NCBI RefSeq assembly: GCF_012927185.1
Contig: NZ_JABBGB010000002.1
Coordinates: 186,001 to 250,000 of the forward strand
Origin: Pseudoflavitalea sp. G-6-1-2
Lineage (GTDB): Bacteria; Bacteroidota; Bacteroidia; Chitinophagales; Chitinophagaceae
Length of the DNA stretch: 64,000 bases
Reading direction: 5' to 3'
In this document: one piece after another, positions 1 to 64,000 of the stretch
How the letters are laid out: each line of letters opens with the position of its first letter
Position numbering within the stretch: position 1 is the first letter of the stretch
Notes under the pieces: model-generated
Told to the model about the DNA's origin: nothing
The model's input: the letters and a program-made list of their open reading frames with translations, nothing else
Databases searched by the model: none
Made by a program: the position numbers and the translations under genes

Positions 1-1
1 C

Positions 2-472
2 ATTGAAGACGAACCGTTGGGAACAGGAGGAGCCATTCTCAAAGCCTGCGAACAAACTGTCTGTGAAGATGTGCTCGTATTGAATGGCGATACCATTTTT
101 ACAGTGGATGTTTCCAAACTGTCTGTGTTTCACGAAATGGAGGAAAGTGTTTGCACGCTTACACTCAAGCCCATGGAGCAATTCGACCGGTATGGAGTAG
201 TGGGGCTTCGGGCCGATCAACGCATCGAAAGTTTCCGCGAGAAACAATTCTATGAAAGCGGACTGATCAATGGTGGTGTATATGCCTTGCATGTACCGAG
301 CTTTCTGGCTTTGGATCTGCCGGAAAAGTTTTCATTCGAAAAAGATTACCTCGAAAAATATTACAGCACCTTACCGATGTATGGTCAGGTACAGGATGGT
401 TATTTCATCGATATCGGCATCCCTGCCGACTTTGAACGCGCCATCCAGGAGTTCCAAAACAAGGTTTTTTAG
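2..472 (+). CDS. hddC: Heptose-1-phosphate nucleotidyltransferase, HddC-like (5' end cut off)
   Basis: The frame is open from base 2, so the gene begins outside the window; 156 C-terminal residues are present. The fragment opens with the LGTGGA loop of sugar-phosphate nucleotidyltransferases and has the metal-binding LNGD (Asp about residue 30 of the fragment), then KPM..FDRYG, GLINGGVY and YFIDIGIP, a set typical of D-glycero-alpha-D-manno-heptose 1-phosphate guanylyltransferases. That enzyme joins GTP and heptose-1-phosphate to give GDP-heptose in the cytoplasm. The stop is followed after two bases by a GmhB-type phosphatase, which supports the heptose assignment over plain mannose-1-phosphate guanylyltransferase. 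The family is secure; the exact sugar is inferred from the neighbour. Confidence 0.85.
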   Translation: MEDEPLGTGGAILKACEQTVCEDVLVLNGDTIFTVDVSKLSVFHEMEESVCTLTLKPMEQFDRYGVVGLRADQRIESFREKQFYESGLINGGVYALHVPSFLALDLPEKFSFEKDYLEKYYSTLPMYGQVQDGYFIDIGIPADFERAIQEFQNKVF

Positions 473-474
473 TT

Positions 475-1029
475 ATGCTCGATCTGCAACGCATCGATAC
501 AAGCTGGACACTTTTCCTCGACCGAGACGGAGTGATCAATCACGAAAAGGAAGAAGACTATATCTACAACTTCGACGAGTTTGTATTTTATGATGGCGTG
601 CTCGAAGCCATGCGCATACTCAATCCGTTGTTCGGAAAGATCATCATGGTAACCAATCAGCGTGGCATTGGCCGTGGACTGATGACCGACGCAGATCTTC
701 ACGATATCCATTCTAAAATGATGTCTGCCATTCAGCAGGCCGGTGGCCGGATCGACAAGATCTACTACTGCCCTGCCGTGGACAAGTCCGACCCCAGCCG
801 GAAACCCAATCCCGGTATGGCTTTCAGCGCACAAAAAGACTTTCCGGAGATCGACCTCCACCGCAGCATCATCGTAGGTAACCGCCTCAGTGATATGGGC
901 TTCGGCCGCAATGCAGGCATGCACACCGTTTTTGTGCGCAATACCCATCCGGAACAGGGCCCCGATCCCAGCATCGACCTGGCTTTCGACGGCCTCCCCG
1001 ATTTTGCAAAATCTTTGCAGTTGGCATAA
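475..1029 (+). CDS. gmhB: HAD-family heptose-bisphosphate phosphatase, GmhB-like
   Basis: A 184-residue HAD phosphatase of the histidinol/heptose-bisphosphate type. Motif I is DRDG (residues 16-19, nucleophile Asp16), motif II is in VTNQRGIGRG (about 60), the motif III lysine is in KPNPGM and motif IV is GNRLSDM. The family removes the 7-phosphate of D-glycero-D-manno-heptose 1,7-bisphosphate, the step before nucleotide activation by the enzyme encoded just upstream (2 bp gap, same operon). In E. coli GmhB a Cys/His zinc loop precedes motif III. Here only one Cys (IYYCP) remains and the loop is shortened, so this is a zinc-loop-poor variant. The start ATG follows the upstream stop directly. 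Confidence 0.82.
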   Translation: MLDLQRIDTSWTLFLDRDGVINHEKEEDYIYNFDEFVFYDGVLEAMRILNPLFGKIIMVTNQRGIGRGLMTDADLHDIHSKMMSAIQQAGGRIDKIYYCPAVDKSDPSRKPNPGMAFSAQKDFPEIDLHRSIIVGNRLSDMGFGRNAGMHTVFVRNTHPEQGPDPSIDLAFDGLPDFAKSLQLA

Positions 1030-1050
1030 AATTTTCCATATGCTTTATCG

Positions 1051-1083
1051 TTTGCATTCATCGGACGAAGGATCGTACCTTTG
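1051..1083 (+). promoter_or_regulatory. Bacteroidota-type promoter for the 1105 gene
   Basis: TTTG at 1051-1054 and TACCTTTG at 1076-1083 match the -33 (TTTG) and -7 (TAnnTTTG) boxes of the main sigma factor of Bacteroidota, 21 bases apart. They lie just upstream of the start at 1105, so the transcript would have a leader of only about 15 bases. Confidence 0.6.
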
Positions 1084-1104
1084 CCGCAACGGAAAAGCAT
1101 CATT

Positions 1105-2115
1105 ATGAACCAACAGCGCAGTATCATTTTCTCTCTTGTTATTATTCTCACAGCAGCATTACTGCCAGTGACTGTTTCAGCTCAGAAGATTCCGGCTTCA
1201 GAAAAAGCCGCTCTCAAACTGAAGGAGGACAGCATGCAGAAATTTTCCGTGAACATGGTACTCGCTCCCGAAGCTGCAGACCGCTTCCGCAGCGACAGCC
1301 TCTTTACGCGCACATTCGTGCGCGCATTGCAGAGTCCGAACTCATTCTACTACCCTTTCGATTCACTGAATATCTCAAAGCTTTATTCACCGGACAGCAG
1401 CTTCCGCATTTTCACCTGGCAGCTGAAAAAAGATGAATACGTGATCATGCAGAAAGGCGCCATTCAGATGCGCACTACCAACGGAAAGCTGAAGCTCTAT
1501 CCGCTTTTCGATGCGAGCATGTTCACCAAAAATCCCAACGACTCTGTAAGGAACCGATTCAACTGGATCGGTGCCATTTACTATAAGATCATTCAGAAAG
1601 AAAATCAGGGCAAGAAATATTACACGCTGCTTGGCTTCGACGATTTCAGTGTTGCCAGCAACAAGAAATGGATCGATGTACTTTCTTTCGATGCAGCAGG
1701 CGAACCTGTATTCGGCGCCACCAAATTCAGCTTCGAACGCGATACTGCCAAACGCGCTGCTGTAAACCGTTTCAGCATTGAGTACAAGAAAGAAGCGAAA
1801 GCATATCTCAATTACGATGCAGACCTCGATCTCATCATTGTTGATCACCTGATCTCGGAATCGGATGAGCCAGCCAGAAAATCAACCTACGTTCCTGATG
1901 GCGATTACGAAGCCTTCAAATGGGAGAAAGGACGTTGGATCCATGAAACAAAACAGTTCACGCAAAAACTGAAGAACGGCGAATTCCCAAGACCGGCCAT
2001 GATTCTCGGCGAAGATGGAAAAGCAGACGAGAAGGCTTTGGAAGAAGCCAGTCGCCGCAACTACGAGCGCGCTCAGAAAGCGAAGAAAGATGCAGAGAAG
2101 AAAAAGAAACCATAA
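1105..2115 (+). CDS. Secreted protein of unknown function
   Basis: 336 residues beginning with a clear Sec signal peptide (MNQQRSIIF, hydrophobic stretch, then SAQK). The ATG at 1105 is preferred over the upstream in-frame TTG at 1081 because it gives a proper signal peptide and lies after the promoter. The rest is a globular, beta-rich domain with several W/F/Y-rich segments, and the C-terminus (last 35 residues) is a highly charged helix rich in Ala, Glu and Lys. I recognise no named domain. It is probably periplasmic or surface-exposed. It has its own promoter and a strong terminator, so it is a single-gene unit. Confidence 0.8.
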   Translation: MNQQRSIIFSLVIILTAALLPVTVSAQKIPASEKAALKLKEDSMQKFSVNMVLAPEAADRFRSDSLFTRTFVRALQSPNSFYYPFDSLNISKLYSPDSSFRIFTWQLKKDEYVIMQKGAIQMRTTNGKLKLYPLFDASMFTKNPNDSVRNRFNWIGAIYYKIIQKENQGKKYYTLLGFDDFSVASNKKWIDVLSFDAAGEPVFGATKFSFERDTAKRAAVNRFSIEYKKEAKAYLNYDADLDLIIVDHLISESDEPARKSTYVPDGDYEAFKWEKGRWIHETKQFTQKLKNGEFPRPAMILGEDGKADEKALEEASRRNYERAQKAKKDAEKKKKP

Positions 2116-2132
2116 GTATTCCTCATAAAAAT

Positions 2133-2173
2133 GTGTCTCCTGTGTTTGCAAAGAACCTGGAGACACTTTTTTT
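2133..2173 (+). terminator. Rho-independent terminator
   Basis: Stem GTGTCTCC (2133-2140) pairs with GGAGACAC (2159-2166), followed by seven T. It ends the 1105-2115 transcript and separates it from the converging minus-strand genes. Confidence 0.85.
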
Positions 2174-2194
2174 ATGGCCATGCTTACGGCACTG

Positions 2195-2740
2195 CTAATA
2201 AACTTTGGGGCCAATTGCTGACAATTTGTTCAGCAGAAATTGCAGCAGTTCATGATTGCCCCATTCGCCTTCATATTTCTCTCCGTTGATGAAAAATGTA
2301 GGAGTTCTGTTAACGCCGCTTCTGATGCCGGTTTCAAAGTCGTGCTCCACTTTGCGTATCAGTGAAGGATCTTGCATATCGTTCTCGAAGCTTTGAATAT
2401 CGAGGCCAAGCTCTTTGGCGAAAAAGAAAATATCTTCTGACTCCAGCGACTTTTGATTCTCGAAAATGATATCGTGCATTTGCCAGAATTTGTCCTGTTG
2501 CGCAGCTGCCTCTGTTGCCAGCGCCGCTGCAAATGCGTGCGGATGGATCCTCTTCAGCGGAAAATTCCTGAACACAAATTTCAGATCTGCCCCCAGCTGC
2601 TTCTGAATCTCTTTTACGATCGGATAAGCACGTCCGCAGTAAGGACATTCATAATCGCCATACTCCACCAGCTCTATCGGAGCACTGGCATTGCCTTCGA
2701 TATTGTCGGCGCTGTTTACAGGATATAATAACTGTGTCAT
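2195..2740 (-). CDS. DsbA-family thioredoxin-fold oxidoreductase
   Basis: 181 residues with the active site CPYC (Cys32, Cys35) after the beta strand IELVEYGDYE, then a helical insertion and the cis-Pro segment TPTFFING near the C-terminus: the DsbA/DsbG-like (thioredoxin_4) fold. There is no signal peptide, so it is probably cytoplasmic and may work on glutathione-like or peroxide-derived substrates instead of exported proteins. Its ATG overlaps the stop of the peroxiredoxin gene in an ATGA (2737-2740), so the two are translationally coupled. It is the last gene of the minus-strand redox run. Confidence 0.88.
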   Translation of the reverse strand: MTQLLYPVNSADNIEGNASAPIELVEYGDYECPYCGRAYPIVKEIQKQLGADLKFVFRNFPLKRIHPHAFAAALATEAAAQQDKFWQMHDIIFENQKSLESEDIFFFAKELGLDIQSFENDMQDPSLIRKVEHDFETGIRSGVNRTPTFFINGEKYEGEWGNHELLQFLLNKLSAIGPKVY

Positions 2741-3213
2741 AATTGTATTGATTTAACGTTATCTAATTCTTCGAGAGCATTGAGTATGCCATCTGCGCCG
2801 GGATTGATACCAACAGGCGAAAGATAGCTCCAGCGAATGATGCCGGCTTCGTCGATCACATACAGCGCGCGCTGGCATTGGCCGTTTTTCTCGTCGTACA
2901 CTTCGTATGATCTGGCTACTTCACCTTTAGGCTCAAAATCTGACAGCAGCGGAAAACTGAATTTGTTGTTCTCTCCGAATGCGAGATGGCACCATTTGCT
3001 GTCTACCGAAATGCCGATCAGCTGGGCGTTGTGTCGGGAAAAGAACTTCCCCATTTCGTTGTACAGATTCATCTGATCGTCGCACACAGGGCTCCAGTCT
3101 GCGGGATAAAATGCAAGTATTACTTTGCGGCCCTTCAGCTCGGATAATTTCAACAACTGGTCTGGTGTGGAGAATAATTCAAAGTCGGGAGCGGTACTTC
3201 CTGTTGGTAACAT
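2737..3213 (-). CDS. Peroxiredoxin (AhpC/TSA family)
   Basis: 158 residues: an APDFEL start, then FYPADWSPVCDDQ with the peroxidatic cysteine Cys44, and RALYVID near the end. A second cysteine (GQCQRALYV) could act as resolving residue. The family reduces hydrogen and organic peroxides. The ATG at 3213 is chosen because the frame upstream of it lacks family similarity and the protein then starts with the usual short lead into APDFEL. The last bases overlap the DsbA-like gene (ATGA), so an oxidoreductase that could recycle it is co-produced. Confidence 0.9.
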   Translation of the reverse strand: MLPTGSTAPDFELFSTPDQLLKLSELKGRKVILAFYPADWSPVCDDQMNLYNEMGKFFSRHNAQLIGISVDSKWCHLAFGENNKFSFPLLSDFEPKGEVARSYEVYDEKNGQCQRALYVIDEAGIIRWSYLSPVGINPGADGILNALEELDNVKSIQL

Positions 3214-3305
3214 GGCAATTGCTTTAATTTTTTTGAAAGGAGGATGTCGGTTGCTGAGCCGAATGCCTTTGATCTGCATCAGAGGCATTCAGCCAGCCCG
3301 ACCGA

Positions 3306-3653
3306 TTATGCTGCGGGGATTGCCATGCGAACTTCAACAATGGCTCCATATTGAATAATGGGGCATCCCTTCGCAATCTCTACTGCTTCATCATAGTCTT
3401 TGGCTCTGATGAGAAAGAGGCCGCCAATTGAAATGGTGCCTTCTGCATACGGCCCTTCGTGGATCTTTTTGGCTGTGCTCACCACTCTGCCATCGAGGTC
3501 CCATCTTTTGGGAGGCGCTACCAGTTTGTCTTGTGCTGCAATGCCTGCAATCCAGTCCTGATAAGGCTTCATAGCCAGTTTCATTTGATCGGGAGATGGG
3601 CTTGGATGTTTGCTGGTGAGGTCTCTGTGGATAGCGATTAAGAATTCCTGCAT
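3306..3653 (-). CDS. YciI-like (YCII/DGPF domain) protein
   Basis: 115 residues of the YciI fold: N-terminal strand MQEFLIAIHRD, the middle segment GPYAEGTISIGGLFLIRAKD and the C-terminal EVRMAIP strand match the YCII/DGPF-type alpha+beta barrel. Members are small cytoplasmic proteins, some with dehalogenase- or lactonase-like His/Asp pairs; most have no assigned role. It lies between the alpha/beta hydrolase and the peroxiredoxin genes in the same direction. Confidence 0.82.
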   Translation of the reverse strand: MQEFLIAIHRDLTSKHPSPSPDQMKLAMKPYQDWIAGIAAQDKLVAPPKRWDLDGRVVSTAKKIHEGPYAEGTISIGGLFLIRAKDYDEAVEIAKGCPIIQYGAIVEVRMAIPAA

Positions 3654-3719
3654 TTGAATTTGATTTTATGGTTTTTATAATCAGAATGTCAGTTGATATG
3701 TGCTGATGGAATCAGCGGC

Positions 3720-4490
3720 TTATAATTGGGCGGCTGCATCGAGTATGAAGGCAGCAACTTTTTGCGGCATGGTCACCATCGGAACATGACCCGAACTGAG
3801 TTCGATGGAATTGGCTTTGATGAGTTTTGCCTTGAAGCGTTGCAGATCCGGATTGATCATTCCATCCCTGGCTGCAATCACAGACCAGGAAGGTTTGGTT
3901 TGCCATGCTGGACTGTACACTTTCTGCTGTGTTGCAGAAACAGCCCAGGGCGTTTGCACTACGTAAATGATTTTTCTTTCTGCCGGTGTGGCGTCCTGTG
4001 CAAAGAATTCATTCACTGCTTTTGGAGAGAGTGATAAGAATCCATTGCTGAGTAAGATTTCAGGACCCACAGCCGTAGGTGGCATAGCTGCGTTTACATC
4101 ATTTACATTCTGACCCTCTTCCGGAACAAGGGCTGCAACATAGAGCAGGCCTGCAACTTTGGGATCTTTACCTGCTTCGGAGATCACCATGCCGCCATAT
4201 GAATGCCCTGCAAGCAAAACCGGACCATCCATCTGCGCAATGGCGCGTTTTGTTGCTGCTACATCTTCATCGAAAGAGATCAGCGGATTCTGCACTGCTA
4301 TTACATGAAGGCCTTTTGCCTGCAACAAAGGAATTACCTTCGACCAGCTGCTGCCGTCTGCAAATGCTCCGTGAACCAGCACCACATTCTTCACTCCTTT
4401 GGGAGTGGTGATGGAAGGTGTTTTTTGTGCCTGAGAAAGTAAAGTGGTTGACATAAAAATTACTGTTGTGATAATTTGTTTGAGTGTCAT
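3720..4490 (-). CDS. Exported alpha/beta hydrolase (EstC-like)
   Basis: 256 residues with a signal peptide (first about 22, ending SQAQ). The oxyanion segment is VHGAFADGSSW (His40), the nucleophile elbow GHSYGG (Ser97), and the C-terminal catalytic histidine sits in SSGHVPM (His235). This pattern belongs to the alpha/beta hydrolases related to pyrethroid-hydrolysing esterases and plant methylesterases. It probably cleaves a small ester in the periplasm; the substrate is unknown. An 8-bp inverted repeat (4513-4538) lies just upstream. Confidence 0.87.
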   Translation of the reverse strand: MTLKQIITTVIFMSTTLLSQAQKTPSITTPKGVKNVVLVHGAFADGSSWSKVIPLLQAKGLHVIAVQNPLISFDEDVAATKRAIAQMDGPVLLAGHSYGGMVISEAGKDPKVAGLLYVAALVPEEGQNVNDVNAAMPPTAVGPEILLSNGFLSLSPKAVNEFFAQDATPAERKIIYVVQTPWAVSATQQKVYSPAWQTKPSWSVIAARDGMINPDLQRFKAKLIKANSIELSSGHVPMVTMPQKVAAFILDAAAQL

Positions 4491-4512
4491 GATGGTATGT
4501 TTTACCGGTTAT

Positions 4513-4538
4513 GGAAATGGGTAGCCGTTTCCATTTCC
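4513..4538. promoter_or_regulatory. Inverted repeat upstream of the hydrolase gene
   Basis: GGAAATGG (4513-4520) and CCATTTCC (4531-4538) form a perfect 8-bp inverted repeat with a 10-base spacer, 22 bases upstream of the start at 4490. It has no T-tract in either direction, so it is more like an operator or a leader hairpin than a terminator. Confidence 0.35.
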
Positions 4539-4604
4539 TGAGAAGGAAGTGGATAGCTGTAAACCCCCTGATTAATTATGATGATGTTGTAAAGACCGGA
4601 AGCT

Positions 4605-5591
4605 CTATTGGCCGAGCGCTTTGCGGATGCTGGCTGCAGCATGCAGCAGCGCTGTTTGTACAGAAGGAATATGAGCCAGAGGATTCAGCAAACCATAATC
4701 ATGGATAAGTCCTGCATGTCTGGTAAGTGTTACTTCCACGCCTGCTTCGTTCAGTTTGCGTGCATAGGCTTCTCCTTCATCGCGCAGCACATCGTTTTCT
4801 GCTGTCTGAATAAGTGCAGGAGGAAGTCCCTGCAATTGTGCTGCAGTTGCCTGCAAGGGCGATGCGTACATATTATTGCGTGCATTGGTATCGGGCAAGT
4901 AATTATCCCAGAACCATCGCATCATGTTTTTTGTAAGAAATCTCTCTTCTGCAAAATCAATGTAGGAGCCGGTCTCAAAGTTCGCATCGGTAACAGGCCA
5001 GAGAAGCACCTGCAATTTAATGGCCGGTCCCTTTTTTTCTTTGGCCATCAGTGCAACCGCTGCTGTCATATTCCCTCCTACGCTATTGCCTGCTACGGCG
5101 AGGTTGCTGCCGTCTACTCCTATTTCATCACCATGTTCAGCAACCCATTTTACAGTAGCGTAGATCTGATCGATAGCAACAGGAAAGCGGGCTTCAGGCG
5201 ATGGTGTATAATCGGGGAACACTGCAACTGCGCCGCTTCCGATTACCAGATCGCGCACCAGGCGTCTGTGTGTTGGATAATCTCCCAGCACCCATCCTCC
5301 TCCGTGAACATACACAAATACAGGCGCTCCGGGTTTCGAACCAATGGGTTTTATGATATGGATGTTCACCGTTTCTCCATTCTGCATAATGGACCGCTGC
5401 GTTTCTTCAATGCCTGAGTAATCTACGTCTGCGGAGTTTTGTGCATCCACCAGCACTTTGCGTGCTTCTGCGACACTCAGTTGTTCGATGGGTTTTCCGT
5501 TTCCTGCATTCAGCAGTTTCAGGAACTCCCTTACCTCTTTGAATATGTGCGGATCTTCCGCAGCTTTGATGTTTTTGTTTGATTGTAGCAT
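4605..5591 (-). CDS. Alpha/beta hydrolase, hormone-sensitive-lipase family esterase
   Basis: 328 residues without a signal peptide. HGGGW (96-100) forms the oxyanion hole and GNSVGG carries the nucleophile Ser170. The catalytic Asp is in ENDVLRDEG (about 265) and the His in HAGLIHDYG (about 295). These are the marks of the bacterial HSL (family IV) esterases, cytoplasmic enzymes acting on short-chain esters. It precedes another hydrolase and follows two small genes in the same direction, with 23 bases to the gene upstream. Confidence 0.92.
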   Translation of the reverse strand: MLQSNKNIKAAEDPHIFKEVREFLKLLNAGNGKPIEQLSVAEARKVLVDAQNSADVDYSGIEETQRSIMQNGETVNIHIIKPIGSKPGAPVFVYVHGGGWVLGDYPTHRRLVRDLVIGSGAVAVFPDYTPSPEARFPVAIDQIYATVKWVAEHGDEIGVDGSNLAVAGNSVGGNMTAAVALMAKEKKGPAIKLQVLLWPVTDANFETGSYIDFAEERFLTKNMMRWFWDNYLPDTNARNNMYASPLQATAAQLQGLPPALIQTAENDVLRDEGEAYARKLNEAGVEVTLTRHAGLIHDYGLLNPLAHIPSVQTALLHAAASIRKALGQ

Positions 5592-5614
5592 GGTATGGTT
5601 GGTTGAATGATGGA

Positions 5615-5926
5615 TCAGTTGGGAATGGAATGGCCGTGGAGTTTTCTTGCCATATCGAAATCGATATTGCCGGCGGATGCTCCGAATCCATCCACGATGG
5701 TGCCTCTTACGCCTGTGGTAGATGTAAGTGCATATACAACCGAGCTGTCGTCTGCACTGGAATCGCCTTCGAAGCGATACACTTCATCTACCTGGAACTC
5801 TTCTTCGTACAGGCGGAGATCGAGGTTGTTGCAGTAAAGGCAATTCGACTGTGGTTCGAAGTCGGCATCGTAGCCCCTTTTTCTGAGGTCGTCCAAGGCA
5901 TCGACAAGTGATTCGTAGTTTCTCAT
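5615..5926 (-). CDS. Small conserved acidic protein (often mislabelled phosphoribosylpyrophosphate synthetase)
   Basis: 103 residues, acidic. It starts MRNYESLVDALDDLRKRGY and ends in a G-rich segment (GVRGTIVDGFGASAG). Short proteins of this pattern are common in Bacteroidota and are frequently named PRPP synthetase in databases, but the sequence lacks the PRPP-binding loop and is far too short for that enzyme. A CLYC pair at about residues 29-32 could bind metal or form a disulfide. The role is unknown. Its place in a redox/hydrolase run fits a stress function, but that is only a guess. Confidence 0.75.
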   Translation of the reverse strand: MRNYESLVDALDDLRKRGYDADFEPQSNCLYCNNLDLRLYEEEFQVDEVYRFEGDSSADDSSVVYALTSTTGVRGTIVDGFGASAGNIDFDMARKLHGHSIPN

Positions 5927-5969
5927 TTTGTTTGATTTGATCAGGTGAGGAATGGTTTTTTATTGATGA

Positions 5970-6167
5970 TTACAACAGGTCAACCGGACCGCCGGCCGAC
6001 ACACTTACTTCGGTATACATGAGTGGCTGTTCGTGCATGCGGATAGCGTCGTCGAGAAATTCGCTGCCTTCGGAGGTATTGTGTGCCGGTTCTGTGTGAA
6101 CCACAGGATGCTGATCAGGACTGCTTTCCAGCTGATCGTTATGCAAATGGAAGAATGGAAGATGCAT
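5970..6167 (-). CDS. Small hypothetical protein, 65 residues
   Basis: Starts MHLPFFHLHND and contains many His, Glu and Asp (HNDQ, HPVVH, HNTSEGSEF) and no hydrophobic segment, so it is probably soluble and could bind metal. The ATG at 6167 is preferred to more distal in-frame starts because the upstream frame runs through palindromic DNA with unusual composition. It lies 43 bases before the 103-residue gene in the same direction. No family is recognised. Confidence 0.5.
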   Translation of the reverse strand: MHLPFFHLHNDQLESSPDQHPVVHTEPAHNTSEGSEFLDDAIRMHEQPLMYTEVSVSAGGPVDLL

Positions 6168-6263
6168 GGTGTTTAATTGAATAGTTGAAAATGATGTTGG
6201 AAAAAAGATCGATCTGCTTCCTGTTGACTTGCCGTGTTGTTGACCGGTTTTCGTAAGGATCAT

Positions 6264-6311
6264 TACGCCGGCGTAGGGGTATCCCTGTGCACGAACGGGT
6301 GGAAAGTGCAC
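6264..6311. repeat. Palindromic cluster between the SDR gene and the small gene
   Basis: TACGCCGGCGTA (6264-6275) is a perfect 12-bp palindrome. Two copies of the self-complementary GTGCAC follow at 6287-6292 and 6306-6311. The region 6168-6380 has no other supported feature; a weak sigma-54-like GG/GC pair around 6331 was seen but not trusted. Confidence 0.3.
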
Positions 6312-6380
6312 TCCCATTACAACCGCCCCGGCAAGCTGACACCCGTCATCTTCGTTTCAACAGGTGGCAGATCGATGTTA

Positions 6381-7136
6381 TCAGGCTTTCTGCGGTTGAT
6401 TGCTCCACCACTTTTCAAAGTCGATAGCGCCCAGCTCTGCTTTACCCGCAGGTACCAGCGCCGAGTGGCTAACTTCTCCACCGAAGTATACTGGCTTTCC
6501 GTTGGGAATTACTTTCCGTGGATCTTTTGCATGTTGCAGATAACGGTCTACGATTTCATACATTTTGAAACGCTCTGGTCCTGCTATTTCAACACGACCG
6601 TTGAGGGGTGCGTTCAATGCAAAGCGGGCTACATAGCCTGCTACATCATCCGCTGCAATCGGCTGAAACTCTACATCGGAGAGATGTACTTCATTGCCAT
6701 CTGCTGCCTGATTGGCGATGCCTGCAATGAACTCGAAAAATTGGGTGCTGCGTACAATGGTGAACGGTACTCCTGATGCTTTGATGAGGTTTTCCTGTGC
6801 CTGTTTGGCGCGCATGTAACCGATGTTCTGCATATCGTCTACTCCAACAATGCTAAGTGCAACGTGATGTTTTACTCCTGCGTTGATCTCTGCTGCGAGC
6901 AGATTGCGGCCGGCCGTCTGGAAAAACTCCATCACTGCATTGTCTTCAAAAGAAGGAGAATTGGCAAGGTCGATTACAATATTGGTGCCCTGCATGGCTT
7001 CGGCTAGTCCTTCGCCCGTAATGGTATTGATACCCGTGTTGGGAGAAGCGGCAATTACCTGATGCCCTTGCTGGCGAAGTTGATCAACCACCTTGCTTCC
7101 GATAAGGCCAGTGCCTCCGATTACTACGATTTTCAT
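6381..7136 (-). CDS. NAD(P)-binding atypical SDR (NmrA-like)
   Basis: 251 residues with the Rossmann start MKIVVIGGTGLIGSKVV, then IDLANSPSF and a STQFFEF segment, matching the atypical (NmrA/SDR5-7) short-chain dehydrogenases. There is no YxxxK catalytic pair in the usual place, so it may be a reductase of the quinone/NmrA type or a redox sensor. The ATG at 7136 puts the glycine-rich loop at residue 8, as in the family. It is the first gene downstream of a sigma-54 promoter (7173-7189) with dyad sites (7241-7290) and of the activator gene at 7302-9896. Confidence 0.88.
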   Translation of the reverse strand: MKIVVIGGTGLIGSKVVDQLRQQGHQVIAASPNTGINTITGEGLAEAMQGTNIVIDLANSPSFEDNAVMEFFQTAGRNLLAAEINAGVKHHVALSIVGVDDMQNIGYMRAKQAQENLIKASGVPFTIVRSTQFFEFIAGIANQAADGNEVHLSDVEFQPIAADDVAGYVARFALNAPLNGRVEIAGPERFKMYEIVDRYLQHAKDPRKVIPNGKPVYFGGEVSHSALVPAGKAELGAIDFEKWWSNQPQKA

Positions 7137-7172
7137 AATTTGATTTTTTAAACGGTTTGATGCCAGCATATA

Positions 7173-7189
7173 GGCTAACCCGATGCCAA
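7173..7189 (-). promoter_or_regulatory. Sigma-54 (-24/-12) promoter of the SDR gene
   Basis: On the minus strand the bases read TTGGCATCGGGTTAGCC. The GG and GC pairs are spaced exactly as in the sigma-54 consensus (YTGGCAC-N5-TTGC), with TTGGCA intact at -24. Start of transcription would be near 7162, giving a leader of about 25 bases. A sigma-54 activator is encoded just upstream. Confidence 0.65.
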
Positions 7190-7240
7190 AAAATCAAAGT
7201 ATTGATAATCAGATAAATAAAACAATGTTGCTGCATTGTT

Positions 7241-7290
7241 TTTCACTGTATTTCGTGAAATCACTTAGAGTTTCACTAAATACAGTGAAA
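7241..7290. promoter_or_regulatory. Twin dyad sites, probable enhancer (UAS) for the sigma-54 activator
   Basis: Two 20-bp sites at 7241-7260 and 7271-7290, each of the form TTTCAC-N8-GTGAAA. They are also inverted copies of each other with one mismatch. They lie about 80 to 130 bp upstream of the predicted sigma-54 start, the usual place for activator binding. No T-tract follows, so a terminator is less likely. Confidence 0.6.
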
Positions 7291-7301
7291 GATGGAGGCG
7301 A

Positions 7302-9896
7302 TCAGCCAAAATAATCGGCCTTGGTAATGCCCAGTTTTTTCATCTTGGAATGAAGTGTATTTCCTGGCATTTTGAGAATTTCAGCTGCGCTGCCGGCTCC
7401 GGAGATTTTGCCGCTGCAGCGTTTCAGTGTTTCGATGATGTATGCACGTTCCACTTCTTCAAGTGAACGGTTCAGCAGAAATGCCTGCTCCTGTTTATCG
7501 GTTCCTGTATGTTGGGGTATGTATACTTCATCCAGCACTCCGTCTGTTGTGAGCAGTATGCTGCGTTCAATAAGGTGCTCCAGTTCTCTTACATTTCCCG
7601 GCCATGTATAGCTGCGTAATTGCTGCATCACTTTTGGCGCTATCTTTTTGATTTTTCTTCCTGAATTTCTGCTGTACTTCTCAATGAAGAAATGTGTGAG
7701 CGCTTCGATGTCTTCAGAACGATCGCGCAAAGGCGGCAGATGAACCGGAAATACATTCAGGCGGAAATACAGATCAGCCCGGAACCTTCCTGCCTTCACT
7801 TCTTCTTCGAGGTTGCGGTTGGTAGCAGCAATCAGCCGGACATCTATCCGGATGGTTTGCTGGCCTCCTACTCTTTCGAATTCGCGTTCCTGTATCACAC
7901 GTAATAATTTCGCCTGCGCTTCCAGAGGCAGCTCTCCTATTTCATCGAGAAACAATGTGCTGTTATTGGCCAGTTCAAATTTGCCGATGCGTTTGTCGAT
8001 TGCTCCGGTAAATGCGCCGCGTTCGTGACCAAACAATTCACTTTCTATGAGGTTGGCAGGCAAGGCTGCGCAATTGATCTTCACCATTAGTTTGTCTTTC
8101 CGTGGCGAAGCATTGTGAATGGCACGCGCTATCAGTTCTTTTCCGGTACCCGTTTCTCCTGTTACCAGTACTGTGGTATTGGAATCGGCCACCAATGAAA
8201 TGAGTCTGTACACTTTCTGCATCTGATCGCCACTGCCGATGATCTCCGAAAAGTTGTAGATGGTTTTGATCTGCTCTTTGAGGTAATCGTTCTCAACTTC
8301 CAGTTGTTTTTTATAGGCCAGCAGCTTTTCGTTGGCCTGTATATTGGCGATGGCAACCGATATCTGAGCACAGATGCCCCGCAACAATAACTGGCTGAGA
8401 CGGTCTGCAAGCAGCCAGATGGTGCCGATATTTTTATCTCCCACCCGCAACGGCAGAGCATACATATTTCTATGTCCGGTGGCCTTCCAGAGTTTTGCAT
8501 ATTCATTGCCGCTTTTCAGTTCTTCTTCTACATTGAATATGAGCCCATCTCTGCTGGCAAGAACTTTGGAAGTGTAACTTTCCTTTACCGTTATCTGTAC
8601 AGCAGCCAATTTCCCGAACAGCGCTTTGGCATTGTCGAATATTGTGGCATCGTACATGAAAATGGGCATATGAAGACCATCATCCGCGATCACCCGGATC
8701 ATGGCAAGCCTTGTACCCAGCGCTTTGTCGAGCACAGTAAGGATGGCAGTCTGCAGATCCTCCTTAGTTCGCATCTGTGTAATATCATTGCTAAAGGCAA
8801 GCAGAAACGACTGTTCTTCCTGCGTTTTGCTCACCTGTTCATTAGCCATGATATTGGCGAGGGCGATAGATATTTGTGCACAGATGCCCTGCAATAACTG
8901 CACATTGATCTCTTCTATATTGAGCAACAGCATACCTATATTGGTTTCGCCGTTGCGCAATCTGATACCAACAAAGTTTTTGAATCCCATTTGCTTCCAG
9001 TAATGCAGGTAATCTGCTCTGATGCCACGTTGTATTTCACGTTCTACATTCAGCATTAACGGGATTGGACTGTTCATGATGCGGTTCTGCAATCCATCGT
9101 TGATGGAATAATGGTCCTGCTCCAGCGCTTTGATGATTTTGGGATCGTGCTGCTTATTGCCATAGTCGAAGATATATGCACTCATGGTTACACCGTCGTC
9201 ATTGATCCTGCGGATCACATAACCGCTTTTCTGATCCATTTTGTTGATAACAGTACGAACAGCCTGCTGCAGATCCTGCCTGGTTCTTACTGCTGCAATA
9301 TTGCTGCTGAAATCGAGCAGGAACGATTTCTCTTTTTCTTTCTTGAGTATCTCTTCGTTCTTGATGATATTGGATACTGCGCTCGACAACTGTGGCGCAA
9401 TGCCTTTCATCAGGTTTCTGAATCCGGTACTGAACCCTTCGGGTTTGTCTGTATAAGTATGGATGAAGCCCATCGGCCTTCCTTCTTTCATGAGTTTGGT
9501 CATCATGATCTCGCGAACGCCTTTCTCATAATTCACCCTGAGGAAAGGCGGACTCTGCGGTTTATCCATGATCTCCTTCAGTAAAAAGGAGGTGGGATCT
9601 TCTGACTGAAGTACTGCCTGAATGAATGGCTCATTCAGTGAAAAGTGCGATTGCACCATTTCATCGTATCTGTTATGTGATCTGATGGGTGACCCATCGT
9701 TGTCGAGCAGAAAGGGAGTATAAGTGCCTTCCTTATGATCGATGAGCGTTACAATTGTATGGGTGATATGGAAAAGCCCCTTTATGCGAAGTTTGAAAAG
9801 TGTGAGCAGGTCATTTTTTTCCCGGACTCTGGTAATGTCGTTTCCCAGTTCAAGCAGGATTCTCCTTTCCTGTTCCAATGCTTCTTCTCTTTTCAT
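7302..9896 (-). CDS. Sigma-54-dependent activator with three GAF domains
   Basis: 864 residues. Three GAF-type sensor domains (about 14-180, 190-355, 365-525) each open with a similar motif (FLLxFSxDIxxxRTxxDLQ), evidence of internal duplication. A short coiled linker is followed by the AAA+ domain with Walker A GETGTGKE (580-587), the sigma-54-contact loop GAFTGA (627-632) and Walker [10 protein letters not shown], and a Fis-type helix-turn-helix in the last 50 residues. It has no receiver domain, so the signal should be a ligand bound by the GAF domains. It lies directly upstream of a sigma-54 promoter and dyad sites in front of the SDR gene. Confidence 0.95.
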
Positions 9897-9911
9897 TGGG
9901 GCAATTTATGT

Positions 9912-9957
9912 AAAAAAAGCAAAGAAGCTGCCTCCTTGCGGGGGCAGCTTCCTGCTT
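9912..9957 (-). terminator. Terminator of the GH59/SusCD operon
   Basis: On the minus strand, GAAGCTGCC pairs with GGCAGCTTC (arms at 9943-9951 and 9924-9932), followed by TTTGC and seven T. It lies 23 bases past the stop of the glycosidase gene and before the activator gene. Confidence 0.8.
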
Positions 9958-9979
9958 TGCGATTCATGGGTACTGATCC

Positions 9980-12340
9980 TTAATTGCTGTATACCTTAAA
10001 CTCGTGAATAGCTATGTAATTGCGCTCCGCATGCGGCAGCACTGTAATGCGCACCCAGCGTGCTTTTGCACTGCCCTTGTCTACATAACATGGGTTATGG
10101 GCCACTGTATTCTTTTGTTTGTCTGCAAATGTTTTCCAGTTCTTGTTATCGGTTGAATATTCGATGAGATACTGCGTTGGCTTACTGAAGTATTCCATCC
10201 AGCTTTCAACACGCGTGATATTCTTTACAGATCCGAGATCGATCTTAAGCCATTGCGCCACATCATGTTTTGCTGCATGCCATTTGGAGAGACTGTTGAT
10301 GTCCGTAGCAAACCATGCCTCCTGCGCCTGTCTGTCGGAAGACGCTGTGGTGGCTGCCCAGTCAGAAACGATCTTTCCTTCGTTAGGCGTGTAATTCAGT
10401 TTCAGGTTATCGAATTTAGCGATGTTGAAGCCAGATACATATCCCGAAGCGCCAAGCAGACAACTGTTATCGCGGATGCTCACTACACGCTGCTGATCGA
10501 TGTATCCTTCGATAAGATCTTTTTTGCAACTGAGTTTGAGGTTGTGCCAGACACCGGCTGTTGTTTTGCCTGATGCCAGTACGCTTGTTTTATTTTTCAG
10601 TTGCCAGCTGCCGTCTTTGAAGAGCATGAAACGGTATCCGAATGGAATCAGTGATTGTCCGCCTTTGTCGTATGCGGCGCGCATGATCAGTCCGGCATAA
10701 CCGGGACCATTGAATGCATCCTCATTCACGAATACATCCGATGAAATGCTTCCGTCTTCCCAATCTGTTCCCTGCGATACGTAGGTGAATGCACAGGAAT
10801 CCGGTATCCAGTGTGTGATATCATTGATCAGCGATTGCTGGAGATACTTGTTGCCACTGGCATCCTGCATTAGTTCAAAAGCACCGGAATTGTCGTAGAA
10901 ATATTTCGGAGACAAGGGTGCTCTGTCCATGGCATAACTATTGAAATCATCTGCATAGCTAGTCGGAAATACAGTCTGGGCGGGGATCTTGTGCGATCCT
11001 TTCTGTTGTCCTTTTGTGGTAGTGATGGTGTAGATGGCATTCGCCTCCAGCGTGATGCTGAATTTTCCGTTCACCGGTTTGAGTGCAGCCTGTTGAATGA
11101 ACTGTGCCTTGCTGTTCGATTTCCACACCTGCAATTGTTTTCCATTGAGATTGCTTACATCGAAATTCAGTTTCTGCGCTTCGCTGCCTGTAACCACAAC
11201 TATGCTGTAGTCGTTATTGCCATCGTTGCTTTTGTAAGTACAGATAGCACCATCATTGGCGAGCAGTCCGCATCCGCTGTTGAGATATTGCCAGCCGGGT
11301 TTTGCAAACTGATTGAAGTGTGCCACAGCCCAGATGGTTGGCCATACTTCGTAATAACCAGACCATGGACTAACGCCTTTCATGATGCCCACATTAGAGA
11401 AGCAACTATTATCGGGCATCGATGCAATGGGACACCAGAGATTTACTTTGGTGATCTGCTGCCTGATATAACAACGCAGTATATTCTTTGCGAGATAAGT
11501 GGTATTCTTCCATGGAGCGCCGGGAAGAGAAAAATCTTCTCCCGACCAGAGCGGAAGCTCTGTCTCGAAAGCTGTTTTGCCGGCGAGTTCCGTGCCTGGT
11601 CTCCACATATACGAATCAGGATAGTGGTAGCTTACACTGGTGATGGAGTTTCTGAAAACTGGATCTTTTACCAGTTCTTCGCAAATAGCCCATGCCCTGC
11701 CCGCTCCTTCGGGAGCGCCGATCTTTACGTGTGAGTATCCTCTTTTGTTGAGAGTTGGACGAAGTGTATCAACAATCCAGTTGCGGTCGTAAGTGCGTTC
11801 GTTCCAGCAACCTCCAATGTATTTCATGTTGAGGCCCCAGTGTTTGGCACCATCGATGAAAGTGGAGATGTAGTCTGCATTATCCTGTCCCCATATTTGT
11901 TTGAACCATCCCGGCATGGTCCATTCCAGTGCATCGAGTTCGATATTGGGATTGCGATCCGCGGCCATGCGCATGAGCCAGTATTCGTAACCTCTGTTGA
12001 AATTGGGATTTTTCATTTCCTCTTTCGTTCTCGCGAAGCTGGGTTCGGAGCCGCAGGTGGAATTGCCATCTCCGCCGATCTCAGTTTTGAGATACACGAA
12101 ACCCGCACCGAATCCGGGTTTGAAGAGATAGTCGAGTACATGGCTGCGATATGGTTCGGGATAATCGATCAGCAATCGGGAGGATGCTCCGGCACTTACA
12201 GCACCGATGCCTTCGAATATTCTTCCGTTGGATCGGCCATCGATACGAATGGTGGTGTCTTTGGGCTTTTGCTGCGCCAGATTAGCCGATGCAGTGAAAG
12301 TGCCCAGCAGTCCGATGAATAGTGAGGTGGTTCTTAACAT
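9980..12340 (-). CDS. GH59-like galactosidase (galactocerebrosidase family) with C-terminal CBM32-like domain
   Basis: 786 residues with a signal peptide (MLRTTSLFIG... ASANLAQ). The catalytic (beta/alpha)8 domain has LEWTMPGWF, GGCWNER with the probable acid/base Glu181, and WSGEDFS with the probable nucleophile Glu268, the pattern of GH59 galactocerebrosidases. A beta-sandwich follows, and about residues 645-786 form a discoidin/F5-8C-type carbohydrate-binding domain (ending IHEFKVY). GH59 enzymes release beta-galactose from galactosides. ATG 12340 is used because the upstream in-frame codon is TTG and the ATG gives the proper signal peptide. It lies six bases after the DUF5107 gene in the SusCD operon. 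Confidence 0.88.
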   Translation of the reverse strand: MLRTTSLFIGLLGTFTASANLAQQKPKDTTIRIDGRSNGRIFEGIGAVSAGASSRLLIDYPEPYRSHVLDYLFKPGFGAGFVYLKTEIGGDGNSTCGSEPSFARTKEEMKNPNFNRGYEYWLMRMAADRNPNIELDALEWTMPGWFKQIWGQDNADYISTFIDGAKHWGLNMKYIGGCWNERTYDRNWIVDTLRPTLNKRGYSHVKIGAPEGAGRAWAICEELVKDPVFRNSITSVSYHYPDSYMWRPGTELAGKTAFETELPLWSGEDFSLPGAPWKNTTYLAKNILRCYIRQQITKVNLWCPIASMPDNSCFSNVGIMKGVSPWSGYYEVWPTIWAVAHFNQFAKPGWQYLNSGCGLLANDGAICTYKSNDGNNDYSIVVVTGSEAQKLNFDVSNLNGKQLQVWKSNSKAQFIQQAALKPVNGKFSITLEANAIYTITTTKGQQKGSHKIPAQTVFPTSYADDFNSYAMDRAPLSPKYFYDNSGAFELMQDASGNKYLQQSLINDITHWIPDSCAFTYVSQGTDWEDGSISSDVFVNEDAFNGPGYAGLIMRAAYDKGGQSLIPFGYRFMLFKDGSWQLKNKTSVLASGKTTAGVWHNLKLSCKKDLIEGYIDQQRVVSIRDNSCLLGASGYVSGFNIAKFDNLKLNYTPNEGKIVSDWAATTASSDRQAQEAWFATDINSLSKWHAAKHDVAQWLKIDLGSVKNITRVESWMEYFSKPTQYLIEYSTDNKNWKTFADKQKNTVAHNPCYVDKGSAKARWVRITVLPHAERNYIAIHEFKVYSN

Positions 12341-12346
12341 TGGCAA

Positions 12347-15300
12347 TTACTTTTCTATGCTGAAATGTTGAAATCGGTTTTGTAAAAATGGAATCATGTT
12401 CCGGTGGATCATGGCTCCCTGATGATGTGCATCGCGTTTCAGTACATCGCTGAAATATTCCGATGCACGGTCCATATTGTTCAGTCCAAGTTCTCCGAGC
12501 CCTGTGAGGTAGTTGCAATGCAGCCTGTTCTTCTGGTTCAGATCCTGTTCAAATACCGCCAGGTCGGGCAAGGATACTGCAAAGTATTCAATTGAAACGG
12601 TATCATTCCAGTGTTGCAGTCCGAATTGAATCAGTTGATGGCAGATGGTCTTTGCCTTTTCGTTGTTGCCTGTTTCAAAATATGCGAGTGCCTGATAGAA
12701 TAACTGATCGGCGCTTGCATCGTTGTAATACATAGCCAGCGCGGGTTCCCCGGCTCCGGTAGTTGCTGCAGCAAAGCATAATTTAGCTTTGTCCTCCTCT
12801 CCTGTTGCCTGATAAATGATGCCTTTCAGATAGCTGATGGCATTAATCTGTGCATTGGGCAGTTTGCCTTCTCCGAGATTGGGCGGGTATTGGTCTGCAG
12901 CTTCCAGCAGTACCATCGCTTCTTTATATCGTTTTGCAAGGATGCTTCGCTTGGCAAGCTCGATATGACAACTGAGGTATTGTGAAATCACGCGACCCTC
13001 TCCTCCTTCCCATGGATGAAAGTTGCGGCTGAGAATGAGTTTTCTCGCAGTGGAATATTCGCCGAGGGAGTTGTACAGCGTGATCATTTCGAGATAGAGA
13101 TCATCGCGTTCTTCGGTGATGCTGAGATATTTTTTCAGTGTGGCAAGCCTGTCTGCTGCCGGGTAGTTAAGAATTTTGTAGAGCTGATCGAGTTCCATCA
13201 ACAGGCGTGCATCGTTCTCCTGCAATCCGAATGCGCGTTCCAGCAATTGCAGACAACGTTTCGGATTTTCGAGTTTGTTGAAGCAGGCCAGCGCAAGGTT
13301 GCGTAGTACGGTGGGGAACTGATCATCAAGTTCGATAGAATGTTCCCAGCACTGAATGGCTTCTGCATATTGCCTGCGTGCATACCATAGATTGCCGAAA
13401 TAATACCATGCTTTTGCATCGCTACTATTCAGTTGCAGCGCAGATTGCAGAATGATCTGTTCTTCAGATTTGTTAGGGAAACAGTAATCTGGTTTTTGCT
13501 GACTCGCCTGTTTGAAATATTGTACAGCACGTTCCGGATCATTCATTTGCTGATGCAGCCAGCCGAGGCAGTAAAGCACCATTGGGTAGATTTCTTTCTC
13601 TGCTCTGGTATGCAGTTGCAAAAGTGTCGCCGCCTCTTCATAGAAACCCGCATGCGCATAGTCGAGTGCGAATTCGAGGTATTGCTGCGGCATTGATTGT
13701 ATCAGGTGTTGCAGCTGTTCAGTAGAACTCACATCGTTGGTAAGCTGTGCTTGTTCGAACATACATCCGAAACTGAATGTATCCTGTTGCAATGCTTCTT
13801 TGATGCAGTTTTTGGCTTCATCCATCTTGCCTGTTTTGCGCAGCAATACTGCTTTCAGATGGCGTGCAGTGTGGCTCTCGGAATTGCGCACCAGTGAACG
13901 ACCAATATGCTGCAATGCAAGCGTGTACTCTTTTTTACGTGCTGCAAGGCGGGCGAGTTCGAGATAACCGCTGTGCTGGAATGCATCGTTCCAGATGGAT
14001 TTGTAGAACGCATCATATGCATCATCATACCGGCCCATCATGCGATAGCATAGACCGAGATTGTAATGCGATTCACCACTGTACGGATTGTTGTTGCGAT
14101 TGGTTAGGGTCTTTATGGCTCTTTGAAAATAAGGTAACGCCTGCTCAAATTGACCACGGCGAAGCAACAGCAATCCAACCGCATTGTTGGTGCGGCTGTC
14201 GCCGGGTTCGCGGCGCAATGCTTCTCTGTAATAATCCATCGGATCGAATGTGGCATGGCGATATTGTTCGAGATGAAGGCCGTGCAGGTAAAGTTCTTCC
14301 ACTGTGCTTACTTCAACAGGATCAGGGGCTGCAGTGGCAGCTGCGGGAACCGGACGTGCACTGAAGTCTTCCGCCTGATAACTGATGAGCAGTATCCCTG
14401 TATGGCTTCTTACTTCGAGCAGCAGATCAGTGGCTGCAATACCCGATGGAAGAAGCAATTCCGTAGTGAAGTATGTTTCAGGACTAAGATCTGTATCGAT
14501 TGCTGCAATGATTTCTTTACCGGCAAGCAAACGAACCGATGCATTCGCATATTCAGCCGTGGCATACACTCCAATGGTGGCTTTGTTGCCTTCGAGTTCG
14601 AGATTCACCATCGCTTCTTTCGCTGCATTCTTTACTGCACCGATACCGGCATAAGGCATGAAATACTGCTCGAATGTTTTTTCTTCATTGGGCTGCAGCC
14701 AGGCAAAGTCTGGTTGGTTTTCGGTGAACACGCCCGTCATCAGTTCGATGTACGGTCCATCTTCATCCGTAAGGTTTCTATCCCATGATAAACCAAAATC
14801 GCTGTTGCCCCAGGTCCATTGTTTTTTTCCGGGCGAAATATGATGATCAGCTACGTGCAGCATGCCGGCTTTTGTATCGTGCTCGTAACAACCGATGAAA
14901 TCGAATTTCGATTGCACCGCCATATACGAAGTGGGCACCGGGATATTTTTATAACGGGAAATATCTGTACCCGGTGCGTAATCCACTTTGTAATATACTC
15001 CCTTAGCTATCGGAAATTCGCTTACGTCCCGTTTGCCATGATCGAACACTGCATTTACATCCGGAGGAAATACACTCTGATAATGATCATTCACTTTCAC
15101 CGCAGGATTGGCCCACCACAGAAAAGTCTGTGGCAGGCTGCTGCGATTATGGATCTTTGCACGTATTTCGAGATAGGCTTTGTCCGGATGCAAAACAAAC
15201 CCTGCCATTCCTTTGGTATGACTCATCCTTTCAATCTCATTCACCCAAACCGTACTGCTTCCATCAGCATTGTTTTCGATGGTGTAGTTGGTAGGAGAAA

Positions 15301-15679
15301 ATGTACCGGGGCGATGATGCTGTGGCCAGTTGAACTCGATGCCGCCAGAGATCCATGGCCCGCAAAGCCCTACCAGTGCGGGTTTTATCACCTGATTGTA
15401 ATAGATGAAATGCCGCTGGCGGATCTTGTCGTAAGCCATCTGCACTCTCCCACCCAGCTCCGGCAAGATCATGATCTTCAAATATTTGTTTTCGAGATAG
15501 ATGGCTGTGTATTCTTTATCTTCCTTGGTATCACCGATCTTTTCGATCACGGGATAAGGATACACAGATCCGCTGCTTCCCTGATAAATGCGTTTCTCAA
15601 AAAACATTGGATGCTTCACGGGCTCTCCCACAGGATAGGTAGGTATCACCACTTTTTCTTCCCAGGCTCTGACGTTCAT
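12347..15679 (-). CDS. DUF5107 domain protein with TPR repeats
   Basis: 1110 residues with no signal peptide. Residues 1 to about 370 form the galactose-mutarotase-like DUF5107 domain (PELGGRV, GGIEFNWPQHH, WTWGNSDFG). From about 450 to the end there is a long array of tetratricopeptide repeats (for example AVGLLLLRRGQFEQALPYF). Proteins of this build accompany galactoside-degrading loci in Bacteroidota. The mutarotase-like fold suggests sugar binding or hydrolysis, but the activity is not established here. It lies between SusD and the GH59-like gene. Confidence 0.88.
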   Translation of the reverse strand: MNVRAWEEKVVIPTYPVGEPVKHPMFFEKRIYQGSSGSVYPYPVIEKIGDTKEDKEYTAIYLENKYLKIMILPELGGRVQMAYDKIRQRHFIYYNQVIKPALVGLCGPWISGGIEFNWPQHHRPGTFSPTNYTIENNADGSSTVWVNEIERMSHTKGMAGFVLHPDKAYLEIRAKIHNRSSLPQTFLWWANPAVKVNDHYQSVFPPDVNAVFDHGKRDVSEFPIAKGVYYKVDYAPGTDISRYKNIPVPTSYMAVQSKFDFIGCYEHDTKAGMLHVADHHISPGKKQWTWGNSDFGLSWDRNLTDEDGPYIELMTGVFTENQPDFAWLQPNEEKTFEQYFMPYAGIGAVKNAAKEAMVNLELEGNKATIGVYATAEYANASVRLLAGKEIIAAIDTDLSPETYFTTELLLPSGIAATDLLLEVRSHTGILLISYQAEDFSARPVPAAATAAPDPVEVSTVEELYLHGLHLEQYRHATFDPMDYYREALRREPGDSRTNNAVGLLLLRRGQFEQALPYFQRAIKTLTNRNNNPYSGESHYNLGLCYRMMGRYDDAYDAFYKSIWNDAFQHSGYLELARLAARKKEYTLALQHIGRSLVRNSESHTARHLKAVLLRKTGKMDEAKNCIKEALQQDTFSFGCMFEQAQLTNDVSSTEQLQHLIQSMPQQYLEFALDYAHAGFYEEAATLLQLHTRAEKEIYPMVLYCLGWLHQQMNDPERAVQYFKQASQQKPDYCFPNKSEEQIILQSALQLNSSDAKAWYYFGNLWYARRQYAEAIQCWEHSIELDDQFPTVLRNLALACFNKLENPKRCLQLLERAFGLQENDARLLMELDQLYKILNYPAADRLATLKKYLSITEERDDLYLEMITLYNSLGEYSTARKLILSRNFHPWEGGEGRVISQYLSCHIELAKRSILAKRYKEAMVLLEAADQYPPNLGEGKLPNAQINAISYLKGIIYQATGEEDKAKLCFAAATTGAGEPALAMYYNDASADQLFYQALAYFETGNNEKAKTICHQLIQFGLQHWNDTVSIEYFAVSLPDLAVFEQDLNQKNRLHCNYLTGLGELGLNNMDRASEYFSDVLKRDAHHQGAMIHRNMIPFLQNRFQHFSIEK

Positions 15680-15714
15680 AGTATGTTCAATAGTTTTCCT
15701 GAATGATCAAATCT

Positions 15715-17361
15715 TTACCAGAATGGATTCTGTGCAAGCTTTCCCTGATACAGCGCGATCTCTCTGGTTGGTAAGGGACGGAGATAATGTTTCTTAGGAT
15801 CGAAGCTTCTGGCAGAAGCAGGTTGTGCAATGAGAAAACCATCTGCATCGGTTCTGCTCTGATAGCTTGCGCCGTTGTATGGAGCGATGGTTTGCCAGTC
15901 GTTTCCTTTTATTTTGATGCCTCTGATAGCCTGCGTCATTTCTGTTTCGGCAGTTTTCCAGCGACGGATATCATTGTAGCGGAAACCTTCGAGTGCCAGC
16001 TCGATATTGCGTTCGCGGCGGATCTCGGTACGCAGATCGAGACCGTTGCGGGTGATGAATGCATTGGTCATCGCAGGCATGTTGACGCGTGAACGGATGA
16101 GGTTGATGCTTTTGTTCATGTCTGCATCACTGAGTGCTCCGGTTCTTTCGAAGGTTGCTTCTGCATAGATCAGCAGCACTTCCGCGTAGCGGATGATATG
16201 ATTGTCATACCCGAAATTGACGCCATTGTTGGTATTGCCGTATACGTTCTCAGAAATGTATTTGTACGTGATGTAACCCGTATTGCCATTGCGTTGTGGC
16301 GAGTTAGGCCAGTTCACTATCGGCGTAATGGGGTTGAACGGACGAAGAATGGAAGTACCCGGAATTACCATCGTCATGGTCATGCGCGGATCACGATCGA
16401 TGTACTCCGATGAAATGGTTCCATATCCCTTGAAGTATGGAGACGCAGTAATGGGCAGCCCGTCTTTGCAGAGATACATATCCGCGAGTTTGCGTGTAGG
16501 CAGATAGCAGGTTGCATCGATGGAATAAGGAAAGCCTTGTCCGTCTACATTCACTTCATATCTTCTGTCGAGGATGCATTCGCTGGAGTTATCACCTTCT
16601 TCGATGAAGAGATAACGATAGCTCTGTGCGCCTTTGCCGGTGAACAGGCTGTACTGATTTCCACTCATCACATCATTGGCTGCACTGATAGCGATATCGA
16701 GGTACTTGTTTGCATCGCCATCGGAATGGAATTTGCTCCAGGTGCCTTCGAAGAGCGCTACGCGCGCACGCAATGCATCTGCAGTTCCTTTAGTGATCCT
16801 TCCCTGATCGTCGTTGATGAGTGCATCTCTGGAAGGCAGATCCTGTGCGGCTTCTGTGAGATCTTTGATGATGAGGTCCGCTGTTTCCTTTCTCGATGCT
16901 CTCGCCTGATACAGTACAGGATCTTCAACAGTGGGCACGGTAGTGATGAGGGGCACTCCGCCGAACAGTTCCAGCAGGCTCCAGTAATTGTAGGCACGGA
17001 AGAATTTTGCTTCCGCTACAAACCGTTTGATGCCGGGGTCTGTTTTGCCTTCGCTCTTGGCAACAAGATTATTGGCGATGCGGATATAGTAGTAAGCGTT
17101 GTTCCAGTCCCCAGAGGTTTCAGGAGGCAGGTAAGTGCCATCGCTGATGGAGTTGGCGGTATTGAATGCAATATCCGATTGGGTATCGTTGAAATTGAGT
17201 CCTTCCAGAGAAGGATACAATGCGTTCGCTCCCAGTTTGAAGTCTGCTGCATTTCTGTAGAATGTAGCATCGGAGAGCGTATCCTTGGGTTTGAGATCAA
17301 GCGCTTTGTTGCAGCTTCCCAAAGCCAGGGCGAATATGGAGAGATGGATGATCCTTTTCAT
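15715..17361 (-). CDS. SusD/RagB-family surface glycan-binding lipoprotein
   Basis: 548 residues beginning with a lipoprotein signal (IFALALGSCNKAL, lipid-anchored Cys17). The TPR-type helices and the long C-terminal segment with RRWKTAETEM and HYLRPLPTREIALYQG are typical of SusD/RagB proteins, which sit on the cell surface as a lid over the SusC barrel and capture oligosaccharides. It follows the SusC gene by 21 bases. Confidence 0.95.
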   Translation of the reverse strand: MKRIIHLSIFALALGSCNKALDLKPKDTLSDATFYRNAADFKLGANALYPSLEGLNFNDTQSDIAFNTANSISDGTYLPPETSGDWNNAYYYIRIANNLVAKSEGKTDPGIKRFVAEAKFFRAYNYWSLLELFGGVPLITTVPTVEDPVLYQARASRKETADLIIKDLTEAAQDLPSRDALINDDQGRITKGTADALRARVALFEGTWSKFHSDGDANKYLDIAISAANDVMSGNQYSLFTGKGAQSYRYLFIEEGDNSSECILDRRYEVNVDGQGFPYSIDATCYLPTRKLADMYLCKDGLPITASPYFKGYGTISSEYIDRDPRMTMTMVIPGTSILRPFNPITPIVNWPNSPQRNGNTGYITYKYISENVYGNTNNGVNFGYDNHIIRYAEVLLIYAEATFERTGALSDADMNKSINLIRSRVNMPAMTNAFITRNGLDLRTEIRRERNIELALEGFRYNDIRRWKTAETEMTQAIRGIKIKGNDWQTIAPYNGASYQSRTDADGFLIAQPASARSFDPKKHYLRPLPTREIALYQGKLAQNPFW

Positions 17362-17382
17362 TGCAATGCGGTTGAGTGTTGA

Positions 17383-20300
17383 TTAGAACTTGATGTTTAC
17401 GCCGATGGAGGTTACTTTGGTGAACGGGTAAGTTTGTTCATCCTGTCTCTGCCATCCTTCTTCAGGATCGAAGGAATTGTTCCATGTTCCTTTTGAAATG
17501 GTGAAGAGATCCTGTCCGCTCAGATACACTCTGGCGCTGCTGAGACGGAGTTTTTTGCAGAGTTCACCAGGTAAATTGTATCCTACTGTGATCACTTTGA
17601 AACGCAGATAAGCGAGGTTGTTGATCCGCATGCTGCTCGACTGCCAGTTGTAGTTGTAAATATTGTCGAAGCCCACTGCACCGGGAATCAGGCGAGGATA
17701 CTGTGCTCCGGTATTTTCCGGCGTCCAGGATTTGCCATAGAAATAATCGAGCGGCTGAAAGTAAATGGCGCTCATGGGTGTAGCGAATGATCCGGTACGC
17801 ATGTTCACCTGTTTGCCTACGCCTTGTATCAGTACATTCAGGTCGAATGCGCCGTAAGCGAGACTGATATTGGACGAATAAGTGTATCGTGGCAACACGG
17901 TTCCGAGATATTTCAGATCACCTTTCGATCCTTTAGTGGGATCGCCGTAGGGCGTGAGTTTTCCATCTCCGTCGATGTCTTTGAACATCATATCTCCTAC
18001 TCCGATATTGGAAGGCACATTGCCGAGTTGTTTGTAAGCAGCCAGCTGCTCTGCATTCTGGATGATGCCGTTTGCTTCGTATCCGAAATAGCTGTTGATG
18101 GGATAACCTTTGTGCGTGTAGTTGAGTCCCATGCTCAGTACGTCGTTGCCTTTCAGTTCAATCAGTTTGTTATTGATATCGCTGAGCATAGCGGTAACGC
18201 TGTAGCGGAATTTGCCGATCTGATCTTTCCAGCCGAGTGTGAACTCAAATCCTTTGGTGGAAAGCACTCCAAGGTTTTGTGTGGGTGCACTGCCACCGAG
18301 TGTAGCAGGCACCTGCACATTCACCAGCATGTTCTTGTTCTTTTTTTCGTAGATGTCGAGGCTACCGGTGAGGCGGTTGTCGAGGAATCCGAAATCGATG
18401 CCGAGGTTGGTGGTCTCCAGTGTTTCCCATGTTCTGGTGGTGGAAGCGATTTCCGAAACTGCACCCGGTGTTTTGGTGTTGGGACTGCCGAGTGGATAAC
18501 TGCCACCTACTGAGATCAGCGGAATGTAGCCGTAGTTGCTGAATGCTCCGATCTCCTGATTGCCCGATTGTCCCCACGATGCACGCAGCTTCAGGTGGCT
18601 CAGCCATTTGAGACGCTCCATGAATTTTTCCTGCGTGATGGTGTATGCAGCCATCACAGCGGGGAATGCCGCGCTCCAGCGTTTGTCTGGTGAGAACTTG
18701 GAGCTGCCGTCTACACGGATGGTTGCATCGAGGAACAGTTTGTTGTCGTATGCATAAGTGAACCTGCTGAAGTAGGAAGCCAGCGCCCAGTCTGTGTTTC
18801 CGCCACCGATACCCATGTAGTCTGCCTTGGTTTTATCGGCGAGATTGAGGGTGAAGATCTCATTACCCACGAAATTGGAGCCGGTTACTTCGATATTCTC
18901 TTTCTGGAATTTTTCGAGTGAAGTACCTGCCATCAGACTCAGCTGGTGAACATTGGCAATGGTTCTTCCATATTCGATAAAGCCCGAATACGTATGGTAG
19001 ATGTCTTTCTGACTCAGGTAGTAGGCGGAGTTCAGCGGGTTTCTTTGTCCCTGCAGTCCACCTTCGTAATTATAGAGATCGAAAGTACGGGTAATGGCTT
19101 TGTCGTTGTAGTTGTTGATATTGATGCCGGCGAGGCCCGTTACTTTCAGTCCTTTGACGATCTCGGCATCCATTTTTACGTTGAACGAAAAATTATTGCT
19201 GCCGTATTTTCTTGTGCCGCCTTCATCGAGCTGCTGTGCCGGGTTTACGTATCCCTGATATGTGTAATACTGTCCCAGCGGGTTATGCAGCGGAATGAAG
19301 TTGAAAGTGCGTGGCAGGTTCGACATCATGTCTTTCCACAGCGTTGGTTCCGTTACTTCTTCGTACACGTAGCTGTTGCGGGTCTGCACATTGATCTTGT
19401 TCAGGATCTTGAAATCGTAGTTCATGCGCAGGTTGTAGCGATCTGCATGATTGCTGCCGTATTTGAAAACGCCATTGTCTTTAAGGTATCCACCGGAGAA
19501 AAGATACGCGCTGTTCTCTCCGCCACCGGTTACGCTAATGTTATGCGATTGCTGCATGGCATTGCCGTAGAGGATATCGTTCCAGTTATTGTCTGTATAA
19601 AAACCGGGGTAATCGTGCAGGTAGGTAACCCATCCTTTATCGGGATCGGGTGCTGCTTTGTCTTTGATCTTTTTGAATACTTCATCAGACACACCGGGCA
19701 GTCCTACATTGGTGAGCGACTCATGCGTCATTTCAGCGAATTGTTGGGTGGTGGTTACCTTCTTGAGATAAGAAGGTGTTTTACGGCCAACGTTGCCGGA
19801 ATAGTTTACAGTGGGTGCACCGCTCTTGCCTCTTTTGGTGGTAACGAGAATAACGCCATCGGCAGCGCGTGCTCCGTAGATGGAAGCGGCGGCATCTTTG
19901 AGAACAGTAAGATTTGCGATGTCGTCCGGATTAATGGAATTGAGATCGCCCGCTACTCCATCGATGAGGATGAGCGGCTTGTTTCCGTTCACGGATGAGT
20001 AGCCGCGGATCTGCAGATCGTAACCCTGACTGCCGGGAGCGCCACTTCCGCGCATTACGGTGAGTCCGGGTATGGCTCCCTGCAAAGCAGTAGCGGTGTT
20101 CACGATAGGACGTGATTCGAAAGCTTTATTGTCTATCTGTGAGATAGCTCCTGTAACAGAGGATTTGGTTTTGTTGGCGTATCCAACAACAACGATCTCT
20201 TTGAGAGAAGCGTTCTTGTCTTTGAGATACACATTGATGGTGCTGCGGCCCGCAATGATCTCTTCTTTTGCAGCGAGGCCTACGTAATTGAATACAAGCA

Positions 20301-20586
20301 CACCCTGCCTTGCAGCAACGGGAATGGAGAATGTTCCATCTTCTTTGGAAGTAGTGCCTGTACCCGATCCTTTCAGTTGAATGCTCACGCCGGACAGCGG
20401 AGCACCTGCATTGTCGTACACGGTGCCCGTTACACGGAGCGAATCTTGCCTGAAAAAATTGTTGTGTTCGGGAGGAGTTGAAGGGGCTGCCTGTAATGAG
20501 GCAGATGCAAGCAGCAGAGAAAAGAACATACCGGCAGCAGTTCCGATGATGCATCCTTTTCCGCTTTCTGGCAGTTGTTGGTTCAT
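17383..20586 (-). CDS. SusC/RagA-family TonB-dependent transporter
   Basis: 1067 residues. A signal peptide is followed by a carboxypeptidase-regulatory-like domain (VTGTVYDNAGAPLSGVSI), the TonB box/plug region (KEIVVVGYA, then QIRGYSSVNGNKPLILIDG) and the plug motif LKDAAASIYGARAADGVILVTT, then a large beta-barrel ending in a C-terminal Phe. It imports oligosaccharides with the SusD partner downstream. ATG 20586 is chosen because it gives a normal signal peptide, and the longer frame would run into the promoter. A -7 box lies at 20628-20635. Confidence 0.95.
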   Translation of the reverse strand: MNQQLPESGKGCIIGTAAGMFFSLLLASASLQAAPSTPPEHNNFFRQDSLRVTGTVYDNAGAPLSGVSIQLKGSGTGTTSKEDGTFSIPVAARQGVLVFNYVGLAAKEEIIAGRSTINVYLKDKNASLKEIVVVGYANKTKSSVTGAISQIDNKAFESRPIVNTATALQGAIPGLTVMRGSGAPGSQGYDLQIRGYSSVNGNKPLILIDGVAGDLNSINPDDIANLTVLKDAAASIYGARAADGVILVTTKRGKSGAPTVNYSGNVGRKTPSYLKKVTTTQQFAEMTHESLTNVGLPGVSDEVFKKIKDKAAPDPDKGWVTYLHDYPGFYTDNNWNDILYGNAMQQSHNISVTGGGENSAYLFSGGYLKDNGVFKYGSNHADRYNLRMNYDFKILNKINVQTRNSYVYEEVTEPTLWKDMMSNLPRTFNFIPLHNPLGQYYTYQGYVNPAQQLDEGGTRKYGSNNFSFNVKMDAEIVKGLKVTGLAGININNYNDKAITRTFDLYNYEGGLQGQRNPLNSAYYLSQKDIYHTYSGFIEYGRTIANVHQLSLMAGTSLEKFQKENIEVTGSNFVGNEIFTLNLADKTKADYMGIGGGNTDWALASYFSRFTYAYDNKLFLDATIRVDGSSKFSPDKRWSAAFPAVMAAYTITQEKFMERLKWLSHLKLRASWGQSGNQEIGAFSNYGYIPLISVGGSYPLGSPNTKTPGAVSEIASTTRTWETLETTNLGIDFGFLDNRLTGSLDIYEKKNKNMLVNVQVPATLGGSAPTQNLGVLSTKGFEFTLGWKDQIGKFRYSVTAMLSDINNKLIELKGNDVLSMGLNYTHKGYPINSYFGYEANGIIQNAEQLAAYKQLGNVPSNIGVGDMMFKDIDGDGKLTPYGDPTKGSKGDLKYLGTVLPRYTYSSNISLAYGAFDLNVLIQGVGKQVNMRTGSFATPMSAIYFQPLDYFYGKSWTPENTGAQYPRLIPGAVGFDNIYNYNWQSSSMRINNLAYLRFKVITVGYNLPGELCKKLRLSSARVYLSGQDLFTISKGTWNNSFDPEEGWQRQDEQTYPFTKVTSIGVNIKF

Positions 20587-20627
20587 AAGCGTGAATGTTT
20601 CGGTTTGAATCAGCAAATCGTTTGGAA

Positions 20628-20635
20628 CAAAATTA
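20628..20635 (-). promoter_or_regulatory. -7 promoter box for the SusC operon
   Basis: The minus strand reads TAATTTTG, a perfect TAnnTTTG. No TTTG is seen at the -33 position. Instead an ATGGAC repeat lies there, which fits an activator-dependent promoter. Confidence 0.5.
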
Positions 20636-20656
20636 ACCGGACACTCAATTTTAAAA

Positions 20657-20686
20657 ATGGACAGTAATTCTAAAATGATGGACTAT
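20657..20686. promoter_or_regulatory. Probable AraC operator: two direct ATGGAC repeats 21 bp apart
   Basis: ATGGAC begins at 20657 and again at 20678, two helical turns apart, and both are followed by a similar A+T-rich tract ending in ATTCTAA. The second copy is inside the 10-mer GATGGACTAT (20677-20686), which recurs at 21628-21637 and 22988-22997. With the -7 box at 20628 the repeats sit near -38 and -60 of the SusC start, as AraC-type activators bind. Confidence 0.6.
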
Positions 20687-20723
20687 ATTCTAATGCTTTC
20701 ACTTATTATTGTACACGAAAACG

Positions 20724-21626
20724 ATGCCTGCTATGATGGAAAAGAAAAAAGATGGATTCCAGGGACAGAAAGCGATAGTGCTTCCTGCCAGCATCACATT
20801 GCAGTATTGTCATAAGAATCCGGTGATAGCAGGAGCTTATATCACTGATATCGGATACTATCCCAAGGCCCGGTTCCACTACAGAGTAAGGCAAAAGGGG
20901 ATCGATCAGCATATACTGGTGTACAATACAGAAGGCGAAGGATGGGTGGAGATCGGCGATGAAAAATATGAGATCCATCCGGGAGATTTCTTCATTGTTC
21001 CTGCCGGCAGGAACAATTGTTATGCGGCCGATGAAAAGAAACCATGGACAATCTACTGGATACATTTCAAAGGGGCTGTGGCAGATGCAGCAGTGAAATC
21101 TTTCTGGACAAAAACAGGATCATGGAAAGGCAGTGTGCGTTTCAATCAGCAGCGCATTGCACTCTTCGACAATATGTACAAACATCTCGAGCGTGGATAC
21201 GGGCAGGACAATCTCACTTTTGTGAACATGATGCTCCCGCATTTTCTTTCATCTTTCTTCTTTGATGTGTTCAATGATACAGATGAAGAAGATGGCTCGC
21301 AGGATATCGTTAATCGTTCCATTCTTTACATGCAGGAAAATATCCGGGAAACGCTGAGTCTCGAGAATCTGGCGGCGCAGGTGAATGTATCGGTATCACA
21401 TTATTCAAATCTGTTCAGAAAGAAATCGGGCTTCTCTCCTATTGAATATTTTAATCATCTGAAAATTCAGAAAGCCTGTCAGTACCTGCAGTTCACGGAT
21501 CTTCGGATAAAGGAGATAGCGGGAAATATCGGCGTGGAAGATCCTTATTATTTCTCCCGGTTATTTACCAAAGTGATGAGCATATCACCCAAAGAATACA
21601 GGGCGAGGTTTAACTATAAAATGTAA
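20724..21626 (+). CDS. AraC-family transcriptional regulator of the PUL
   Basis: About 300 residues. An N-terminal cupin sugar-sensing domain (GEGWVEIGDEKYEIHPGDFF, then IVPAGRNN) is followed by a C-terminal double helix-turn-helix (ENLAAQVNVSVSHYSNLFRK and IAGNIGVEDPYYFSRLFTK, with SPKEYR). It is divergent from the SusC gene and directly precedes the MFS porter and the glycosidase. It probably senses a sugar released by the locus and activates it through the GATGGACTAT sites. ATGs at 20724, 20733 and 20736 are all possible starts. Confidence 0.92.
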   Translation: MPAMMEKKKDGFQGQKAIVLPASITLQYCHKNPVIAGAYITDIGYYPKARFHYRVRQKGIDQHILVYNTEGEGWVEIGDEKYEIHPGDFFIVPAGRNNCYAADEKKPWTIYWIHFKGAVADAAVKSFWTKTGSWKGSVRFNQQRIALFDNMYKHLERGYGQDNLTFVNMMLPHFLSSFFFDVFNDTDEEDGSQDIVNRSILYMQENIRETLSLENLAAQVNVSVSHYSNLFRKKSGFSPIEYFNHLKIQKACQYLQFTDLRIKEIAGNIGVEDPYYFSRLFTKVMSISPKEYRARFNYKM

Positions 21627-21627
21627 A

Positions 21628-21637
21628 ATAGTCCATC
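21628..21637 (-). promoter_or_regulatory. GATGGACTAT site upstream of the MFS gene
   Basis: The minus strand carries an exact copy of the 10-mer found at 20677-20686, ending 30 bases before the MFS start. A GATGGA copy on the same strand lies next to it (21641-21646). Confidence 0.55.
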
Positions 21638-21667
21638 CCTTCCATCGGATATTGCATTTTTTGCCTG

Positions 21668-22984
21668 ATGGAAGAAAATAACTTTGTGCAGCAACAACGA
21701 TTTCAGGCCTCACAAACTAACAGCTATATGAATCGCCAACCCGCCTACCCCATGTTGATCAGTATCGTGGCTGCCCTCGGTGGACTGCTCTTCGGTTTTG
21801 ATTTTGCTATCTTCTCAGGAACTATTCCTTTCTTACAACCACATTTTGGATTATCGGATGCAGAGCTGGGATTTACCAGCAGCTCGATCTATATCGGATG
21901 TATTGCAGGTAGTTTGAGTACAGGGTATCTGGCAGACAGATTCGGCAGAAAGATGCCGTTGATCGCATCAGCAGTGATCTTCGCCATCTCGGCTGTTGCA
22001 ATGGGACTGGCAAGTACGAATGCAAATCTCATTATTGCACGTGTTGTTGCAGGGGCGGCTGTGGGAGCGGCTTCTATGTTGTCTCCACTGTACATTGCGG
22101 AGATATGTCCGGCCCATATACGCGGAAGAATGGTGTCGGTAAATCAACTGGCGATTGTGGTAGGCATATTGCTGGCATATGTGAGCAGTTACCTGCTGGC
22201 TGATCAGACAAATAACTGGAGGTGGATGTTTGCTTCGGCAGCATTGCCTGCAACGATATTCTTTGTATCTGCATTGTTTCTTCCGGAGAGTCCGCGATGG
22301 TTGCAGCAACGTGGGCAGACAAAATCAAATACAGAAAAATCTTCTCTTGCTGCGCTCGTAAAACCGGGTATGCTGCTGATAGTTGGAGTTGGTGTAACAG
22401 TGGCGGTGTTTCAACAGATCTCCGGAGCCAATGTGGTGTTCGTATATGCACCGATCATTTTTGCAAAGGCAGGAATGGATGTGAGCAATCAGTTGTTTCA
22501 GCAGGTACTGATCGGGTTGGTGAATCTGGTATTCACACTGCTTTCGATGCGATTGGTAGATAAGATCGGAAGACGCAGTCTGCTGCTGATCGGAAGCATC
22601 GGCATGAGTATTATGCTGGCAGCCATTGCAGGTGCCTTCTACTTCAATCTGCTGCAGGGCCCGCTGGTGACTATTCTGGTGTTGATATTGATTGCGATTT
22701 ATGCCACTACCCTAGCACCGGTGACCTGGGTGTTGATTGCAGAAATATTTCCAAATGCTATCCGTGGTGTGGCAGTGTCTGTGGCAACAACAGCCTTGTG
22801 GGTGGCGTGTTTTGGAGTGGTGTATCTGTTTCCGGTGCTCACCAGTTATTTCGGGGATAAAGCCTATTATAATTTCCTTGTATTCGCATTCATTTGTTTA
22901 GTATATTTTCTGTTCATATTGAAGTATGTACCTGAAACCAAGGGCAAGACGCTTGAAGAAATTGAAGCGAAATTGTTAGCATAG
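21668..22984 (+). CDS. MFS sugar porter (sugar/proton symporter family)
   Basis: 438 residues of the sugar porter family with 12 hydrophobic segments. Marks are GGLLFGFDFAIFSG in TM1, ADRFGRK after TM2, PESPRWL after TM6, DKIGRRSLLLIG in the second half and PETKGKTLEEIE at the end. It carries a monosaccharide across the inner membrane, probably the galactose or other sugar freed by the PUL enzymes. A second ATG at 21728 would remove a 20-residue polar tail. It lies 41 bases after the AraC gene. Confidence 0.92.
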   Translation: MEENNFVQQQRFQASQTNSYMNRQPAYPMLISIVAALGGLLFGFDFAIFSGTIPFLQPHFGLSDAELGFTSSSIYIGCIAGSLSTGYLADRFGRKMPLIASAVIFAISAVAMGLASTNANLIIARVVAGAAVGAASMLSPLYIAEICPAHIRGRMVSVNQLAIVVGILLAYVSSYLLADQTNNWRWMFASAALPATIFFVSALFLPESPRWLQQRGQTKSNTEKSSLAALVKPGMLLIVGVGVTVAVFQQISGANVVFVYAPIIFAKAGMDVSNQLFQQVLIGLVNLVFTLLSMRLVDKIGRRSLLLIGSIGMSIMLAAIAGAFYFNLLQGPLVTILVLILIAIYATTLAPVTWVLIAEIFPNAIRGVAVSVATTALWVACFGVVYLFPVLTSYFGDKAYYNFLVFAFICLVYFLFILKYVPETKGKTLEEIEAKLLA

Positions 22985-22987
22985 GTA

Positions 22988-22997
22988 GATGGACTAT
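22988..22997 (+). promoter_or_regulatory. GATGGACTAT site upstream of the glycosidase gene
   Basis: Exact copy of the 10-mer of the AraC/SusC region, 33 bases before the ATG at 23031. It contains the ATG of a possible longer start (22989), which is a further reason to prefer 23031. Confidence 0.55.
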
Positions 22998-23030
22998 CAA
23001 CTTCATTCATCATCAATAATTCTTTCTGCA

Positions 23031-24380
23031 ATGTTAAAACCTGCCTTGTTCTTTTTTGCGGCCATAAGTTTTGCTGGCAATGCAATTGCTCAGCAACAAA
23101 ACGATAAAGTGGTTACCCAAAGAACAATCAACGACCCTTTAAATGAACCTTCACTGGTTGAAGCCCGGAAAAAAGTAATTTCTTATTTGTTAGCGTCTGG
23201 TCCTGTAAAACAAATGGCTGAAAAGCTGATCAGCAGCGGTTTTACAGCAGGTGATGGATATGGTGAAGTGTGGATCAGGGATCTCAATACTTTCATCGAT
23301 GTGGCCTGTGAAGTGAACGACCGGCAAATCATCAAAAAACATCTGCTCACCTTTCTGAAGTTTCAGCAAGCCGATGGTGGTATTCTCGATGGATACATAC
23401 CCATTGCAAAAGCAGGAGGCGGCTACAAATATTATCACTCTGGGCTTGCGCCTGAATATGCAGGACATAAGAACACAGTAGAAACAGATCAGGAAACATC
23501 GCTGGTGCAGGCGATCGCAAAGTACATCCGCAACACAAAAGATAAATCGATACTCACTGATACTGTAAATGGAAAAACAGTTCAGCAGGGATTGGAAGAT
23601 GCCCTGAACTTCCTCATTCAAAAAAGATGGACTGAAAAATACGGCCTGATCTGGGGAGCCACCACCGTTGACTGGGGCGATGTTCAGCCCGAACACGACT
23701 GGGGAGTGGAACTCGACAGCAGCTCACATCTCACCATCGATATCTACGATAATGCGATGTTTGTGATTGCGATCAATGATTTGCTGGAGATCGGCAAGCT
23801 CTCTGGAAAACAGCGCGGTTACTGGAAAAACATCAAAGAGAAACTGAGCACCAATATCAGGCAACATCTCTGGGACAGTAAGAATCAGAAATTTGTTCCG
23901 CATATTTATTTGAATGGATCGCCCTTCCCTGCTTCATTTGATGAGAATGCAATTTACTATCATGGCGGAACTGCGATCGCCATCGAAGCAGGATTGCTGA
24001 GCAAGCAGGAAATAAAAACATCTTACCTGAAAATGCAGGAGAATGTAAAAGCTGCAAACGCAGCAACAATCGGACTGACTATTTACCCGGTATATCCCGA
24101 GGGGTATTTCAAAAATAAAGGTATGGGACCATGGAGTTACCAGAATGGTGGCGACTGGACATGGTTTGGTGGTCGAATGGTGCAGCAGCTGCTCCGGAAC
24201 GATATGCTGAATTATGCGTTGGATGCGTTGCAGCCGATGTTGGATCGTGTGATAAAGAACAATGGGTTTTATGAGTGGTATACTCCGGCAAATGAGCCCA
24301 AGGGGTCATCGAGCTTCAGAGGTGAAGCGGGTGTTTTGTGGACGGTGATCAGAGAAATGGAAAAGAAAATAAAGAAGTAG
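23031..24380 (+). CDS. Secreted six-hairpin glycosidase (glycogen-debranching-like)
   Basis: 449 residues with a signal peptide (MLKPALFFFAAISFAGNAIA). The protein is an (alpha/alpha)6 barrel of the broad GH15/GH37/GH63/debranching type: EVWIRDLNTF, TVETDQETSLVQA, WGATTVDWGD and NGGDWTWFGGRM are the conserved patches, with candidate acidic residues in WIRD and VETDQE. I cannot assign a CAZy family from sequence alone. It follows the sugar porter gene and has the shared GATGGACTAT site in front, so it should act with the GH59-like enzyme of this locus. Confidence 0.82.
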   Translation: MLKPALFFFAAISFAGNAIAQQQNDKVVTQRTINDPLNEPSLVEARKKVISYLLASGPVKQMAEKLISSGFTAGDGYGEVWIRDLNTFIDVACEVNDRQIIKKHLLTFLKFQQADGGILDGYIPIAKAGGGYKYYHSGLAPEYAGHKNTVETDQETSLVQAIAKYIRNTKDKSILTDTVNGKTVQQGLEDALNFLIQKRWTEKYGLIWGATTVDWGDVQPEHDWGVELDSSSHLTIDIYDNAMFVIAINDLLEIGKLSGKQRGYWKNIKEKLSTNIRQHLWDSKNQKFVPHIYLNGSPFPASFDENAIYYHGGTAIAIEAGLLSKQEIKTSYLKMQENVKAANAATIGLTIYPVYPEGYFKNKGMGPWSYQNGGDWTWFGGRMVQQLLRNDMLNYALDALQPMLDRVIKNNGFYEWYTPANEPKGSSSFRGEAGVLWTVIREMEKKIKK

Positions 24381-24411
24381 TATTTATTGATAAGCAAGCA
24401 TTGTTAGAGGA

Positions 24412-24438
24412 ATGGGCCCGGATTATCGGGCCCATTTT
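24412..24438 (+). terminator. Terminator after the glycosidase gene
   Basis: ATGGGCCCG pairs with CGGGCCCAT around the loop GATTAT, followed by a short T-tract. It closes the plus-strand arm of the PUL. Confidence 0.8.
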
Positions 24439-24869
24439 GTATTCAGGATGTTTTGAATGACAACTAGTCTTCACAGTTACCAGCGAGATAACGCAGTTAA
24501 ATAATTAATATTTATTTTAAATCAGCATAATTGTTAATTTGCCTAAATTAGCGTTCTGGAACATTACCATTGAACCTAATCTGATTCGTTGTGAATAACA
24601 CTTTAAGCCTAACCCCAACGGCAGTCTGTGCTACAACTGCTGTACAGGAGATTTCTCCTGCATTGAAACTACACTCAGCATTCCCTCTACTATTTACTGG
24701 CCATATCAAAAAACAACTTCCATTGCTGATGGTGTGACTTCCTTTTTCAATAAACAGGAATTAGCGCTATACAGTTATCGGTATTAAAACAGATTTCTAT
24801 TACTTCTGGATATCCTGAGTTATTTACGGGTGTCCCGGAAAGTTGTTTATTAAATTAAGTTTTACTTCT
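24439..24869. other. A+T-rich intergenic region, possible gene remnant
   Basis: 431 bases with no supported gene. The stretch 24599-24784 on the plus strand is open for 62 codons without a start codon. Its translation contains a Cys-rich patch (LCYNCCTGDFSC) and looks protein-like, so it could be a decayed gene. The first 150 bases are very A+T-rich and probably hold the promoter for the large gene at 24870; no exact TAnnTTTG box was found. Confidence 0.35.
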
Positions 24870-27800
24870 ATGAAGAAATTCTACATCAGACTTTGTGTGA
24901 TTGTTTTGTTGTTTATGCAGATTTGTGATTTTACGCAGGCCCAGAACAATTATATATTGCCACAGGTAACGCCAAGATCGCCAGAGGCCGCAGCTTTTGA
25001 GAAATATACAGAGATGCCGGTTTCGCTATCCAACGGTACTGTTAATCTCAGCATCCCTTTATACACTATCAGATCGGGTTCACTTGAAATTCCTGTTACA
25101 CTTTCATTCAATAGTAATGGAGTTAAGAATGACGAAATCCCCAGTTATGTAGGAATGGGATGGAGCATTCAGGCTGGTGGAGTGATCAACTATCAGCAAC
25201 GTGGTTTGAATGATTATGATGGAGAAGGACCAGGTCTTAAGGTGGGATTATTGTATAGAAATTCAAGATATAATGCATTGGATTCTTTGAAGAGATTTCT
25301 TCGAAGGGAAATGAGTGCAGAAGACAAGAAGGGTTACCTTGATAGTGTTACCAGAATGATGGTGGATGGCGAGTTCGACTATTACTCCTATTCCTTTCCT
25401 GGCGGCTCAGGAGGTTTCTACTCTGATACAAACCGTAATTGGATAATAACTCCCAAATCGGACATAAAACTTGAGAAATTGAGAGGTGAACTTACCTTCA
25501 GGATAACCGATCAGAAGGGTACCAAATGGGAATTTGGACCAGCTGACTTGAACCAAAGCCTCGAAGAGTATGATTCTCTCGCTACATTAAGACCTGACTT
25601 TACCGGTAGTGCCAGCGTATATCTGGATAAAGTAGTTTCATCCGATAACAGAGAAATCAGGTTTAATTACAGCTACTCTACAATCCTTTATAAAACCCTT
25701 ACTGGCTCTCTCACTGTAGTTACGCGTCGTAATACACCGGAATGTCCTACGAATGATTATCATATCAGCCGTAACAATACCATGCTCTATAACCACATGC
25801 TGACTTCTATTGAATGGGATGGTGGCCGAATCGAATTTGAATTGAGCGAAGATAGCAGACAGGATATCAGGAAGCTTACAGCAGGGTCCTATGGCCCATC
25901 CTATCTGAGTAAAATGAAAGTGTATGACATCAGTAATAAATTAATTACCGAGTACAGTTTTAAATACACCAATGGGAACAGGTTGCGTTTAGATCAGGTA
26001 GAAAAAAAGGATTCCTCAGGAAATCCTGCTGTCTGGAAATTTGAATATATGAAAGAGTCATTGCCCGACTTGTTTTCTAAGGCTAAAGACCATTGGGGAT
26101 ATGCAGGTTCAGGCAATGGAATTCCTTATGCAAATTATAGCAGGCTGTTAAGAGATGATTGGATGCCTGGATTGGGTACCTGGGTAGGGCCATCCAAAGA
26201 AAGCAATGATAATAGCCAGGGAGGTCTTATCAGAAAAGTTACCTATCCTACTGGTGGGAGCTCTGTATTCGAATATGAAAGCAATGCTATTACTTTCACT
26301 GATCCGATACAGTTGGTTAATAAACCCTTTTTCACACGTCCTTTCCCTACTCAGAATATAACGCTGGTTCATGAAGGTACCAGCGATGTTCATGACATAA
26401 TCACGGGCTCCTTTACACTTGCAGAAAACACAGAGGTGGATATTGCCGCTTTCATGGAGCAAGATCCCCGCAATTTCATCAAGTCTTTCATCAGCTTAAA
26501 TAAGTCAGACGGTCCGAATTTGCTGGCCTCAGGTCCATTAGCGATTCCATGTGGTCCTTTATCCTGTCAACTCACTACCAGAACAACGCTTTTAGCAGGT
26601 ACCTATTATTATGAACTGAGGCGGCAGCAGGATGAAACCTTCAGAGATGGCAGTGCTTCGTTGAAAATTTCGAAAGTAGTCTATCAGCCAAAGTTTTCCT
26701 ATGAGGTCGGAGGATATCGTATTAAATCTGTAAGGAATAACGATAGTGTAGGCAACAGTACATTTAAGAGCTACTCTTATGTTGATCATATAGATAGTGT
26801 AGGGAATGTTAATGTGCCTCATTATATTTCATCCCTGCGTTATTATTTTAGACCACTTAAGGGAGCTGGCTGTGATATTTGTGGAAACAAAGCAACCATT
26901 ACAGAAGAAAGTGTGGCGCCGATGACCGGTAATCCTGTTGAGTACATTTATGTAACGGAGTATGATGATATAAGTGGCGAAAAGGGCAAGATTGATTACA
27001 CCTTTACGCCAACTATTAATTGGCATTCAGGAAGAGCCCCCTGGTTAAGTCCATTCAAACTTAGCTGGAAAGCGGGATTGCTCAAGAACAAAAAACAATA
27101 TCGATGGACTGGTACAAATTATGATCTTGTTCAATTGGATTCTACGGAATACGAAACAGTCGGAGTAGTTGAAGGGAAATCCAAAGGAGTAAAAGCAGAG
27201 TACAGTTCGTATTGTTCATATAAGGGAATCGGTGATCTTACTTCTTTCTCCTACCAGGAGCCAGTGCTTTTCACTGAAATATTTCATTCAAAGAGTCAGT
27301 CGAAGGCTTACTATTCTGATGGTGGGCAACTATTGTCGGGAGTAGTAAATATCTATGGATCTTCTAAACATAGACTAGCCACTGAAACACATACAGTAAG
27401 CAGCAATGGTGATACTATGAAAGAAATTGTCAGATACTCTTTCGATTACGACACAACCCTAGTAACGGGAAAAGAAGCTATGGCTATCCGTCACTTGCAG
27501 AGAAAGAATATTCTGGTTCCTATTGAAAAAATCTCTGTTAGGAAAAGTGGAGGCAGCGAATTTATTACGTACGCAGTATTGACTACTTATAAATCCGATA
27601 CCGCTGCCGTAGACAGGGTTTTTGAATATTCCGTATTAACACCCGTGTTATATAATGGATTTGCCAATAGCTCCATCAGCGGCGGTAATCTTGCTAAAGA
27701 CAGCCGGTACGAGGAATCAGCAAGATTTGTGCTCTATGATGATAAACATAATATGCTGCAAACGCAGTCGCGCGGAGGGTTCAATAAAGCCTATCTCTGG

Positions 27801-29288
27801 GATCATAATCAGCTTTATCTTGTATGTGAAGCAACGGGGGCTGCACAAAGTGAAATCGCTTTCACCAGTTTTGAAACTTCCAATAATGGTAACTGGACGC
27901 GTACCGGAGGCACCCTTGATTCAACTTACTTTCTCACCGGCCGCCGATCTTTTGACCTTGGTGACGGAACACTGAGCAGATCTAATCTTACCAGTGGCAA
28001 ACAATATATTGTGAGTTATTGGAGCAGATCAGGCTCCAAAAATATAGCAGGTGGAACGGGGCCGCTGCAAACTGGTTCTACCATTAATGGATGGACGTAC
28101 TTTGAACATCTGATTACTACCAGTGCAGGATCCCTCATTCTTACGGGCAGCGGTATTATTGATGAGTTGCGTCTCTACCCTTCCGGTGCTCAGATGGCAA
28201 CATTTACCTATGCACCATTAATTGGTATCACTACTCAATGTGATGCCCGTAATAATGTATTGTATTACGAGTATGATGCGACTAATCGTTTGAAGTTGAT
28301 AAGAGACAAAAACAGAAGTATCGTAAAGCTCTTTAAATATGTATATAACACAACTGCCCTTGCTGTTGCAAACTGGATTCCAACTGGTCTAACCCGGTGC
28401 AAGCCTTGTGCACAGGATCCATCTTATAACAGTACAACCAGCCAGCAGGAGGAAAAGGACAATAATCCGGAAAGCGCTACTTATAACCAAACTCGTTGGG
28501 TAGATGATGCGGGCAACGCAAGTTGCGTCAATAATGCTGTTTGGCAGAATACGGCTACTCCTTCGCGTTGTAGGAAGACTGCTGACGGAGATATTACGGG
28601 AGAACAAGAGCAGGAACAAAAGGATTTGAATCCGTGCAGCACGACATTCAATCAACTTCGTTGGGTGGTTACAGGTACTAATCCTGCTTGTGTACCAGTA
28701 GATGCAAAAATCACCGGTTCAAACTCTAGTGCTAAGCAAGTTACTGTTACGTATAAGAATCTAAGCACAAACACCGTATATACATTCCAGCTGAATCCTG
28801 GAGTCGGCAATACTGTATTGGGAAGAATTCCCTTCGGCAATTACCGTGTTGATCTAACTCCAGTCAATGGTTCTATCAATTCTCCATTGCGATTTGAAGT
28901 TGCGGGGTTGGCGCAGACCTATTTTAATGCAGTTTATTATGGTAGCATCGGGATCAATAGCAACAGTGAAGTGAAAGTTGCTGCTGCTGCCACGGCAAAC
29001 GTCATTGCATGGAATCAAACTACAACAGGCCTGTATGTTCGATTTAAGAGTACGGATAATGAAGCATTGATTTATGAATACCATATACCGGCGAGAACCA
29101 CCAACTCAGGTGGGACTAATTTTGGTGTGATACCAGTAGGCTCATATCATCTTGAGATGTTTGCAATGCCTCCATCGGGTACTTATAATTTCCTGTTTAA
29201 AGTATATGGTTGGTCCCAGTCGAACAAGAGCAACGTTACGTTTAGTTGGCTGAATGTAACTCCTGATTGTTATCTGGCTATGGAGTAA
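24870..29288 (+). CDS. Large secreted YD/RHS-like protein with DUF5977-type repeats
   Basis: 1472 residues with a signal peptide (MKKFYIRLCV... QICDFTQA). The N-terminal part (PEAAAFEKYTEMPVSLSNGT, GMGWSIQAGG) is the opening of the SpvB/RHS-like secreted proteins of Bacteroidota; the middle is a long beta-rich region. Near residues 1175-1275 two Cys-flanked repeats of the DUF5977 kind (EEKDNNPESATYNQTRW and EQKDLNPCSTTFNQLRW) are followed by a C-terminal beta domain. It lacks the RHS core and toxin tip of the next gene. It lies 45 bases upstream of the RHS gene and is probably its partner, forming part of the same surface shell or delivery complex. Confidence 0.85.
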   Translation: MKKFYIRLCVIVLLFMQICDFTQAQNNYILPQVTPRSPEAAAFEKYTEMPVSLSNGTVNLSIPLYTIRSGSLEIPVTLSFNSNGVKNDEIPSYVGMGWSIQAGGVINYQQRGLNDYDGEGPGLKVGLLYRNSRYNALDSLKRFLRREMSAEDKKGYLDSVTRMMVDGEFDYYSYSFPGGSGGFYSDTNRNWIITPKSDIKLEKLRGELTFRITDQKGTKWEFGPADLNQSLEEYDSLATLRPDFTGSASVYLDKVVSSDNREIRFNYSYSTILYKTLTGSLTVVTRRNTPECPTNDYHISRNNTMLYNHMLTSIEWDGGRIEFELSEDSRQDIRKLTAGSYGPSYLSKMKVYDISNKLITEYSFKYTNGNRLRLDQVEKKDSSGNPAVWKFEYMKESLPDLFSKAKDHWGYAGSGNGIPYANYSRLLRDDWMPGLGTWVGPSKESNDNSQGGLIRKVTYPTGGSSVFEYESNAITFTDPIQLVNKPFFTRPFPTQNITLVHEGTSDVHDIITGSFTLAENTEVDIAAFMEQDPRNFIKSFISLNKSDGPNLLASGPLAIPCGPLSCQLTTRTTLLAGTYYYELRRQQDETFRDGSASLKISKVVYQPKFSYEVGGYRIKSVRNNDSVGNSTFKSYSYVDHIDSVGNVNVPHYISSLRYYFRPLKGAGCDICGNKATITEESVAPMTGNPVEYIYVTEYDDISGEKGKIDYTFTPTINWHSGRAPWLSPFKLSWKAGLLKNKKQYRWTGTNYDLVQLDSTEYETVGVVEGKSKGVKAEYSSYCSYKGIGDLTSFSYQEPVLFTEIFHSKSQSKAYYSDGGQLLSGVVNIYGSSKHRLATETHTVSSNGDTMKEIVRYSFDYDTTLVTGKEAMAIRHLQRKNILVPIEKISVRKSGGSEFITYAVLTTYKSDTAAVDRVFEYSVLTPVLYNGFANSSISGGNLAKDSRYEESARFVLYDDKHNMLQTQSRGGFNKAYLWDHNQLYLVCEATGAAQSEIAFTSFETSNNGNWTRTGGTLDSTYFLTGRRSFDLGDGTLSRSNLTSGKQYIVSYWSRSGSKNIAGGTGPLQTGSTINGWTYFEHLITTSAGSLILTGSGIIDELRLYPSGAQMATFTYAPLIGITTQCDARNNVLYYEYDATNRLKLIRDKNRSIVKLFKYVYNTTALAVANWIPTGLTRCKPCAQDPSYNSTTSQQEEKDNNPESATYNQTRWVDDAGNASCVNNAVWQNTATPSRCRKTADGDITGEQEQEQKDLNPCSTTFNQLRWVVTGTNPACVPVDAKITGSNSSAKQVTVTYKNLSTNTVYTFQLNPGVGNTVLGRIPFGNYRVDLTPVNGSINSPLRFEVAGLAQTYFNAVYYGSIGINSNSEVKVAAAATANVIAWNQTTTGLYVRFKSTDNEALIYEYHIPARTTNSGGTNFGVIPVGSYHLEMFAMPPSGTYNFLFKVYGWSQSNKSNVTFSWLNVTPDCYLAME

Positions 29289-29333
29289 TCATTCCGATAC
29301 AGCTGTATTCTTTATCCTTTAATTCTTATTATT

Positions 29334-32300
29334 ATGCACTTTATAAATAGATCAAAAGCGTTTTACGGACTTGCCTGTTTACTATTGACAGGTTTATTTG
29401 GACATGCTCAGCAAACAGCACCAGCTGCTTATAGTTCAAATGCAAAGATTAATTATATACGAACCTGGTCTGCAACAGCGCCAGTGAATGATCCTGCAGT
29501 ACTGATCACAAAACCTCTGCAGGAAGTAAAACAAAGTACTCAGTACTTCGATGGTCTGGGCAGACCTTTGCAGATAGTTGCAAAGCAAGGCTCCCTGATT
29601 ACTGGTGGCGCTGCTGCTGATCTGGTTAGCCCGATTGTATATGATGGCTATGGCAGAGAAGCTTTGAAATATTTGCCCTTCGTTGCTAATAATACAGGTG
29701 GTAACACATTTATCAATAATGGGCTTTTCAAACTCAATCCATTTCAGCAGGATTCTGCCTTCAATAAAGTGCAATTCCCCGGAGAAACATATTACTACAA
29801 TAAAACAAACTTCGAGGCATCGCCGCTGAACAGGGTTACCGATACTTATGCTCCGGGTAACAGCTGGGCAGGAAGTGAAAGCAACCCTGATCCGAATACA
29901 CGCAGAAATATCAGCATCCAGAATAAGATCAATGATGTTGCTGATTCTGTACGTTTCTGGTCAGTAGACCCAACTACAGGTGCTATTGCTACTACTTCGA
30001 TGTACACAGCCGGAGCGTTGTATAAGAATGTAACAACCGATGAGCACAAGCAGCAAACAGTTGAATACAAAGACAAGGAAGGCCGGGTTATTCTCAAGAA
30101 AATACAGTTGTCTTCCTCTCCTTCCACCGGGCATTTTGGATGGCTCTGCACATATTACGTTTACGACAATAAAAGTAATCTCAGGCTGGTGATTCAACCG
30201 CGCGGAGTTGAACTATTACTGAGTGGAAACTGGTTACTGACAACTCCTATTCTAAATGAGTTCTCTTTTCGATACGAATATGATGAGCGTCAGCGCATGG
30301 TGGTTAAGAAAGTACCAGGAGCCGGAGAAGTATGGATGGTGTACGATGTAAGAGACAGATTAGTGCTTACTCAGGATTCATCGATGCGCAGTCAGGCCCA
30401 ATGGTTCTGTATCTGTTACGACAATTTCAATAGACCCTACAGCACGGGTTTATGGGCCAATAATCAGAACAGACTTTACCATAAAGATCAGGCATACAAT
30501 AGTACCTCCTACCCTGTAGTGAATGCGCAGAATTATGAAGAGCTGACGCATGCTTATTTCGACAATTACGCTCAATTGTCAACTTTGCCAGCTACAGTTA
30601 AGGATTTTGATATCAGCTATGCTACTCCGTATTTGCTGACAGCTTCAAACAGTGCCTATCCATTTGCACAGGCCGTTCAAAAATCAGACAACACAAGAGG
30701 TTTGGCAACCGGAAATCTTACCCGCGTATTAGGATCGACACCCGTCTACATGCCAGGGACAGTAAACTTTTATGATGAAGATGGCAGATTGATCCAAACC
30801 CGTTCACAAACGATTACTGGTGCTCTGAACGTAGTTACCACTCAATATAACTGGAGTGGACAGCCATTGGTAATTGTACAACAGCAACAAAAGCCGGCAC
30901 CCAACCCACAAACCCATGTGATTGTCACAAAGATCAATTATGATGATCTGGGCCGTGTGCTTACCATCAAAAAAGCGGTGTACAGTACTATTGGATCAAA
31001 AACTGCTACTCAACCTGAGCAACTGCTGGTGAGTAATGAATATGATGCATTGGGTCAGCTTTCAAAGAAATCATTAGGTGCGGCAGTAATAGATTCTTTG
31101 CGTTACGACTATAATATCCGTGGCTGGCTGTTGGGTGCTAACCGTGCCTATGCAAAAGACGCTCATCAAAACAACTACTTTGGATTTGATCTGGGCTACG
31201 ATAAAACCAGTAATGACCTGATTGGTAATCAATCTTACTCAGCTGCTCAGTTCAACGGTAACATTGCCGGTACAGTCTGGAAAAGCCGTGGTGATGGAGA
31301 AAAAAGAAAGTATGATTTTAGTTATGATGCTGTAAACAGAATAACCAAAGCTGCCTTTACACAATATACGAGTAATGTTTTCAACACCAGTGCAGGACTC
31401 GATTTCTCCCTTAGTAATATGAGCTATGATGCCAATGGCAATATCCTCTCCATGACCCAGCGCGGCTGGAAGCTGGGCGGAAGCTCAATTATCGATAGCC
31501 TCCTGTACACCTACAACAGCAGCAATAAATTACAAAACGTTATCGATCGAAGCAATGATGTACAAACTAAACTGGGCGACTTCAGAAGCTCGCAGATATA
31601 CATGACTGCTTTGGGAAATAACAAAACCACTGCTGCGATTGATTACACGTATGATGGTAATGGTAACCTTCTCAAAGATCGTAACAAGGATATTGGTGAT
31701 GCGGGCAACAATGGCATTGTGTACAATCACCTGAACCTGCCATCTGTGATTACGGTCCGCACAACGGGAGGAGCAGTAAAAGGAACCATCACCTATACTT
31801 ATGATGCAGCGGGAAATAAGTTGCAGAAAACAGTTAAGGAAACTGGCCAGCCTGATAAGAACACACTCTACCTTGGCGGGTTAGTCTACGAGAATGACTC
31901 ATTGCAATTCATCGGAAACGAAGAGGGACGTTTGCGCTACTCGAAACTGTATTATCAGAATGGCAGTAGTGAATACAAATACGTGAACGATTATTTCCTG
32001 AAAGATCACCTGGGGAATGTAAGAGCGGTATTGTCTGAACAAAAAGACACTGCTGCGTACATGGCTACGATGGAAGCTGCTTACAGAGCGAAAGAGACTG
32101 CTTTGTTCAGCAATATTTCAGAAACCGCTTATCCCAAATCATTAGTGCCCGGCGGCTATCCTGCTGATAATACAACCAATCCCAATGACTCCCTCGCCCG
32201 ATTAAATGGCAGCGGCAGAAAGGTGGGACCATCACTGGTGTTGAAAGTGATGAGTGGTGATAAAGTGGATCTTGCAGTGAAATCATTTTACAAACCAAGT

Positions 32301-33527
32301 GGAACAACTGGCGCTCCCAGTGACCCAATGGTTGATATCCTCAGTGTATTGGCCGGAGGTATTGTTGGAGTAGCTGGTGAATCAAAAGGAACACTCTCGC
32401 AACTTAATAATCCTAGTAACAGTCCGCTGTTGGGAGTATTGAACAGTTTCCGCACAGCCAATAATTCAACACCGCCATCCAAGCCAAAGGCTTACCTGAA
32501 CTGGATTCTATTGGATGAGCAAATGAAGTATGTGAGCACAGGAAGTGGTGCTCAACCAGTAGGTAATGCAGATGTGTTAACTTCACTTGCTCCAGCAACA
32601 CTCAATATTGCAAAGAATGGATTTTTGTATATTTATGTGAGCAATGAAACGCAGAATTGGGATGTGTTCTTTGATAACCTGAGTGTAAGACATTTTATAG
32701 GGCCTTTGCAGGAGGAAACGCATTATTATCCGTTTGGGTTGACGATGGCAGGGATAAGTAGTAAGGCACTGAAACACACTATCGAAAATAAGAGAGGTTT
32801 TAATGGTAATGAACTACAAAATAAAGAGTTTACTGATGGTGTTGGAATTGAACTATATGATTTTAATGCTCGGTCATATGATCCTCAGCTTGGAAGATTT
32901 AATCAAATAGATCCTGAAACTGAGGTAGGTCAGGAGGGCTTGACACCCTTTCATTTTTCTTTCAATAATCCTATAGTGTTTAATGACCCAGATGGTAAAA
33001 ACCCAGTTGTTCCAATTGTAGCAGGATTGTATCGCTTATATAGGTTGTATCGTGCTGCTAGAACTGTAGCTGCAGTAATCCCCAAAGTACCTGTACAACC
33101 ACCAGTAGTACAAATGGTTATTACTACTGACGTTATGGGGGAAATTACTGCAGTCAAGGAAAGTCAGCATTTGCTATACGTTGCTGGGCGTGAAAAGACA
33201 CAAGCAATGATGCAACAGCATGAAAAAGATGAGAAAGTTGCTGAGATTGACGAAGAGGTTAGGCAGTTAGAAAAGTCCAATAGAACATTAGAAAAGAAAG
33301 CAAAAGATCATGAAGATAAGCTGAACGAATTTCAAAACGATCCAGATAAATTTGACAACAAAGACTTTTTGAAAAATGCTCCTCCGGGAGCAAGAAACAC
33401 TATCATTCAAAAAAGAATTGAGCATCTTAAGAAAGAGATTAGGACATTTAGGAACAATATTCAGAAAAATAAAGATAAAGTGGTGCAACTTCAAGTGGAG
33501 AAAAATAAAATACTGGAAATTAAATAG
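29334..33527 (+). CDS. RHS-repeat protein with DUF6443 N-terminus and variable C-terminal tip (putative polymorphic toxin)
   Basis: 1397 residues with a signal peptide (LACLLLTGLFGHAQQ). DUF6443-type start (QSTQYFDGLGRPLQIV), many YD repeats (YDGNGNLL, YDAAGNKLQ), and the RHS-associated core (HYYPFGLTM, RGFNGNELQNKE, YDFNARSYDPQLGRFNQIDP) ending at NDPDGKNP (about residue 1217). The remaining about 175 residues form the variable tip: a hydrophobic stretch then a long charged coiled coil (EEVRQLEKSNRTLEKKAKDH). The tip DNA is by eye about one third G+C, much poorer than the core. I see no catalytic motif in the tip. The RHS shell should encapsulate it, as in other RHS toxins. Confidence 0.9.
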   Translation: MHFINRSKAFYGLACLLLTGLFGHAQQTAPAAYSSNAKINYIRTWSATAPVNDPAVLITKPLQEVKQSTQYFDGLGRPLQIVAKQGSLITGGAAADLVSPIVYDGYGREALKYLPFVANNTGGNTFINNGLFKLNPFQQDSAFNKVQFPGETYYYNKTNFEASPLNRVTDTYAPGNSWAGSESNPDPNTRRNISIQNKINDVADSVRFWSVDPTTGAIATTSMYTAGALYKNVTTDEHKQQTVEYKDKEGRVILKKIQLSSSPSTGHFGWLCTYYVYDNKSNLRLVIQPRGVELLLSGNWLLTTPILNEFSFRYEYDERQRMVVKKVPGAGEVWMVYDVRDRLVLTQDSSMRSQAQWFCICYDNFNRPYSTGLWANNQNRLYHKDQAYNSTSYPVVNAQNYEELTHAYFDNYAQLSTLPATVKDFDISYATPYLLTASNSAYPFAQAVQKSDNTRGLATGNLTRVLGSTPVYMPGTVNFYDEDGRLIQTRSQTITGALNVVTTQYNWSGQPLVIVQQQQKPAPNPQTHVIVTKINYDDLGRVLTIKKAVYSTIGSKTATQPEQLLVSNEYDALGQLSKKSLGAAVIDSLRYDYNIRGWLLGANRAYAKDAHQNNYFGFDLGYDKTSNDLIGNQSYSAAQFNGNIAGTVWKSRGDGEKRKYDFSYDAVNRITKAAFTQYTSNVFNTSAGLDFSLSNMSYDANGNILSMTQRGWKLGGSSIIDSLLYTYNSSNKLQNVIDRSNDVQTKLGDFRSSQIYMTALGNNKTTAAIDYTYDGNGNLLKDRNKDIGDAGNNGIVYNHLNLPSVITVRTTGGAVKGTITYTYDAAGNKLQKTVKETGQPDKNTLYLGGLVYENDSLQFIGNEEGRLRYSKLYYQNGSSEYKYVNDYFLKDHLGNVRAVLSEQKDTAAYMATMEAAYRAKETALFSNISETAYPKSLVPGGYPADNTTNPNDSLARLNGSGRKVGPSLVLKVMSGDKVDLAVKSFYKPSGTTGAPSDPMVDILSVLAGGIVGVAGESKGTLSQLNNPSNSPLLGVLNSFRTANNSTPPSKPKAYLNWILLDEQMKYVSTGSGAQPVGNADVLTSLAPATLNIAKNGFLYIYVSNETQNWDVFFDNLSVRHFIGPLQEETHYYPFGLTMAGISSKALKHTIENKRGFNGNELQNKEFTDGVGIELYDFNARSYDPQLGRFNQIDPETEVGQEGLTPFHFSFNNPIVFNDPDGKNPVVPIVAGLYRLYRLYRAARTVAAVIPKVPVQPPVVQMVITTDVMGEITAVKESQHLLYVAGREKTQAMMQQHEKDEKVAEIDEEVRQLEKSNRTLEKKAKDHEDKLNEFQNDPDKFDNKDFLKNAPPGARNTIIQKRIEHLKKEIRTFRNNIQKNKDKVVQLQVEKNKILEIK

Positions 33528-33534
33528 ATTAATA

Positions 33535-33816
33535 ATGAACATAATAACAGTACAAACATTAGAATTGGTTGTCAAAGCATCGATCGAAAAATTAAGGAAG
33601 AAGGGAATTGAAGCGATTGCCATCGAAGATGATTGGTATTGGAATGTTCCATTAGATAAGCTAAATGATATTCCTGATGAACCTTCCTTGACAGTTGGTT
33701 CAATTAATGATGATATTGAATTTCTAAATTCTCTAGAAGAAAATGATCTTTCTGGATTTTTAGAATTTGAGCGGTTGGCGTCTTTGTTTAAATCAATGGC
33801 AAAGCTATACTCCTAA
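33535..33816 (+). CDS. Small acidic protein, probable immunity protein of the RHS tip
   Basis: 93 residues beginning MNIITVQTLELVV, acidic in the second half (EDDWYWNVPLDK, then VGSINDDIEFLNSLEEND). It begins seven bases after the RHS stop, has the same low G+C as the RHS tip and ends before lepA. Small acidic genes directly after an RHS tip are usually immunity genes. The DDWYWNV / EPSLTVGSINDD pattern recalls a widespread small-protein family of Bacteroidota whose members also lie beside toxins, from memory only. ATG 33535 is used since the frame upstream overlaps the RHS gene. Confidence 0.7.
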   Translation: MNIITVQTLELVVKASIEKLRKKGIEAIAIEDDWYWNVPLDKLNDIPDEPSLTVGSINDDIEFLNSLEENDLSGFLEFERLASLFKSMAKLYS

Positions 33817-33902
33817 TAATATCAATTTCTGTATAAATCGATCGATCAAATTTCGTTTCCGTCACATCAATAATGACTAATAAATATTCATGAGTGAAAT
33901 AA

Positions 33903-33940
33903 AAGAAGAAGGCCTGCAAATTCCTGCAGGCCTTCTTCTT
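33903..33940. terminator. Bidirectional terminator between the RHS/immunity unit and lepA
   Basis: A perfect 16-bp stem (33903-33918 with 33925-33940, loop AATTCC) containing GGCCTGCA/TGCAGGCC, with A-rich DNA on the left and T-rich DNA on the right, so it can end transcripts from both sides. Confidence 0.85.
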
Positions 33941-33957
33941 TATTTAGTCTTTTTCAA

Positions 33958-35751
33958 TTAATCATTCAACTTCAACACCGCCAAAAACGCTTCCTGCGGC
34001 ACTTCCACATTACCAATCTGTCTCATTCTCTTCTTACCCTCCTTCTGCTTCTCCAACAGCTTACGCTTACGGCTGATATCACCACCATAACACTTCGCTG
34101 TTACATCTTTACGTAACGCAGAGATCGTCTCACGAGCAACAATCTTTGCGCCAATTGCCGCCTGAATCGCAATCTGGAACTGGTGACGCGTCAGCAACTC
34201 TTTCAGCTTCTCACACAATTTACGTCCGAAGTCTTCTGCACGCTGACGGTGGATCAACGCACTCAATGCATCCACCTTATCTCCATTCAGCAGAATATCC
34301 ATCTTCACGATATCGCTCTCACGATACCCGATCGGTGAATAATCGAACGATGCATATCCGCGGGTCTGGCTCTTCAGCTTATCATAGAAATCGAATACGA
34401 TCTCCGTCATCGGCATTTCAAAGATCAGTTCCACACGCGTTTGCGTGAGGTAGCTCTGATTGATGAGAATACCGCGCTTGCTGAGACAGAGCGTCATGAT
34501 ATTACCGATGTAATCGGGTTTGGTGATGATCTGTGCTTTGATGAATGGCTCCTCCACACGGTCGATCTGTGTAGGCTCCGGCATCTCGGTTGGGTTGTTG
34601 ATGGTAACCTTCTCCCCGCGCGTGGTGTAACCGATAAAGCCTACGTTTGGAACGGTGGTGATCACGGTTTGATTGAACTCGCGCTCAAGTCTTTCCTGAA
34701 TGATCTCCATGTGCAGCATTCCGAGGAATCCGCATCGGAAACCGAATCCGAGGGCCTGTGATGTTTCGAGTTCGTATGTGAGTGAGGCATCGTTGAGCTG
34801 CAGTTTGTCCATACAGTCGCGGAGCTCTTCAAAATCTTCTGTTTCTACGGGATAGATACCGGCAAATACCATTGGCTTCACTTCCTCGAAACCCTGGATG
34901 GCATTGGGATGCGGATTGTTGGAAAGCGTAAGGGTATCACCCACTTTCACCTCTTTGGCATTTTTGATACCGGTGATGATATAACCTACGTCGCCTGCAC
35001 GAACTTCTTTCCTGGGGCTGAGCGTTAATTTCAGTACGCCTACTTCATCGGCTTCATATTCAGTTTCTGTGGCGATGAATTTAACCTTATCTCCTTTTTT
35101 GAGTACGCCGTTGAGAATGCGGTAGTATACAATGATGCCGCGGAAGCTGTTGTAAACGCTGTCGAAGATCAGGGCCTGAAGCGGGGCTTCGGTGCTTCCC
35201 TCAGGAGCGGGGATCTTTTCAACGATTGCCTGAAGAATGGCATCGATGCCGATACCTGCACGGCCGGATGCCAGCAGAATTTCTTCTTTTTTGCAACCGA
35301 TCAGATCGATGATCTGATCCTGCACCTCTTCGATCATGGCGCCATCCATATCGATCTTGTTGATCACCGGAATGATCTCAAGGTCGTTGTCGATGGCCAG
35401 ATAAAGATTGCTGATGGTTTGCGCCTGAATACCCTGAGTGGCGTCTACCAGCAGCAGCGCGCCTTCGCAGGCTGCGAGTGCACGGCTCACTTCGTAAGAG
35501 AAGTCAACGTGACCCGGTGTATCGATCAGATTGAGTGTGTATTCCTGTCCGTCAGTGTGTTTGTAACTGATCTGGATGGCCTTACTTTTAATAGTGATGC
35601 CCTTTTCTCTTTCGAGATCCATATCGTCCAGTACCTGGTCCATCATTTCACGTTCGGAGATGGTATTGGTGCTCTGCAATAAACGGTCAGCCAGGGTACT
35701 TTTACCGTGGTCGATATGCGCGATGATGCAAAAATTCCGGATATTCTTCAT
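33958..35751 (-). CDS. lepA: Elongation factor 4 (LepA)
   Basis: 597 residues, full length. G1 [11 protein letters not shown]3 DTPGH, G4 NKID, the LepA-specific C-terminal domain ([20 protein letters not shown]) and the end segment [12 protein letters not shown] are all present. It is a ribosome-associated translational GTPase that back-translocates stalled ribosomes. It is a core gene between accessory regions and faces the RHS/immunity unit across a shared terminator. Confidence 0.98.
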
Positions 35752-35917
35752 TGGTTCCTTATGCCTTCATTTTCAGGTGCAGCCGTAGCTGCGGTTCACC
35801 TTGGCGAGGGCGGACGCAAAGGTAACTCATTTTGCCCGTATTTCAGGAAGACGGATATGAGGAAAAAGCCATAAGTGACGTAGGGGTATCTATGCAAAAG
35901 GCTGTTTTCTAGATAAT

Positions 35918-36769
35918 ATGAACAGAACAAAGGATCAGGGTAAACATTCTTTCGGCAAAGTCAGTGCCGTAATCATCACTTTCAACGAGGAAAGCAATAT
36001 ACGGAGGACCCTCCGCCAGTTGCATTGGTGCGACGAAATCATTGTGGTAGACAGCCATAGCACAGACAGTACCGTGGCCATCTGCCGTGAGTTCAATGCT
36101 ACGGTGTACTACCGCGATTTCGACGGGTATGGTCCCCAGAAACGCTTCGCCGTTTCCATGGCCAGCAACCCATGGGTGCTCTGCATCGATGCCGATGAAG
36201 TGCTCTCCGATGAACTGGTTGATGAAATATTGCAGATAACCCCCGAAGAAGCACAGGCAAACAGCGGTTTCGCTTTCAAAATGAATCTGGTATTCCTTGG
36301 AAAAGAGTTCAAACACGGAAAGGAAAGCGGCCGTCATTTTCTCCGTCTGTTCAACAAAGAACAAGGCGGTTTTACGGAAGATAAAGTGCATGAAGCCATC
36401 CGGGTAAATGGACCAGTAAAGAAACTGAACCATATTCTGCTCCATTATAGTTATCACAGTTTCCATCAGTGTCTGGAAAAGAACAACCGCTACTCCACCA
36501 TTTCAGCTGAAATGGCGTTCAGCAAGGGGAAAAAGAAGCATGTGCTGGCGATACTTTTTGCGCTTCCATTCAACTTCTTTAAATATTATCTGCTCGAACG
36601 TAATCTGCTCAACGGCCTGAAAGGGTTCTACTGGAGCACGCTCCTGAGTTTCTACCACTTTTTCAAATACGTAAAACTGAATGAGTTGCACCGGCAGGCT
36701 GGCAAAAAAAGCAGGCATCAGCAGGGCAGCATCACTATTTCAGCGAATTCTTTTTCTAAAGCATCATGA
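35918..36769 (+). CDS. Family 2 glycosyltransferase, WaaE-like
   Basis: 283 residues. The GT-A start SAVIITFNEESNIRRTL, the DSHSTDST loop and the metal-binding DADE (in CIDADEVLSDEL) match the LPS core biosynthesis glycosyltransferases of the WaaE/KdtX type. A C-terminal hydrophobic helix (about 205-245) suggests membrane association. It probably adds a sugar to lipooligosaccharide at the inner membrane. Its stop overlaps the ATG of the deacetylase gene (ATGA), so the two work together. Confidence 0.9.
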   Translation: MNRTKDQGKHSFGKVSAVIITFNEESNIRRTLRQLHWCDEIIVVDSHSTDSTVAICREFNATVYYRDFDGYGPQKRFAVSMASNPWVLCIDADEVLSDELVDEILQITPEEAQANSGFAFKMNLVFLGKEFKHGKESGRHFLRLFNKEQGGFTEDKVHEAIRVNGPVKKLNHILLHYSYHSFHQCLEKNNRYSTISAEMAFSKGKKKHVLAILFALPFNFFKYYLLERNLLNGLKGFYWSTLLSFYHFFKYVKLNELHRQAGKKSRHQQGSITISANSFSKAS

Positions 36770-37560
36770 TGTATTGGTATCTGCTGATTGTAGCAGTTTT
36801 AGCGCTAATCACTTTCATTTTTGTTGCAATAAGCCGACCTGCGGGCCCCTGCCTGCGGGTTTTGATGTATCATAAGGTTTCTGAAGATGGAACCCGCGAT
36901 TACCTCACGGTAACCACCGATCAGCTGGCCGAACAATGGCGGTACCTTCAGCAGGAGGGTTTCACGCCGATCCTGTTCAGCGATCTCGTTCGTGCTGTCA
37001 GCGCAGGTAAAGCGCTTCCTCCCCGCCCCGTTCTGCTAACTTTCGATGATGGGTACAAGGATAATTTTACCCGGATGTATCCGCTGCTCGAACAGCTGAA
37101 TATGAAAGCCGGCATCTTTCTGGTGCCTGCATTTTTGCAGCAGCAGATCAATGAAAGCGATGGTCTCTATCTCGATCTGCAGGATCTGAGATCGATGAAC
37201 CCCGCAAGAGTTGAATATGGTCTTCACTCCTATTCTCACCAGAGTTACAAAAAACTCACTCTGAAAGAGCTGAGCAATGATATTGTTCAGACCAGGGACT
37301 GGCTGAAAGCGCAGGGCATTTCTTTCCAGCCCTGTGTGGCATTTCCATATGGTGCATATCCTAAAAAGAATCCTTTCAAAAGAAAAGCGTTTACCGATAC
37401 GCTTGCTATCAGTGGTATAGCGTTGGGTTTCAGGATCGGCAATCGCCTGAATGCGCTGCCGCTGAAAAAGCCGCTGCTGGTGCAACGGCTCGATATCAGA
37501 GGAGATGCCAGCTTCGAAGATTTTGTAAGACTGGTAAAGAAAGGGAAAGCCCTCGTATAA
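36766..37560 (+). CDS. Polysaccharide deacetylase (CE4/NodB family)
   Basis: 264 residues with an N-terminal membrane anchor (residues 4-22). The NodB domain has the TFDDGY motif (catalytic base and metal Asp), the metal-binding HSYSHQSY and the FPYGAYPK motif. The family removes N- or O-acetyl groups from polysaccharides or lipooligosaccharide. It overlaps the glycosyltransferase by four bases. A second ATG follows immediately at 36769. Confidence 0.92.
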   Translation: MMYWYLLIVAVLALITFIFVAISRPAGPCLRVLMYHKVSEDGTRDYLTVTTDQLAEQWRYLQQEGFTPILFSDLVRAVSAGKALPPRPVLLTFDDGYKDNFTRMYPLLEQLNMKAGIFLVPAFLQQQINESDGLYLDLQDLRSMNPARVEYGLHSYSHQSYKKLTLKELSNDIVQTRDWLKAQGISFQPCVAFPYGAYPKKNPFKRKAFTDTLAISGIALGFRIGNRLNALPLKKPLLVQRLDIRGDASFEDFVRLVKKGKALV

Positions 37561-37656
37561 CATAGTTTCGAAAAGTACCATTATTGGCGCCAAAAGTTCC
37601 CTTGGTAAAAAATTGTCATATTTAGCTTTGAGGTATACAAATCAAAAATCTGAGCA

Positions 37657-37845
37657 ATGACAATTACCTGGAGAAAACTCGCCCTGCCCCTGTTAGCCAT
37701 TGTTTTTCTGGCCGCCTGCAGCAAAGATGATGCTGTTATGCCGACAGCCCCTGAAAATGGCAATGTTATCCTCAGTTCTACCCGTTGGGCAACCACTGTA
37801 GTGCGTGATTCTGTTGGCAAGGATGTTACTGCTTGGTTTTTCTGA
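37657..37845 (+). pseudogene. Truncated lipoprotein gene (5' end only)
   Basis: 62 codons: a lipoprotein signal (AIVFLAACSKDD, Cys21) and the first strand of a lipocalin-like domain (LSSTRWATTVVRDSVGKDVTAWF), then a stop at 37843. The DNA continues, one frame off, into the end of an AraC gene (37832-37936). The domain is far too short to fold, so this is probably a fused remnant and not an intact small lipoprotein. Confidence 0.55.
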
Positions 37846-37936
37846 TACCTCCTACTTCTCCCGGTTCTTCCGAAGATCTACCGGACAAACCCCGCTGGAG
37901 TTCCGGAATGAAAACAGAAAAGGCCAGTTTACCTGA
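37832..37936 (+). pseudogene. 3' remnant of an AraC-family regulator gene
   Basis: The frame reads LGFSDTSYFSRFFRR, then STGQTPLEFRNENR and a stop at 37934-37936: the last helix-turn-helix of an AraC regulator. The first codons overlap the end of the lipoprotein fragment. No other part of a regulator is present, so the rest was lost, probably by the deletion that fused it to the lipoprotein gene. Confidence 0.75.
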
Positions 37937-37943
37937 CCTTTTC
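37917..37943. terminator. Possible bidirectional terminator
   Basis: GAAAAGG-C-CAG pairs with CTG-A-CCTTTTC around TTTA, with one mismatch. It lies between the AraC remnant and the converging copper ATPase gene. Confidence 0.5.
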
Positions 37944-37963
37944 AATTAGCTGTTTTCAACTGA

Positions 37964-40171
37964 TTATTTTACGCGCAGCAACTTTGCATTGATGGCTACC
38001 ACAATGGTGCTCACGCTCATCAAAATGGCTCCCATGGCTGGACTCAGCATAAAGCCAGGATAGAGAATACCTGCAGCCAATGGAATCGCAATTACGTTGT
38101 AGCCTGCCGCCCAGATGAGGTTCTGTACCATTTTTCTGTAAGTGGCCTTACCGAAGCTGATCAGTTGAACTACGTCTTTCGGATCGCTGTCAACCAAAAT
38201 GATGTCGGCAGTTTCTGCGGCTACGTCGGTGCCTGATCCTACAGCGATGCCAACATCAGCTTGTGCGAGTGCAGGTGCATCGTTCACTCCATCACCGGTC
38301 ATTGCTACCACGTATCCCTGTTGCTGGAACTCTTTTACTTTCTCCTGTTTCTCGTGAGGAAGTACGTTGGCGATAAAGCCATCCATATTCAGTTTTTTGG
38401 CTACGGAAGCTGCTACTTTTTCGTTGTCGCCGGTGAGCAGGTATGTTTTGATACCCATGTGCTGCAAGGCTTTGATGGCTTCAGGCGCTGTTTCGCGGAT
38501 GCTGTCTGCAAGGGTGATGATGCCTGCCGGTTGTCCATCGATCAGTACATACGTAATGGTTTCGGTAGATTGGTCGATGCTGTCCGGAATGGCTGGCATC
38601 TGTGCATTATGCGCACTGAAATAATTGGGACCAGCAGCGATCACTTTCTTTCCATTTACAGTTCCGCTAACGCCCATGCCCTGCATGTATTCGAAATTGG
38701 TGCTCGTCCAGAGTGGAAGTTTTTTCTCCTGTTGTTTGCGGATGATGCCGCGTGCAATATGATGCTCCGAATTCTGCTGCACGGCTGCTGTGTACTGAAG
38801 CAGTTCGTCTGCACTAAACGTATTGTTGAGAGGAATGATTTGCTGCAATTCGTGAGAACCTTTGGTGAGTGTTCCGGTCTTATCGAAGATGATCAGGTTG
38901 AGCAGTCTCGCATTCTCAAATGCAGTCCGGTTGCGGATCAGCAGCCCATGTGTTGCAGATAAAGTAGTTGAAATAGCTACCACCAATGGAATGGCAACAC
39001 CGAGTGCATGCGGACAGCTGGTTACCATCACTGTTACCATTCTTTCCAATGCGAACGACAATTCCTTGCCTGCAAACAGCCATACGATAAATGTGATCAC
39101 ACCAACACTGATAGAGATGATGGTAAGCCATTTGGCCACTTTGCCTGCGAGGTTTTGTGTGCGGGATTTGGCGCTCTGCGCAGAGCGGACCATCGTGATC
39201 ACTTTATTGAGATAGCTGCTGCTACCGGTTCCGGTTACGCGAATGGTGAGTACGCCGTCGCCGTTGATGGAGCCGCCGATCACTTTAGCGTTGTTCTCTT
39301 TTTTAACGGGAACACTTTCGCCGGTGAGCATGCTTTCGTTTACGTAGGATGATCCGGCAATGACGAGTCCGTCGGCGGGGATCTTTTCACCGGGCTTTAC
39401 AATGATGGTGTCTTCCTGTTTCAGCTGATCGAGCGGTATATCTTTTTCGCCTGCATCGGTTTTGAGGTGAACCGTGCTGGGCAGGAGTTTTACGAGAGAT
39501 TCGAGTGCATTGCTGGCAGCCATCTGCGATTTCATTTCGAGCCAGTGGCCGAGCAGCATGATAACGATGAGGGTAGCGAGTTCCCAGAAGAAGTCCATGC
39601 CCTGTAATCCGAATACCACTGCAGTGCTGTAGAAGTAGGCAGTGGAGATGGCTACGGCAACGAGCGTCATCATACCCGGATTGCGGTGTTTCAGTTCCTG
39701 GATCATTCCGGTAAGGAAGGGCCAGCCACCGTAAACAAAGATGATGCTACCGAGTGCAAACAAAATATACTGATCGCCGGGAAAGCTCCAGTTAACGCCC
39801 AGCCAGCTTTGTATCATGTGTGAGAGCGCAAGAACGGGTACGGTGAGTATCAGACAGATCCAGAAACGCTGGAGGAAATTGGCTGTATGGTGACCAGCAT
39901 GTTCATCATATCCACCTTCATCAGATGCACCGTGTTTGTGGTGATCATGTTTGCCGTGATTCATAGCTGCATGATCATGGCCCTGTGATGCGCCGGATTT
40001 TTTTTCTGTATGTTGATGTGAAGGCTGCTGCTCTGTGGATGATTGATGGTTGTGCTCCTGATGTTCATGCCCTTCATGGCTTTCATTCTCCTGCGGAGGT
40101 GGCGCAGATTTTTGGTCGTTCGGTTGATGATGCTGATGTGCGTTGTTGTTCGGGTGTTGGTGCTGTTCCAT
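37964..40171 (-). CDS. copB: Copper-transporting P1B-type ATPase, CopB-like
   Basis: 735 residues. The N-terminal about 100 residues are extremely rich in His (HQHHQ, HEGHEHQEHNHQ, HDHHKHG) and should bind metal. Then come the membrane helices with the CPH motif (Cys386-Pro387-His388, P1B-3 type, usual for Cu(II)/Ag export), phosphorylation Asp430 in DKTGTLT, the TGDN loop and GDGVNDAPAL hinge. ATG 40171 is chosen because the longer frame upstream lacks this composition. It is the last gene of a four-gene minus-strand run with thioredoxin, an unknown gene and a CbpA-like gene. Confidence 0.94.
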   Translation of the reverse strand: MEQHQHPNNNAHQHHQPNDQKSAPPPQENESHEGHEHQEHNHQSSTEQQPSHQHTEKKSGASQGHDHAAMNHGKHDHHKHGASDEGGYDEHAGHHTANFLQRFWICLILTVPVLALSHMIQSWLGVNWSFPGDQYILFALGSIIFVYGGWPFLTGMIQELKHRNPGMMTLVAVAISTAYFYSTAVVFGLQGMDFFWELATLIVIMLLGHWLEMKSQMAASNALESLVKLLPSTVHLKTDAGEKDIPLDQLKQEDTIIVKPGEKIPADGLVIAGSSYVNESMLTGESVPVKKENNAKVIGGSINGDGVLTIRVTGTGSSSYLNKVITMVRSAQSAKSRTQNLAGKVAKWLTIISISVGVITFIVWLFAGKELSFALERMVTVMVTSCPHALGVAIPLVVAISTTLSATHGLLIRNRTAFENARLLNLIIFDKTGTLTKGSHELQQIIPLNNTFSADELLQYTAAVQQNSEHHIARGIIRKQQEKKLPLWTSTNFEYMQGMGVSGTVNGKKVIAAGPNYFSAHNAQMPAIPDSIDQSTETITYVLIDGQPAGIITLADSIRETAPEAIKALQHMGIKTYLLTGDNEKVAASVAKKLNMDGFIANVLPHEKQEKVKEFQQQGYVVAMTGDGVNDAPALAQADVGIAVGSGTDVAAETADIILVDSDPKDVVQLISFGKATYRKMVQNLIWAAGYNVIAIPLAAGILYPGFMLSPAMGAILMSVSTIVVAINAKLLRVK

Positions 40172-40247
40172 AGAATCTGTTTGAGGATGTAAAAATACCA
40201 GCTGCCTCACCCGCAGGTTTTCATAATTATGGATAAAACTTAACGCA

Positions 40248-40547
40248 TCAGACAAGATGCTGTTCCACTACTTTCAGAATACTCACTTTATCGAGCAATC
40301 CGGGATGGCGCCACAACACTTTTCCGTTGCGGAACAGCATAAGAGTAGGCACCGCTGTTATCTGGTAATTGCGGCTGGCTGTTTGGTTGGTATCGATGTT
40401 CACACGCACCACGCGGGCTTTTCCGGAGAGCACGCCGGCTACAGCTTTTATTACGGGGTCCATGGCTTTGCAGGGGCCGCACCAGTCTGCATAGAAGTCT
40501 ACGAGTACAGGTTGCGCGGATTGTATCAGTTGATTGAATGTTTCCAT
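40248..40547 (-). CDS. Thioredoxin
   Basis: 99 residues with the active site ADWCGPCK (Cys23, Cys26), the following helix MDPVIKA and the cis-Pro segment AVPTLMLF: a standard cytoplasmic thioredoxin, slightly short at the N-terminus. It follows the 125-residue gene after a single base and precedes copB by 76 bases, so it is likely co-transcribed with stress genes. Confidence 0.93.
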   Translation of the reverse strand: METFNQLIQSAQPVLVDFYADWCGPCKAMDPVIKAVAGVLSGKARVVRVNIDTNQTASRNYQITAVPTLMLFRNGKVLWRHPGLLDKVSILKVVEQHLV

Positions 40548-40548
40548 G

Positions 40549-40926
40549 TTAATGAATATTGCGCGTGAGTACCTGGATCTTCAATCTCGCTGCACGGGCG
40601 CTGGTGATCTCTTTGTTCAGTATCACCAGATGAAAGCCGAGATCAGACACAAGCCAGTCGCGGCGCAGGTTTCCGCCTGTGCTGATGAAGATCATTCTGA
40701 AATGATTGGCCAGCGGCATACCTGCCGCATTGCAGGTTTCCATGGCTTTATGCAGTGCGAGTTCCAGTTCATCCTCTTCGAACAGATCATCGCCGATCAG
40801 GGTACTGGTGTAATGAACCAGATGGCTCGCTATGATTCTGTCAGCCACATCATCCAATAAAGATGCATGGGCGTTCTGCATAAAAAGCCAGGGGATGATG
40901 CCTTGTGAAATGCTTACTGTTTCCAT
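40549..40926 (-). CDS. Conserved protein of unknown function, 125 residues
   Basis: Soluble, no signal peptide. The middle is acidic (GDDLFEEDELELALHKAM) and the C-terminus is basic (SDLGFHLVILNKEITSARAA, LKIQVLTRNIH). I do not recognise a domain with confidence; the end of the sequence recalls a segment of DNA-damage-inducible proteins, but weakly. It lies 1 bp from the thioredoxin gene and 41 bp from the CbpA-like gene, so it belongs to the same operon and may act in stress response. Confidence 0.8.
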   Translation of the reverse strand: METVSISQGIIPWLFMQNAHASLLDDVADRIIASHLVHYTSTLIGDDLFEEDELELALHKAMETCNAAGMPLANHFRMIFISTGGNLRRDWLVSDLGFHLVILNKEITSARAARLKIQVLTRNIH

Positions 40927-40967
40927 CTGACTGAATTTTGTGTTTGGGGGAATCTGATGATGCTGAA

Positions 40968-41882
40968 TTACACGAATGCATTACTGGTATCAAAGCTTTG
41001 CTGCAATTGTCTGAACAGTTCTTTCTGTTGTGGAGTAAGGTTTTCTGGGATCTGTACGTTGATTTCGAGCAACAGGTCGCCATGTTGTTCCGGATGATCA
41101 TAATGCGGCATTCCTTTCCCTTTTATCCGAAGGAGTTTACCGTTCTGTGTACCTGCGGGAATGCTGATGTTGAGTTTTCCAGTGAGGGTATCTATTTCCT
41201 GTTTTCCTCCCAATACTGCATTGAAGAGATTGGTATGAATGGTCTGGTGCAGGTTGTCTCCTTCCCTTTTGAACTGCGCGTGAGGCGTTACATGAATAGT
41301 GATATACAAATCACCTGCCGGTCCTCCGTTTCTTCCAGGGCCTCCTTTGCCTGCGAGTTTGATCACGAGGCCATCATAGGTGCCGGGCTTGAGTTTGATG
41401 CGGAGCTTGTTGTTTTCAAGTTGCAATAATCTTGCAGTTCCGTGATAGGCTTCTTCGAGCGTGATAGTGGTTTCAGATTGGAAATCACTGCCTTTGAAAG
41501 CAGCCTTGCTTCTTTGTCCCTGTCCGAATCCTCCGCCCCTGAAGAACGATTCGAAGATATCGTTCGGATCACCTTCGAACTGGAATCCACCTCCGTCACC
41601 ACCATTATTGTAATACTGATATTGTGAACCTCCGCCGGGAGGTGGACCCTGTTCATTCACACGGTTCCAGTTCTCACCGAACTGATCGTATTTCTTTCTT
41701 TTTTCCGGATCGCTCAGTACTTCGTAGGCTTCGTTGATCTCTTTGAATTTGTTCTCTGCTTCTTTATTGTCGGGGTTTTTGTCAGGATGATATTTCACAG
41801 CCAGCTTGCGATAGGCTTTCTTAATATCGGCTTCGGCAGCATCCCTGCTTACCCCTAATATGGCATAAAAGTCTTTCGGCAC
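40968..41882 (-). CDS. cbpA: CbpA/DnaJ-type co-chaperone
   Basis: 304 residues. J domain 1-70 with HPD (32-34), a Gly/Phe-rich linker ([18 protein letters not shown]), then two DnaJ C-terminal domains ([31 protein letters not shown]) without the zinc finger, the layout of CbpA. It delivers substrates to DnaK. The start is GTG at 41882: the only ATG nearby (41889) is out of frame, and in frame a stop codon precedes. It heads the minus-strand run with thioredoxin and copB. Confidence 0.93.
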
Positions 41883-41968
41883 TTTTCATGATATTTTAGT
41901 GAAGATTAACCACAGGAAATGGTTTACGGAAAGGATTGTACCGGGGAAGTATTACTCAATACAATATA

Positions 41969-42005
41969 CAAAAATACCGGCAGATTGCAATGAACCGGCC
42001 GGTAT
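41969..42005 (-). terminator. Terminator of the Gfo/Idh/MocA gene
   Basis: On the minus strand ATACCGGC pairs with GCCGGTAT (arms 41998-42005 and 41974-41981), followed by five T. It lies 18 bases past the stop at 42023. Confidence 0.75.
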
Positions 42006-42022
42006 GCGCTATGATGATTTTA

Positions 42023-43411
42023 TTACATTTTAATAGGCATCACTTTGTCAGATTTGCGGCTGGCTTCGGCCATGAAGGCCATGATATGGCTTTCGATGCT
42101 TTCATCGATGGTGCTGGTGAGTACGTTGGGATTCTGCTGGGAAACGGCCTGGACAAAATCGCGGGCCAGCCCCCAGTCGCCGCCGCCATGGCCGCTGTTC
42201 TTGTAATCGTCTACATCTTCGGCTTTCGGTACCAGCTTCACAGATTTGCCTGTGCGAAAATCGGTTACTACCAGTTCTTCCATGTCTCCCACCATATCGC
42301 CCATGGAGCCCATGATGCGCGTTCTTCTTCCCGCATAAGAAGTAAAGGCTTCCATGCTGAAGCTGGCCGTTACATTGTCGCCAAAGCGTATATTGGTGAT
42401 GTAGTGATCGGGTTGATCGTTGTCCATCCGATACACGCAACGCCCGTAGTTAGTGGTCTTCAGCTGCTCCATGATGAAGTCCGGCTGCTTCGATTTGTCT
42501 TCGGGCAGATCGAATACATAGAGTCTTTGCTTCTTCTCGTAATAGTTTCTGATGGCTGAGTACGGACAATCTCTTTCAATGGTGCAACCGTCGGTGCATC
42601 TTGCTGTGCTGCCCTGCGGTGCATTTTCTTTACGGAACCATTTGAGATCGCCCATTGCGGAGATCTGTCTGGCGGGTTTACTGATCACCCATTTGATGAT
42701 ATCGAGATCGTGGCAGCTCTTTGCCAGTATGATCGGTGTAGTGACTTTTGAATTATGCCAGTTGCCGCGCACATATGAGTGCGCCATATGCGTGTGTTCG
42801 ATAGGCTCAAAATGCTGAATGCTGATGATCTCTCCGATAGCGCCCTGCGACAGCAGTTCTTTCATCTTTACAAAATAAGGCGCGTAGCGAAGCACATGAC
42901 AAACAGCAACAATGCGACCTGATTTTTTGGCGAGCGCGAGAATGTCGCGGCATTCTCTTTCGGTGGGTGCGATAGGTTTTTCGAGCAGAATATCGTAGCC
43001 CATGCTGAGGGCTTTCATGCATGGACCATAATGCAGATTATCTGGTGTGGTGATGATGATGGCATCTGCGAATTTGGGTCGTTCGAACACGCGTTCCCAT
43101 GTATCGAATCGGTTGTTGTCGGCGATATTGTGTTTGGTGGCGTAGCGTTGGTTGCGCAATGGAATGGGTTCTGCAACGCCGACGATATCGAGTTGATCGG
43201 GGAATTTTGCGGCGAAGTTTCCGTATACATTTCCGCGGCTTCCTGCACCGAGTGTGATGGCTGTAACAGGCTTTGCAAGCGGTTTGTGGAGTGGATTAGA
43301 CGGGAGAGGATATGCGTAGGAGTTGTTGCCGAGGTCTGCGAAAGTGTCGCGGTTAAGCATGATGGCTCCAACGCCGAGACCCAGAGACTTGATGAGGTTT
43401 CTTCTGTTCAT
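42023..43411 (-). CDS. Gfo/Idh/MocA-family oxidoreductase
   Basis: 462 residues starting MNRRNLIKSLGLGVGAIML, a twin-arginine-like signal, so it is probably exported folded with its NAD(P). The Rossmann motif LGAGSRGNVYG and the EKP motif (LLEKPIAPTERE) are present, as in the family of sugar and inositol dehydrogenases. A cluster of cysteines (RCTDGCTIERDCPYS, then GRCVYR) is unusual and could bind metal or an iron-sulfur cluster. ATG 43411 is chosen for the twin-arginine start. It follows the SusCD lipoprotein gene after a strong hairpin. Confidence 0.9.
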   Translation of the reverse strand: MNRRNLIKSLGLGVGAIMLNRDTFADLGNNSYAYPLPSNPLHKPLAKPVTAITLGAGSRGNVYGNFAAKFPDQLDIVGVAEPIPLRNQRYATKHNIADNNRFDTWERVFERPKFADAIIITTPDNLHYGPCMKALSMGYDILLEKPIAPTERECRDILALAKKSGRIVAVCHVLRYAPYFVKMKELLSQGAIGEIISIQHFEPIEHTHMAHSYVRGNWHNSKVTTPIILAKSCHDLDIIKWVISKPARQISAMGDLKWFRKENAPQGSTARCTDGCTIERDCPYSAIRNYYEKKQRLYVFDLPEDKSKQPDFIMEQLKTTNYGRCVYRMDNDQPDHYITNIRFGDNVTASFSMEAFTSYAGRRTRIMGSMGDMVGDMEELVVTDFRTGKSVKLVPKAEDVDDYKNSGHGGGDWGLARDFVQAVSQQNPNVLTSTIDESIESHIMAFMAEASRKSDKVMPIKM

Positions 43412-43480
43412 GGTGTCTGTTGTAATGTGGAATGGGATACAACAATGATACCATAATATGTGAGAAGACGGGCATTTCCG

Positions 43481-43509
43481 CTGCCATGCCGGACGAACCG
43501 GCATGGCAG
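43481..43509. terminator. Strong hairpin between SusCD lipoprotein and oxidoreductase genes
   Basis: A perfect 12-bp stem CTGCCATGCCGG / CCGGCATGGCAG with the loop ACGAA (TTCGT on the minus strand). No T-tract follows, so it may stabilise the transcript end or pause it, not terminate fully. Confidence 0.5.
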
Positions 43510-43525
43510 AGAAACGCTTATAAAT

Positions 43526-44026
43526 CTATGGAACCATCAATATACGCACTTGCGTACTGATTAGAGTTGAATTGTCGTCGAGGACGATAAGGAAGTAAAA
43601 GTTGCCAGGATAATCTACCGCTTTTACACCGCTAGATGGATAACTAGGCTTAGGTACTCCTGCATTGCTCAGGATTTCATCCAGAGAAGAGTTGAAAGTC
43701 ACTTTGTTGTTACTTCCCGCAATGGGGCCAGATGCATAGTTTTCAACCTCCGGATCGAACAAATCCTGCGGACCAGAACTGAAGCTAACTTTTTGTATCT
43801 CTTTGATTTTTCTTCCGCTTGATTCGGGAATCTCCAGAATGATGCTAAAGTTTGGACTAGCTTCAGAAACTGTTATAGATGGACCATTACGTTGGGAGCT
43901 TTTGTTGGCAACAGTTACCTGAATTGGCGGGGCGCTTGCATCCAATGGCTGAAAGCCATCTTTTTTGCAGGAGCTGAAACCTGCAAGGAGCATCAGGCAA
44001 ATCACGCTATATTTTAATATTTTCAT
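43526..44026 (-). CDS. Lipoprotein, third gene of the second SusCD locus
   Basis: 166 residues with a lipoprotein signal (LMLLAGFSSCKKDG, Cys20). The rest is beta-rich and has repeated Ser/Asn/Gly (SSGPQDLFDPEV; VLDDNSTLI), as in SusE/F-like surface glycan-binding accessory lipoproteins, but no specific domain is recognised. It lies 27 bases after SusD and probably displays a binding surface beside it. Confidence 0.75.
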   Translation of the reverse strand: MKILKYSVICLMLLAGFSSCKKDGFQPLDASAPPIQVTVANKSSQRNGPSITVSEASPNFSIILEIPESSGRKIKEIQKVSFSSGPQDLFDPEVENYASGPIAGSNNKVTFNSSLDEILSNAGVPKPSYPSSGVKAVDYPGNFYFLIVLDDNSTLISTQVRILMVP

Positions 44027-44053
44027 ATTAATACATTTTATTTTGATCGATGA

Positions 44054-45538
44054 TTATTTCGCCCACCAAACTTTCACGTCAGTTTTCGGACGTGGTTTAG
44101 GTTGATTGGGATTTGCGGCTGTTTCGTTCGGAGAATAGGTATACCGCTTGGGAATTACACTTGCATTATCACCTCCTGCATTCTGTGAAACGGTCAATAC
44201 TGGGTAACCTGTTCTGCGGAAGTCATTGTATGCTTCGAGCGGATTGGGAACATTTGCAATGTATTTCCATGTAATGATCTGTTTCAGTTTATCCTCATTA
44301 CTACCTGTAAGTGTAACCAGTGTTGGATTAGCAGTAAAGTAATTATTGATGTCAGCATTGCTCAGACCGGATTTCGCCATGCCTGCTTTGATACCTTCCT
44401 GAAAAAGCGCATTGGCATCACCTGTTGTACCTAGCATCAGGGCTGATTCTGCGAGGATAAATGCACGTTGTGCATTGCTCAACATTCTCACAAAGGTTAC
44501 TCCATTCTCAATTCCACCAACGAAGGGAGCATAACGTGAACGATCGTCAAGTGGAGGAAGTGGGTTATTAGAACCGTTGTCGAATCCAATAAAAGCACCG
44601 GAAGGTTTTGTATACATCTTAGCGAGGTAAGCTTCTGCTTTCAAACTTACGATCAGATTGAGAAAACGTTGGCTAAGCAACATATCTGTATCTCTGTTTA
44701 CCTGGTTGAAGCTGTAGACAGGGCTTTGGTTGTTAACATCTGTACCAAAACGGATATCCATATCCTCTGAATTGTTTTTGATATAGTTGCCGTCAGCCAG
44801 TACCTCACTGATGATTGTTCTTGCCAGTGTTGGATTTACGTTAGAAATGGTATTTGCCAGTTTCAGTAAAAGTGTATTGCCGATTCTGATCCAACCGTTT
44901 ACAATCCCGGCTGTATTTGTGTTCATAAATACCATATTCTCAGCACCAACTTCGAATCCTCCGGCAGGTGTGGCTTGTTTCAGGTCAGCGATACCTTCTT
45001 TTACGAGATCAAACAGACTCCGGATACCCGCTGCAGAATTACCTTGATAAATATCCTCTTGCTTGTCGTAACGAGGAGTTTTAAATTGTTCAAGTTGTCC
45101 TGCCTGAGAATAAGGGACATCGCCCCAAAGGTCTGTGGCAATAGAGAAGACATATGCTTTCTGAATTTTAGCAATACCAGAGTAGTGGGGACTTACTCCC
45201 TGAGTTTTAGCGATCAGGGCATCAATTGCAGGTAATGCTCCTGCATAGATTTCAAAATCCCATGATCCATCGAAGTTACCATTTAAGTTATAAGACTCAA
45301 ACCCTGCCATCTGGCTGCCTACACCGGCGTTATGCTGAATTAGCACACTTGCAACTCTGCCCAGTTCATTGCCGCTGGTAAAGCCTAAAGACAATGTTGA
45401 ATAAGTTAGCAGTACTGATGGTGGAGGGTCAGTAGGATTATTAGGATCCGTGTTGATGTCGAGGAATGAACTTTTACTGCAGCCTGCTGAAGCAACCGTA
45501 AGTGCACATAGCAACCACAGAAATAATTTATTAATCAT
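44054..45538 (-). CDS. SusD/RagB-family nutrient-binding lipoprotein
   Basis: 494 residues with a lipoprotein signal (ALTVASAGCSKSSFLDINTDPNNP, Cys19). The DINTDPNNPT start, the helical middle and the end segment NPLEAYNDFRRTGYPVL are typical of the SusD_2 branch, whose substrates are often not simple starch. It forms a pair with the SusC gene upstream (23-base gap). Confidence 0.93.
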   Translation of the reverse strand: MINKLFLWLLCALTVASAGCSKSSFLDINTDPNNPTDPPPSVLLTYSTLSLGFTSGNELGRVASVLIQHNAGVGSQMAGFESYNLNGNFDGSWDFEIYAGALPAIDALIAKTQGVSPHYSGIAKIQKAYVFSIATDLWGDVPYSQAGQLEQFKTPRYDKQEDIYQGNSAAGIRSLFDLVKEGIADLKQATPAGGFEVGAENMVFMNTNTAGIVNGWIRIGNTLLLKLANTISNVNPTLARTIISEVLADGNYIKNNSEDMDIRFGTDVNNQSPVYSFNQVNRDTDMLLSQRFLNLIVSLKAEAYLAKMYTKPSGAFIGFDNGSNNPLPPLDDRSRYAPFVGGIENGVTFVRMLSNAQRAFILAESALMLGTTGDANALFQEGIKAGMAKSGLSNADINNYFTANPTLVTLTGSNEDKLKQIITWKYIANVPNPLEAYNDFRRTGYPVLTVSQNAGGDNASVIPKRYTYSPNETAANPNQPKPRPKTDVKVWWAK

Positions 45539-45561
45539 AACAATAGAATTAGTCTTTACAA

Positions 45562-48500
45562 TTATTTGAATGACACTTTGAGGCTCACACCCATCGTTTT
45601 CGCATTGGGCGCACCTTGAAGGTCCAGGCCACGAAGATTACCGGCACCCTGTGTATTTACTTCTGGGTCTAACGGATAATTCGGAGCATAGAACCAGAGG
45701 TTACGTGCAAACAACGTTAACCTTGCCAGACTCAATGGTGTTTTGGCCAGTACATGTGAAGGCAGGTCATAACCCAGTGAAAGTTCTCTCAGCCTTAGCA
45801 CAGTAGCGTCAAATACAGACAATTCAGACTGTATGCCCATACCTTGCCAGTATTGTTGCGCAGTTACCTGGATATTGTTGGGAACAAATTTGCCTGGTGA
45901 AGTTTCAAGCACACCTGGTACAATGAATGGTTTGTCTCTGTTTGCCTCGGTTTCTTTCAACATACCTCTGGTGCGGAGAAAACCTGCAGTAAACGAATAG
46001 ATGTCTCCTCCCTTTGTAAAGTCGAACAGGAATCCTAAAGAAATTCCTTTGTAGCGCAGGGTATTGGTGATACCGGCAGTCCATTCAGGGTTAGGATCTG
46101 CTACTATTCCATAGTCTGCAGGGTCCCAAAGACCTGTGGTTGGATTGATAAGGTACTGGCCATCGGCAGTTTTTGTATTTTTGATGCCTATGATCACACC
46201 ATATGCGTAACCTTTAGCAATTGAAGGCACAGTACCGCTGAAGCTTTCGCCATCATTGATAGAAAAGCTTTCGATGCCTTCCCCAATTTCTACAACTTTG
46301 TTCTTGAGTGAAGTGAAGTTCGCAGCTACGTCCCATGTGAATTCTTTGGAAATTACAGGAGAGCCACTTAATGCGATCTCAATACCTTTATTGGTCATCT
46401 TTCCTACGTTGATCAATCTGCGCAGGTAACCACTGGATCCAGGCACCGCAGCTGTAACGATCTGGTTCTTACTAACCGTATTGAATACTGCTACATCGAG
46501 CGTCAACCTGTTTTTGAGGAATCCGAGGTTGGCACCGATCTCATATGAAGTGGTGAACTCTGGTTTGATAGTATTGCTTGCAAAAACATTATTACGGGTA
46601 AAGCCCGCGAAGGATCCTCCACCTACAATAACCGGGAAGTCTATTTGCGCAACGTTGTTTCCAAGCGAAGCATTGGTAAACACATTATTCAGTTGGTAAG
46701 GCTCTGCATCACGGCCTACCTGGGCAGCGCTTGCACGGAGCTTACCATAAGATAAGATGTTTGAGCTGATATCGAAGGCATCAGTGAATACAAAGCTGGC
46801 TGCAACTGACGGATATACGTAAGTGTTCTTGTTCTTTGGCAGGGTTGAGCTTTGGTCAACACGTGCAGTTAAATCAAGGAAGAGATAATTGTTCCAATCA
46901 AGGTTCAATTGGCCATAGAACCCTACAAGTCTTCGAAGGGTGGAAGTTTCACCAGTTCCTAAGAACGATGTGGCATTTTTGAGATTATAGAATCCAGGGA
47001 TAACCAGGTTACGGCCTTGTGCCGAAACATTCTGGAATTTGCGCTGGTTTACACCCCATCCCAACATAGCGCTGGCATTGAGGCCTTGAGTGAAGATATC
47101 TTTTTTCTTGGCAGTTACCATCAGATCGCTGTTCAGTTCCTGACGGAAGAAGTTATCCTCCAGAATCGAACCACCTTTTCTTATAATTGAACCCGTAGCG
47201 TAGATCACTTTCCTTCTGTCGGTATAGCTGTCTGCTCCAAAACGATAGGAGGCATTCAACCAGGGAAGGATATCATAACTAATGGTAGCAGAACCGATAA
47301 ACCTAGACAAATTGCTTGTCATCGGATTTTCATATGCGGTGTAATATGGGTTTTCGTTTTTATTCTCAAGCAGCCTGCTATAGTTTTGTGTCCAGTCTGC
47401 ATTTTTGTAATTGTCTTTGTATGCCTGAAGATCAAGACTTCTCGGCACATTCACAAGCAGTCCCCAACCAGTACCTCCACTGGCCTGGTTTCCACCGAGT
47501 GCGCCAGTTGTAGAAGAGTTCACATAAGTAACTGTAGCACCAAGTTTGAATTTACCTATTGTTGTATTTCCGCCAAACTGGATATTGGTTCTTTTAAGTT
47601 TAGTATTTGGAACAATACCATGCTGAATAAGGTGCCCCAGGTTTAGCGTAGCGTTTTGTGTAGCGTCTCCGGTATTGATAGTAAGGTTGTTCTCATTAAG
47701 GTTGCCAGTTTGGAAGAAGTCCCTGATATTATCTTTGTGTAATTCGTAAGCACGAACCTCATTGGTCTTTGGGTCAATCAGGCCATTCGCCTGTGTTGGC
47801 GTAGTTCCAAATTTCGGACCCCATGAGTTTGCATTAAGAGGGTTATGAACTCCTTGTGTGCCCTGGCCATATGAATTCTGAAAATCTGGCAGACCACTTA
47901 CTTTTTGAATACCGTAAGAGCTGCTGAGCGAAACATCCAGACGTCCTTTGCCACCAGCACCTTTTTTGGTGGTAATCATGATCGCACCATTGGATGCGCG
48001 TGAACCATAAAGGGCAGCAGCTGCAGGTCCCTTCAGGATATTCACAGACTCAATATTGCTTAAGTTAAGATCGGAAATACGGTTACCTGGTTGTGCATCA
48101 CCTAAAGAACCGGTAGCACTTCCTGAACGATCCACATCATTACTGATAGGAATTCCATCCACTACGAAAAGAGGCTGGTTATTTCCGAGGAATGATGTAA
48201 TACCGCGGATATTGATATTAGACGAAGCTCCTGGACTACCGGAAGCACTGGTGATATTTACACCAGCTACTTTACCCTGAAGTGCATTAACGAGGTTGAC
48301 CTCGCCTTTGTTGGCGATCTGATCTGTTTTAAGGTTGGTAGTGGCATAACCCAGAGATCTGCGGTCTCTGCTAATGCCTTGTGCGGTTACTACTACTTCA
48401 CTTAATTCCTGACCCTTGCCCTTCTGAAGGGTAATGTCATAGGATATAGCGGGAGTAAGTTGAATTTCCTGCTCGCTGTAACCAACTGAAGAAATTACAA

Positions 48501-48705
48501 TTGTGGTGGCAGATTGAGCAAGTGTGAGAGAAAAACTACCATCACTTTTTGTAGTTGTTCCTGATCTGGCGCCTTTTGCCCGTACTGAAGCTGCTGCGAT
48601 CGGGTCACCTTTCTCGTCTTTCACGATTCCGGTGATCGTTCTTGTTTGAGCAGTAGCTAACAAAACAGACAGTAGGCATGTAAAAACAAGTAATAAGCGT
48701 TTCAT
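45562..48705 (-). CDS. SusC/RagA-family TonB-dependent transporter (second locus)
   Basis: 1047 residues: signal peptide (LLLVFTCLLSVLLATAQT), carboxypeptidase-regulatory-like domain (ITGIVKDEKGDPIAAASV), TonB-box and plug region (LSEVVVTAQGISRDRR; QPLFVVDGIPI; KGPAAAALYGSRASNGAIM) and a large beta-barrel. It imports an unknown glycan or other nutrient with its SusD partner. The leader of this gene (48706-48800) has an inverted repeat. Confidence 0.95.
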   Translation of the reverse strand: MKRLLLVFTCLLSVLLATAQTRTITGIVKDEKGDPIAAASVRAKGARSGTTTKSDGSFSLTLAQSATTIVISSVGYSEQEIQLTPAISYDITLQKGKGQELSEVVVTAQGISRDRRSLGYATTNLKTDQIANKGEVNLVNALQGKVAGVNITSASGSPGASSNINIRGITSFLGNNQPLFVVDGIPISNDVDRSGSATGSLGDAQPGNRISDLNLSNIESVNILKGPAAAALYGSRASNGAIMITTKKGAGGKGRLDVSLSSSYGIQKVSGLPDFQNSYGQGTQGVHNPLNANSWGPKFGTTPTQANGLIDPKTNEVRAYELHKDNIRDFFQTGNLNENNLTINTGDATQNATLNLGHLIQHGIVPNTKLKRTNIQFGGNTTIGKFKLGATVTYVNSSTTGALGGNQASGGTGWGLLVNVPRSLDLQAYKDNYKNADWTQNYSRLLENKNENPYYTAYENPMTSNLSRFIGSATISYDILPWLNASYRFGADSYTDRRKVIYATGSIIRKGGSILEDNFFRQELNSDLMVTAKKKDIFTQGLNASAMLGWGVNQRKFQNVSAQGRNLVIPGFYNLKNATSFLGTGETSTLRRLVGFYGQLNLDWNNYLFLDLTARVDQSSTLPKNKNTYVYPSVAASFVFTDAFDISSNILSYGKLRASAAQVGRDAEPYQLNNVFTNASLGNNVAQIDFPVIVGGGSFAGFTRNNVFASNTIKPEFTTSYEIGANLGFLKNRLTLDVAVFNTVSKNQIVTAAVPGSSGYLRRLINVGKMTNKGIEIALSGSPVISKEFTWDVAANFTSLKNKVVEIGEGIESFSINDGESFSGTVPSIAKGYAYGVIIGIKNTKTADGQYLINPTTGLWDPADYGIVADPNPEWTAGITNTLRYKGISLGFLFDFTKGGDIYSFTAGFLRTRGMLKETEANRDKPFIVPGVLETSPGKFVPNNIQVTAQQYWQGMGIQSELSVFDATVLRLRELSLGYDLPSHVLAKTPLSLARLTLFARNLWFYAPNYPLDPEVNTQGAGNLRGLDLQGAPNAKTMGVSLKVSFK

Positions 48706-49067
48706 GTGCCTGCAGTTTTTGTTTGGGAATAATTAACACTAAGGCAACAAATATCCCCTACAAGCTTCTATACTGTCAGGATTTATTCCCCAAACATGAA
48801 TTTTGATGATCGAAGCAGCATTTTTTCTCTGTTGGAACTCTTATATTTACGGATCTTAACCCCCAATAAACAGCTATTAACCGTAGACGGCTGACTTGCA
48901 ATAACCCCTGATCAGTATTTGACAGCCAATTAAGAACGCATAATAAAGTTATCATGTACATGCGGGAAGGTTAGTGCCTGCATCATTGATAGCCTAAGAT
49001 CGAAAAGTATAGTCACATGGGATGGATTCCGATGCTTAATGTGCATCGTTAATTCAACCTTATTATT
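48706..49067. promoter_or_regulatory. Divergent promoter region of SusC and the LytTR gene
   Basis: 362 bases. On the minus strand GATATTTG (48748-48755) is a near -7 box for SusC with one mismatch. It is flanked by an inverted repeat, GTTTGGGAATAA (48721-48732) and TTATTCCCCAAAC (48783-48795). No exact box was found for the LytTR gene. No small gene is supported. Confidence 0.4.
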
Positions 49068-49940
49068 ATGAACCTTAGTCATTACCTGCGCCTCGGCGCA
49101 ACAATCCTGGCAGGGGTGCTTATTCCTTTATTATCCGGACTGATCATCCCCGGACAATTCTCTCCTGCTTCCCTTTTTGCAACCCTGGCATTCTTTGTAT
49201 TACTTGCCTTAGTTATACGTACAGGTACCAAAACCCTTCACCTGAGAATGCGGCAACAACCATGGGTACACCATCAACTTAGTAAAAGGCTCCTCGTTAT
49301 CTGCTCTGTTACCATATTATTCAGTGTACTGATTGCCGGTATAATGGTATTCGTATGGGAGAACCTTACCCGCGTTTGGGTAAACAACTTTTCTATCCGT
49401 ATTTTTCTGGCCAATACCGCGCTTGCCGTAACCATCGTTACCCTGATCAATGAAATGCTCTGGATGAATCAGCAACAGGTTCACGGTTTTCTGAAACCCG
49501 GCAAATCGCTACCTGTGGAAATTCTGCCTCCTGTTGGGGTGGTTCTGGAGGAGCATCTGCACCAATCCGATAAGCAAGAAACCATTGCACAGCGCCGCAA
49601 GAGCAGGTTACTGTTAAGAAAAGGGCTGGAAAACATTCCCGTAAGGCTCGAAGAGATCGCCATATTCTATACCGAAAACAAAGTGGTGTATGCACTGGAT
49701 GGCAACGGAAAGAAGTTTGTATCGGATAAAAAGCTTACTGAGCTGGAAACCGAGCTGGATGCGGATATGTTTTTCAGGGCCAACCGTCAATACATAATCG
49801 CACTTAATTATATAAAGGGATTCAAACCCTATGAAAAAGTGAAATTGCAGGTAGACCTAACCGTTCCCGACACCCCGCATCTGGTGATAATCAGCCAGGA
49901 AACCGCTCCCGCGTTTAGAAAATGGGTGAATGAAGCGTAA
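49068..49940 (+). CDS. Membrane-anchored LytTR-family transcriptional regulator
   Basis: 290 residues. Four hydrophobic segments fill residues 8-145, then a linker (LPVEILPPVGVVLEEHLHQSD) and a C-terminal LytTR DNA-binding domain (about 180-288: RLEEIAIFYTENKVVYALD, FRANRQYIIALNYIKGF). No kinase or receiver domain is present, so it acts alone as a one-component membrane sensor. It is divergent from the second SusC gene and could regulate it. Confidence 0.9.
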   Translation: MNLSHYLRLGATILAGVLIPLLSGLIIPGQFSPASLFATLAFFVLLALVIRTGTKTLHLRMRQQPWVHHQLSKRLLVICSVTILFSVLIAGIMVFVWENLTRVWVNNFSIRIFLANTALAVTIVTLINEMLWMNQQQVHGFLKPGKSLPVEILPPVGVVLEEHLHQSDKQETIAQRRKSRLLLRKGLENIPVRLEEIAIFYTENKVVYALDGNGKKFVSDKKLTELETELDADMFFRANRQYIIALNYIKGFKPYEKVKLQVDLTVPDTPHLVIISQETAPAFRKWVNEA

Positions 49941-49960
49941 CAGTGTTAAACATTTCTTAT

Positions 49961-49988
49961 TTATTGGACACGTTTTTGCATATATTTG
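49961..49988 (+). promoter_or_regulatory. Promoter upstream of the OmpA-family gene
   Basis: TATATTTG at 49981-49988 is a perfect -7 box (TAnnTTTG); a loose TTATTGG lies near -33 (49961). The transcript would carry a leader of about 128 bases before the ATG at 50123. Confidence 0.5.
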
Positions 49989-50122
49989 TATAATAATATG
50001 ATCCGCCCCCTATCTCCTACTGTATAGATTACCCTTTCCTTTCCAATTTCTATCTCCCCCTTACTTCAGGCGTAGAAACTGATTTTATTTTTCACGCTAT
50101 GCACTCATTAAATCTATCAAGT

Positions 50123-52345
50123 ATGAGAAAAGTATACCTGTGCGCCTTATTGATGGCTTCCCTTACCACCGGGGCCTATGCGCAAAGCTACCCCGGCTAT
50201 CGAACGAGTAACTACACCGGTGTGAATGGGGTGTTTTTTAATCCAGCCAATGCCGCAGACAGCCGTTCACGTTGGGACATCAACCTGTTCTCCATCGATG
50301 GCTATGTGGGCAATAATCAAAACAGCCTTAGCTTCAAAGACATCACAAAGTCTTCATTCAATGCAGATTCTCTCAAATCAATTATGCTGAAAGGCAACGG
50401 AGATAACCTCAACGCCATGAGCCGCGTAGATATCTTCGGACCTTCCGTTCTGTTCAATGCCGGCGCCAGAACCGGTGTTGCGCTCACCACCCGTGCACGC
50501 ATATTCGGTAATGCCCGTGATATCAATGGTCGCGTGGCCCGCGCCGTTATCGATGCAGGTGATGCGAAAGACACGTATCCATTCAACTATTCTGAAAAGA
50601 AATCCACTGTTCATGCTGCTGGCTGGACGGAGATCGGCGCTTCTGTAGGCCAGATCATCACTCCTTCCAAAAGCCATCACTTCGTGAAAGTGGGCCTTAC
50701 GCTGAAATACCTCGCAGGCGTAGCCGATTCTTATCTCCGCCGCGAAAACTTCAACGGTACTATCAACAGCGGCCCCAATGGTCCATACATGACCAACGCT
50801 TCGGGTCGTGTAATTCTCAATACTACCGATGCCAACTTCAAAGACTATGATTTCGGTGACTTCTTCAAGTTCAATGGTCATGGTTTTGGTGGTGATATCG
50901 GAATAGTATACGAATGGCGTCCAAATCTCGACTACTCCAAGTTCGAAGACGACCGCTTTGCCAATAAATACAAACTCAAAGTGGGCGTTGCTGTACTGGA
51001 CGTAGGTGAAATCAAATTCAATGAGAACAGCAATATGGCAGGTGCTTACACCATGAATGTAGCTCCCGGCGATCAGTTCCTCATGAATAAATTCAAGGAT
51101 AAATCCATGAAGGATTACAAAGCCCTTCTCGATGGAGATCCACACTTCACTCCCGATGCCACTGTAGACAGAAAGTACAAGATCTCTCTGCCTACCACCA
51201 TTCAGGCAAACATCGACTATCATATCCACAAAGGATTCTATGCAAACCTTGGCGGCCAGTTCGCAACCAGCAAAACCGGTAACCTCAACCTGTTTGCATG
51301 GAACTCTTACACGCTGACTCCTCGTTGGGAAGTCGCTAAATTCGGTGTGGCTGTGCCCATCAACTACAGTGAACTCACACAATGGAATGCAGGTATCTCG
51401 CTTCGCGCAGGTCCCGTATTCCTCGGATCAGGAAGCCTGTTCACTGCCATCTTCGACAAAACCAAACAAGCCGATCTCCATATCGGTATCCGCTTCGGCC
51501 TCCAGAACAAAAAGAAAATGCGTAAGGATACTGATGGCGATGGCATCTATGATGATGAAGACAAATGCCCAACCATTCCAGGCGTTGCGCGCTACCAGGG
51601 ATGTCCTGTTCCTGATACCGATGGTGACGGTGTGAATGATGAAATGGATAGCTGTAAAACAGTTCCGGGTCTGGCTAAATACAATGGTTGTCCGATCCCA
51701 GACCGCGACGGCGATGGTCTCAACGATGAGATCGACGAATGTCCTGATCAACCTGGTTCAGGTCAGTTCAAAGGCTGTCCTGATACAGATGGCGACGGTA
51801 TCCCTGATAAAGACGATAAATGTCCTACTGTGCCAGGTGTTCCGAAATACAATGGCTGTCCGATCCCAGACCGCGACGGTGATGGTGTGAACGATGAAGA
51901 AGATCTCTGCCCTGATAAGCCAGGACCAGCATCCAATAAGGGTTGCCCTGTTGAAGATGTGGTGATGCAGATCACAGCAGACTTCAAGAACATCCTGTTC
52001 GACTTCAACAAAGCCACTATCAAACCAGAATCGATGCCGATTCTTGAGCATGCTGCAAAAACCATGAATGATGTAATTCCGAACTCCAATTTCTACATCG
52101 ATGGTTATACCGATAACGTAGGTAGTGTAGCGGTGAACAAGAAACTCAGTCAGAAACGTGCGCAGGCTGTAGCCGATGCACTTACTGCAAACGGTGTTGA
52201 GAAGAGCAGACTTATTGCACGCGGCTTCGGTAAAGACAATCCGAAGTGCAGCAACAAAACCAAAGAAGGTCAAGCCTGCAACAGACGTGTGGAAGTAGTG
52301 ATCCGCAATGTTGATCAACTGAAAACAAAGAAAGTCAATCCATAG
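50123..52345 (+). CDS. OmpA-family outer-membrane protein with TSP type-3 repeats
   Basis: 740 residues with a signal peptide (MRKVYLCALLMASLTTGAYA). An N-terminal DUF5723-like region (residues 25 to about 450, opening YTGVNGVFFNPANAADSR) is followed by five calcium-binding thrombospondin type-3 repeats (DxDGDGxxDxxDxC) and a C-terminal OmpA peptidoglycan-binding domain (NILFDFNKATI, GYTDNVGS, RGFGKDNP, NRRVEVV). It links the outer membrane to peptidoglycan. ATG 50123 gives the normal signal; 50099 would add eight residues. Confidence 0.93.
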   Translation: MRKVYLCALLMASLTTGAYAQSYPGYRTSNYTGVNGVFFNPANAADSRSRWDINLFSIDGYVGNNQNSLSFKDITKSSFNADSLKSIMLKGNGDNLNAMSRVDIFGPSVLFNAGARTGVALTTRARIFGNARDINGRVARAVIDAGDAKDTYPFNYSEKKSTVHAAGWTEIGASVGQIITPSKSHHFVKVGLTLKYLAGVADSYLRRENFNGTINSGPNGPYMTNASGRVILNTTDANFKDYDFGDFFKFNGHGFGGDIGIVYEWRPNLDYSKFEDDRFANKYKLKVGVAVLDVGEIKFNENSNMAGAYTMNVAPGDQFLMNKFKDKSMKDYKALLDGDPHFTPDATVDRKYKISLPTTIQANIDYHIHKGFYANLGGQFATSKTGNLNLFAWNSYTLTPRWEVAKFGVAVPINYSELTQWNAGISLRAGPVFLGSGSLFTAIFDKTKQADLHIGIRFGLQNKKKMRKDTDGDGIYDDEDKCPTIPGVARYQGCPVPDTDGDGVNDEMDSCKTVPGLAKYNGCPIPDRDGDGLNDEIDECPDQPGSGQFKGCPDTDGDGIPDKDDKCPTVPGVPKYNGCPIPDRDGDGVNDEEDLCPDKPGPASNKGCPVEDVVMQITADFKNILFDFNKATIKPESMPILEHAAKTMNDVIPNSNFYIDGYTDNVGSVAVNKKLSQKRAQAVADALTANGVEKSRLIARGFGKDNPKCSNKTKEGQACNRRVEVVIRNVDQLKTKKVNP
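51527..51949 (+). repeat. TSP type-3 repeat DNA within the OmpA-family gene
   Basis: Five consecutive units of about 28 codons with the core GATGGCGATGG. Two of them are nearly identical at the DNA level (for example CCAGACCGCGACGG at 51700-51713 and again at 51870-51883), a sign of recent duplication and of possible copy-number change. Confidence 0.7.
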
Positions 52346-52370
52346 GATTGTCTGAATAATCAGGCCATAG

Positions 52371-52402
52371 AAGCCGCACCTTAATTGGTGCGGCTTTTTT
52401 TT
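52371..52402 (+). terminator. Terminator of the OmpA-family gene
   Basis: AAGCCGCACC pairs with GGTGCGGCTT around TTAATT, followed by eight T. It lies 26 bases after the stop and faces the converging FAD-Rieske gene. Confidence 0.9.
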
Positions 52403-52433
52403 GTTTGTGCAGGAAAGGAAATATGGGAGGATG

Positions 52434-54029
52434 TTATCTGTGCAGATCCTGTATATCGATGCGTGTTAAAGGCGCAATGGCAGGGCCATTGATCAGCTCC
52501 CCTTCTTTGGTGAACCGCGATCCGTGGCATGGACAATCGAATGATTTTTCGTCTGCATTCCATTGCACCACACATCCCAGATGCGGACAAACGGCACTGA
52601 ATGCATGTACCTGCTGCTGATCATCTTTATATACCGCAATGCGTTTGAAACCTTTACCGAGTATGGCTCCCTCACCTGCTGTTAACTGTTCAATATTCTT
52701 TATGTCGGCAGGCGTAATGTAATCTGCATACTGGCCAGCCATCTTCAATATTTCACTGATGTATTTGCCGAACTCTTTGGTGGGCTTTCTTTTAGGATCA
52801 TACAATTCAGTCCACGGATTGGGGATGTTCTGTATGAGATCGGAAATGATCATTGCTCCCAAGGTGCCATGCGTAACCCCATTGCCCGAGTCGCCAGTGA
52901 TGATGTAGATATTCTTATCACCGGGATTGCGTCCGATATAAGCGAGGTAATCGATCGGTTCCATGATCTGCCCGCTCCATTTGTACACAATATCTCCGGC
53001 GGCAGGAAAATAAATTCTCATCCAGTTGATCAATGCACTGTAGCGCAATTCTTCCGGCACATCTTCATCTTCTGCCTGACCTGTTTTGTGATCTTCTCCG
53101 CCCAGTATCAACAGATCGTGCTGCTGATCGTATGGAGCAGTTCTGATGTAGTGATAAGGAGCGGAAATCCATCTTGTATCTTCATTGCCGGTATCCCACC
53201 AGAGCGCATGCGGCATGCTGTTCTTACCGATCAGTGCAGCTATCACATAAGTACGGTAAGGAAACTGTTTGGTATGCATGGTAACCATATTGTTGATCGG
53301 CGAATTGGTGGCCACCACAATATGATTGGCGCTTACTTTGTATCCGTTGCAAACCGCACCCGATGAATCGATGTCCGTAGCGCGTGTTTTGGTATAGATC
53401 TTACCACCGTAGCGAAGGATGGCATTGCAGAGTTCATGCAGGTAACGAATGATATGAAACTGCGCCTGGTTGCGGTACTCGATGCAAGGCCCTGCCGCAG
53501 CAGGCATACCGGGTGTATCATTCAGCCATCGGGCTTCGAGCCCTGTGCGGAGCACCGATTGATATTCCTGCTGCAGATATTCTTTCTTCGTGCCGGCATG
53601 AAGGAACAGGTAGCCATTCACACGTTCAAAATTGCAGGCGATATGTTCTGCATTCACAATCTTTTCGATCATGCTGATGGCAGCAGTATGGCTTTCCGCA
53701 GCGAGTTTGCTGCCTGCTTCTCCAAATGCACGATCGATCGCCTGATAGTGATCGTCCAATGCAGCTGTAAGATGTGCAGTAGTTCTGCCGCTTTCTCCGG
53801 ATGCAATCATCCCATCTTCTACCAGCATCACCTGTTTGCCTTCTTTTGCCAGCAGGTAAGCAGTGCTCAGTCCTGCAATTCCTCCACCGATTACGAGGAT
53901 ATCGGTAGTCTCATCCTGCATCAATGGCGCTGTTCCCAGTGGTTGAACGGATGCTACCCAATACGAAATATTTTCTCCTGAAGTGATCATTCCGGGCGCT
54001 TCTTCAGCGATAGGCGTTTTCATAGTCAT
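52434..54029 (-). CDS. FAD-dependent oxidoreductase with C-terminal Rieske domain
   Basis: 531 residues. The N-terminal DAO-type FAD domain starts with ILVIGGGIAGLSTAYLLAKEG (split glycine motif about residues 48-53), has SGRTTAHLTA, and the C-terminal about 100 residues form a Rieske [2Fe-2S] domain with CPHLGC and CPCHGSRF as cluster ligands. It probably oxidises an amine or amino acid and passes electrons through the built-in Rieske centre. Such fusions are known in bacteria; the substrate is not shown here. It is divergent from the GH28-like gene. Confidence 0.92.
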   Translation of the reverse strand: MTMKTPIAEEAPGMITSGENISYWVASVQPLGTAPLMQDETTDILVIGGGIAGLSTAYLLAKEGKQVMLVEDGMIASGESGRTTAHLTAALDDHYQAIDRAFGEAGSKLAAESHTAAISMIEKIVNAEHIACNFERVNGYLFLHAGTKKEYLQQEYQSVLRTGLEARWLNDTPGMPAAAGPCIEYRNQAQFHIIRYLHELCNAILRYGGKIYTKTRATDIDSSGAVCNGYKVSANHIVVATNSPINNMVTMHTKQFPYRTYVIAALIGKNSMPHALWWDTGNEDTRWISAPYHYIRTAPYDQQHDLLILGGEDHKTGQAEDEDVPEELRYSALINWMRIYFPAAGDIVYKWSGQIMEPIDYLAYIGRNPGDKNIYIITGDSGNGVTHGTLGAMIISDLIQNIPNPWTELYDPKRKPTKEFGKYISEILKMAGQYADYITPADIKNIEQLTAGEGAILGKGFKRIAVYKDDQQQVHAFSAVCPHLGCVVQWNADEKSFDCPCHGSRFTKEGELINGPAIAPLTRIDIQDLHR

Positions 54030-54231
54030 AGCTTTATGTTTTACTGTCCGATCCCATCATTGCTGATCACAAAGCATGTACCATTCGGCATGCAGTGGGT
54101 TTGTTGCTGATTCTCTACAGCCAGATGCCAGTTAACTGATTTGTATGGTATGCCAATCCATGTTATTTTCGGTGTACACAAAGCAGCTACATTTAGTGGT
54201 TCATTCAAAGACCCTTACACAAATGCTAACG

Positions 54232-57231
54232 ATGCGTTCCATTTTCCCATATCTGCGGTTATTGCAGTTGCTGCCTGTAATTTGTTGTCTCGATGCTGCT
54301 GCTCAAAAAAGCAGCAATACGCCTGCTCCTGCTATTCAGATCAAACCGGCTGCAATGCAGGTGGCGGCTATCTTCCGCGATACCATCATTCTTACATCCG
54401 GAAGCACGTATGAATTTTCTGTGGATACCAAAGAAGGTGAAGGACTCATCAGCACTGTGCCCGATCTCAACGGTGTTACCGATCAATTGAAATTTCCGGA
54501 GAGATCCATCATCAGTTTCGAATCTGCGAATGGTGATCCTAAAACATCCGGTGCAATCACAGATGGCGACCGGCTCGTCCTCGAATCAGGAAAAATCACC
54601 AAAAAATATTATCTCAGCCTGAAGCCCCTGGCAAAGAATGGAAAGCTCACCATACTTCAGCCACGCATCATGGCTGGAACTTCCACCGATATCAGACTCG
54701 GCTTTACTGCAGGACAACGATCTCCAAATGCCACTGTTCGCTTTCTGATACCTCCAGGTTTGGAAGCAGGTATGGATAATATCAAAGTAAATGTGATTGG
54801 TCGTGGAGAAGTATTGCTGCGCGATCTCGCAACACAAAGCATCGGCCGTACAGGAAGCAAATACGGATATTCAAAAGTCGGTACGGCTGAACTGGAAGCG
54901 GTACATAACGGAACACTGCTTACTTTGCGCGGGTTGGATCTTCGCCCTTCCAACGGTGAAGATGTTGTATTGACTATCAAAAGAAGTTCACCGGCAAAAA
55001 TCGGACAATACGAATTTTCCTGCAGCTACTCTACCAGTGCTCCGGCCATACTCAATAGTTTTGGTGGAAGTACCGAAAGAGTAACGCAGACAGTAACGCT
55101 TAATATCGAAGACTTCGGCAAAGCTCCGCATAAGACCGGTGAAGCTCCGGAAGCCAGTCTGCCTGGTAAGGATGAAATTTTGGCTGTAACGTTTTCTCCT
55201 TCTGTATTGGCAGATAAATTGAAAATACAACAGTCCACAGATCAGGGAAGAACATGGAAGGACAGTAAGGCTGTTATCGATGCAAAACAAGGTTCAGGAA
55301 AGATCGATGGCCTTCAGATCGGGCAATACTATCAATTCAGGATATCAGCATCGATCAGAAATAAAATAAGCTACTCCAATATTTTCAGATATTATCACGG
55401 TCCGATCCCTGCCACTGCATTTGGCATAACCGGTGATTCAACGCAGGACTACACTGCGCGTATCAATGCAGCTATCGATTCCATTCATCGCATGGGTGGT
55501 GGAACTTTGTATTTCGGCAAAGGCATGTATCGGGTAAGAACCGTGTTGCTGAAAAGCAACGTACATCTCTATGTAAGCAAAGAGGCCACCATCGCGGCTT
55601 TGAAAGGAGGCAACGCGCCTGAGCTTACCTGGTTCAGCGACCGGAAATATCGTTCGGGACTCTCTCCCACCGATGCTGGCCCGTATGAAGATCCTGAGAA
55701 CTATCTCACCAAGCAGGATGTTGGTCACCATTATTTCCGCAATGCCATGTTCTTCGCAGAACGCGAAAACAATATTGCCATCACCGGCAACGGACGCATA
55801 ACCGGAAACGGCAATCTGGTTACCGGTGATAAAGTGATGAACAATGCACCCGGCAACCGGAGCGATAAGATGTTCACTTTTAAACTCTGCACCAATATCC
55901 GGATTGGCGGTCTCGCCCGCAACGAAGACCTCTGGTACGATGAAAACAAAGACGCTCCTTATTATATTCTTCCCAACAATCAACGCGATTATGCCGTAGA
56001 CAATATGCTGCACATCGATCAGGGCGGGCATTTTGTATTGCTGGCTACAGGTACCGACGGCATTACTGTTCATGATACTTACTTCGGTAAAGCCAATCCC
56101 CGCAATGCCCGTGACATCTACGATTTCATGGCATGCAACAATGTAGATGTAAAAAATATTTACTCTAAAGTGAGCTCCGATGATATTGTAAAACCTGGTT
56201 CGGATTGTTCACTGGGCTTTACACGTCCTGCTTCGAAATACAAAGTGAGGAATGTGATCGGAGATACCAATTGCAATCTCTTTCAGGTCGGTTCCGAAAC
56301 TGCTGACGATATCAAAGACATCTGTGTAGATAATATTTTCGTGCTCGGCGCCAACAAGGCTGGTTTCTCCATCTCTACCAATGATGGGGCACATATCAGC
56401 AATATCCATCTTAACTGCGGACACACAGGTGCAATTCATTCCCGTTCAAAAATGCGGCGCACTTTTACGCCTTTCTTCATTTCCATTTCCAATCGTGCAC
56501 GTATCTTGGGTGCTGAAGTGGGCAGGTACAGTTTTACTGAGAATGGCGAACAGCATAATGAATTGCTGGTAAAAAATGTGAACATCGGACAGGTGGATAA
56601 CATCATTCTGAATGGTATCGATATCACTGAGGTATATGCAGGAAGTTCTTTCAGTGCTCCTGACAACCGATGGAAAGCTTATGACGGCAAACAACGCAGA
56701 GCCACTCCGATTGTTGCAGGCTACAGTCTTCCGGAAAGCGCTGTAGTGCAGGGTGGGCTTGATTTTACACTCCCCAACGGAAAACATACCGGTTATATCT
56801 CCAATATTCAGTTCAATGATGTGCAGGTGCTGGTGAAGGGAAGCAATTCTCTTTCCGATACTGCTGCGCTGTGCCCTGAACTTGGGGTTGGACAATACAA
56901 TGCATCCAATCTGAAAACGCAGCCTGCCTATGGTCTCTGGGCAAGGCATGCAGCAGATCTTACCATCAACAACTGCGGGTTCAATGTAGAACAGGCAGAT
57001 GGCCGTTACGCAATTTTTCTGGATGATGTAAAGGGCGCAACAATCACCGGAAACAAAATGGTGAAAGCGGCTGGCAATGCTTCAGTGATCAAATTGAAGC
57101 TTGCATCATCGGTTACCATCGATCAGAATATTTATTTCGATACGCAATGGAACAACAAGCCATTGTCATTATCCGGCATTCAGCAAGCGCAACCTGCCGT
57201 AACAGGGTTTCCATTGCAAACCGGACAATAA
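54232..57231 (+). CDS. GH28-like right-handed beta-helix glycosidase with N-terminal sandwich domains
   Basis: About 999 residues with a signal peptide (LRLLQLLPVICCLDAAAQ). An N-terminal beta region of about 300 residues is followed by a fibronectin-like segment (about 310-410), then a beta-helix domain that begins FGITGDSTQDYTARINAAID and has the pectate-lyase-superfamily features GGTLYFGKGMYRV and SSDDIVKPGSDCSLGF. The SDD pair matches the polygalacturonase acidic motif, but the usual GHG motif is replaced (QVGSETADD), so its activity may differ from a true polygalacturonase. ATGs at 54223 and 54232 are both possible. Confidence 0.85.
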   Translation: MRSIFPYLRLLQLLPVICCLDAAAQKSSNTPAPAIQIKPAAMQVAAIFRDTIILTSGSTYEFSVDTKEGEGLISTVPDLNGVTDQLKFPERSIISFESANGDPKTSGAITDGDRLVLESGKITKKYYLSLKPLAKNGKLTILQPRIMAGTSTDIRLGFTAGQRSPNATVRFLIPPGLEAGMDNIKVNVIGRGEVLLRDLATQSIGRTGSKYGYSKVGTAELEAVHNGTLLTLRGLDLRPSNGEDVVLTIKRSSPAKIGQYEFSCSYSTSAPAILNSFGGSTERVTQTVTLNIEDFGKAPHKTGEAPEASLPGKDEILAVTFSPSVLADKLKIQQSTDQGRTWKDSKAVIDAKQGSGKIDGLQIGQYYQFRISASIRNKISYSNIFRYYHGPIPATAFGITGDSTQDYTARINAAIDSIHRMGGGTLYFGKGMYRVRTVLLKSNVHLYVSKEATIAALKGGNAPELTWFSDRKYRSGLSPTDAGPYEDPENYLTKQDVGHHYFRNAMFFAERENNIAITGNGRITGNGNLVTGDKVMNNAPGNRSDKMFTFKLCTNIRIGGLARNEDLWYDENKDAPYYILPNNQRDYAVDNMLHIDQGGHFVLLATGTDGITVHDTYFGKANPRNARDIYDFMACNNVDVKNIYSKVSSDDIVKPGSDCSLGFTRPASKYKVRNVIGDTNCNLFQVGSETADDIKDICVDNIFVLGANKAGFSISTNDGAHISNIHLNCGHTGAIHSRSKMRRTFTPFFISISNRARILGAEVGRYSFTENGEQHNELLVKNVNIGQVDNIILNGIDITEVYAGSSFSAPDNRWKAYDGKQRRATPIVAGYSLPESAVVQGGLDFTLPNGKHTGYISNIQFNDVQVLVKGSNSLSDTAALCPELGVGQYNASNLKTQPAYGLWARHAADLTINNCGFNVEQADGRYAIFLDDVKGATITGNKMVKAAGNASVIKLKLASSVTIDQNIYFDTQWNNKPLSLSGIQQAQPAVTGFPLQTGQ

Positions 57232-57253
57232 CACCAGGAAGATGTTTGCAGAC

Positions 57254-58006
57254 TCATCCTGCAAGTACACCTCCATCGATAGCCATGATAGTACCATTGC
57301 AATAAGATGATTCATCGGAAGCAAAGTAGATAAATGCTTTCGCGATCTCTTCGGGTTGGCCAAGCCGCTTCATGGGAGTGCGTTGTATCCATGCTTCGCG
57401 GGCATTTGCATTGAGATCTTTCAGTAAAGGCGTTTCAATGTAATATGGACAAATAGCATTGGCTCTTATGTTTTGTCCTCCATACTGCACAGCTATGTTC
57501 TTGGTGAGGCCGAGCACGCCGTGTTTGGAAGCAGTGTAAGGCGCTAATCCAGGTTCAGCAACAAGGCCTGCAAGACTTGCTACATTCACAATCACTCCCC
57601 CGCCCTGTTTGAGAAATTGTTGCAATTCATACTTCACACAATAGAACTGACCGGTGAGATTGATAGCAATGATCTTGTTCCAGATTTTTTCATCCATATT
57701 GTGGATGCCTGAATACGGAGCACCTACACCGGCATTGTTGAGGGCCACATCAAGGCGGCCGAATTTTTGAACGGTAGCAGCAATGGCAGCTTTTACGCTC
57801 TCCACATCTGTAATATCGATGGGTACAAAGAGGGCATTCTTATCGCCTGCATCATTGAGCTCTCTGATAGTGGCTTCATGATTCACGGAAGCCAGATCGG
57901 CTATCACAACAGTGGCGCCTTCTTTGGCTGCTTCTATGGCAGATGATTTGCCGATGCCTGAATTACCTCCGGTAATGAATACAACTTTTTTGTCCAGTCT
58001 GTGCAT
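57254..58006 (-). CDS. Classical SDR-family oxidoreductase
   Basis: 250 residues. TGGNSGIG (12-19) binds the cofactor, NNAGVG is the structural motif, and the catalytic pair is YTASK (Tyr and Lys) followed by HGVLGLTKN; VIADLASV (Asp36) suggests NAD preference. It reduces or oxidises an unknown alcohol. It converges with the GH28-like gene after only 22 bases, with no hairpin between. Confidence 0.93.
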   Translation of the reverse strand: MHRLDKKVVFITGGNSGIGKSSAIEAAKEGATVVIADLASVNHEATIRELNDAGDKNALFVPIDITDVESVKAAIAATVQKFGRLDVALNNAGVGAPYSGIHNMDEKIWNKIIAINLTGQFYCVKYELQQFLKQGGGVIVNVASLAGLVAEPGLAPYTASKHGVLGLTKNIAVQYGGQNIRANAICPYYIETPLLKDLNANAREAWIQRTPMKRLGQPEEIAKAFIYFASDESSYCNGTIMAIDGGVLAG

Positions 58007-58200
58007 GGTTACAATTTTGAGTGTTGTAAAATTGGTCCGGGTGGGAGTTATAACTGGACTTAAGGGAAAGAAAAGGACTGTGAAGATAATGAATATTTCG
58101 TTGCCGTGTTACAGTATGGCAGCAGCTTTTGCACTGAATTTGATCAATTGGGAATACCTTGCTATCTTGATAAAAATTGGTAACACCTGGAATGTACACT

Positions 58201-59019
58201 ATGAAAAAGACTGCAATAGCCTTAAGTGTGCTGGTAATGGCTGCCTGTCAGCAGCCCGATGCAAAATCCGGCGACACTAAATCTTCGGCAGACAGCGCAA
58301 AAAAGGTGACTGAAGCTCCAAAACCTGTTGCGTATTCCGTGCCTGAAAATCTGTTGGGCGAACATATCGATGGGCCTGCCAATGTGCGGGATAAAGTGAA
58401 AGGCAAAGCTATCTTCTCCCTCAACGATCAGACTGTAGTCACTGCCAGAGAACCGGAAAACGGATGGACTGAACTGGGACTTCTCATCGATCCTACAGTA
58501 GCAGACGGCCTTAAGATCAGCAAAGGAGCTGTACTTACCTGGAGAGGAAAACCGGTTGGAAAAGCGCTCGAAGATTTCGAAGCCTGGGAAACAGCAGAAT
58601 ACAACAACGAAAAAAGTCTGGTGATCGGCGGATTCAGTACAGATAATAATATCCGTAAAGAAACGCTGATGGAAAATGTGTTCATGCAACTGGCAGCAGA
58701 CAGCAGTAAGCCGCTCACGCTCGAACGCATGCAGCCATTTCTGAAATCATATCAGTTTGAAACATTCACCGGCCTGCTCGATGAGTTGCAGGGTTATATG
58801 TATTACGATGCGATGTATCTTAGTCCATCGCCCAGCCCCCGCTTCTGGCCTGTGTTTAAAGGGAATGAACTGGTGGCTGTATTCCATTCGCGCAAGATCA
58901 CAATACCTGGCGTACAAGTATCAGATCCTGCTTTGTACATGAGTGTATTCACCAGGGACGAAGCGCTCATTAAAAAACTGAAAGCAAAACATATTCAATA
59001 TATGAATGCTGCGGGATAA
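58201..59019 (+). CDS. Lipoprotein of unknown function
   Basis: 272 residues. The signal peptide is a lipoprotein signal (ALSVLVMAACQQPD, Cys16). A charged linker leads into a beta-rich domain (SVPENLLGEHIDGPANVRDK; FSLNDQTVVTAREPENGW) and a helical end. The middle recalls SH3-like or similar beta modules but no family is assigned. ATG 58201 is chosen since the upstream extension has no signal features. It is a single-gene unit with a terminator. Confidence 0.75.
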   Translation: MKKTAIALSVLVMAACQQPDAKSGDTKSSADSAKKVTEAPKPVAYSVPENLLGEHIDGPANVRDKVKGKAIFSLNDQTVVTAREPENGWTELGLLIDPTVADGLKISKGAVLTWRGKPVGKALEDFEAWETAEYNNEKSLVIGGFSTDNNIRKETLMENVFMQLAADSSKPLTLERMQPFLKSYQFETFTGLLDELQGYMYYDAMYLSPSPSPRFWPVFKGNELVAVFHSRKITIPGVQVSDPALYMSVFTRDEALIKKLKAKHIQYMNAAG

Positions 59020-59048
59020 GCCGCCATGTATATTCAGGAATAAACAAG

Positions 59049-59080
59049 GGGCCGTCTCAGCATATGAGACGGCTCTTTTC
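59049..59080 (+). terminator. Terminator after the 58201 gene
   Basis: GCCGTCTCA (59051-59059) pairs with TGAGACGGC (59065-59073) and is followed by TCTTTTC. Confidence 0.8.
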
Positions 59081-59225
59081 ATTCATTATAGCTGACCAAA
59101 AATGTTAACATACATAGAATCAGGGGCGGATGAATTTGCAGGTTTTTGCGGCTTGCAGCCTATCTGCAATCAGTCTATATTGTACAGAACATTTCTTATC
59201 CCATCTCTTCACTTAAACCTTGTTT

Positions 59226-59933
59226 ATGAAAAAACACCTTATCACGCTGGTGGTATTTCTGGTACCACTGTTTCTCTTCGCACAGAAAAACGATCAGCCT
59301 TATCAGTATCCCATGGCAAAAGGCTCCGCAGCCTGGGACAATCTGAAAACCTACAAAGAAAAAAGGGATGCCAGCCAGATCCCGCAACAGGTGGTGCAGG
59401 ATCTTACCACCAGCGCACTGCTGGAAAGCGTTCTCAATTATCCCTTGCTCACTGACGTAATGGTTTTCAACAGCCTGCAGGAAGGCATGGATAAACTGAA
59501 GACATATTTTACAGCATTCAATGCACTGCTTCAACGCAGTGATCTCCCTGCAGTCTGCATCGCCCGGTACAGAAAAATGCCGGTGGATTCCGTGAAATTT
59601 ATTACTCCCCTGATTGAAAAGGGTGGTTATTCGTTCAGGCTAAATTTTATGGAGATGCTTTTGGCTCAGCCAGAGCTGCAGAGCAAACTTGTTGTCAGCG
59701 ATCAGAAAAAATTACTGCAGCAACTGATCAGCAATTATGATGCAAAAGAGAAAGACCCTGAAGTGTATGGAGGTGTTGCACTCTCCGTGACTGCCTGGCC
59801 GGCTTATCATCTCTCCCGGCGGATCTCAGGGAACAACAAAAAACAGGCGGGTGCCGGATTGGATGAAGGCATTATCGCAGACCAGGCCAGCTGGAAATCC
59901 GTGATCACCAATGCACGTGCCATCAGCAGATAA
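59226..59933 (+). CDS. Secreted helical protein, partner of the NCHGY-motif gene
   Basis: 235 residues with a signal peptide (MKKHLITLVVFLVPLFLFAQ). The rest is helical (AAWDNLKTYKEKRDASQIPQ, then ALLESVLNYPLLTDVMVF and NSLQEGMDKLKTYFTAF). No named domain is recognised, but the pattern IPQ-x(6)-TTSALLESVLNYPLL recurs, from memory, in proteins lying next to genes like the next one. It is co-transcribed with the next gene (28-base gap) and may be its inhibitor or chaperone; that is inference. Confidence 0.78.
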   Translation: MKKHLITLVVFLVPLFLFAQKNDQPYQYPMAKGSAAWDNLKTYKEKRDASQIPQQVVQDLTTSALLESVLNYPLLTDVMVFNSLQEGMDKLKTYFTAFNALLQRSDLPAVCIARYRKMPVDSVKFITPLIEKGGYSFRLNFMEMLLAQPELQSKLVVSDQKKLLQQLISNYDAKEKDPEVYGGVALSVTAWPAYHLSRRISGNNKKQAGAGLDEGIIADQASWKSVITNARAISR

Positions 59934-59961
59934 CCCTATCCATTCACTTCAATTCATTGTT

Positions 59962-61299
59962 ATGAAAAAGAATTATTTCCTTTTCTGCATACTATTGCTG
60001 TGCATCAGCAGCCTGAGTTTTTCACAAACACAAAGCAATCTCTCTACTCCCAAAGGCAGTTCAGTTACTGCCTGGATTGTGCCGGAAATGAGCACGGCAG
60101 ACAGGGCTTTTTATGATAGTTATTATTCTTCTCCCAACAGAACACAACTATCCTATTTTGGTGATGGATACAGTTCGTCGCGCAGGTTCAACTGTCATGG
60201 TTATGCGTGGAGTATTGCCGAGGGAGGACCAGCCCGCTGGATTGGTTATTATGTAACAACAGAGGAGGATATTTACATGACTGATGGCAGTTATGTACAG
60301 GTATGCAGCGAAACCTATCCCGCAAAAGTATCCTGGGGCAGTGGTGATCACTCCGCCATTACTACCAGTACTCCCGGCCGATGGATCTCCAAATGGAACA
60401 GGTTCCCATTGATGAATCACCATAAAGATGATACCCCTTTTGGAACTACAGATTACCGGTATTATGTTTCAACTAAGATCAACGGTAATGAATCCTTCTG
60501 TACCGGCAGCTCCAACGTTGCGTATTCCGTGCAGTCGATCCCCGGGGCCAGTTATACCTGGACAAGCAGCAGCAACCTCACCATTTCGGGATCGGGTAAT
60601 GCCATCACCGTAACTCCGGCGGCTTTTGCAACCGGTGCAGCCTGGGTAGAAGTGTATATCTCTACCGGTTGTGGAACTGCTACTACCAGGAAGAATATCA
60701 CTATCGCTCCGCCTCCGGAAGTAACGGGCGGTTCCTACACCAATCCTTTCGCTACATATGGAGACCTGCGGGATGGTATCAACGTTATCTGCGGATATGA
60801 TAAGTATTCAGAATTAACCGTTAATGTTACGCCCGGTGCAACTGTAACCAGTATTGTTCCTATTGATTACTCGCCTGCACTTATGCCCTGGTGGAATTCC
60901 GGCAACCAGTTTGGTTTTGATGGGCTGTGCTGTCAGTATGCCTGGATCAAGATCAGGGTAACAGTGTCCAGCGCCTGTGGCATCAATACTTATGATTATA
61001 CTTTCTATACTCAGGAATGCCTGCCGGAAGGGCGTGCATTCAAAGTATTCCCTAACCCTGCCAGCAGTACGGTTTCTGTAGAGCCGGAACAGGCGGTGGC
61101 GGGCAATGCAAAAAACACAGGTGGAGCATACATAGCAAAACTGTATAACAACCGGGGTACATTGCTTAAAACAATAGAGAACAAAAACGGCCTGGGAATA
61201 GTTACATTCAATACCAGCACTCTTGCGCCAGGTTTTTATTATGTGCAGATCACTGCGGATGGAAAAACAACAAAGAAGACCATTATCATAAGAAGATAG
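59962..61299 (+). CDS. T9SS-exported protein with NCHGY/DHS (cysteine-peptidase-like) domain
   Basis: 445 residues with a signal peptide (FLFCILLLCISSLSFSQT). The first about 170 residues have RFNCHGYAWSIAEGG, YMTDGSYV and GSGDHSAITT: a conserved Cys and His that look like the nucleophile and base of a papain-like/NlpC-like fold. A PKD-like Ig domain follows (ASYTWTSSSNLTISG), then a second beta domain, and the last about 80 residues are a T9SS type A sorting domain (FKVFPNPASSTVSV to IIIRR), so it is secreted to the surface. ATG 59962 is chosen for the signal peptide. It pairs with the gene upstream. Confidence 0.82.
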   Translation: MKKNYFLFCILLLCISSLSFSQTQSNLSTPKGSSVTAWIVPEMSTADRAFYDSYYSSPNRTQLSYFGDGYSSSRRFNCHGYAWSIAEGGPARWIGYYVTTEEDIYMTDGSYVQVCSETYPAKVSWGSGDHSAITTSTPGRWISKWNRFPLMNHHKDDTPFGTTDYRYYVSTKINGNESFCTGSSNVAYSVQSIPGASYTWTSSSNLTISGSGNAITVTPAAFATGAAWVEVYISTGCGTATTRKNITIAPPPEVTGGSYTNPFATYGDLRDGINVICGYDKYSELTVNVTPGATVTSIVPIDYSPALMPWWNSGNQFGFDGLCCQYAWIKIRVTVSSACGINTYDYTFYTQECLPEGRAFKVFPNPASSTVSVEPEQAVAGNAKNTGGAYIAKLYNNRGTLLKTIENKNGLGIVTFNTSTLAPGFYYVQITADGKTTKKTIIIRR

Positions 61300-61322
61300 A
61301 AAGCAGGATCAGTAAAGCAAAC

Positions 61323-61360
61323 AAAGAGAGTGTCTCACAAAAACAGGAGACACTCTCTTT
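61323..61360. terminator. Terminator after the T9SS gene
   Basis: A perfect 14-bp stem, AAAGAGAGTGTCTC (61323-61336) with GAGACACTCTCTTT (61347-61360), loop ACAAAAACAG. It works in both directions and lies between converging genes. The GTGTCTC/GAGACAC core recurs in the terminator at 2133-2173. Confidence 0.82.
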
Positions 61361-61383
61361 GATTACACACTATTGGACAGTTA

Positions 61384-61944
61384 TTATAAACCTACGGTAA
61401 CATCGAATTTAACGGTAGCCTTGCAGGTCAGCTTTTTGGTAGTGGCCTTGCGTACAGTGGCAGAAAGAACATAAGAGAATTGAGTTCCCTTGAAATAATC
61501 TTTCAGTTCCAGATCACTCTTAACAGGAAGGTCAAGGCTCGACGCTGCGGTTTCGGGATTGTTATTCAGTTCCCCGATTGTAACGAATTCCGATTTGGTA
61601 TCGGATTTCATCTGAGCCTTACAGGCAGATAACAGGCCAAAGTGATTTTCACCATCTGTATTTGATGCAGCGATTTTTACCTGTGAAATTTTCACAGACT
61701 TGATATTGTTGATATCGAACTGAGAAGCATTCGCTTTGATAGCGCTATCAACGTTGAATCTGATGGAGTATTCAGCAAGCGTATGTGTACCTGCTTCAAC
61801 TGGGGTAAGATCGAAAGTGTACTCAGCCTGCTGCAGAGGCACATTTACTTTGATGGCATCTTTTACTTTGTTGCAACTTGTAGTGAATGCACCAAATGCG
61901 AGTACGGCGGCCAGGGTAACGGATGAAAGCTTTGCGATTTTCAT
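61384..61944 (-). CDS. Lipoprotein of unknown function
   Basis: 186 residues. The signal is a lipoprotein signal (LAFGAFTTSCNKVKDA, Cys24). The mature part has regular beta strands (AEYTFDLTPVEAG; KSVKISQVKIAAS; ELKDYFKGTQFSYVLSATV) that suggest a jelly-roll or Ig-like fold. No family is recognised. It is transcribed away from the TPR gene at 62118, with direct repeats and a -7 box between. Confidence 0.78.
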   Translation of the reverse strand: MKIAKLSSVTLAAVLAFGAFTTSCNKVKDAIKVNVPLQQAEYTFDLTPVEAGTHTLAEYSIRFNVDSAIKANASQFDINNIKSVKISQVKIAASNTDGENHFGLLSACKAQMKSDTKSEFVTIGELNNNPETAASSLDLPVKSDLELKDYFKGTQFSYVLSATVRKATTKKLTCKATVKFDVTVGL

Positions 61945-62019
61945 GAATTTGATTTAGTATAAAAGGGTATAGTTGATTAATTGCGGGCGAATATCAGTAT
62001 TCACTCCCCGCTATTGCTG

Positions 62020-62027
62020 CAAATGTA
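62020..62027 (-). promoter_or_regulatory. -7 promoter box of the 61944 lipoprotein gene
   Basis: The minus strand reads TACATTTG, an exact TAnnTTTG. It is 76 bases upstream of the start and overlaps the first of two direct repeats (62024-62033). Confidence 0.5.
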
Positions 62028-62054
62028 TGTGAAGCGTTAATTATTGTATGTGAA
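62024..62054. promoter_or_regulatory. Direct repeats TGTATGTGAA, 21 bp apart
   Basis: TGTATGTGAA at 62024-62033 and again, exactly, at 62045-62054, two helical turns apart, in the divergent region between the lipoprotein and TPR genes. The repeats overlap and adjoin the -7 box (62020-62027), so they could bind a dimeric regulator. Confidence 0.45.
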
Positions 62055-62117
62055 AGTTGCATTATTAACGATATGTAATTATTTTATTGTGTTCATCCAA
62101 TGTGTAAATATTACCAG

Positions 62118-63140
62118 ATGCGGTTACTCATATTATTGGTTGTTGTTATGTATGGGGGTGATGTTCAATCACAACCAGATTCTACCCTTACCCGGTTGCA
62201 GCGTGCCGTGAAGTTGCACGACGCGGGTGAGTATGATGCCGCCATCAGTATTTATGATGAAGTGATCCGTTTGGATTCGGCCAATCTGCTGGCATGGTAC
62301 GAAAAGTCGTTTTCCCTCTATGCCTCCCGGAAATACCTCGCTTGCGCAGCGCTCTGCAGTGCAGTGCTGAAGCGGTTCAGCAAGGGCGATGAGCTGGATA
62401 ACATCTACGTTAATTATGGTGTTTCGCTGGATGCACTGAAACAGACCGATGATGCGATTAAGATCTATAATGAGGGCATCAGCAAATTTCCTGATAATCA
62501 TCTGTTGTATTTTAACCGGGCCATTGCTTACGACAGGCAACAAATGCAGATGCTGGCAATTAATGATGTGCAGCAGGCATTGCGCATTCAGCCATCGCAT
62601 GCTGCTTCGCATTTGTTACTGGGAACCATTATGCGAAACAGTAACCGCATTGCAGCAGCATTGTCGTTAAGCACTTACCTCCTGCTGGAACCCAATGCAG
62701 GAAAGACTTCAATGGCATATGCAGCATTTTGTGCTGCGGTTGGAATTCCGGTGAACAGCAATAATTACAGGTTACGGAATAATGTAAATGTCCTGCGACC
62801 TGATTCTGCACTCGATATTGCTTTCAGCAAAACCTTGCAGGCAATGCAGGTGCTCTCTGCAGCCGAAGGAGCTCTGGACTCTGATAGTACCAACAGTATT
62901 GACATAAGAGTGCGGCGCAGGATTGAAATACTGGCATTGATCGATACGGGTGATCAACACAATTTCTTCTTAGATTTTTATTGTCCATTCTTTAGTGCGT
63001 TGCAGCGGGCTGGATATGCTGAAACAGCTGCGGAAATTATTTGTGCTGCAGGCCGCGATTCAACAGCACAGGAATGGGTTGCTGCAAATGCAGGTCAGAT
63101 GCAGGCTTTCAGCCGGTGGCTGAGGAATTATAAGTGGTAA
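62118..63140 (+). CDS. Exported TPR protein
   Basis: 340 residues. A signal peptide (MRLLILLVVVMYGGDVQS) is followed by about four tetratricopeptide repeats (residues 20-170: AVKLHDAGEYDAAISIYDEV, VNYGVSLDALKQTDDAIKIY, FNRAIAYDRQQMQMLAINDV) and a C-terminal region of unknown fold. TPR proteins usually bind partner proteins. ATG 62118 is preferred over 62100 because of the signal peptide. Confidence 0.82.
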   Translation: MRLLILLVVVMYGGDVQSQPDSTLTRLQRAVKLHDAGEYDAAISIYDEVIRLDSANLLAWYEKSFSLYASRKYLACAALCSAVLKRFSKGDELDNIYVNYGVSLDALKQTDDAIKIYNEGISKFPDNHLLYFNRAIAYDRQQMQMLAINDVQQALRIQPSHAASHLLLGTIMRNSNRIAAALSLSTYLLLEPNAGKTSMAYAAFCAAVGIPVNSNNYRLRNNVNVLRPDSALDIAFSKTLQAMQVLSAAEGALDSDSTNSIDIRVRRRIEILALIDTGDQHNFFLDFYCPFFSALQRAGYAETAAEIICAAGRDSTAQEWVAANAGQMQAFSRWLRNYKW

Positions 63141-63541
63141 CGCTTCCTTACTCTTGCTTTACGTATGATCACCTCGGACCTGTGGAGGATACAAGAGCAG
63201 GTATTAAGCGGGTAAGATGGCAGTAATTACCGGGCAGACTGAAGAATTTAATGCTGTTGATGTGGACTTGATGCGGAAGCGGTCTGCAGGTGAGTAGTAC
63301 ATGATGTTATTGTGGAATGAGGAGATGATTTTGCAGTTGCGGAGGGTGGGCAACAGCATTTGAGGTAGAATTGATGGTGATGGAGGTAACATGGAGGACT
63401 CAGTATGTGTGAAAATTGAAGAAAAGCGATAGTTGAGAAAATACATATCCGCGAAGCCTTGCTTCGGAATTTGACTTTGAAATAGTTCATCCATAAAATC
63501 TTCCCTGATATTTTTCAATGCGGGAGTGGGAGGATCAATTA
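63141..63541. other. Region without a well-supported gene
   Basis: A 104-codon minus-strand frame (63204-63518), starting MKNIREDFMDELF 23 bases after the stop of the next gene, could be a real small gene. It has poor low-complexity tracts (Pro, Ser, Thr) in its second half and no recognised domain. No other feature is seen. Confidence 0.25.
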
Positions 63542-64000
63542 CTATTCCCTTTGTTCTTTCAGACGATTATTTTGAGTTGTTGCGTTGCCTGTTGCCGGTA
63601 TTAAATCTGATGCAGATTGAAGTTCTTGCTTGTCGCCTGTATGCCGCGAATACTGTGCCGGTTGTAGCTTTAAATGCTCGTTTTTTTGTTGCCTTCTTCG
63701 CTGCTTTTTAGAAACTGTATTTGCAGCAGGCATTTCAATTTTAATGATGTCTGTAGCCAGGTATCGCTTATCATACAAAGGATATTTTCCCTGAAATGGA
63801 TTGACCTGCAACACTACAATCAGTGTGCCTTTTCCGGGAAGATTGGCATCGAGTTCAACTGGAGTAAATTGCTCCGACCAGGCCACAAACTTATGCATAT
63901 AAGAGCGTTCGATTGATTGAAGAACTTCTCCTGTAGTTAAATCCAATCGCAAAGCAATGAGCCTGTATTCCATATGCGTAACCTTAATGTGCCGCGGCAT
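63542..64000 (-). CDS. Unrecognised gene, possibly cut by the right edge
   Basis: 152 residues if the ATG at the very edge (63998-64000) is the start, but the frame may continue beyond the window; an internal ATG follows at 63973. The N-terminal half is a beta-rich domain (YRLIALRLDLTTGEVLQSI, KGTLIVVLQVNPFQG), and the C-terminal half is basic and polar (KKQRRRQQKNEH), perhaps disordered. It has no signal peptide and I do not recognise it. Confidence 0.5.
   Translation of the reverse strand: MPRHIKVTHMEYRLIALRLDLTTGEVLQSIERSYMHKFVAWSEQFTPVELDANLPGKGTLIVVLQVNPFQGKYPLYDKRYLATDIIKIEMPAANTVSKKQRRRQQKNEHLKLQPAQYSRHTGDKQELQSASDLIPATGNATTQNNRLKEQRE

Follow-up and report, generated by a model that had tools for sequence, protein, structure and literature searches.

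Predicted operators of an AraC-type regulator at a SusCD, sugar porter and glycosidase locus of Pseudoflavitalea sp. G-6-1-2

Introduction

At the araBAD promoter, AraC of E. coli acts at araI1-I2, two direct half-sites 21 bp apart, of which the half distal to the promoter is the stronger and the proximal half the weaker. Operators of AraC-type regulators built as 21-bp direct repeats are already known from Bacteroides: the cited parts of PMC3870299 describe direct repeats with 21-bp periodicity for RhaR and AraC-family rhamnose regulators, and those of PMC3878776 describe direct repeats averaging 21 bp for the regulons of hybrid two-component system (HTCS) regulators, which have an AraC-type DNA-binding domain and SusC/SusD and glycosidase targets. 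Among the titles and abstract openings of the open-access literature, we recognised no paper that describes the operator reported here.

We analysed a 64,000-nucleotide stretch of Pseudoflavitalea sp. G-6-1-2 DNA (here denoted the window), in which a gene for an AraC-type regulator lies between susC and a sugar porter gene. We propose with good confidence, from the sequences, that two sites flanking the regulator gene are operators of this adjacent activator, predicted to drive susC-susD-DUF5107-GH59 and the porter, and that a third copy of their core is coincidental. The two sites share with araI1-I2 21-bp direct half-sites with a strong distal and a weak proximal half; they differ from the E. 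coli system in their Bacteroidota-type promoter and in their predicted SusCD, porter and glycosidase targets, and an araO2-like site is not supported. Set side by side with Bacteroides RhaR by description, the likeness lies in the AraC family and the 21-bp direct repeats; the RhaR targets are rhamnose genes. What began as a 10-mer seen by eye thereby becomes a testable regulon, with operators, promoters, an orientation, start-codon corrections and probable operons of the SusCD locus.

Results and Discussion

The regulator and the genes around it

The regulator gene (20724..21626, + strand) encodes a 300-residue protein with the domains of the AraC/XylS family, an N-terminal AraC-like ligand-binding cupin domain (Pfam AraC_binding, 6e-14) and a C-terminal double helix-turn-helix domain (HTH_18, 4e-19; HTH_AraC, 1.2e-18 in two stretches), whose solved relatives include AraC 2k9s and 1bl0. 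NCBIfam PRK10572 (AraC) matched over residues 55-297 at 110 bits, under the family cut-off of 208, and we rejected the assignment as an orthologue of E. coli AraC. Assignment as a hybrid two-component system protein was also rejected, the protein differing from the Bacteroides HTCS regulators in that Pfam found cupin and helix-turn-helix domains only, with no kinase or sensor domain.

On the - strand, to the left of the regulator gene, lie susC (17383..20586), encoding a TonB-dependent porter (Pfam Plug and CarbopepD_reg_2), and susD (15715..17361; SusD_RagB, 3.7e-44). They are followed by a gene for a DUF5107 and TPR protein (12347..15679; DUF5107, 2.8e-56), which is probably in the susC operon, with a gap of 35 nt to susD, and by a gene for a GH59 glycosidase with an F5/8 type C domain (9980..12346; Glyco_hydro_59, 1.4e-94), which would be the last gene of this probable operon. 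On the + strand, to the right, are the MFS sugar porter gene (21728..22984; Pfam Sugar_tr, 6.7e-102; NCBIfam TIGR00879, 341.7 bits with a cut-off of 237.8) and a gene for a putative secreted glycosidase (23031..24380). The latter protein is weakly like GH100/MGH1, with Pfam matches below the cut-offs and no NCBIfam match, and possibly represents a poorly described glycosidase family; its ATG at 23031 was chosen for a signal-peptide-like start. A gap of 46 nt separates it from the MFS stop codon, and the two genes are likely transcribed together. Homologues of this glycosidase at E<=1e-40 were found in 4 of 58 relatives, the genome of the window not counted.

The 10-mer on its own

The 10-mer GATGGACTAT occurs exactly at 20677-20686 (+), 21628-21637 (-) and 22988-22997 (+), as given in the preliminary description, and nowhere else in the window. 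All three copies had been called intergenic. This holds for the first two sites, and for site 3 it depends on the glycosidase start chosen, as the copy is intergenic if the gene begins at ATG 23031; the longest frame begins at ATG 22989, within the 10-mer. The accompanying argument, that three copies within 2.3 kb are very unlikely by chance, ignores that all 10-mers were looked over. The window holds 10 different 10-mers with at least three copies inside 2321 bp, compared with a mean of 2.5 (sd 1.7, range 0-7) in 40 third-order Markov simulations, so that clustering alone is weak evidence; with 10 such triplets against a simulated maximum of 7, the statement that chance cannot explain three copies in 2.3 kb was dropped as it stood. 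Nor is the 10-mer enriched in the genome, since a genome-wide search gave 13 copies against 24 for a reversed control pattern. Open frames of 639 nt or more contain nine of the 10 other genomic copies; the remaining one (L013) is covered by a 192-nt frame only.

A conserved two-half element upstream of AraC relatives

A search with the AraC protein yielded 80 loci, among which genomes very near that of the window may be missing. Three loci (L083, L089 and L092), in which the match begins at regulator residues 38-44 and at most 6 nt from the locus end, were left out. On up to 300 bp upstream of the AraC relatives in the remaining 77 loci we fitted a 44-bp matrix, with the window excluded from training, and 65 of the 77 upstream regions contributed to it. 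The matrix consists of half-sites of the form ATAG... and ATGGAY... 21 bp apart, and the regulators of these relatives are 44-58% identical to that of the window. When each upstream region was subjected to 20 single-base shuffles, the maximum reached by the matrix was 8.7. Twelve of the 77 relatives lacked an upstream match above 8 bits; most of them carry a site elsewhere in the locus, and L021, L033 and L088 have none above 18 bits. In total, 95 sites above 18 bits were spread over 74 of the 77 loci, many of them from related species and thus not independent events.

Applied to the window, the matrix placed its two best matches, among about 128,000 positions, on either side of the regulator gene, at 25.6 bits (site 1) and 22.7 bits (site 2); the third position scored 1.0, a gap of more than 20 bits. 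Site 1 is at most 30/44 and site 2 at most 29/44 identical to any training site. Predicted operator 1 (20654..20697) is assigned to susC on the - strand, its ATGGAC word reading on the + strand, and its half-sites start at 20657 (ATGGACAGTAATTCTAA, promoter-proximal) and 20678 (ATGGACTATATTCTAAT, promoter-distal). Predicted operator 2 (21617..21660) is assigned to the MFS porter on the + strand; its ATGGAC word reads on the - strand, where the half-sites start at 21636 (ATGGAC, distal) and 21657 (ATGCAA, proximal). In both the half-sites are 21 bp apart, and the promoter-proximal halves are weak (2.7 and 4.3 bits). Rather than a 10-mer, the full operator is an element of about 40 bp made up of two half-sites, and the earlier view that the 10-mer is the operator of the adjacent AraC protein survives in the form that it is the core of a likely operator at sites 1 and 2, as judged by the matrix, and not at site 3.

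For a search of the window's own genome (6.1 Mb) we built a 72-column profile that includes the promoter box, from 67 of 70 listed sites, the last three being left out; the list excludes L028, sites below 20 bits and sites more than 88% identical to another. Site 1 was recovered at E=1.8e-5 and site 2 at E=6.7e-4, and they were the only sites at E<0.01 (150 of 2345 first-look candidates scored). Of six weaker matches in this genome, the first three (E=0.08, 0.49 and 1.2) are all within coding frames. The profile replaced a degenerate pattern of our own making, which had given no match in this genome and was too strict, even site 1 falling outside it. Half-sites in direct repeat, spaced by about two helical turns, are a trait of the AraC/XylS family; sites 1 and 2 and the 67-site alignment of relatives all show them, at 21 bp.

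A second set of 25 loci, from another search and with the window's genome left out, gave 16 sites above 8 bits in 14 loci, 27-36 of their 44 positions being identical to the nearest training site. The other 11 loci had no site above 8 bits, including L097 and L101, whose regulators are 54 and 50% identical. Across 244 genomes of the family, own genome included, 106 have a profile match at E<=0.01. We then compared family genomes among the matches listed in both searches, leaving out the window's genome and G002. At E<=1e-4, a threshold picked after seeing the data, the operator was found in 13 of the 17 genomes that have the regulator (E<=1e-60) and in 0 of the 17 that lack it (Fisher p=5e-6); at E<=0.01 the counts were 15 of 17 and 2 of 17 (G009 and G014). 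This co-occurrence could partly reflect genome size or ancestry.

These comparisons bear on whether the element could instead serve an AraC paralogue, a hybrid two-component system or some further regulator, the adjacent AraC gene being a mere neighbour. A similar element also stands at loci of regulators only 36-42% identical to that of the window (L111, L113, L118 and L119), and the Bacteroides HTCS regulators also use direct repeats, averaging 21 bp, as the cited part of PMC3878776 has it. The helix-turn-helix residues that hardly vary among the 56 relatives whose upstream site is strong are equally conserved in the 12 without one, so that recognition-helix residues do not separate the two groups. 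Against a different regulator, the element is upstream of the regulator's relative in 65 of 77 loci and co-occurs with the regulator across genomes, and the only two significant sites of the window's genome are both at this locus. We consider a different regulator very unlikely and take the adjacent AraC-type protein as the probable ligand of sites 1 and 2.

Support for the operators comes from comparative genomics and covers two of the three copies of the 10-mer. What the DNA itself shows is an element of two halves that is conserved, points one way and keeps a fixed distance from the -7 box.

Promoter geometry and orientation

A TAnnTTTG box at -12 to -5 is described for Flavobacterium in the cited part of PMC9723704. 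Exact boxes of this form lie 18 nt from each operator: TAATTTTG at 20628..20635 (-), the predicted -7 box of the susC promoter, and TAACTTTG at 21679..21686 (+), the predicted -7 box of the MFS promoter. The first matrix did not include the box, yet it is exact at offset 18 for both sites. As the window holds 26 exact TAnnTTTG boxes on both strands, the probability that both sites would have one at offset 18 or 19 by chance is about 2e-7. Among the 95 sites of the relatives, 9 have a box with no more than one mismatch at offset 18 and 56 have one at offset 19, together 65 of 95, and no other offset holds more than 4 boxes; in the second locus set, 13 of 16 sites have such a box at offset 18 or 19. 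The geometry from operator to promoter is unusually clear, and because the distance is fixed, contact between the activator and the Bacteroidota sigma factor can be put to a direct test. At offset 19 the box of the relatives often begins with GA, not TA. Exact boxes number 5 at offset 18 and 5 at offset 19, although offset 18 is much the rarer (9 versus 56); box spacing and box strength may trade off.

With the box at -12 to -5 (PMC9723704, cited part), the operator would end at about -31 from the predicted start sites, where an activator with its proximal half over the -33/-35 region would be expected to end. Counted from the boxes, the transcripts should start at about 20623 (-) and 21691 (+), and if SusC begins at ATG 20586 and the porter gene at ATG 21728, both leaders would be about 37 nt long. 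The predicted promoter makes ATG 20586 a likelier start of SusC than TTG 20616. For the porter, ATG 21668 falls before the predicted -7 box and would precede the transcript, which favours ATG 21728 as the start.

The element is directional, with the -7 box on one fixed side of it. Thirty of the 95 sites (in 23 loci, with 29 distinct 44-mers) were not counted as AraC-upstream. At all 30 of them the nearest gene on the predicted side reads away from the site, and the gene on the other side diverges at 7 of 30; the genes in these counts are open frames called by script, and related species give similar sites. One of the 30, L082, is actually a site before AraC in reversed orientation, and without it the count is 29/29. 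The AraC-upstream sites obey the rule in 62 of 65 cases; no gene was called at two, and one (L028) is contrary. The rule assigns site 1 to susC and site 2 to the porter. The claim of the preliminary description that the motif ties the porter and the glycosidase to the SusCD operon is supported for the porter and not supported for site 3 in front of the glycosidase. Genome G013 has a similar layout, with one operator between AraC and the porter and a second upstream of AraC serving DUF5107; both have an exact box at offset 18, yet score only 16 and 18 bits.

Orientation and spacing also bear on the sign of regulation. Weak -7-like boxes stand on the AraC side of the sites as well, most often at offset 2 (12/65), and therefore any effect on araC could be repressive. 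That the sites serve repression and not activation is nevertheless unlikely in our judgement, because the element stops upstream of the -7 box without overlapping it and the distance between the two is fixed, which is the geometry of an activator that contacts polymerase.

We infer that the AraC protein binds both sites, activates rather than represses, and acts on two operons in response to a signal. In each operator the two direct half-sites, spaced by two helical turns (21 bp), share one face of the DNA; the conserved ATGGAC half is away from the promoter, and the weaker half adjoins the promoter where a -33 element would be. On a sugar signal, a dimer of the AraC-type protein would occupy the two halves and, like AraC at araBAD, bring RNA polymerase to the -7 box, which lies 18 nt from the operator, switching on susC-susD-DUF5107-GH59 leftwards and the MFS porter and the following glycosidase rightwards.

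The third copy of the 10-mer

We judge the third copy (22988..22997, +) to be coincidental and not an operator. Its strong half reaches 6.0 bits, at rank 11 of 127,914, and its second half -36.9 bits; it is oriented against the rule for the gene on its right. The 60 nt on the predicted side hold no -7 box with one mismatch or fewer, and the region 22900-23040 has no exact TAnnTTTG and a single one-mismatch box, at 22902, inside the MFS gene.

If all three copies were operators, as first proposed, the glycosidase would have its own AraC-controlled promoter. The exact 10-mer does lie 4 nt past the MFS stop and ahead of the likely glycosidase start; a third copy within 2.3 kb is itself improbable, about 0.004 at the genomic rate by our own arithmetic; and in one relative, G013 (L165), a homologue of the glycosidase stands no more than about 3 kb from an operator of 30 bits, though the rule assigns that operator to another gene. 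Weighed against this are the missing second half and the low score of the strong half, a direction that contradicts a rule kept at 30 of 30 sites, and the lack of a -7 box. In related genomes, the two-half element is kept upstream of AraC relatives, and the 10-mer is absent from both strands in all six homologous glycosidase loci (L129-L134, from 4 other genomes). A separate glycosidase operator is accordingly quite improbable.

AraC itself loops between separated half-sites, and site 3 might be a lone half-site for DNA looping with site 1 or 2, like araO2 of E. coli. Its core is intact, at 15.2 bits over columns 23-31, the same as in sites 1 and 2. Lone strong half-sites in the regulon loci, however, number 46 against 26 +/- 14 in 40 permuted controls (range 4-59), which is no clear enrichment, and the 10-mer is missing from the six glycosidase loci of relatives for this role too, making looping the most improbable of these explanations. 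Coincidence remains our reading of site 3, with a small chance left for function of any kind.

Predicted targets in relatives and the possible signal

The predicted operons after the 95 sites comprise 263 genes: homologues of DUF5107 (57), the porter (39), SusC (35), SusD (23) and AraC (7), and 102 genes unlike the window genes. The DUF5107-TPR protein is the most frequent recognised partner of the regulator, present in 57 of 77 loci, and the operator regulon ties this family to sugar-porter and glycosidase genes. In the open-access literature we found nothing on DUF5107 beyond work on marine stramenopiles; a role in substrate breakdown would be worth testing. None of the 77 loci has a homologue of the window glycosidase or of the GH59 protein at E<=1e-8.

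Judged by representatives, with one to three members scanned per cluster, the other targets are GH2 (15), aldose 1-epimerase (8), GH36 (4) and SusD (4), with 2 each of GH30, GH95, GDSL, sodium:solute symporter, enolase-like protein and short-chain dehydrogenase. The largest cluster unlike the window genes holds 33 proteins of 692-807 aa (including L034:832-3054 and L041:5345-7597); of three members scanned, those of L041 and L034 had no Pfam match and that of L070 matched Melibiase_C below the cut-off. A predicted target of 812 aa in L025 also had no match when scanned. GH97 (L085) and DUF4955 (L019) were rejected as targets, lying on the far side of the operator as mere neighbours.

Because GH36, GH2 and aldose 1-epimerase are among the relatives' predicted targets and GH59 is in the window, our guess is that the signal is a galactoside; the symporter-dehydrogenase-enolase operons (L056 and L093) and GH95 also fit another sugar. 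More tentatively, and with rather less than even confidence, one AraC-type group might run a galactoside regulon across several Bacteroidota orders (relatives in Chitinophaga, Pedobacter, Dyadobacter and Flavobacterium), through a rigid 21-bp repeat and a -7 box at 18-19 nt whose first T is often degenerate (GAnnTTTG), the bound protein replacing the -33 element.

Elsewhere in the window, the region 24843-33527 holds two very large open frames (1481 and 1397 aa) that look Rhs/YD-repeat-like by eye.
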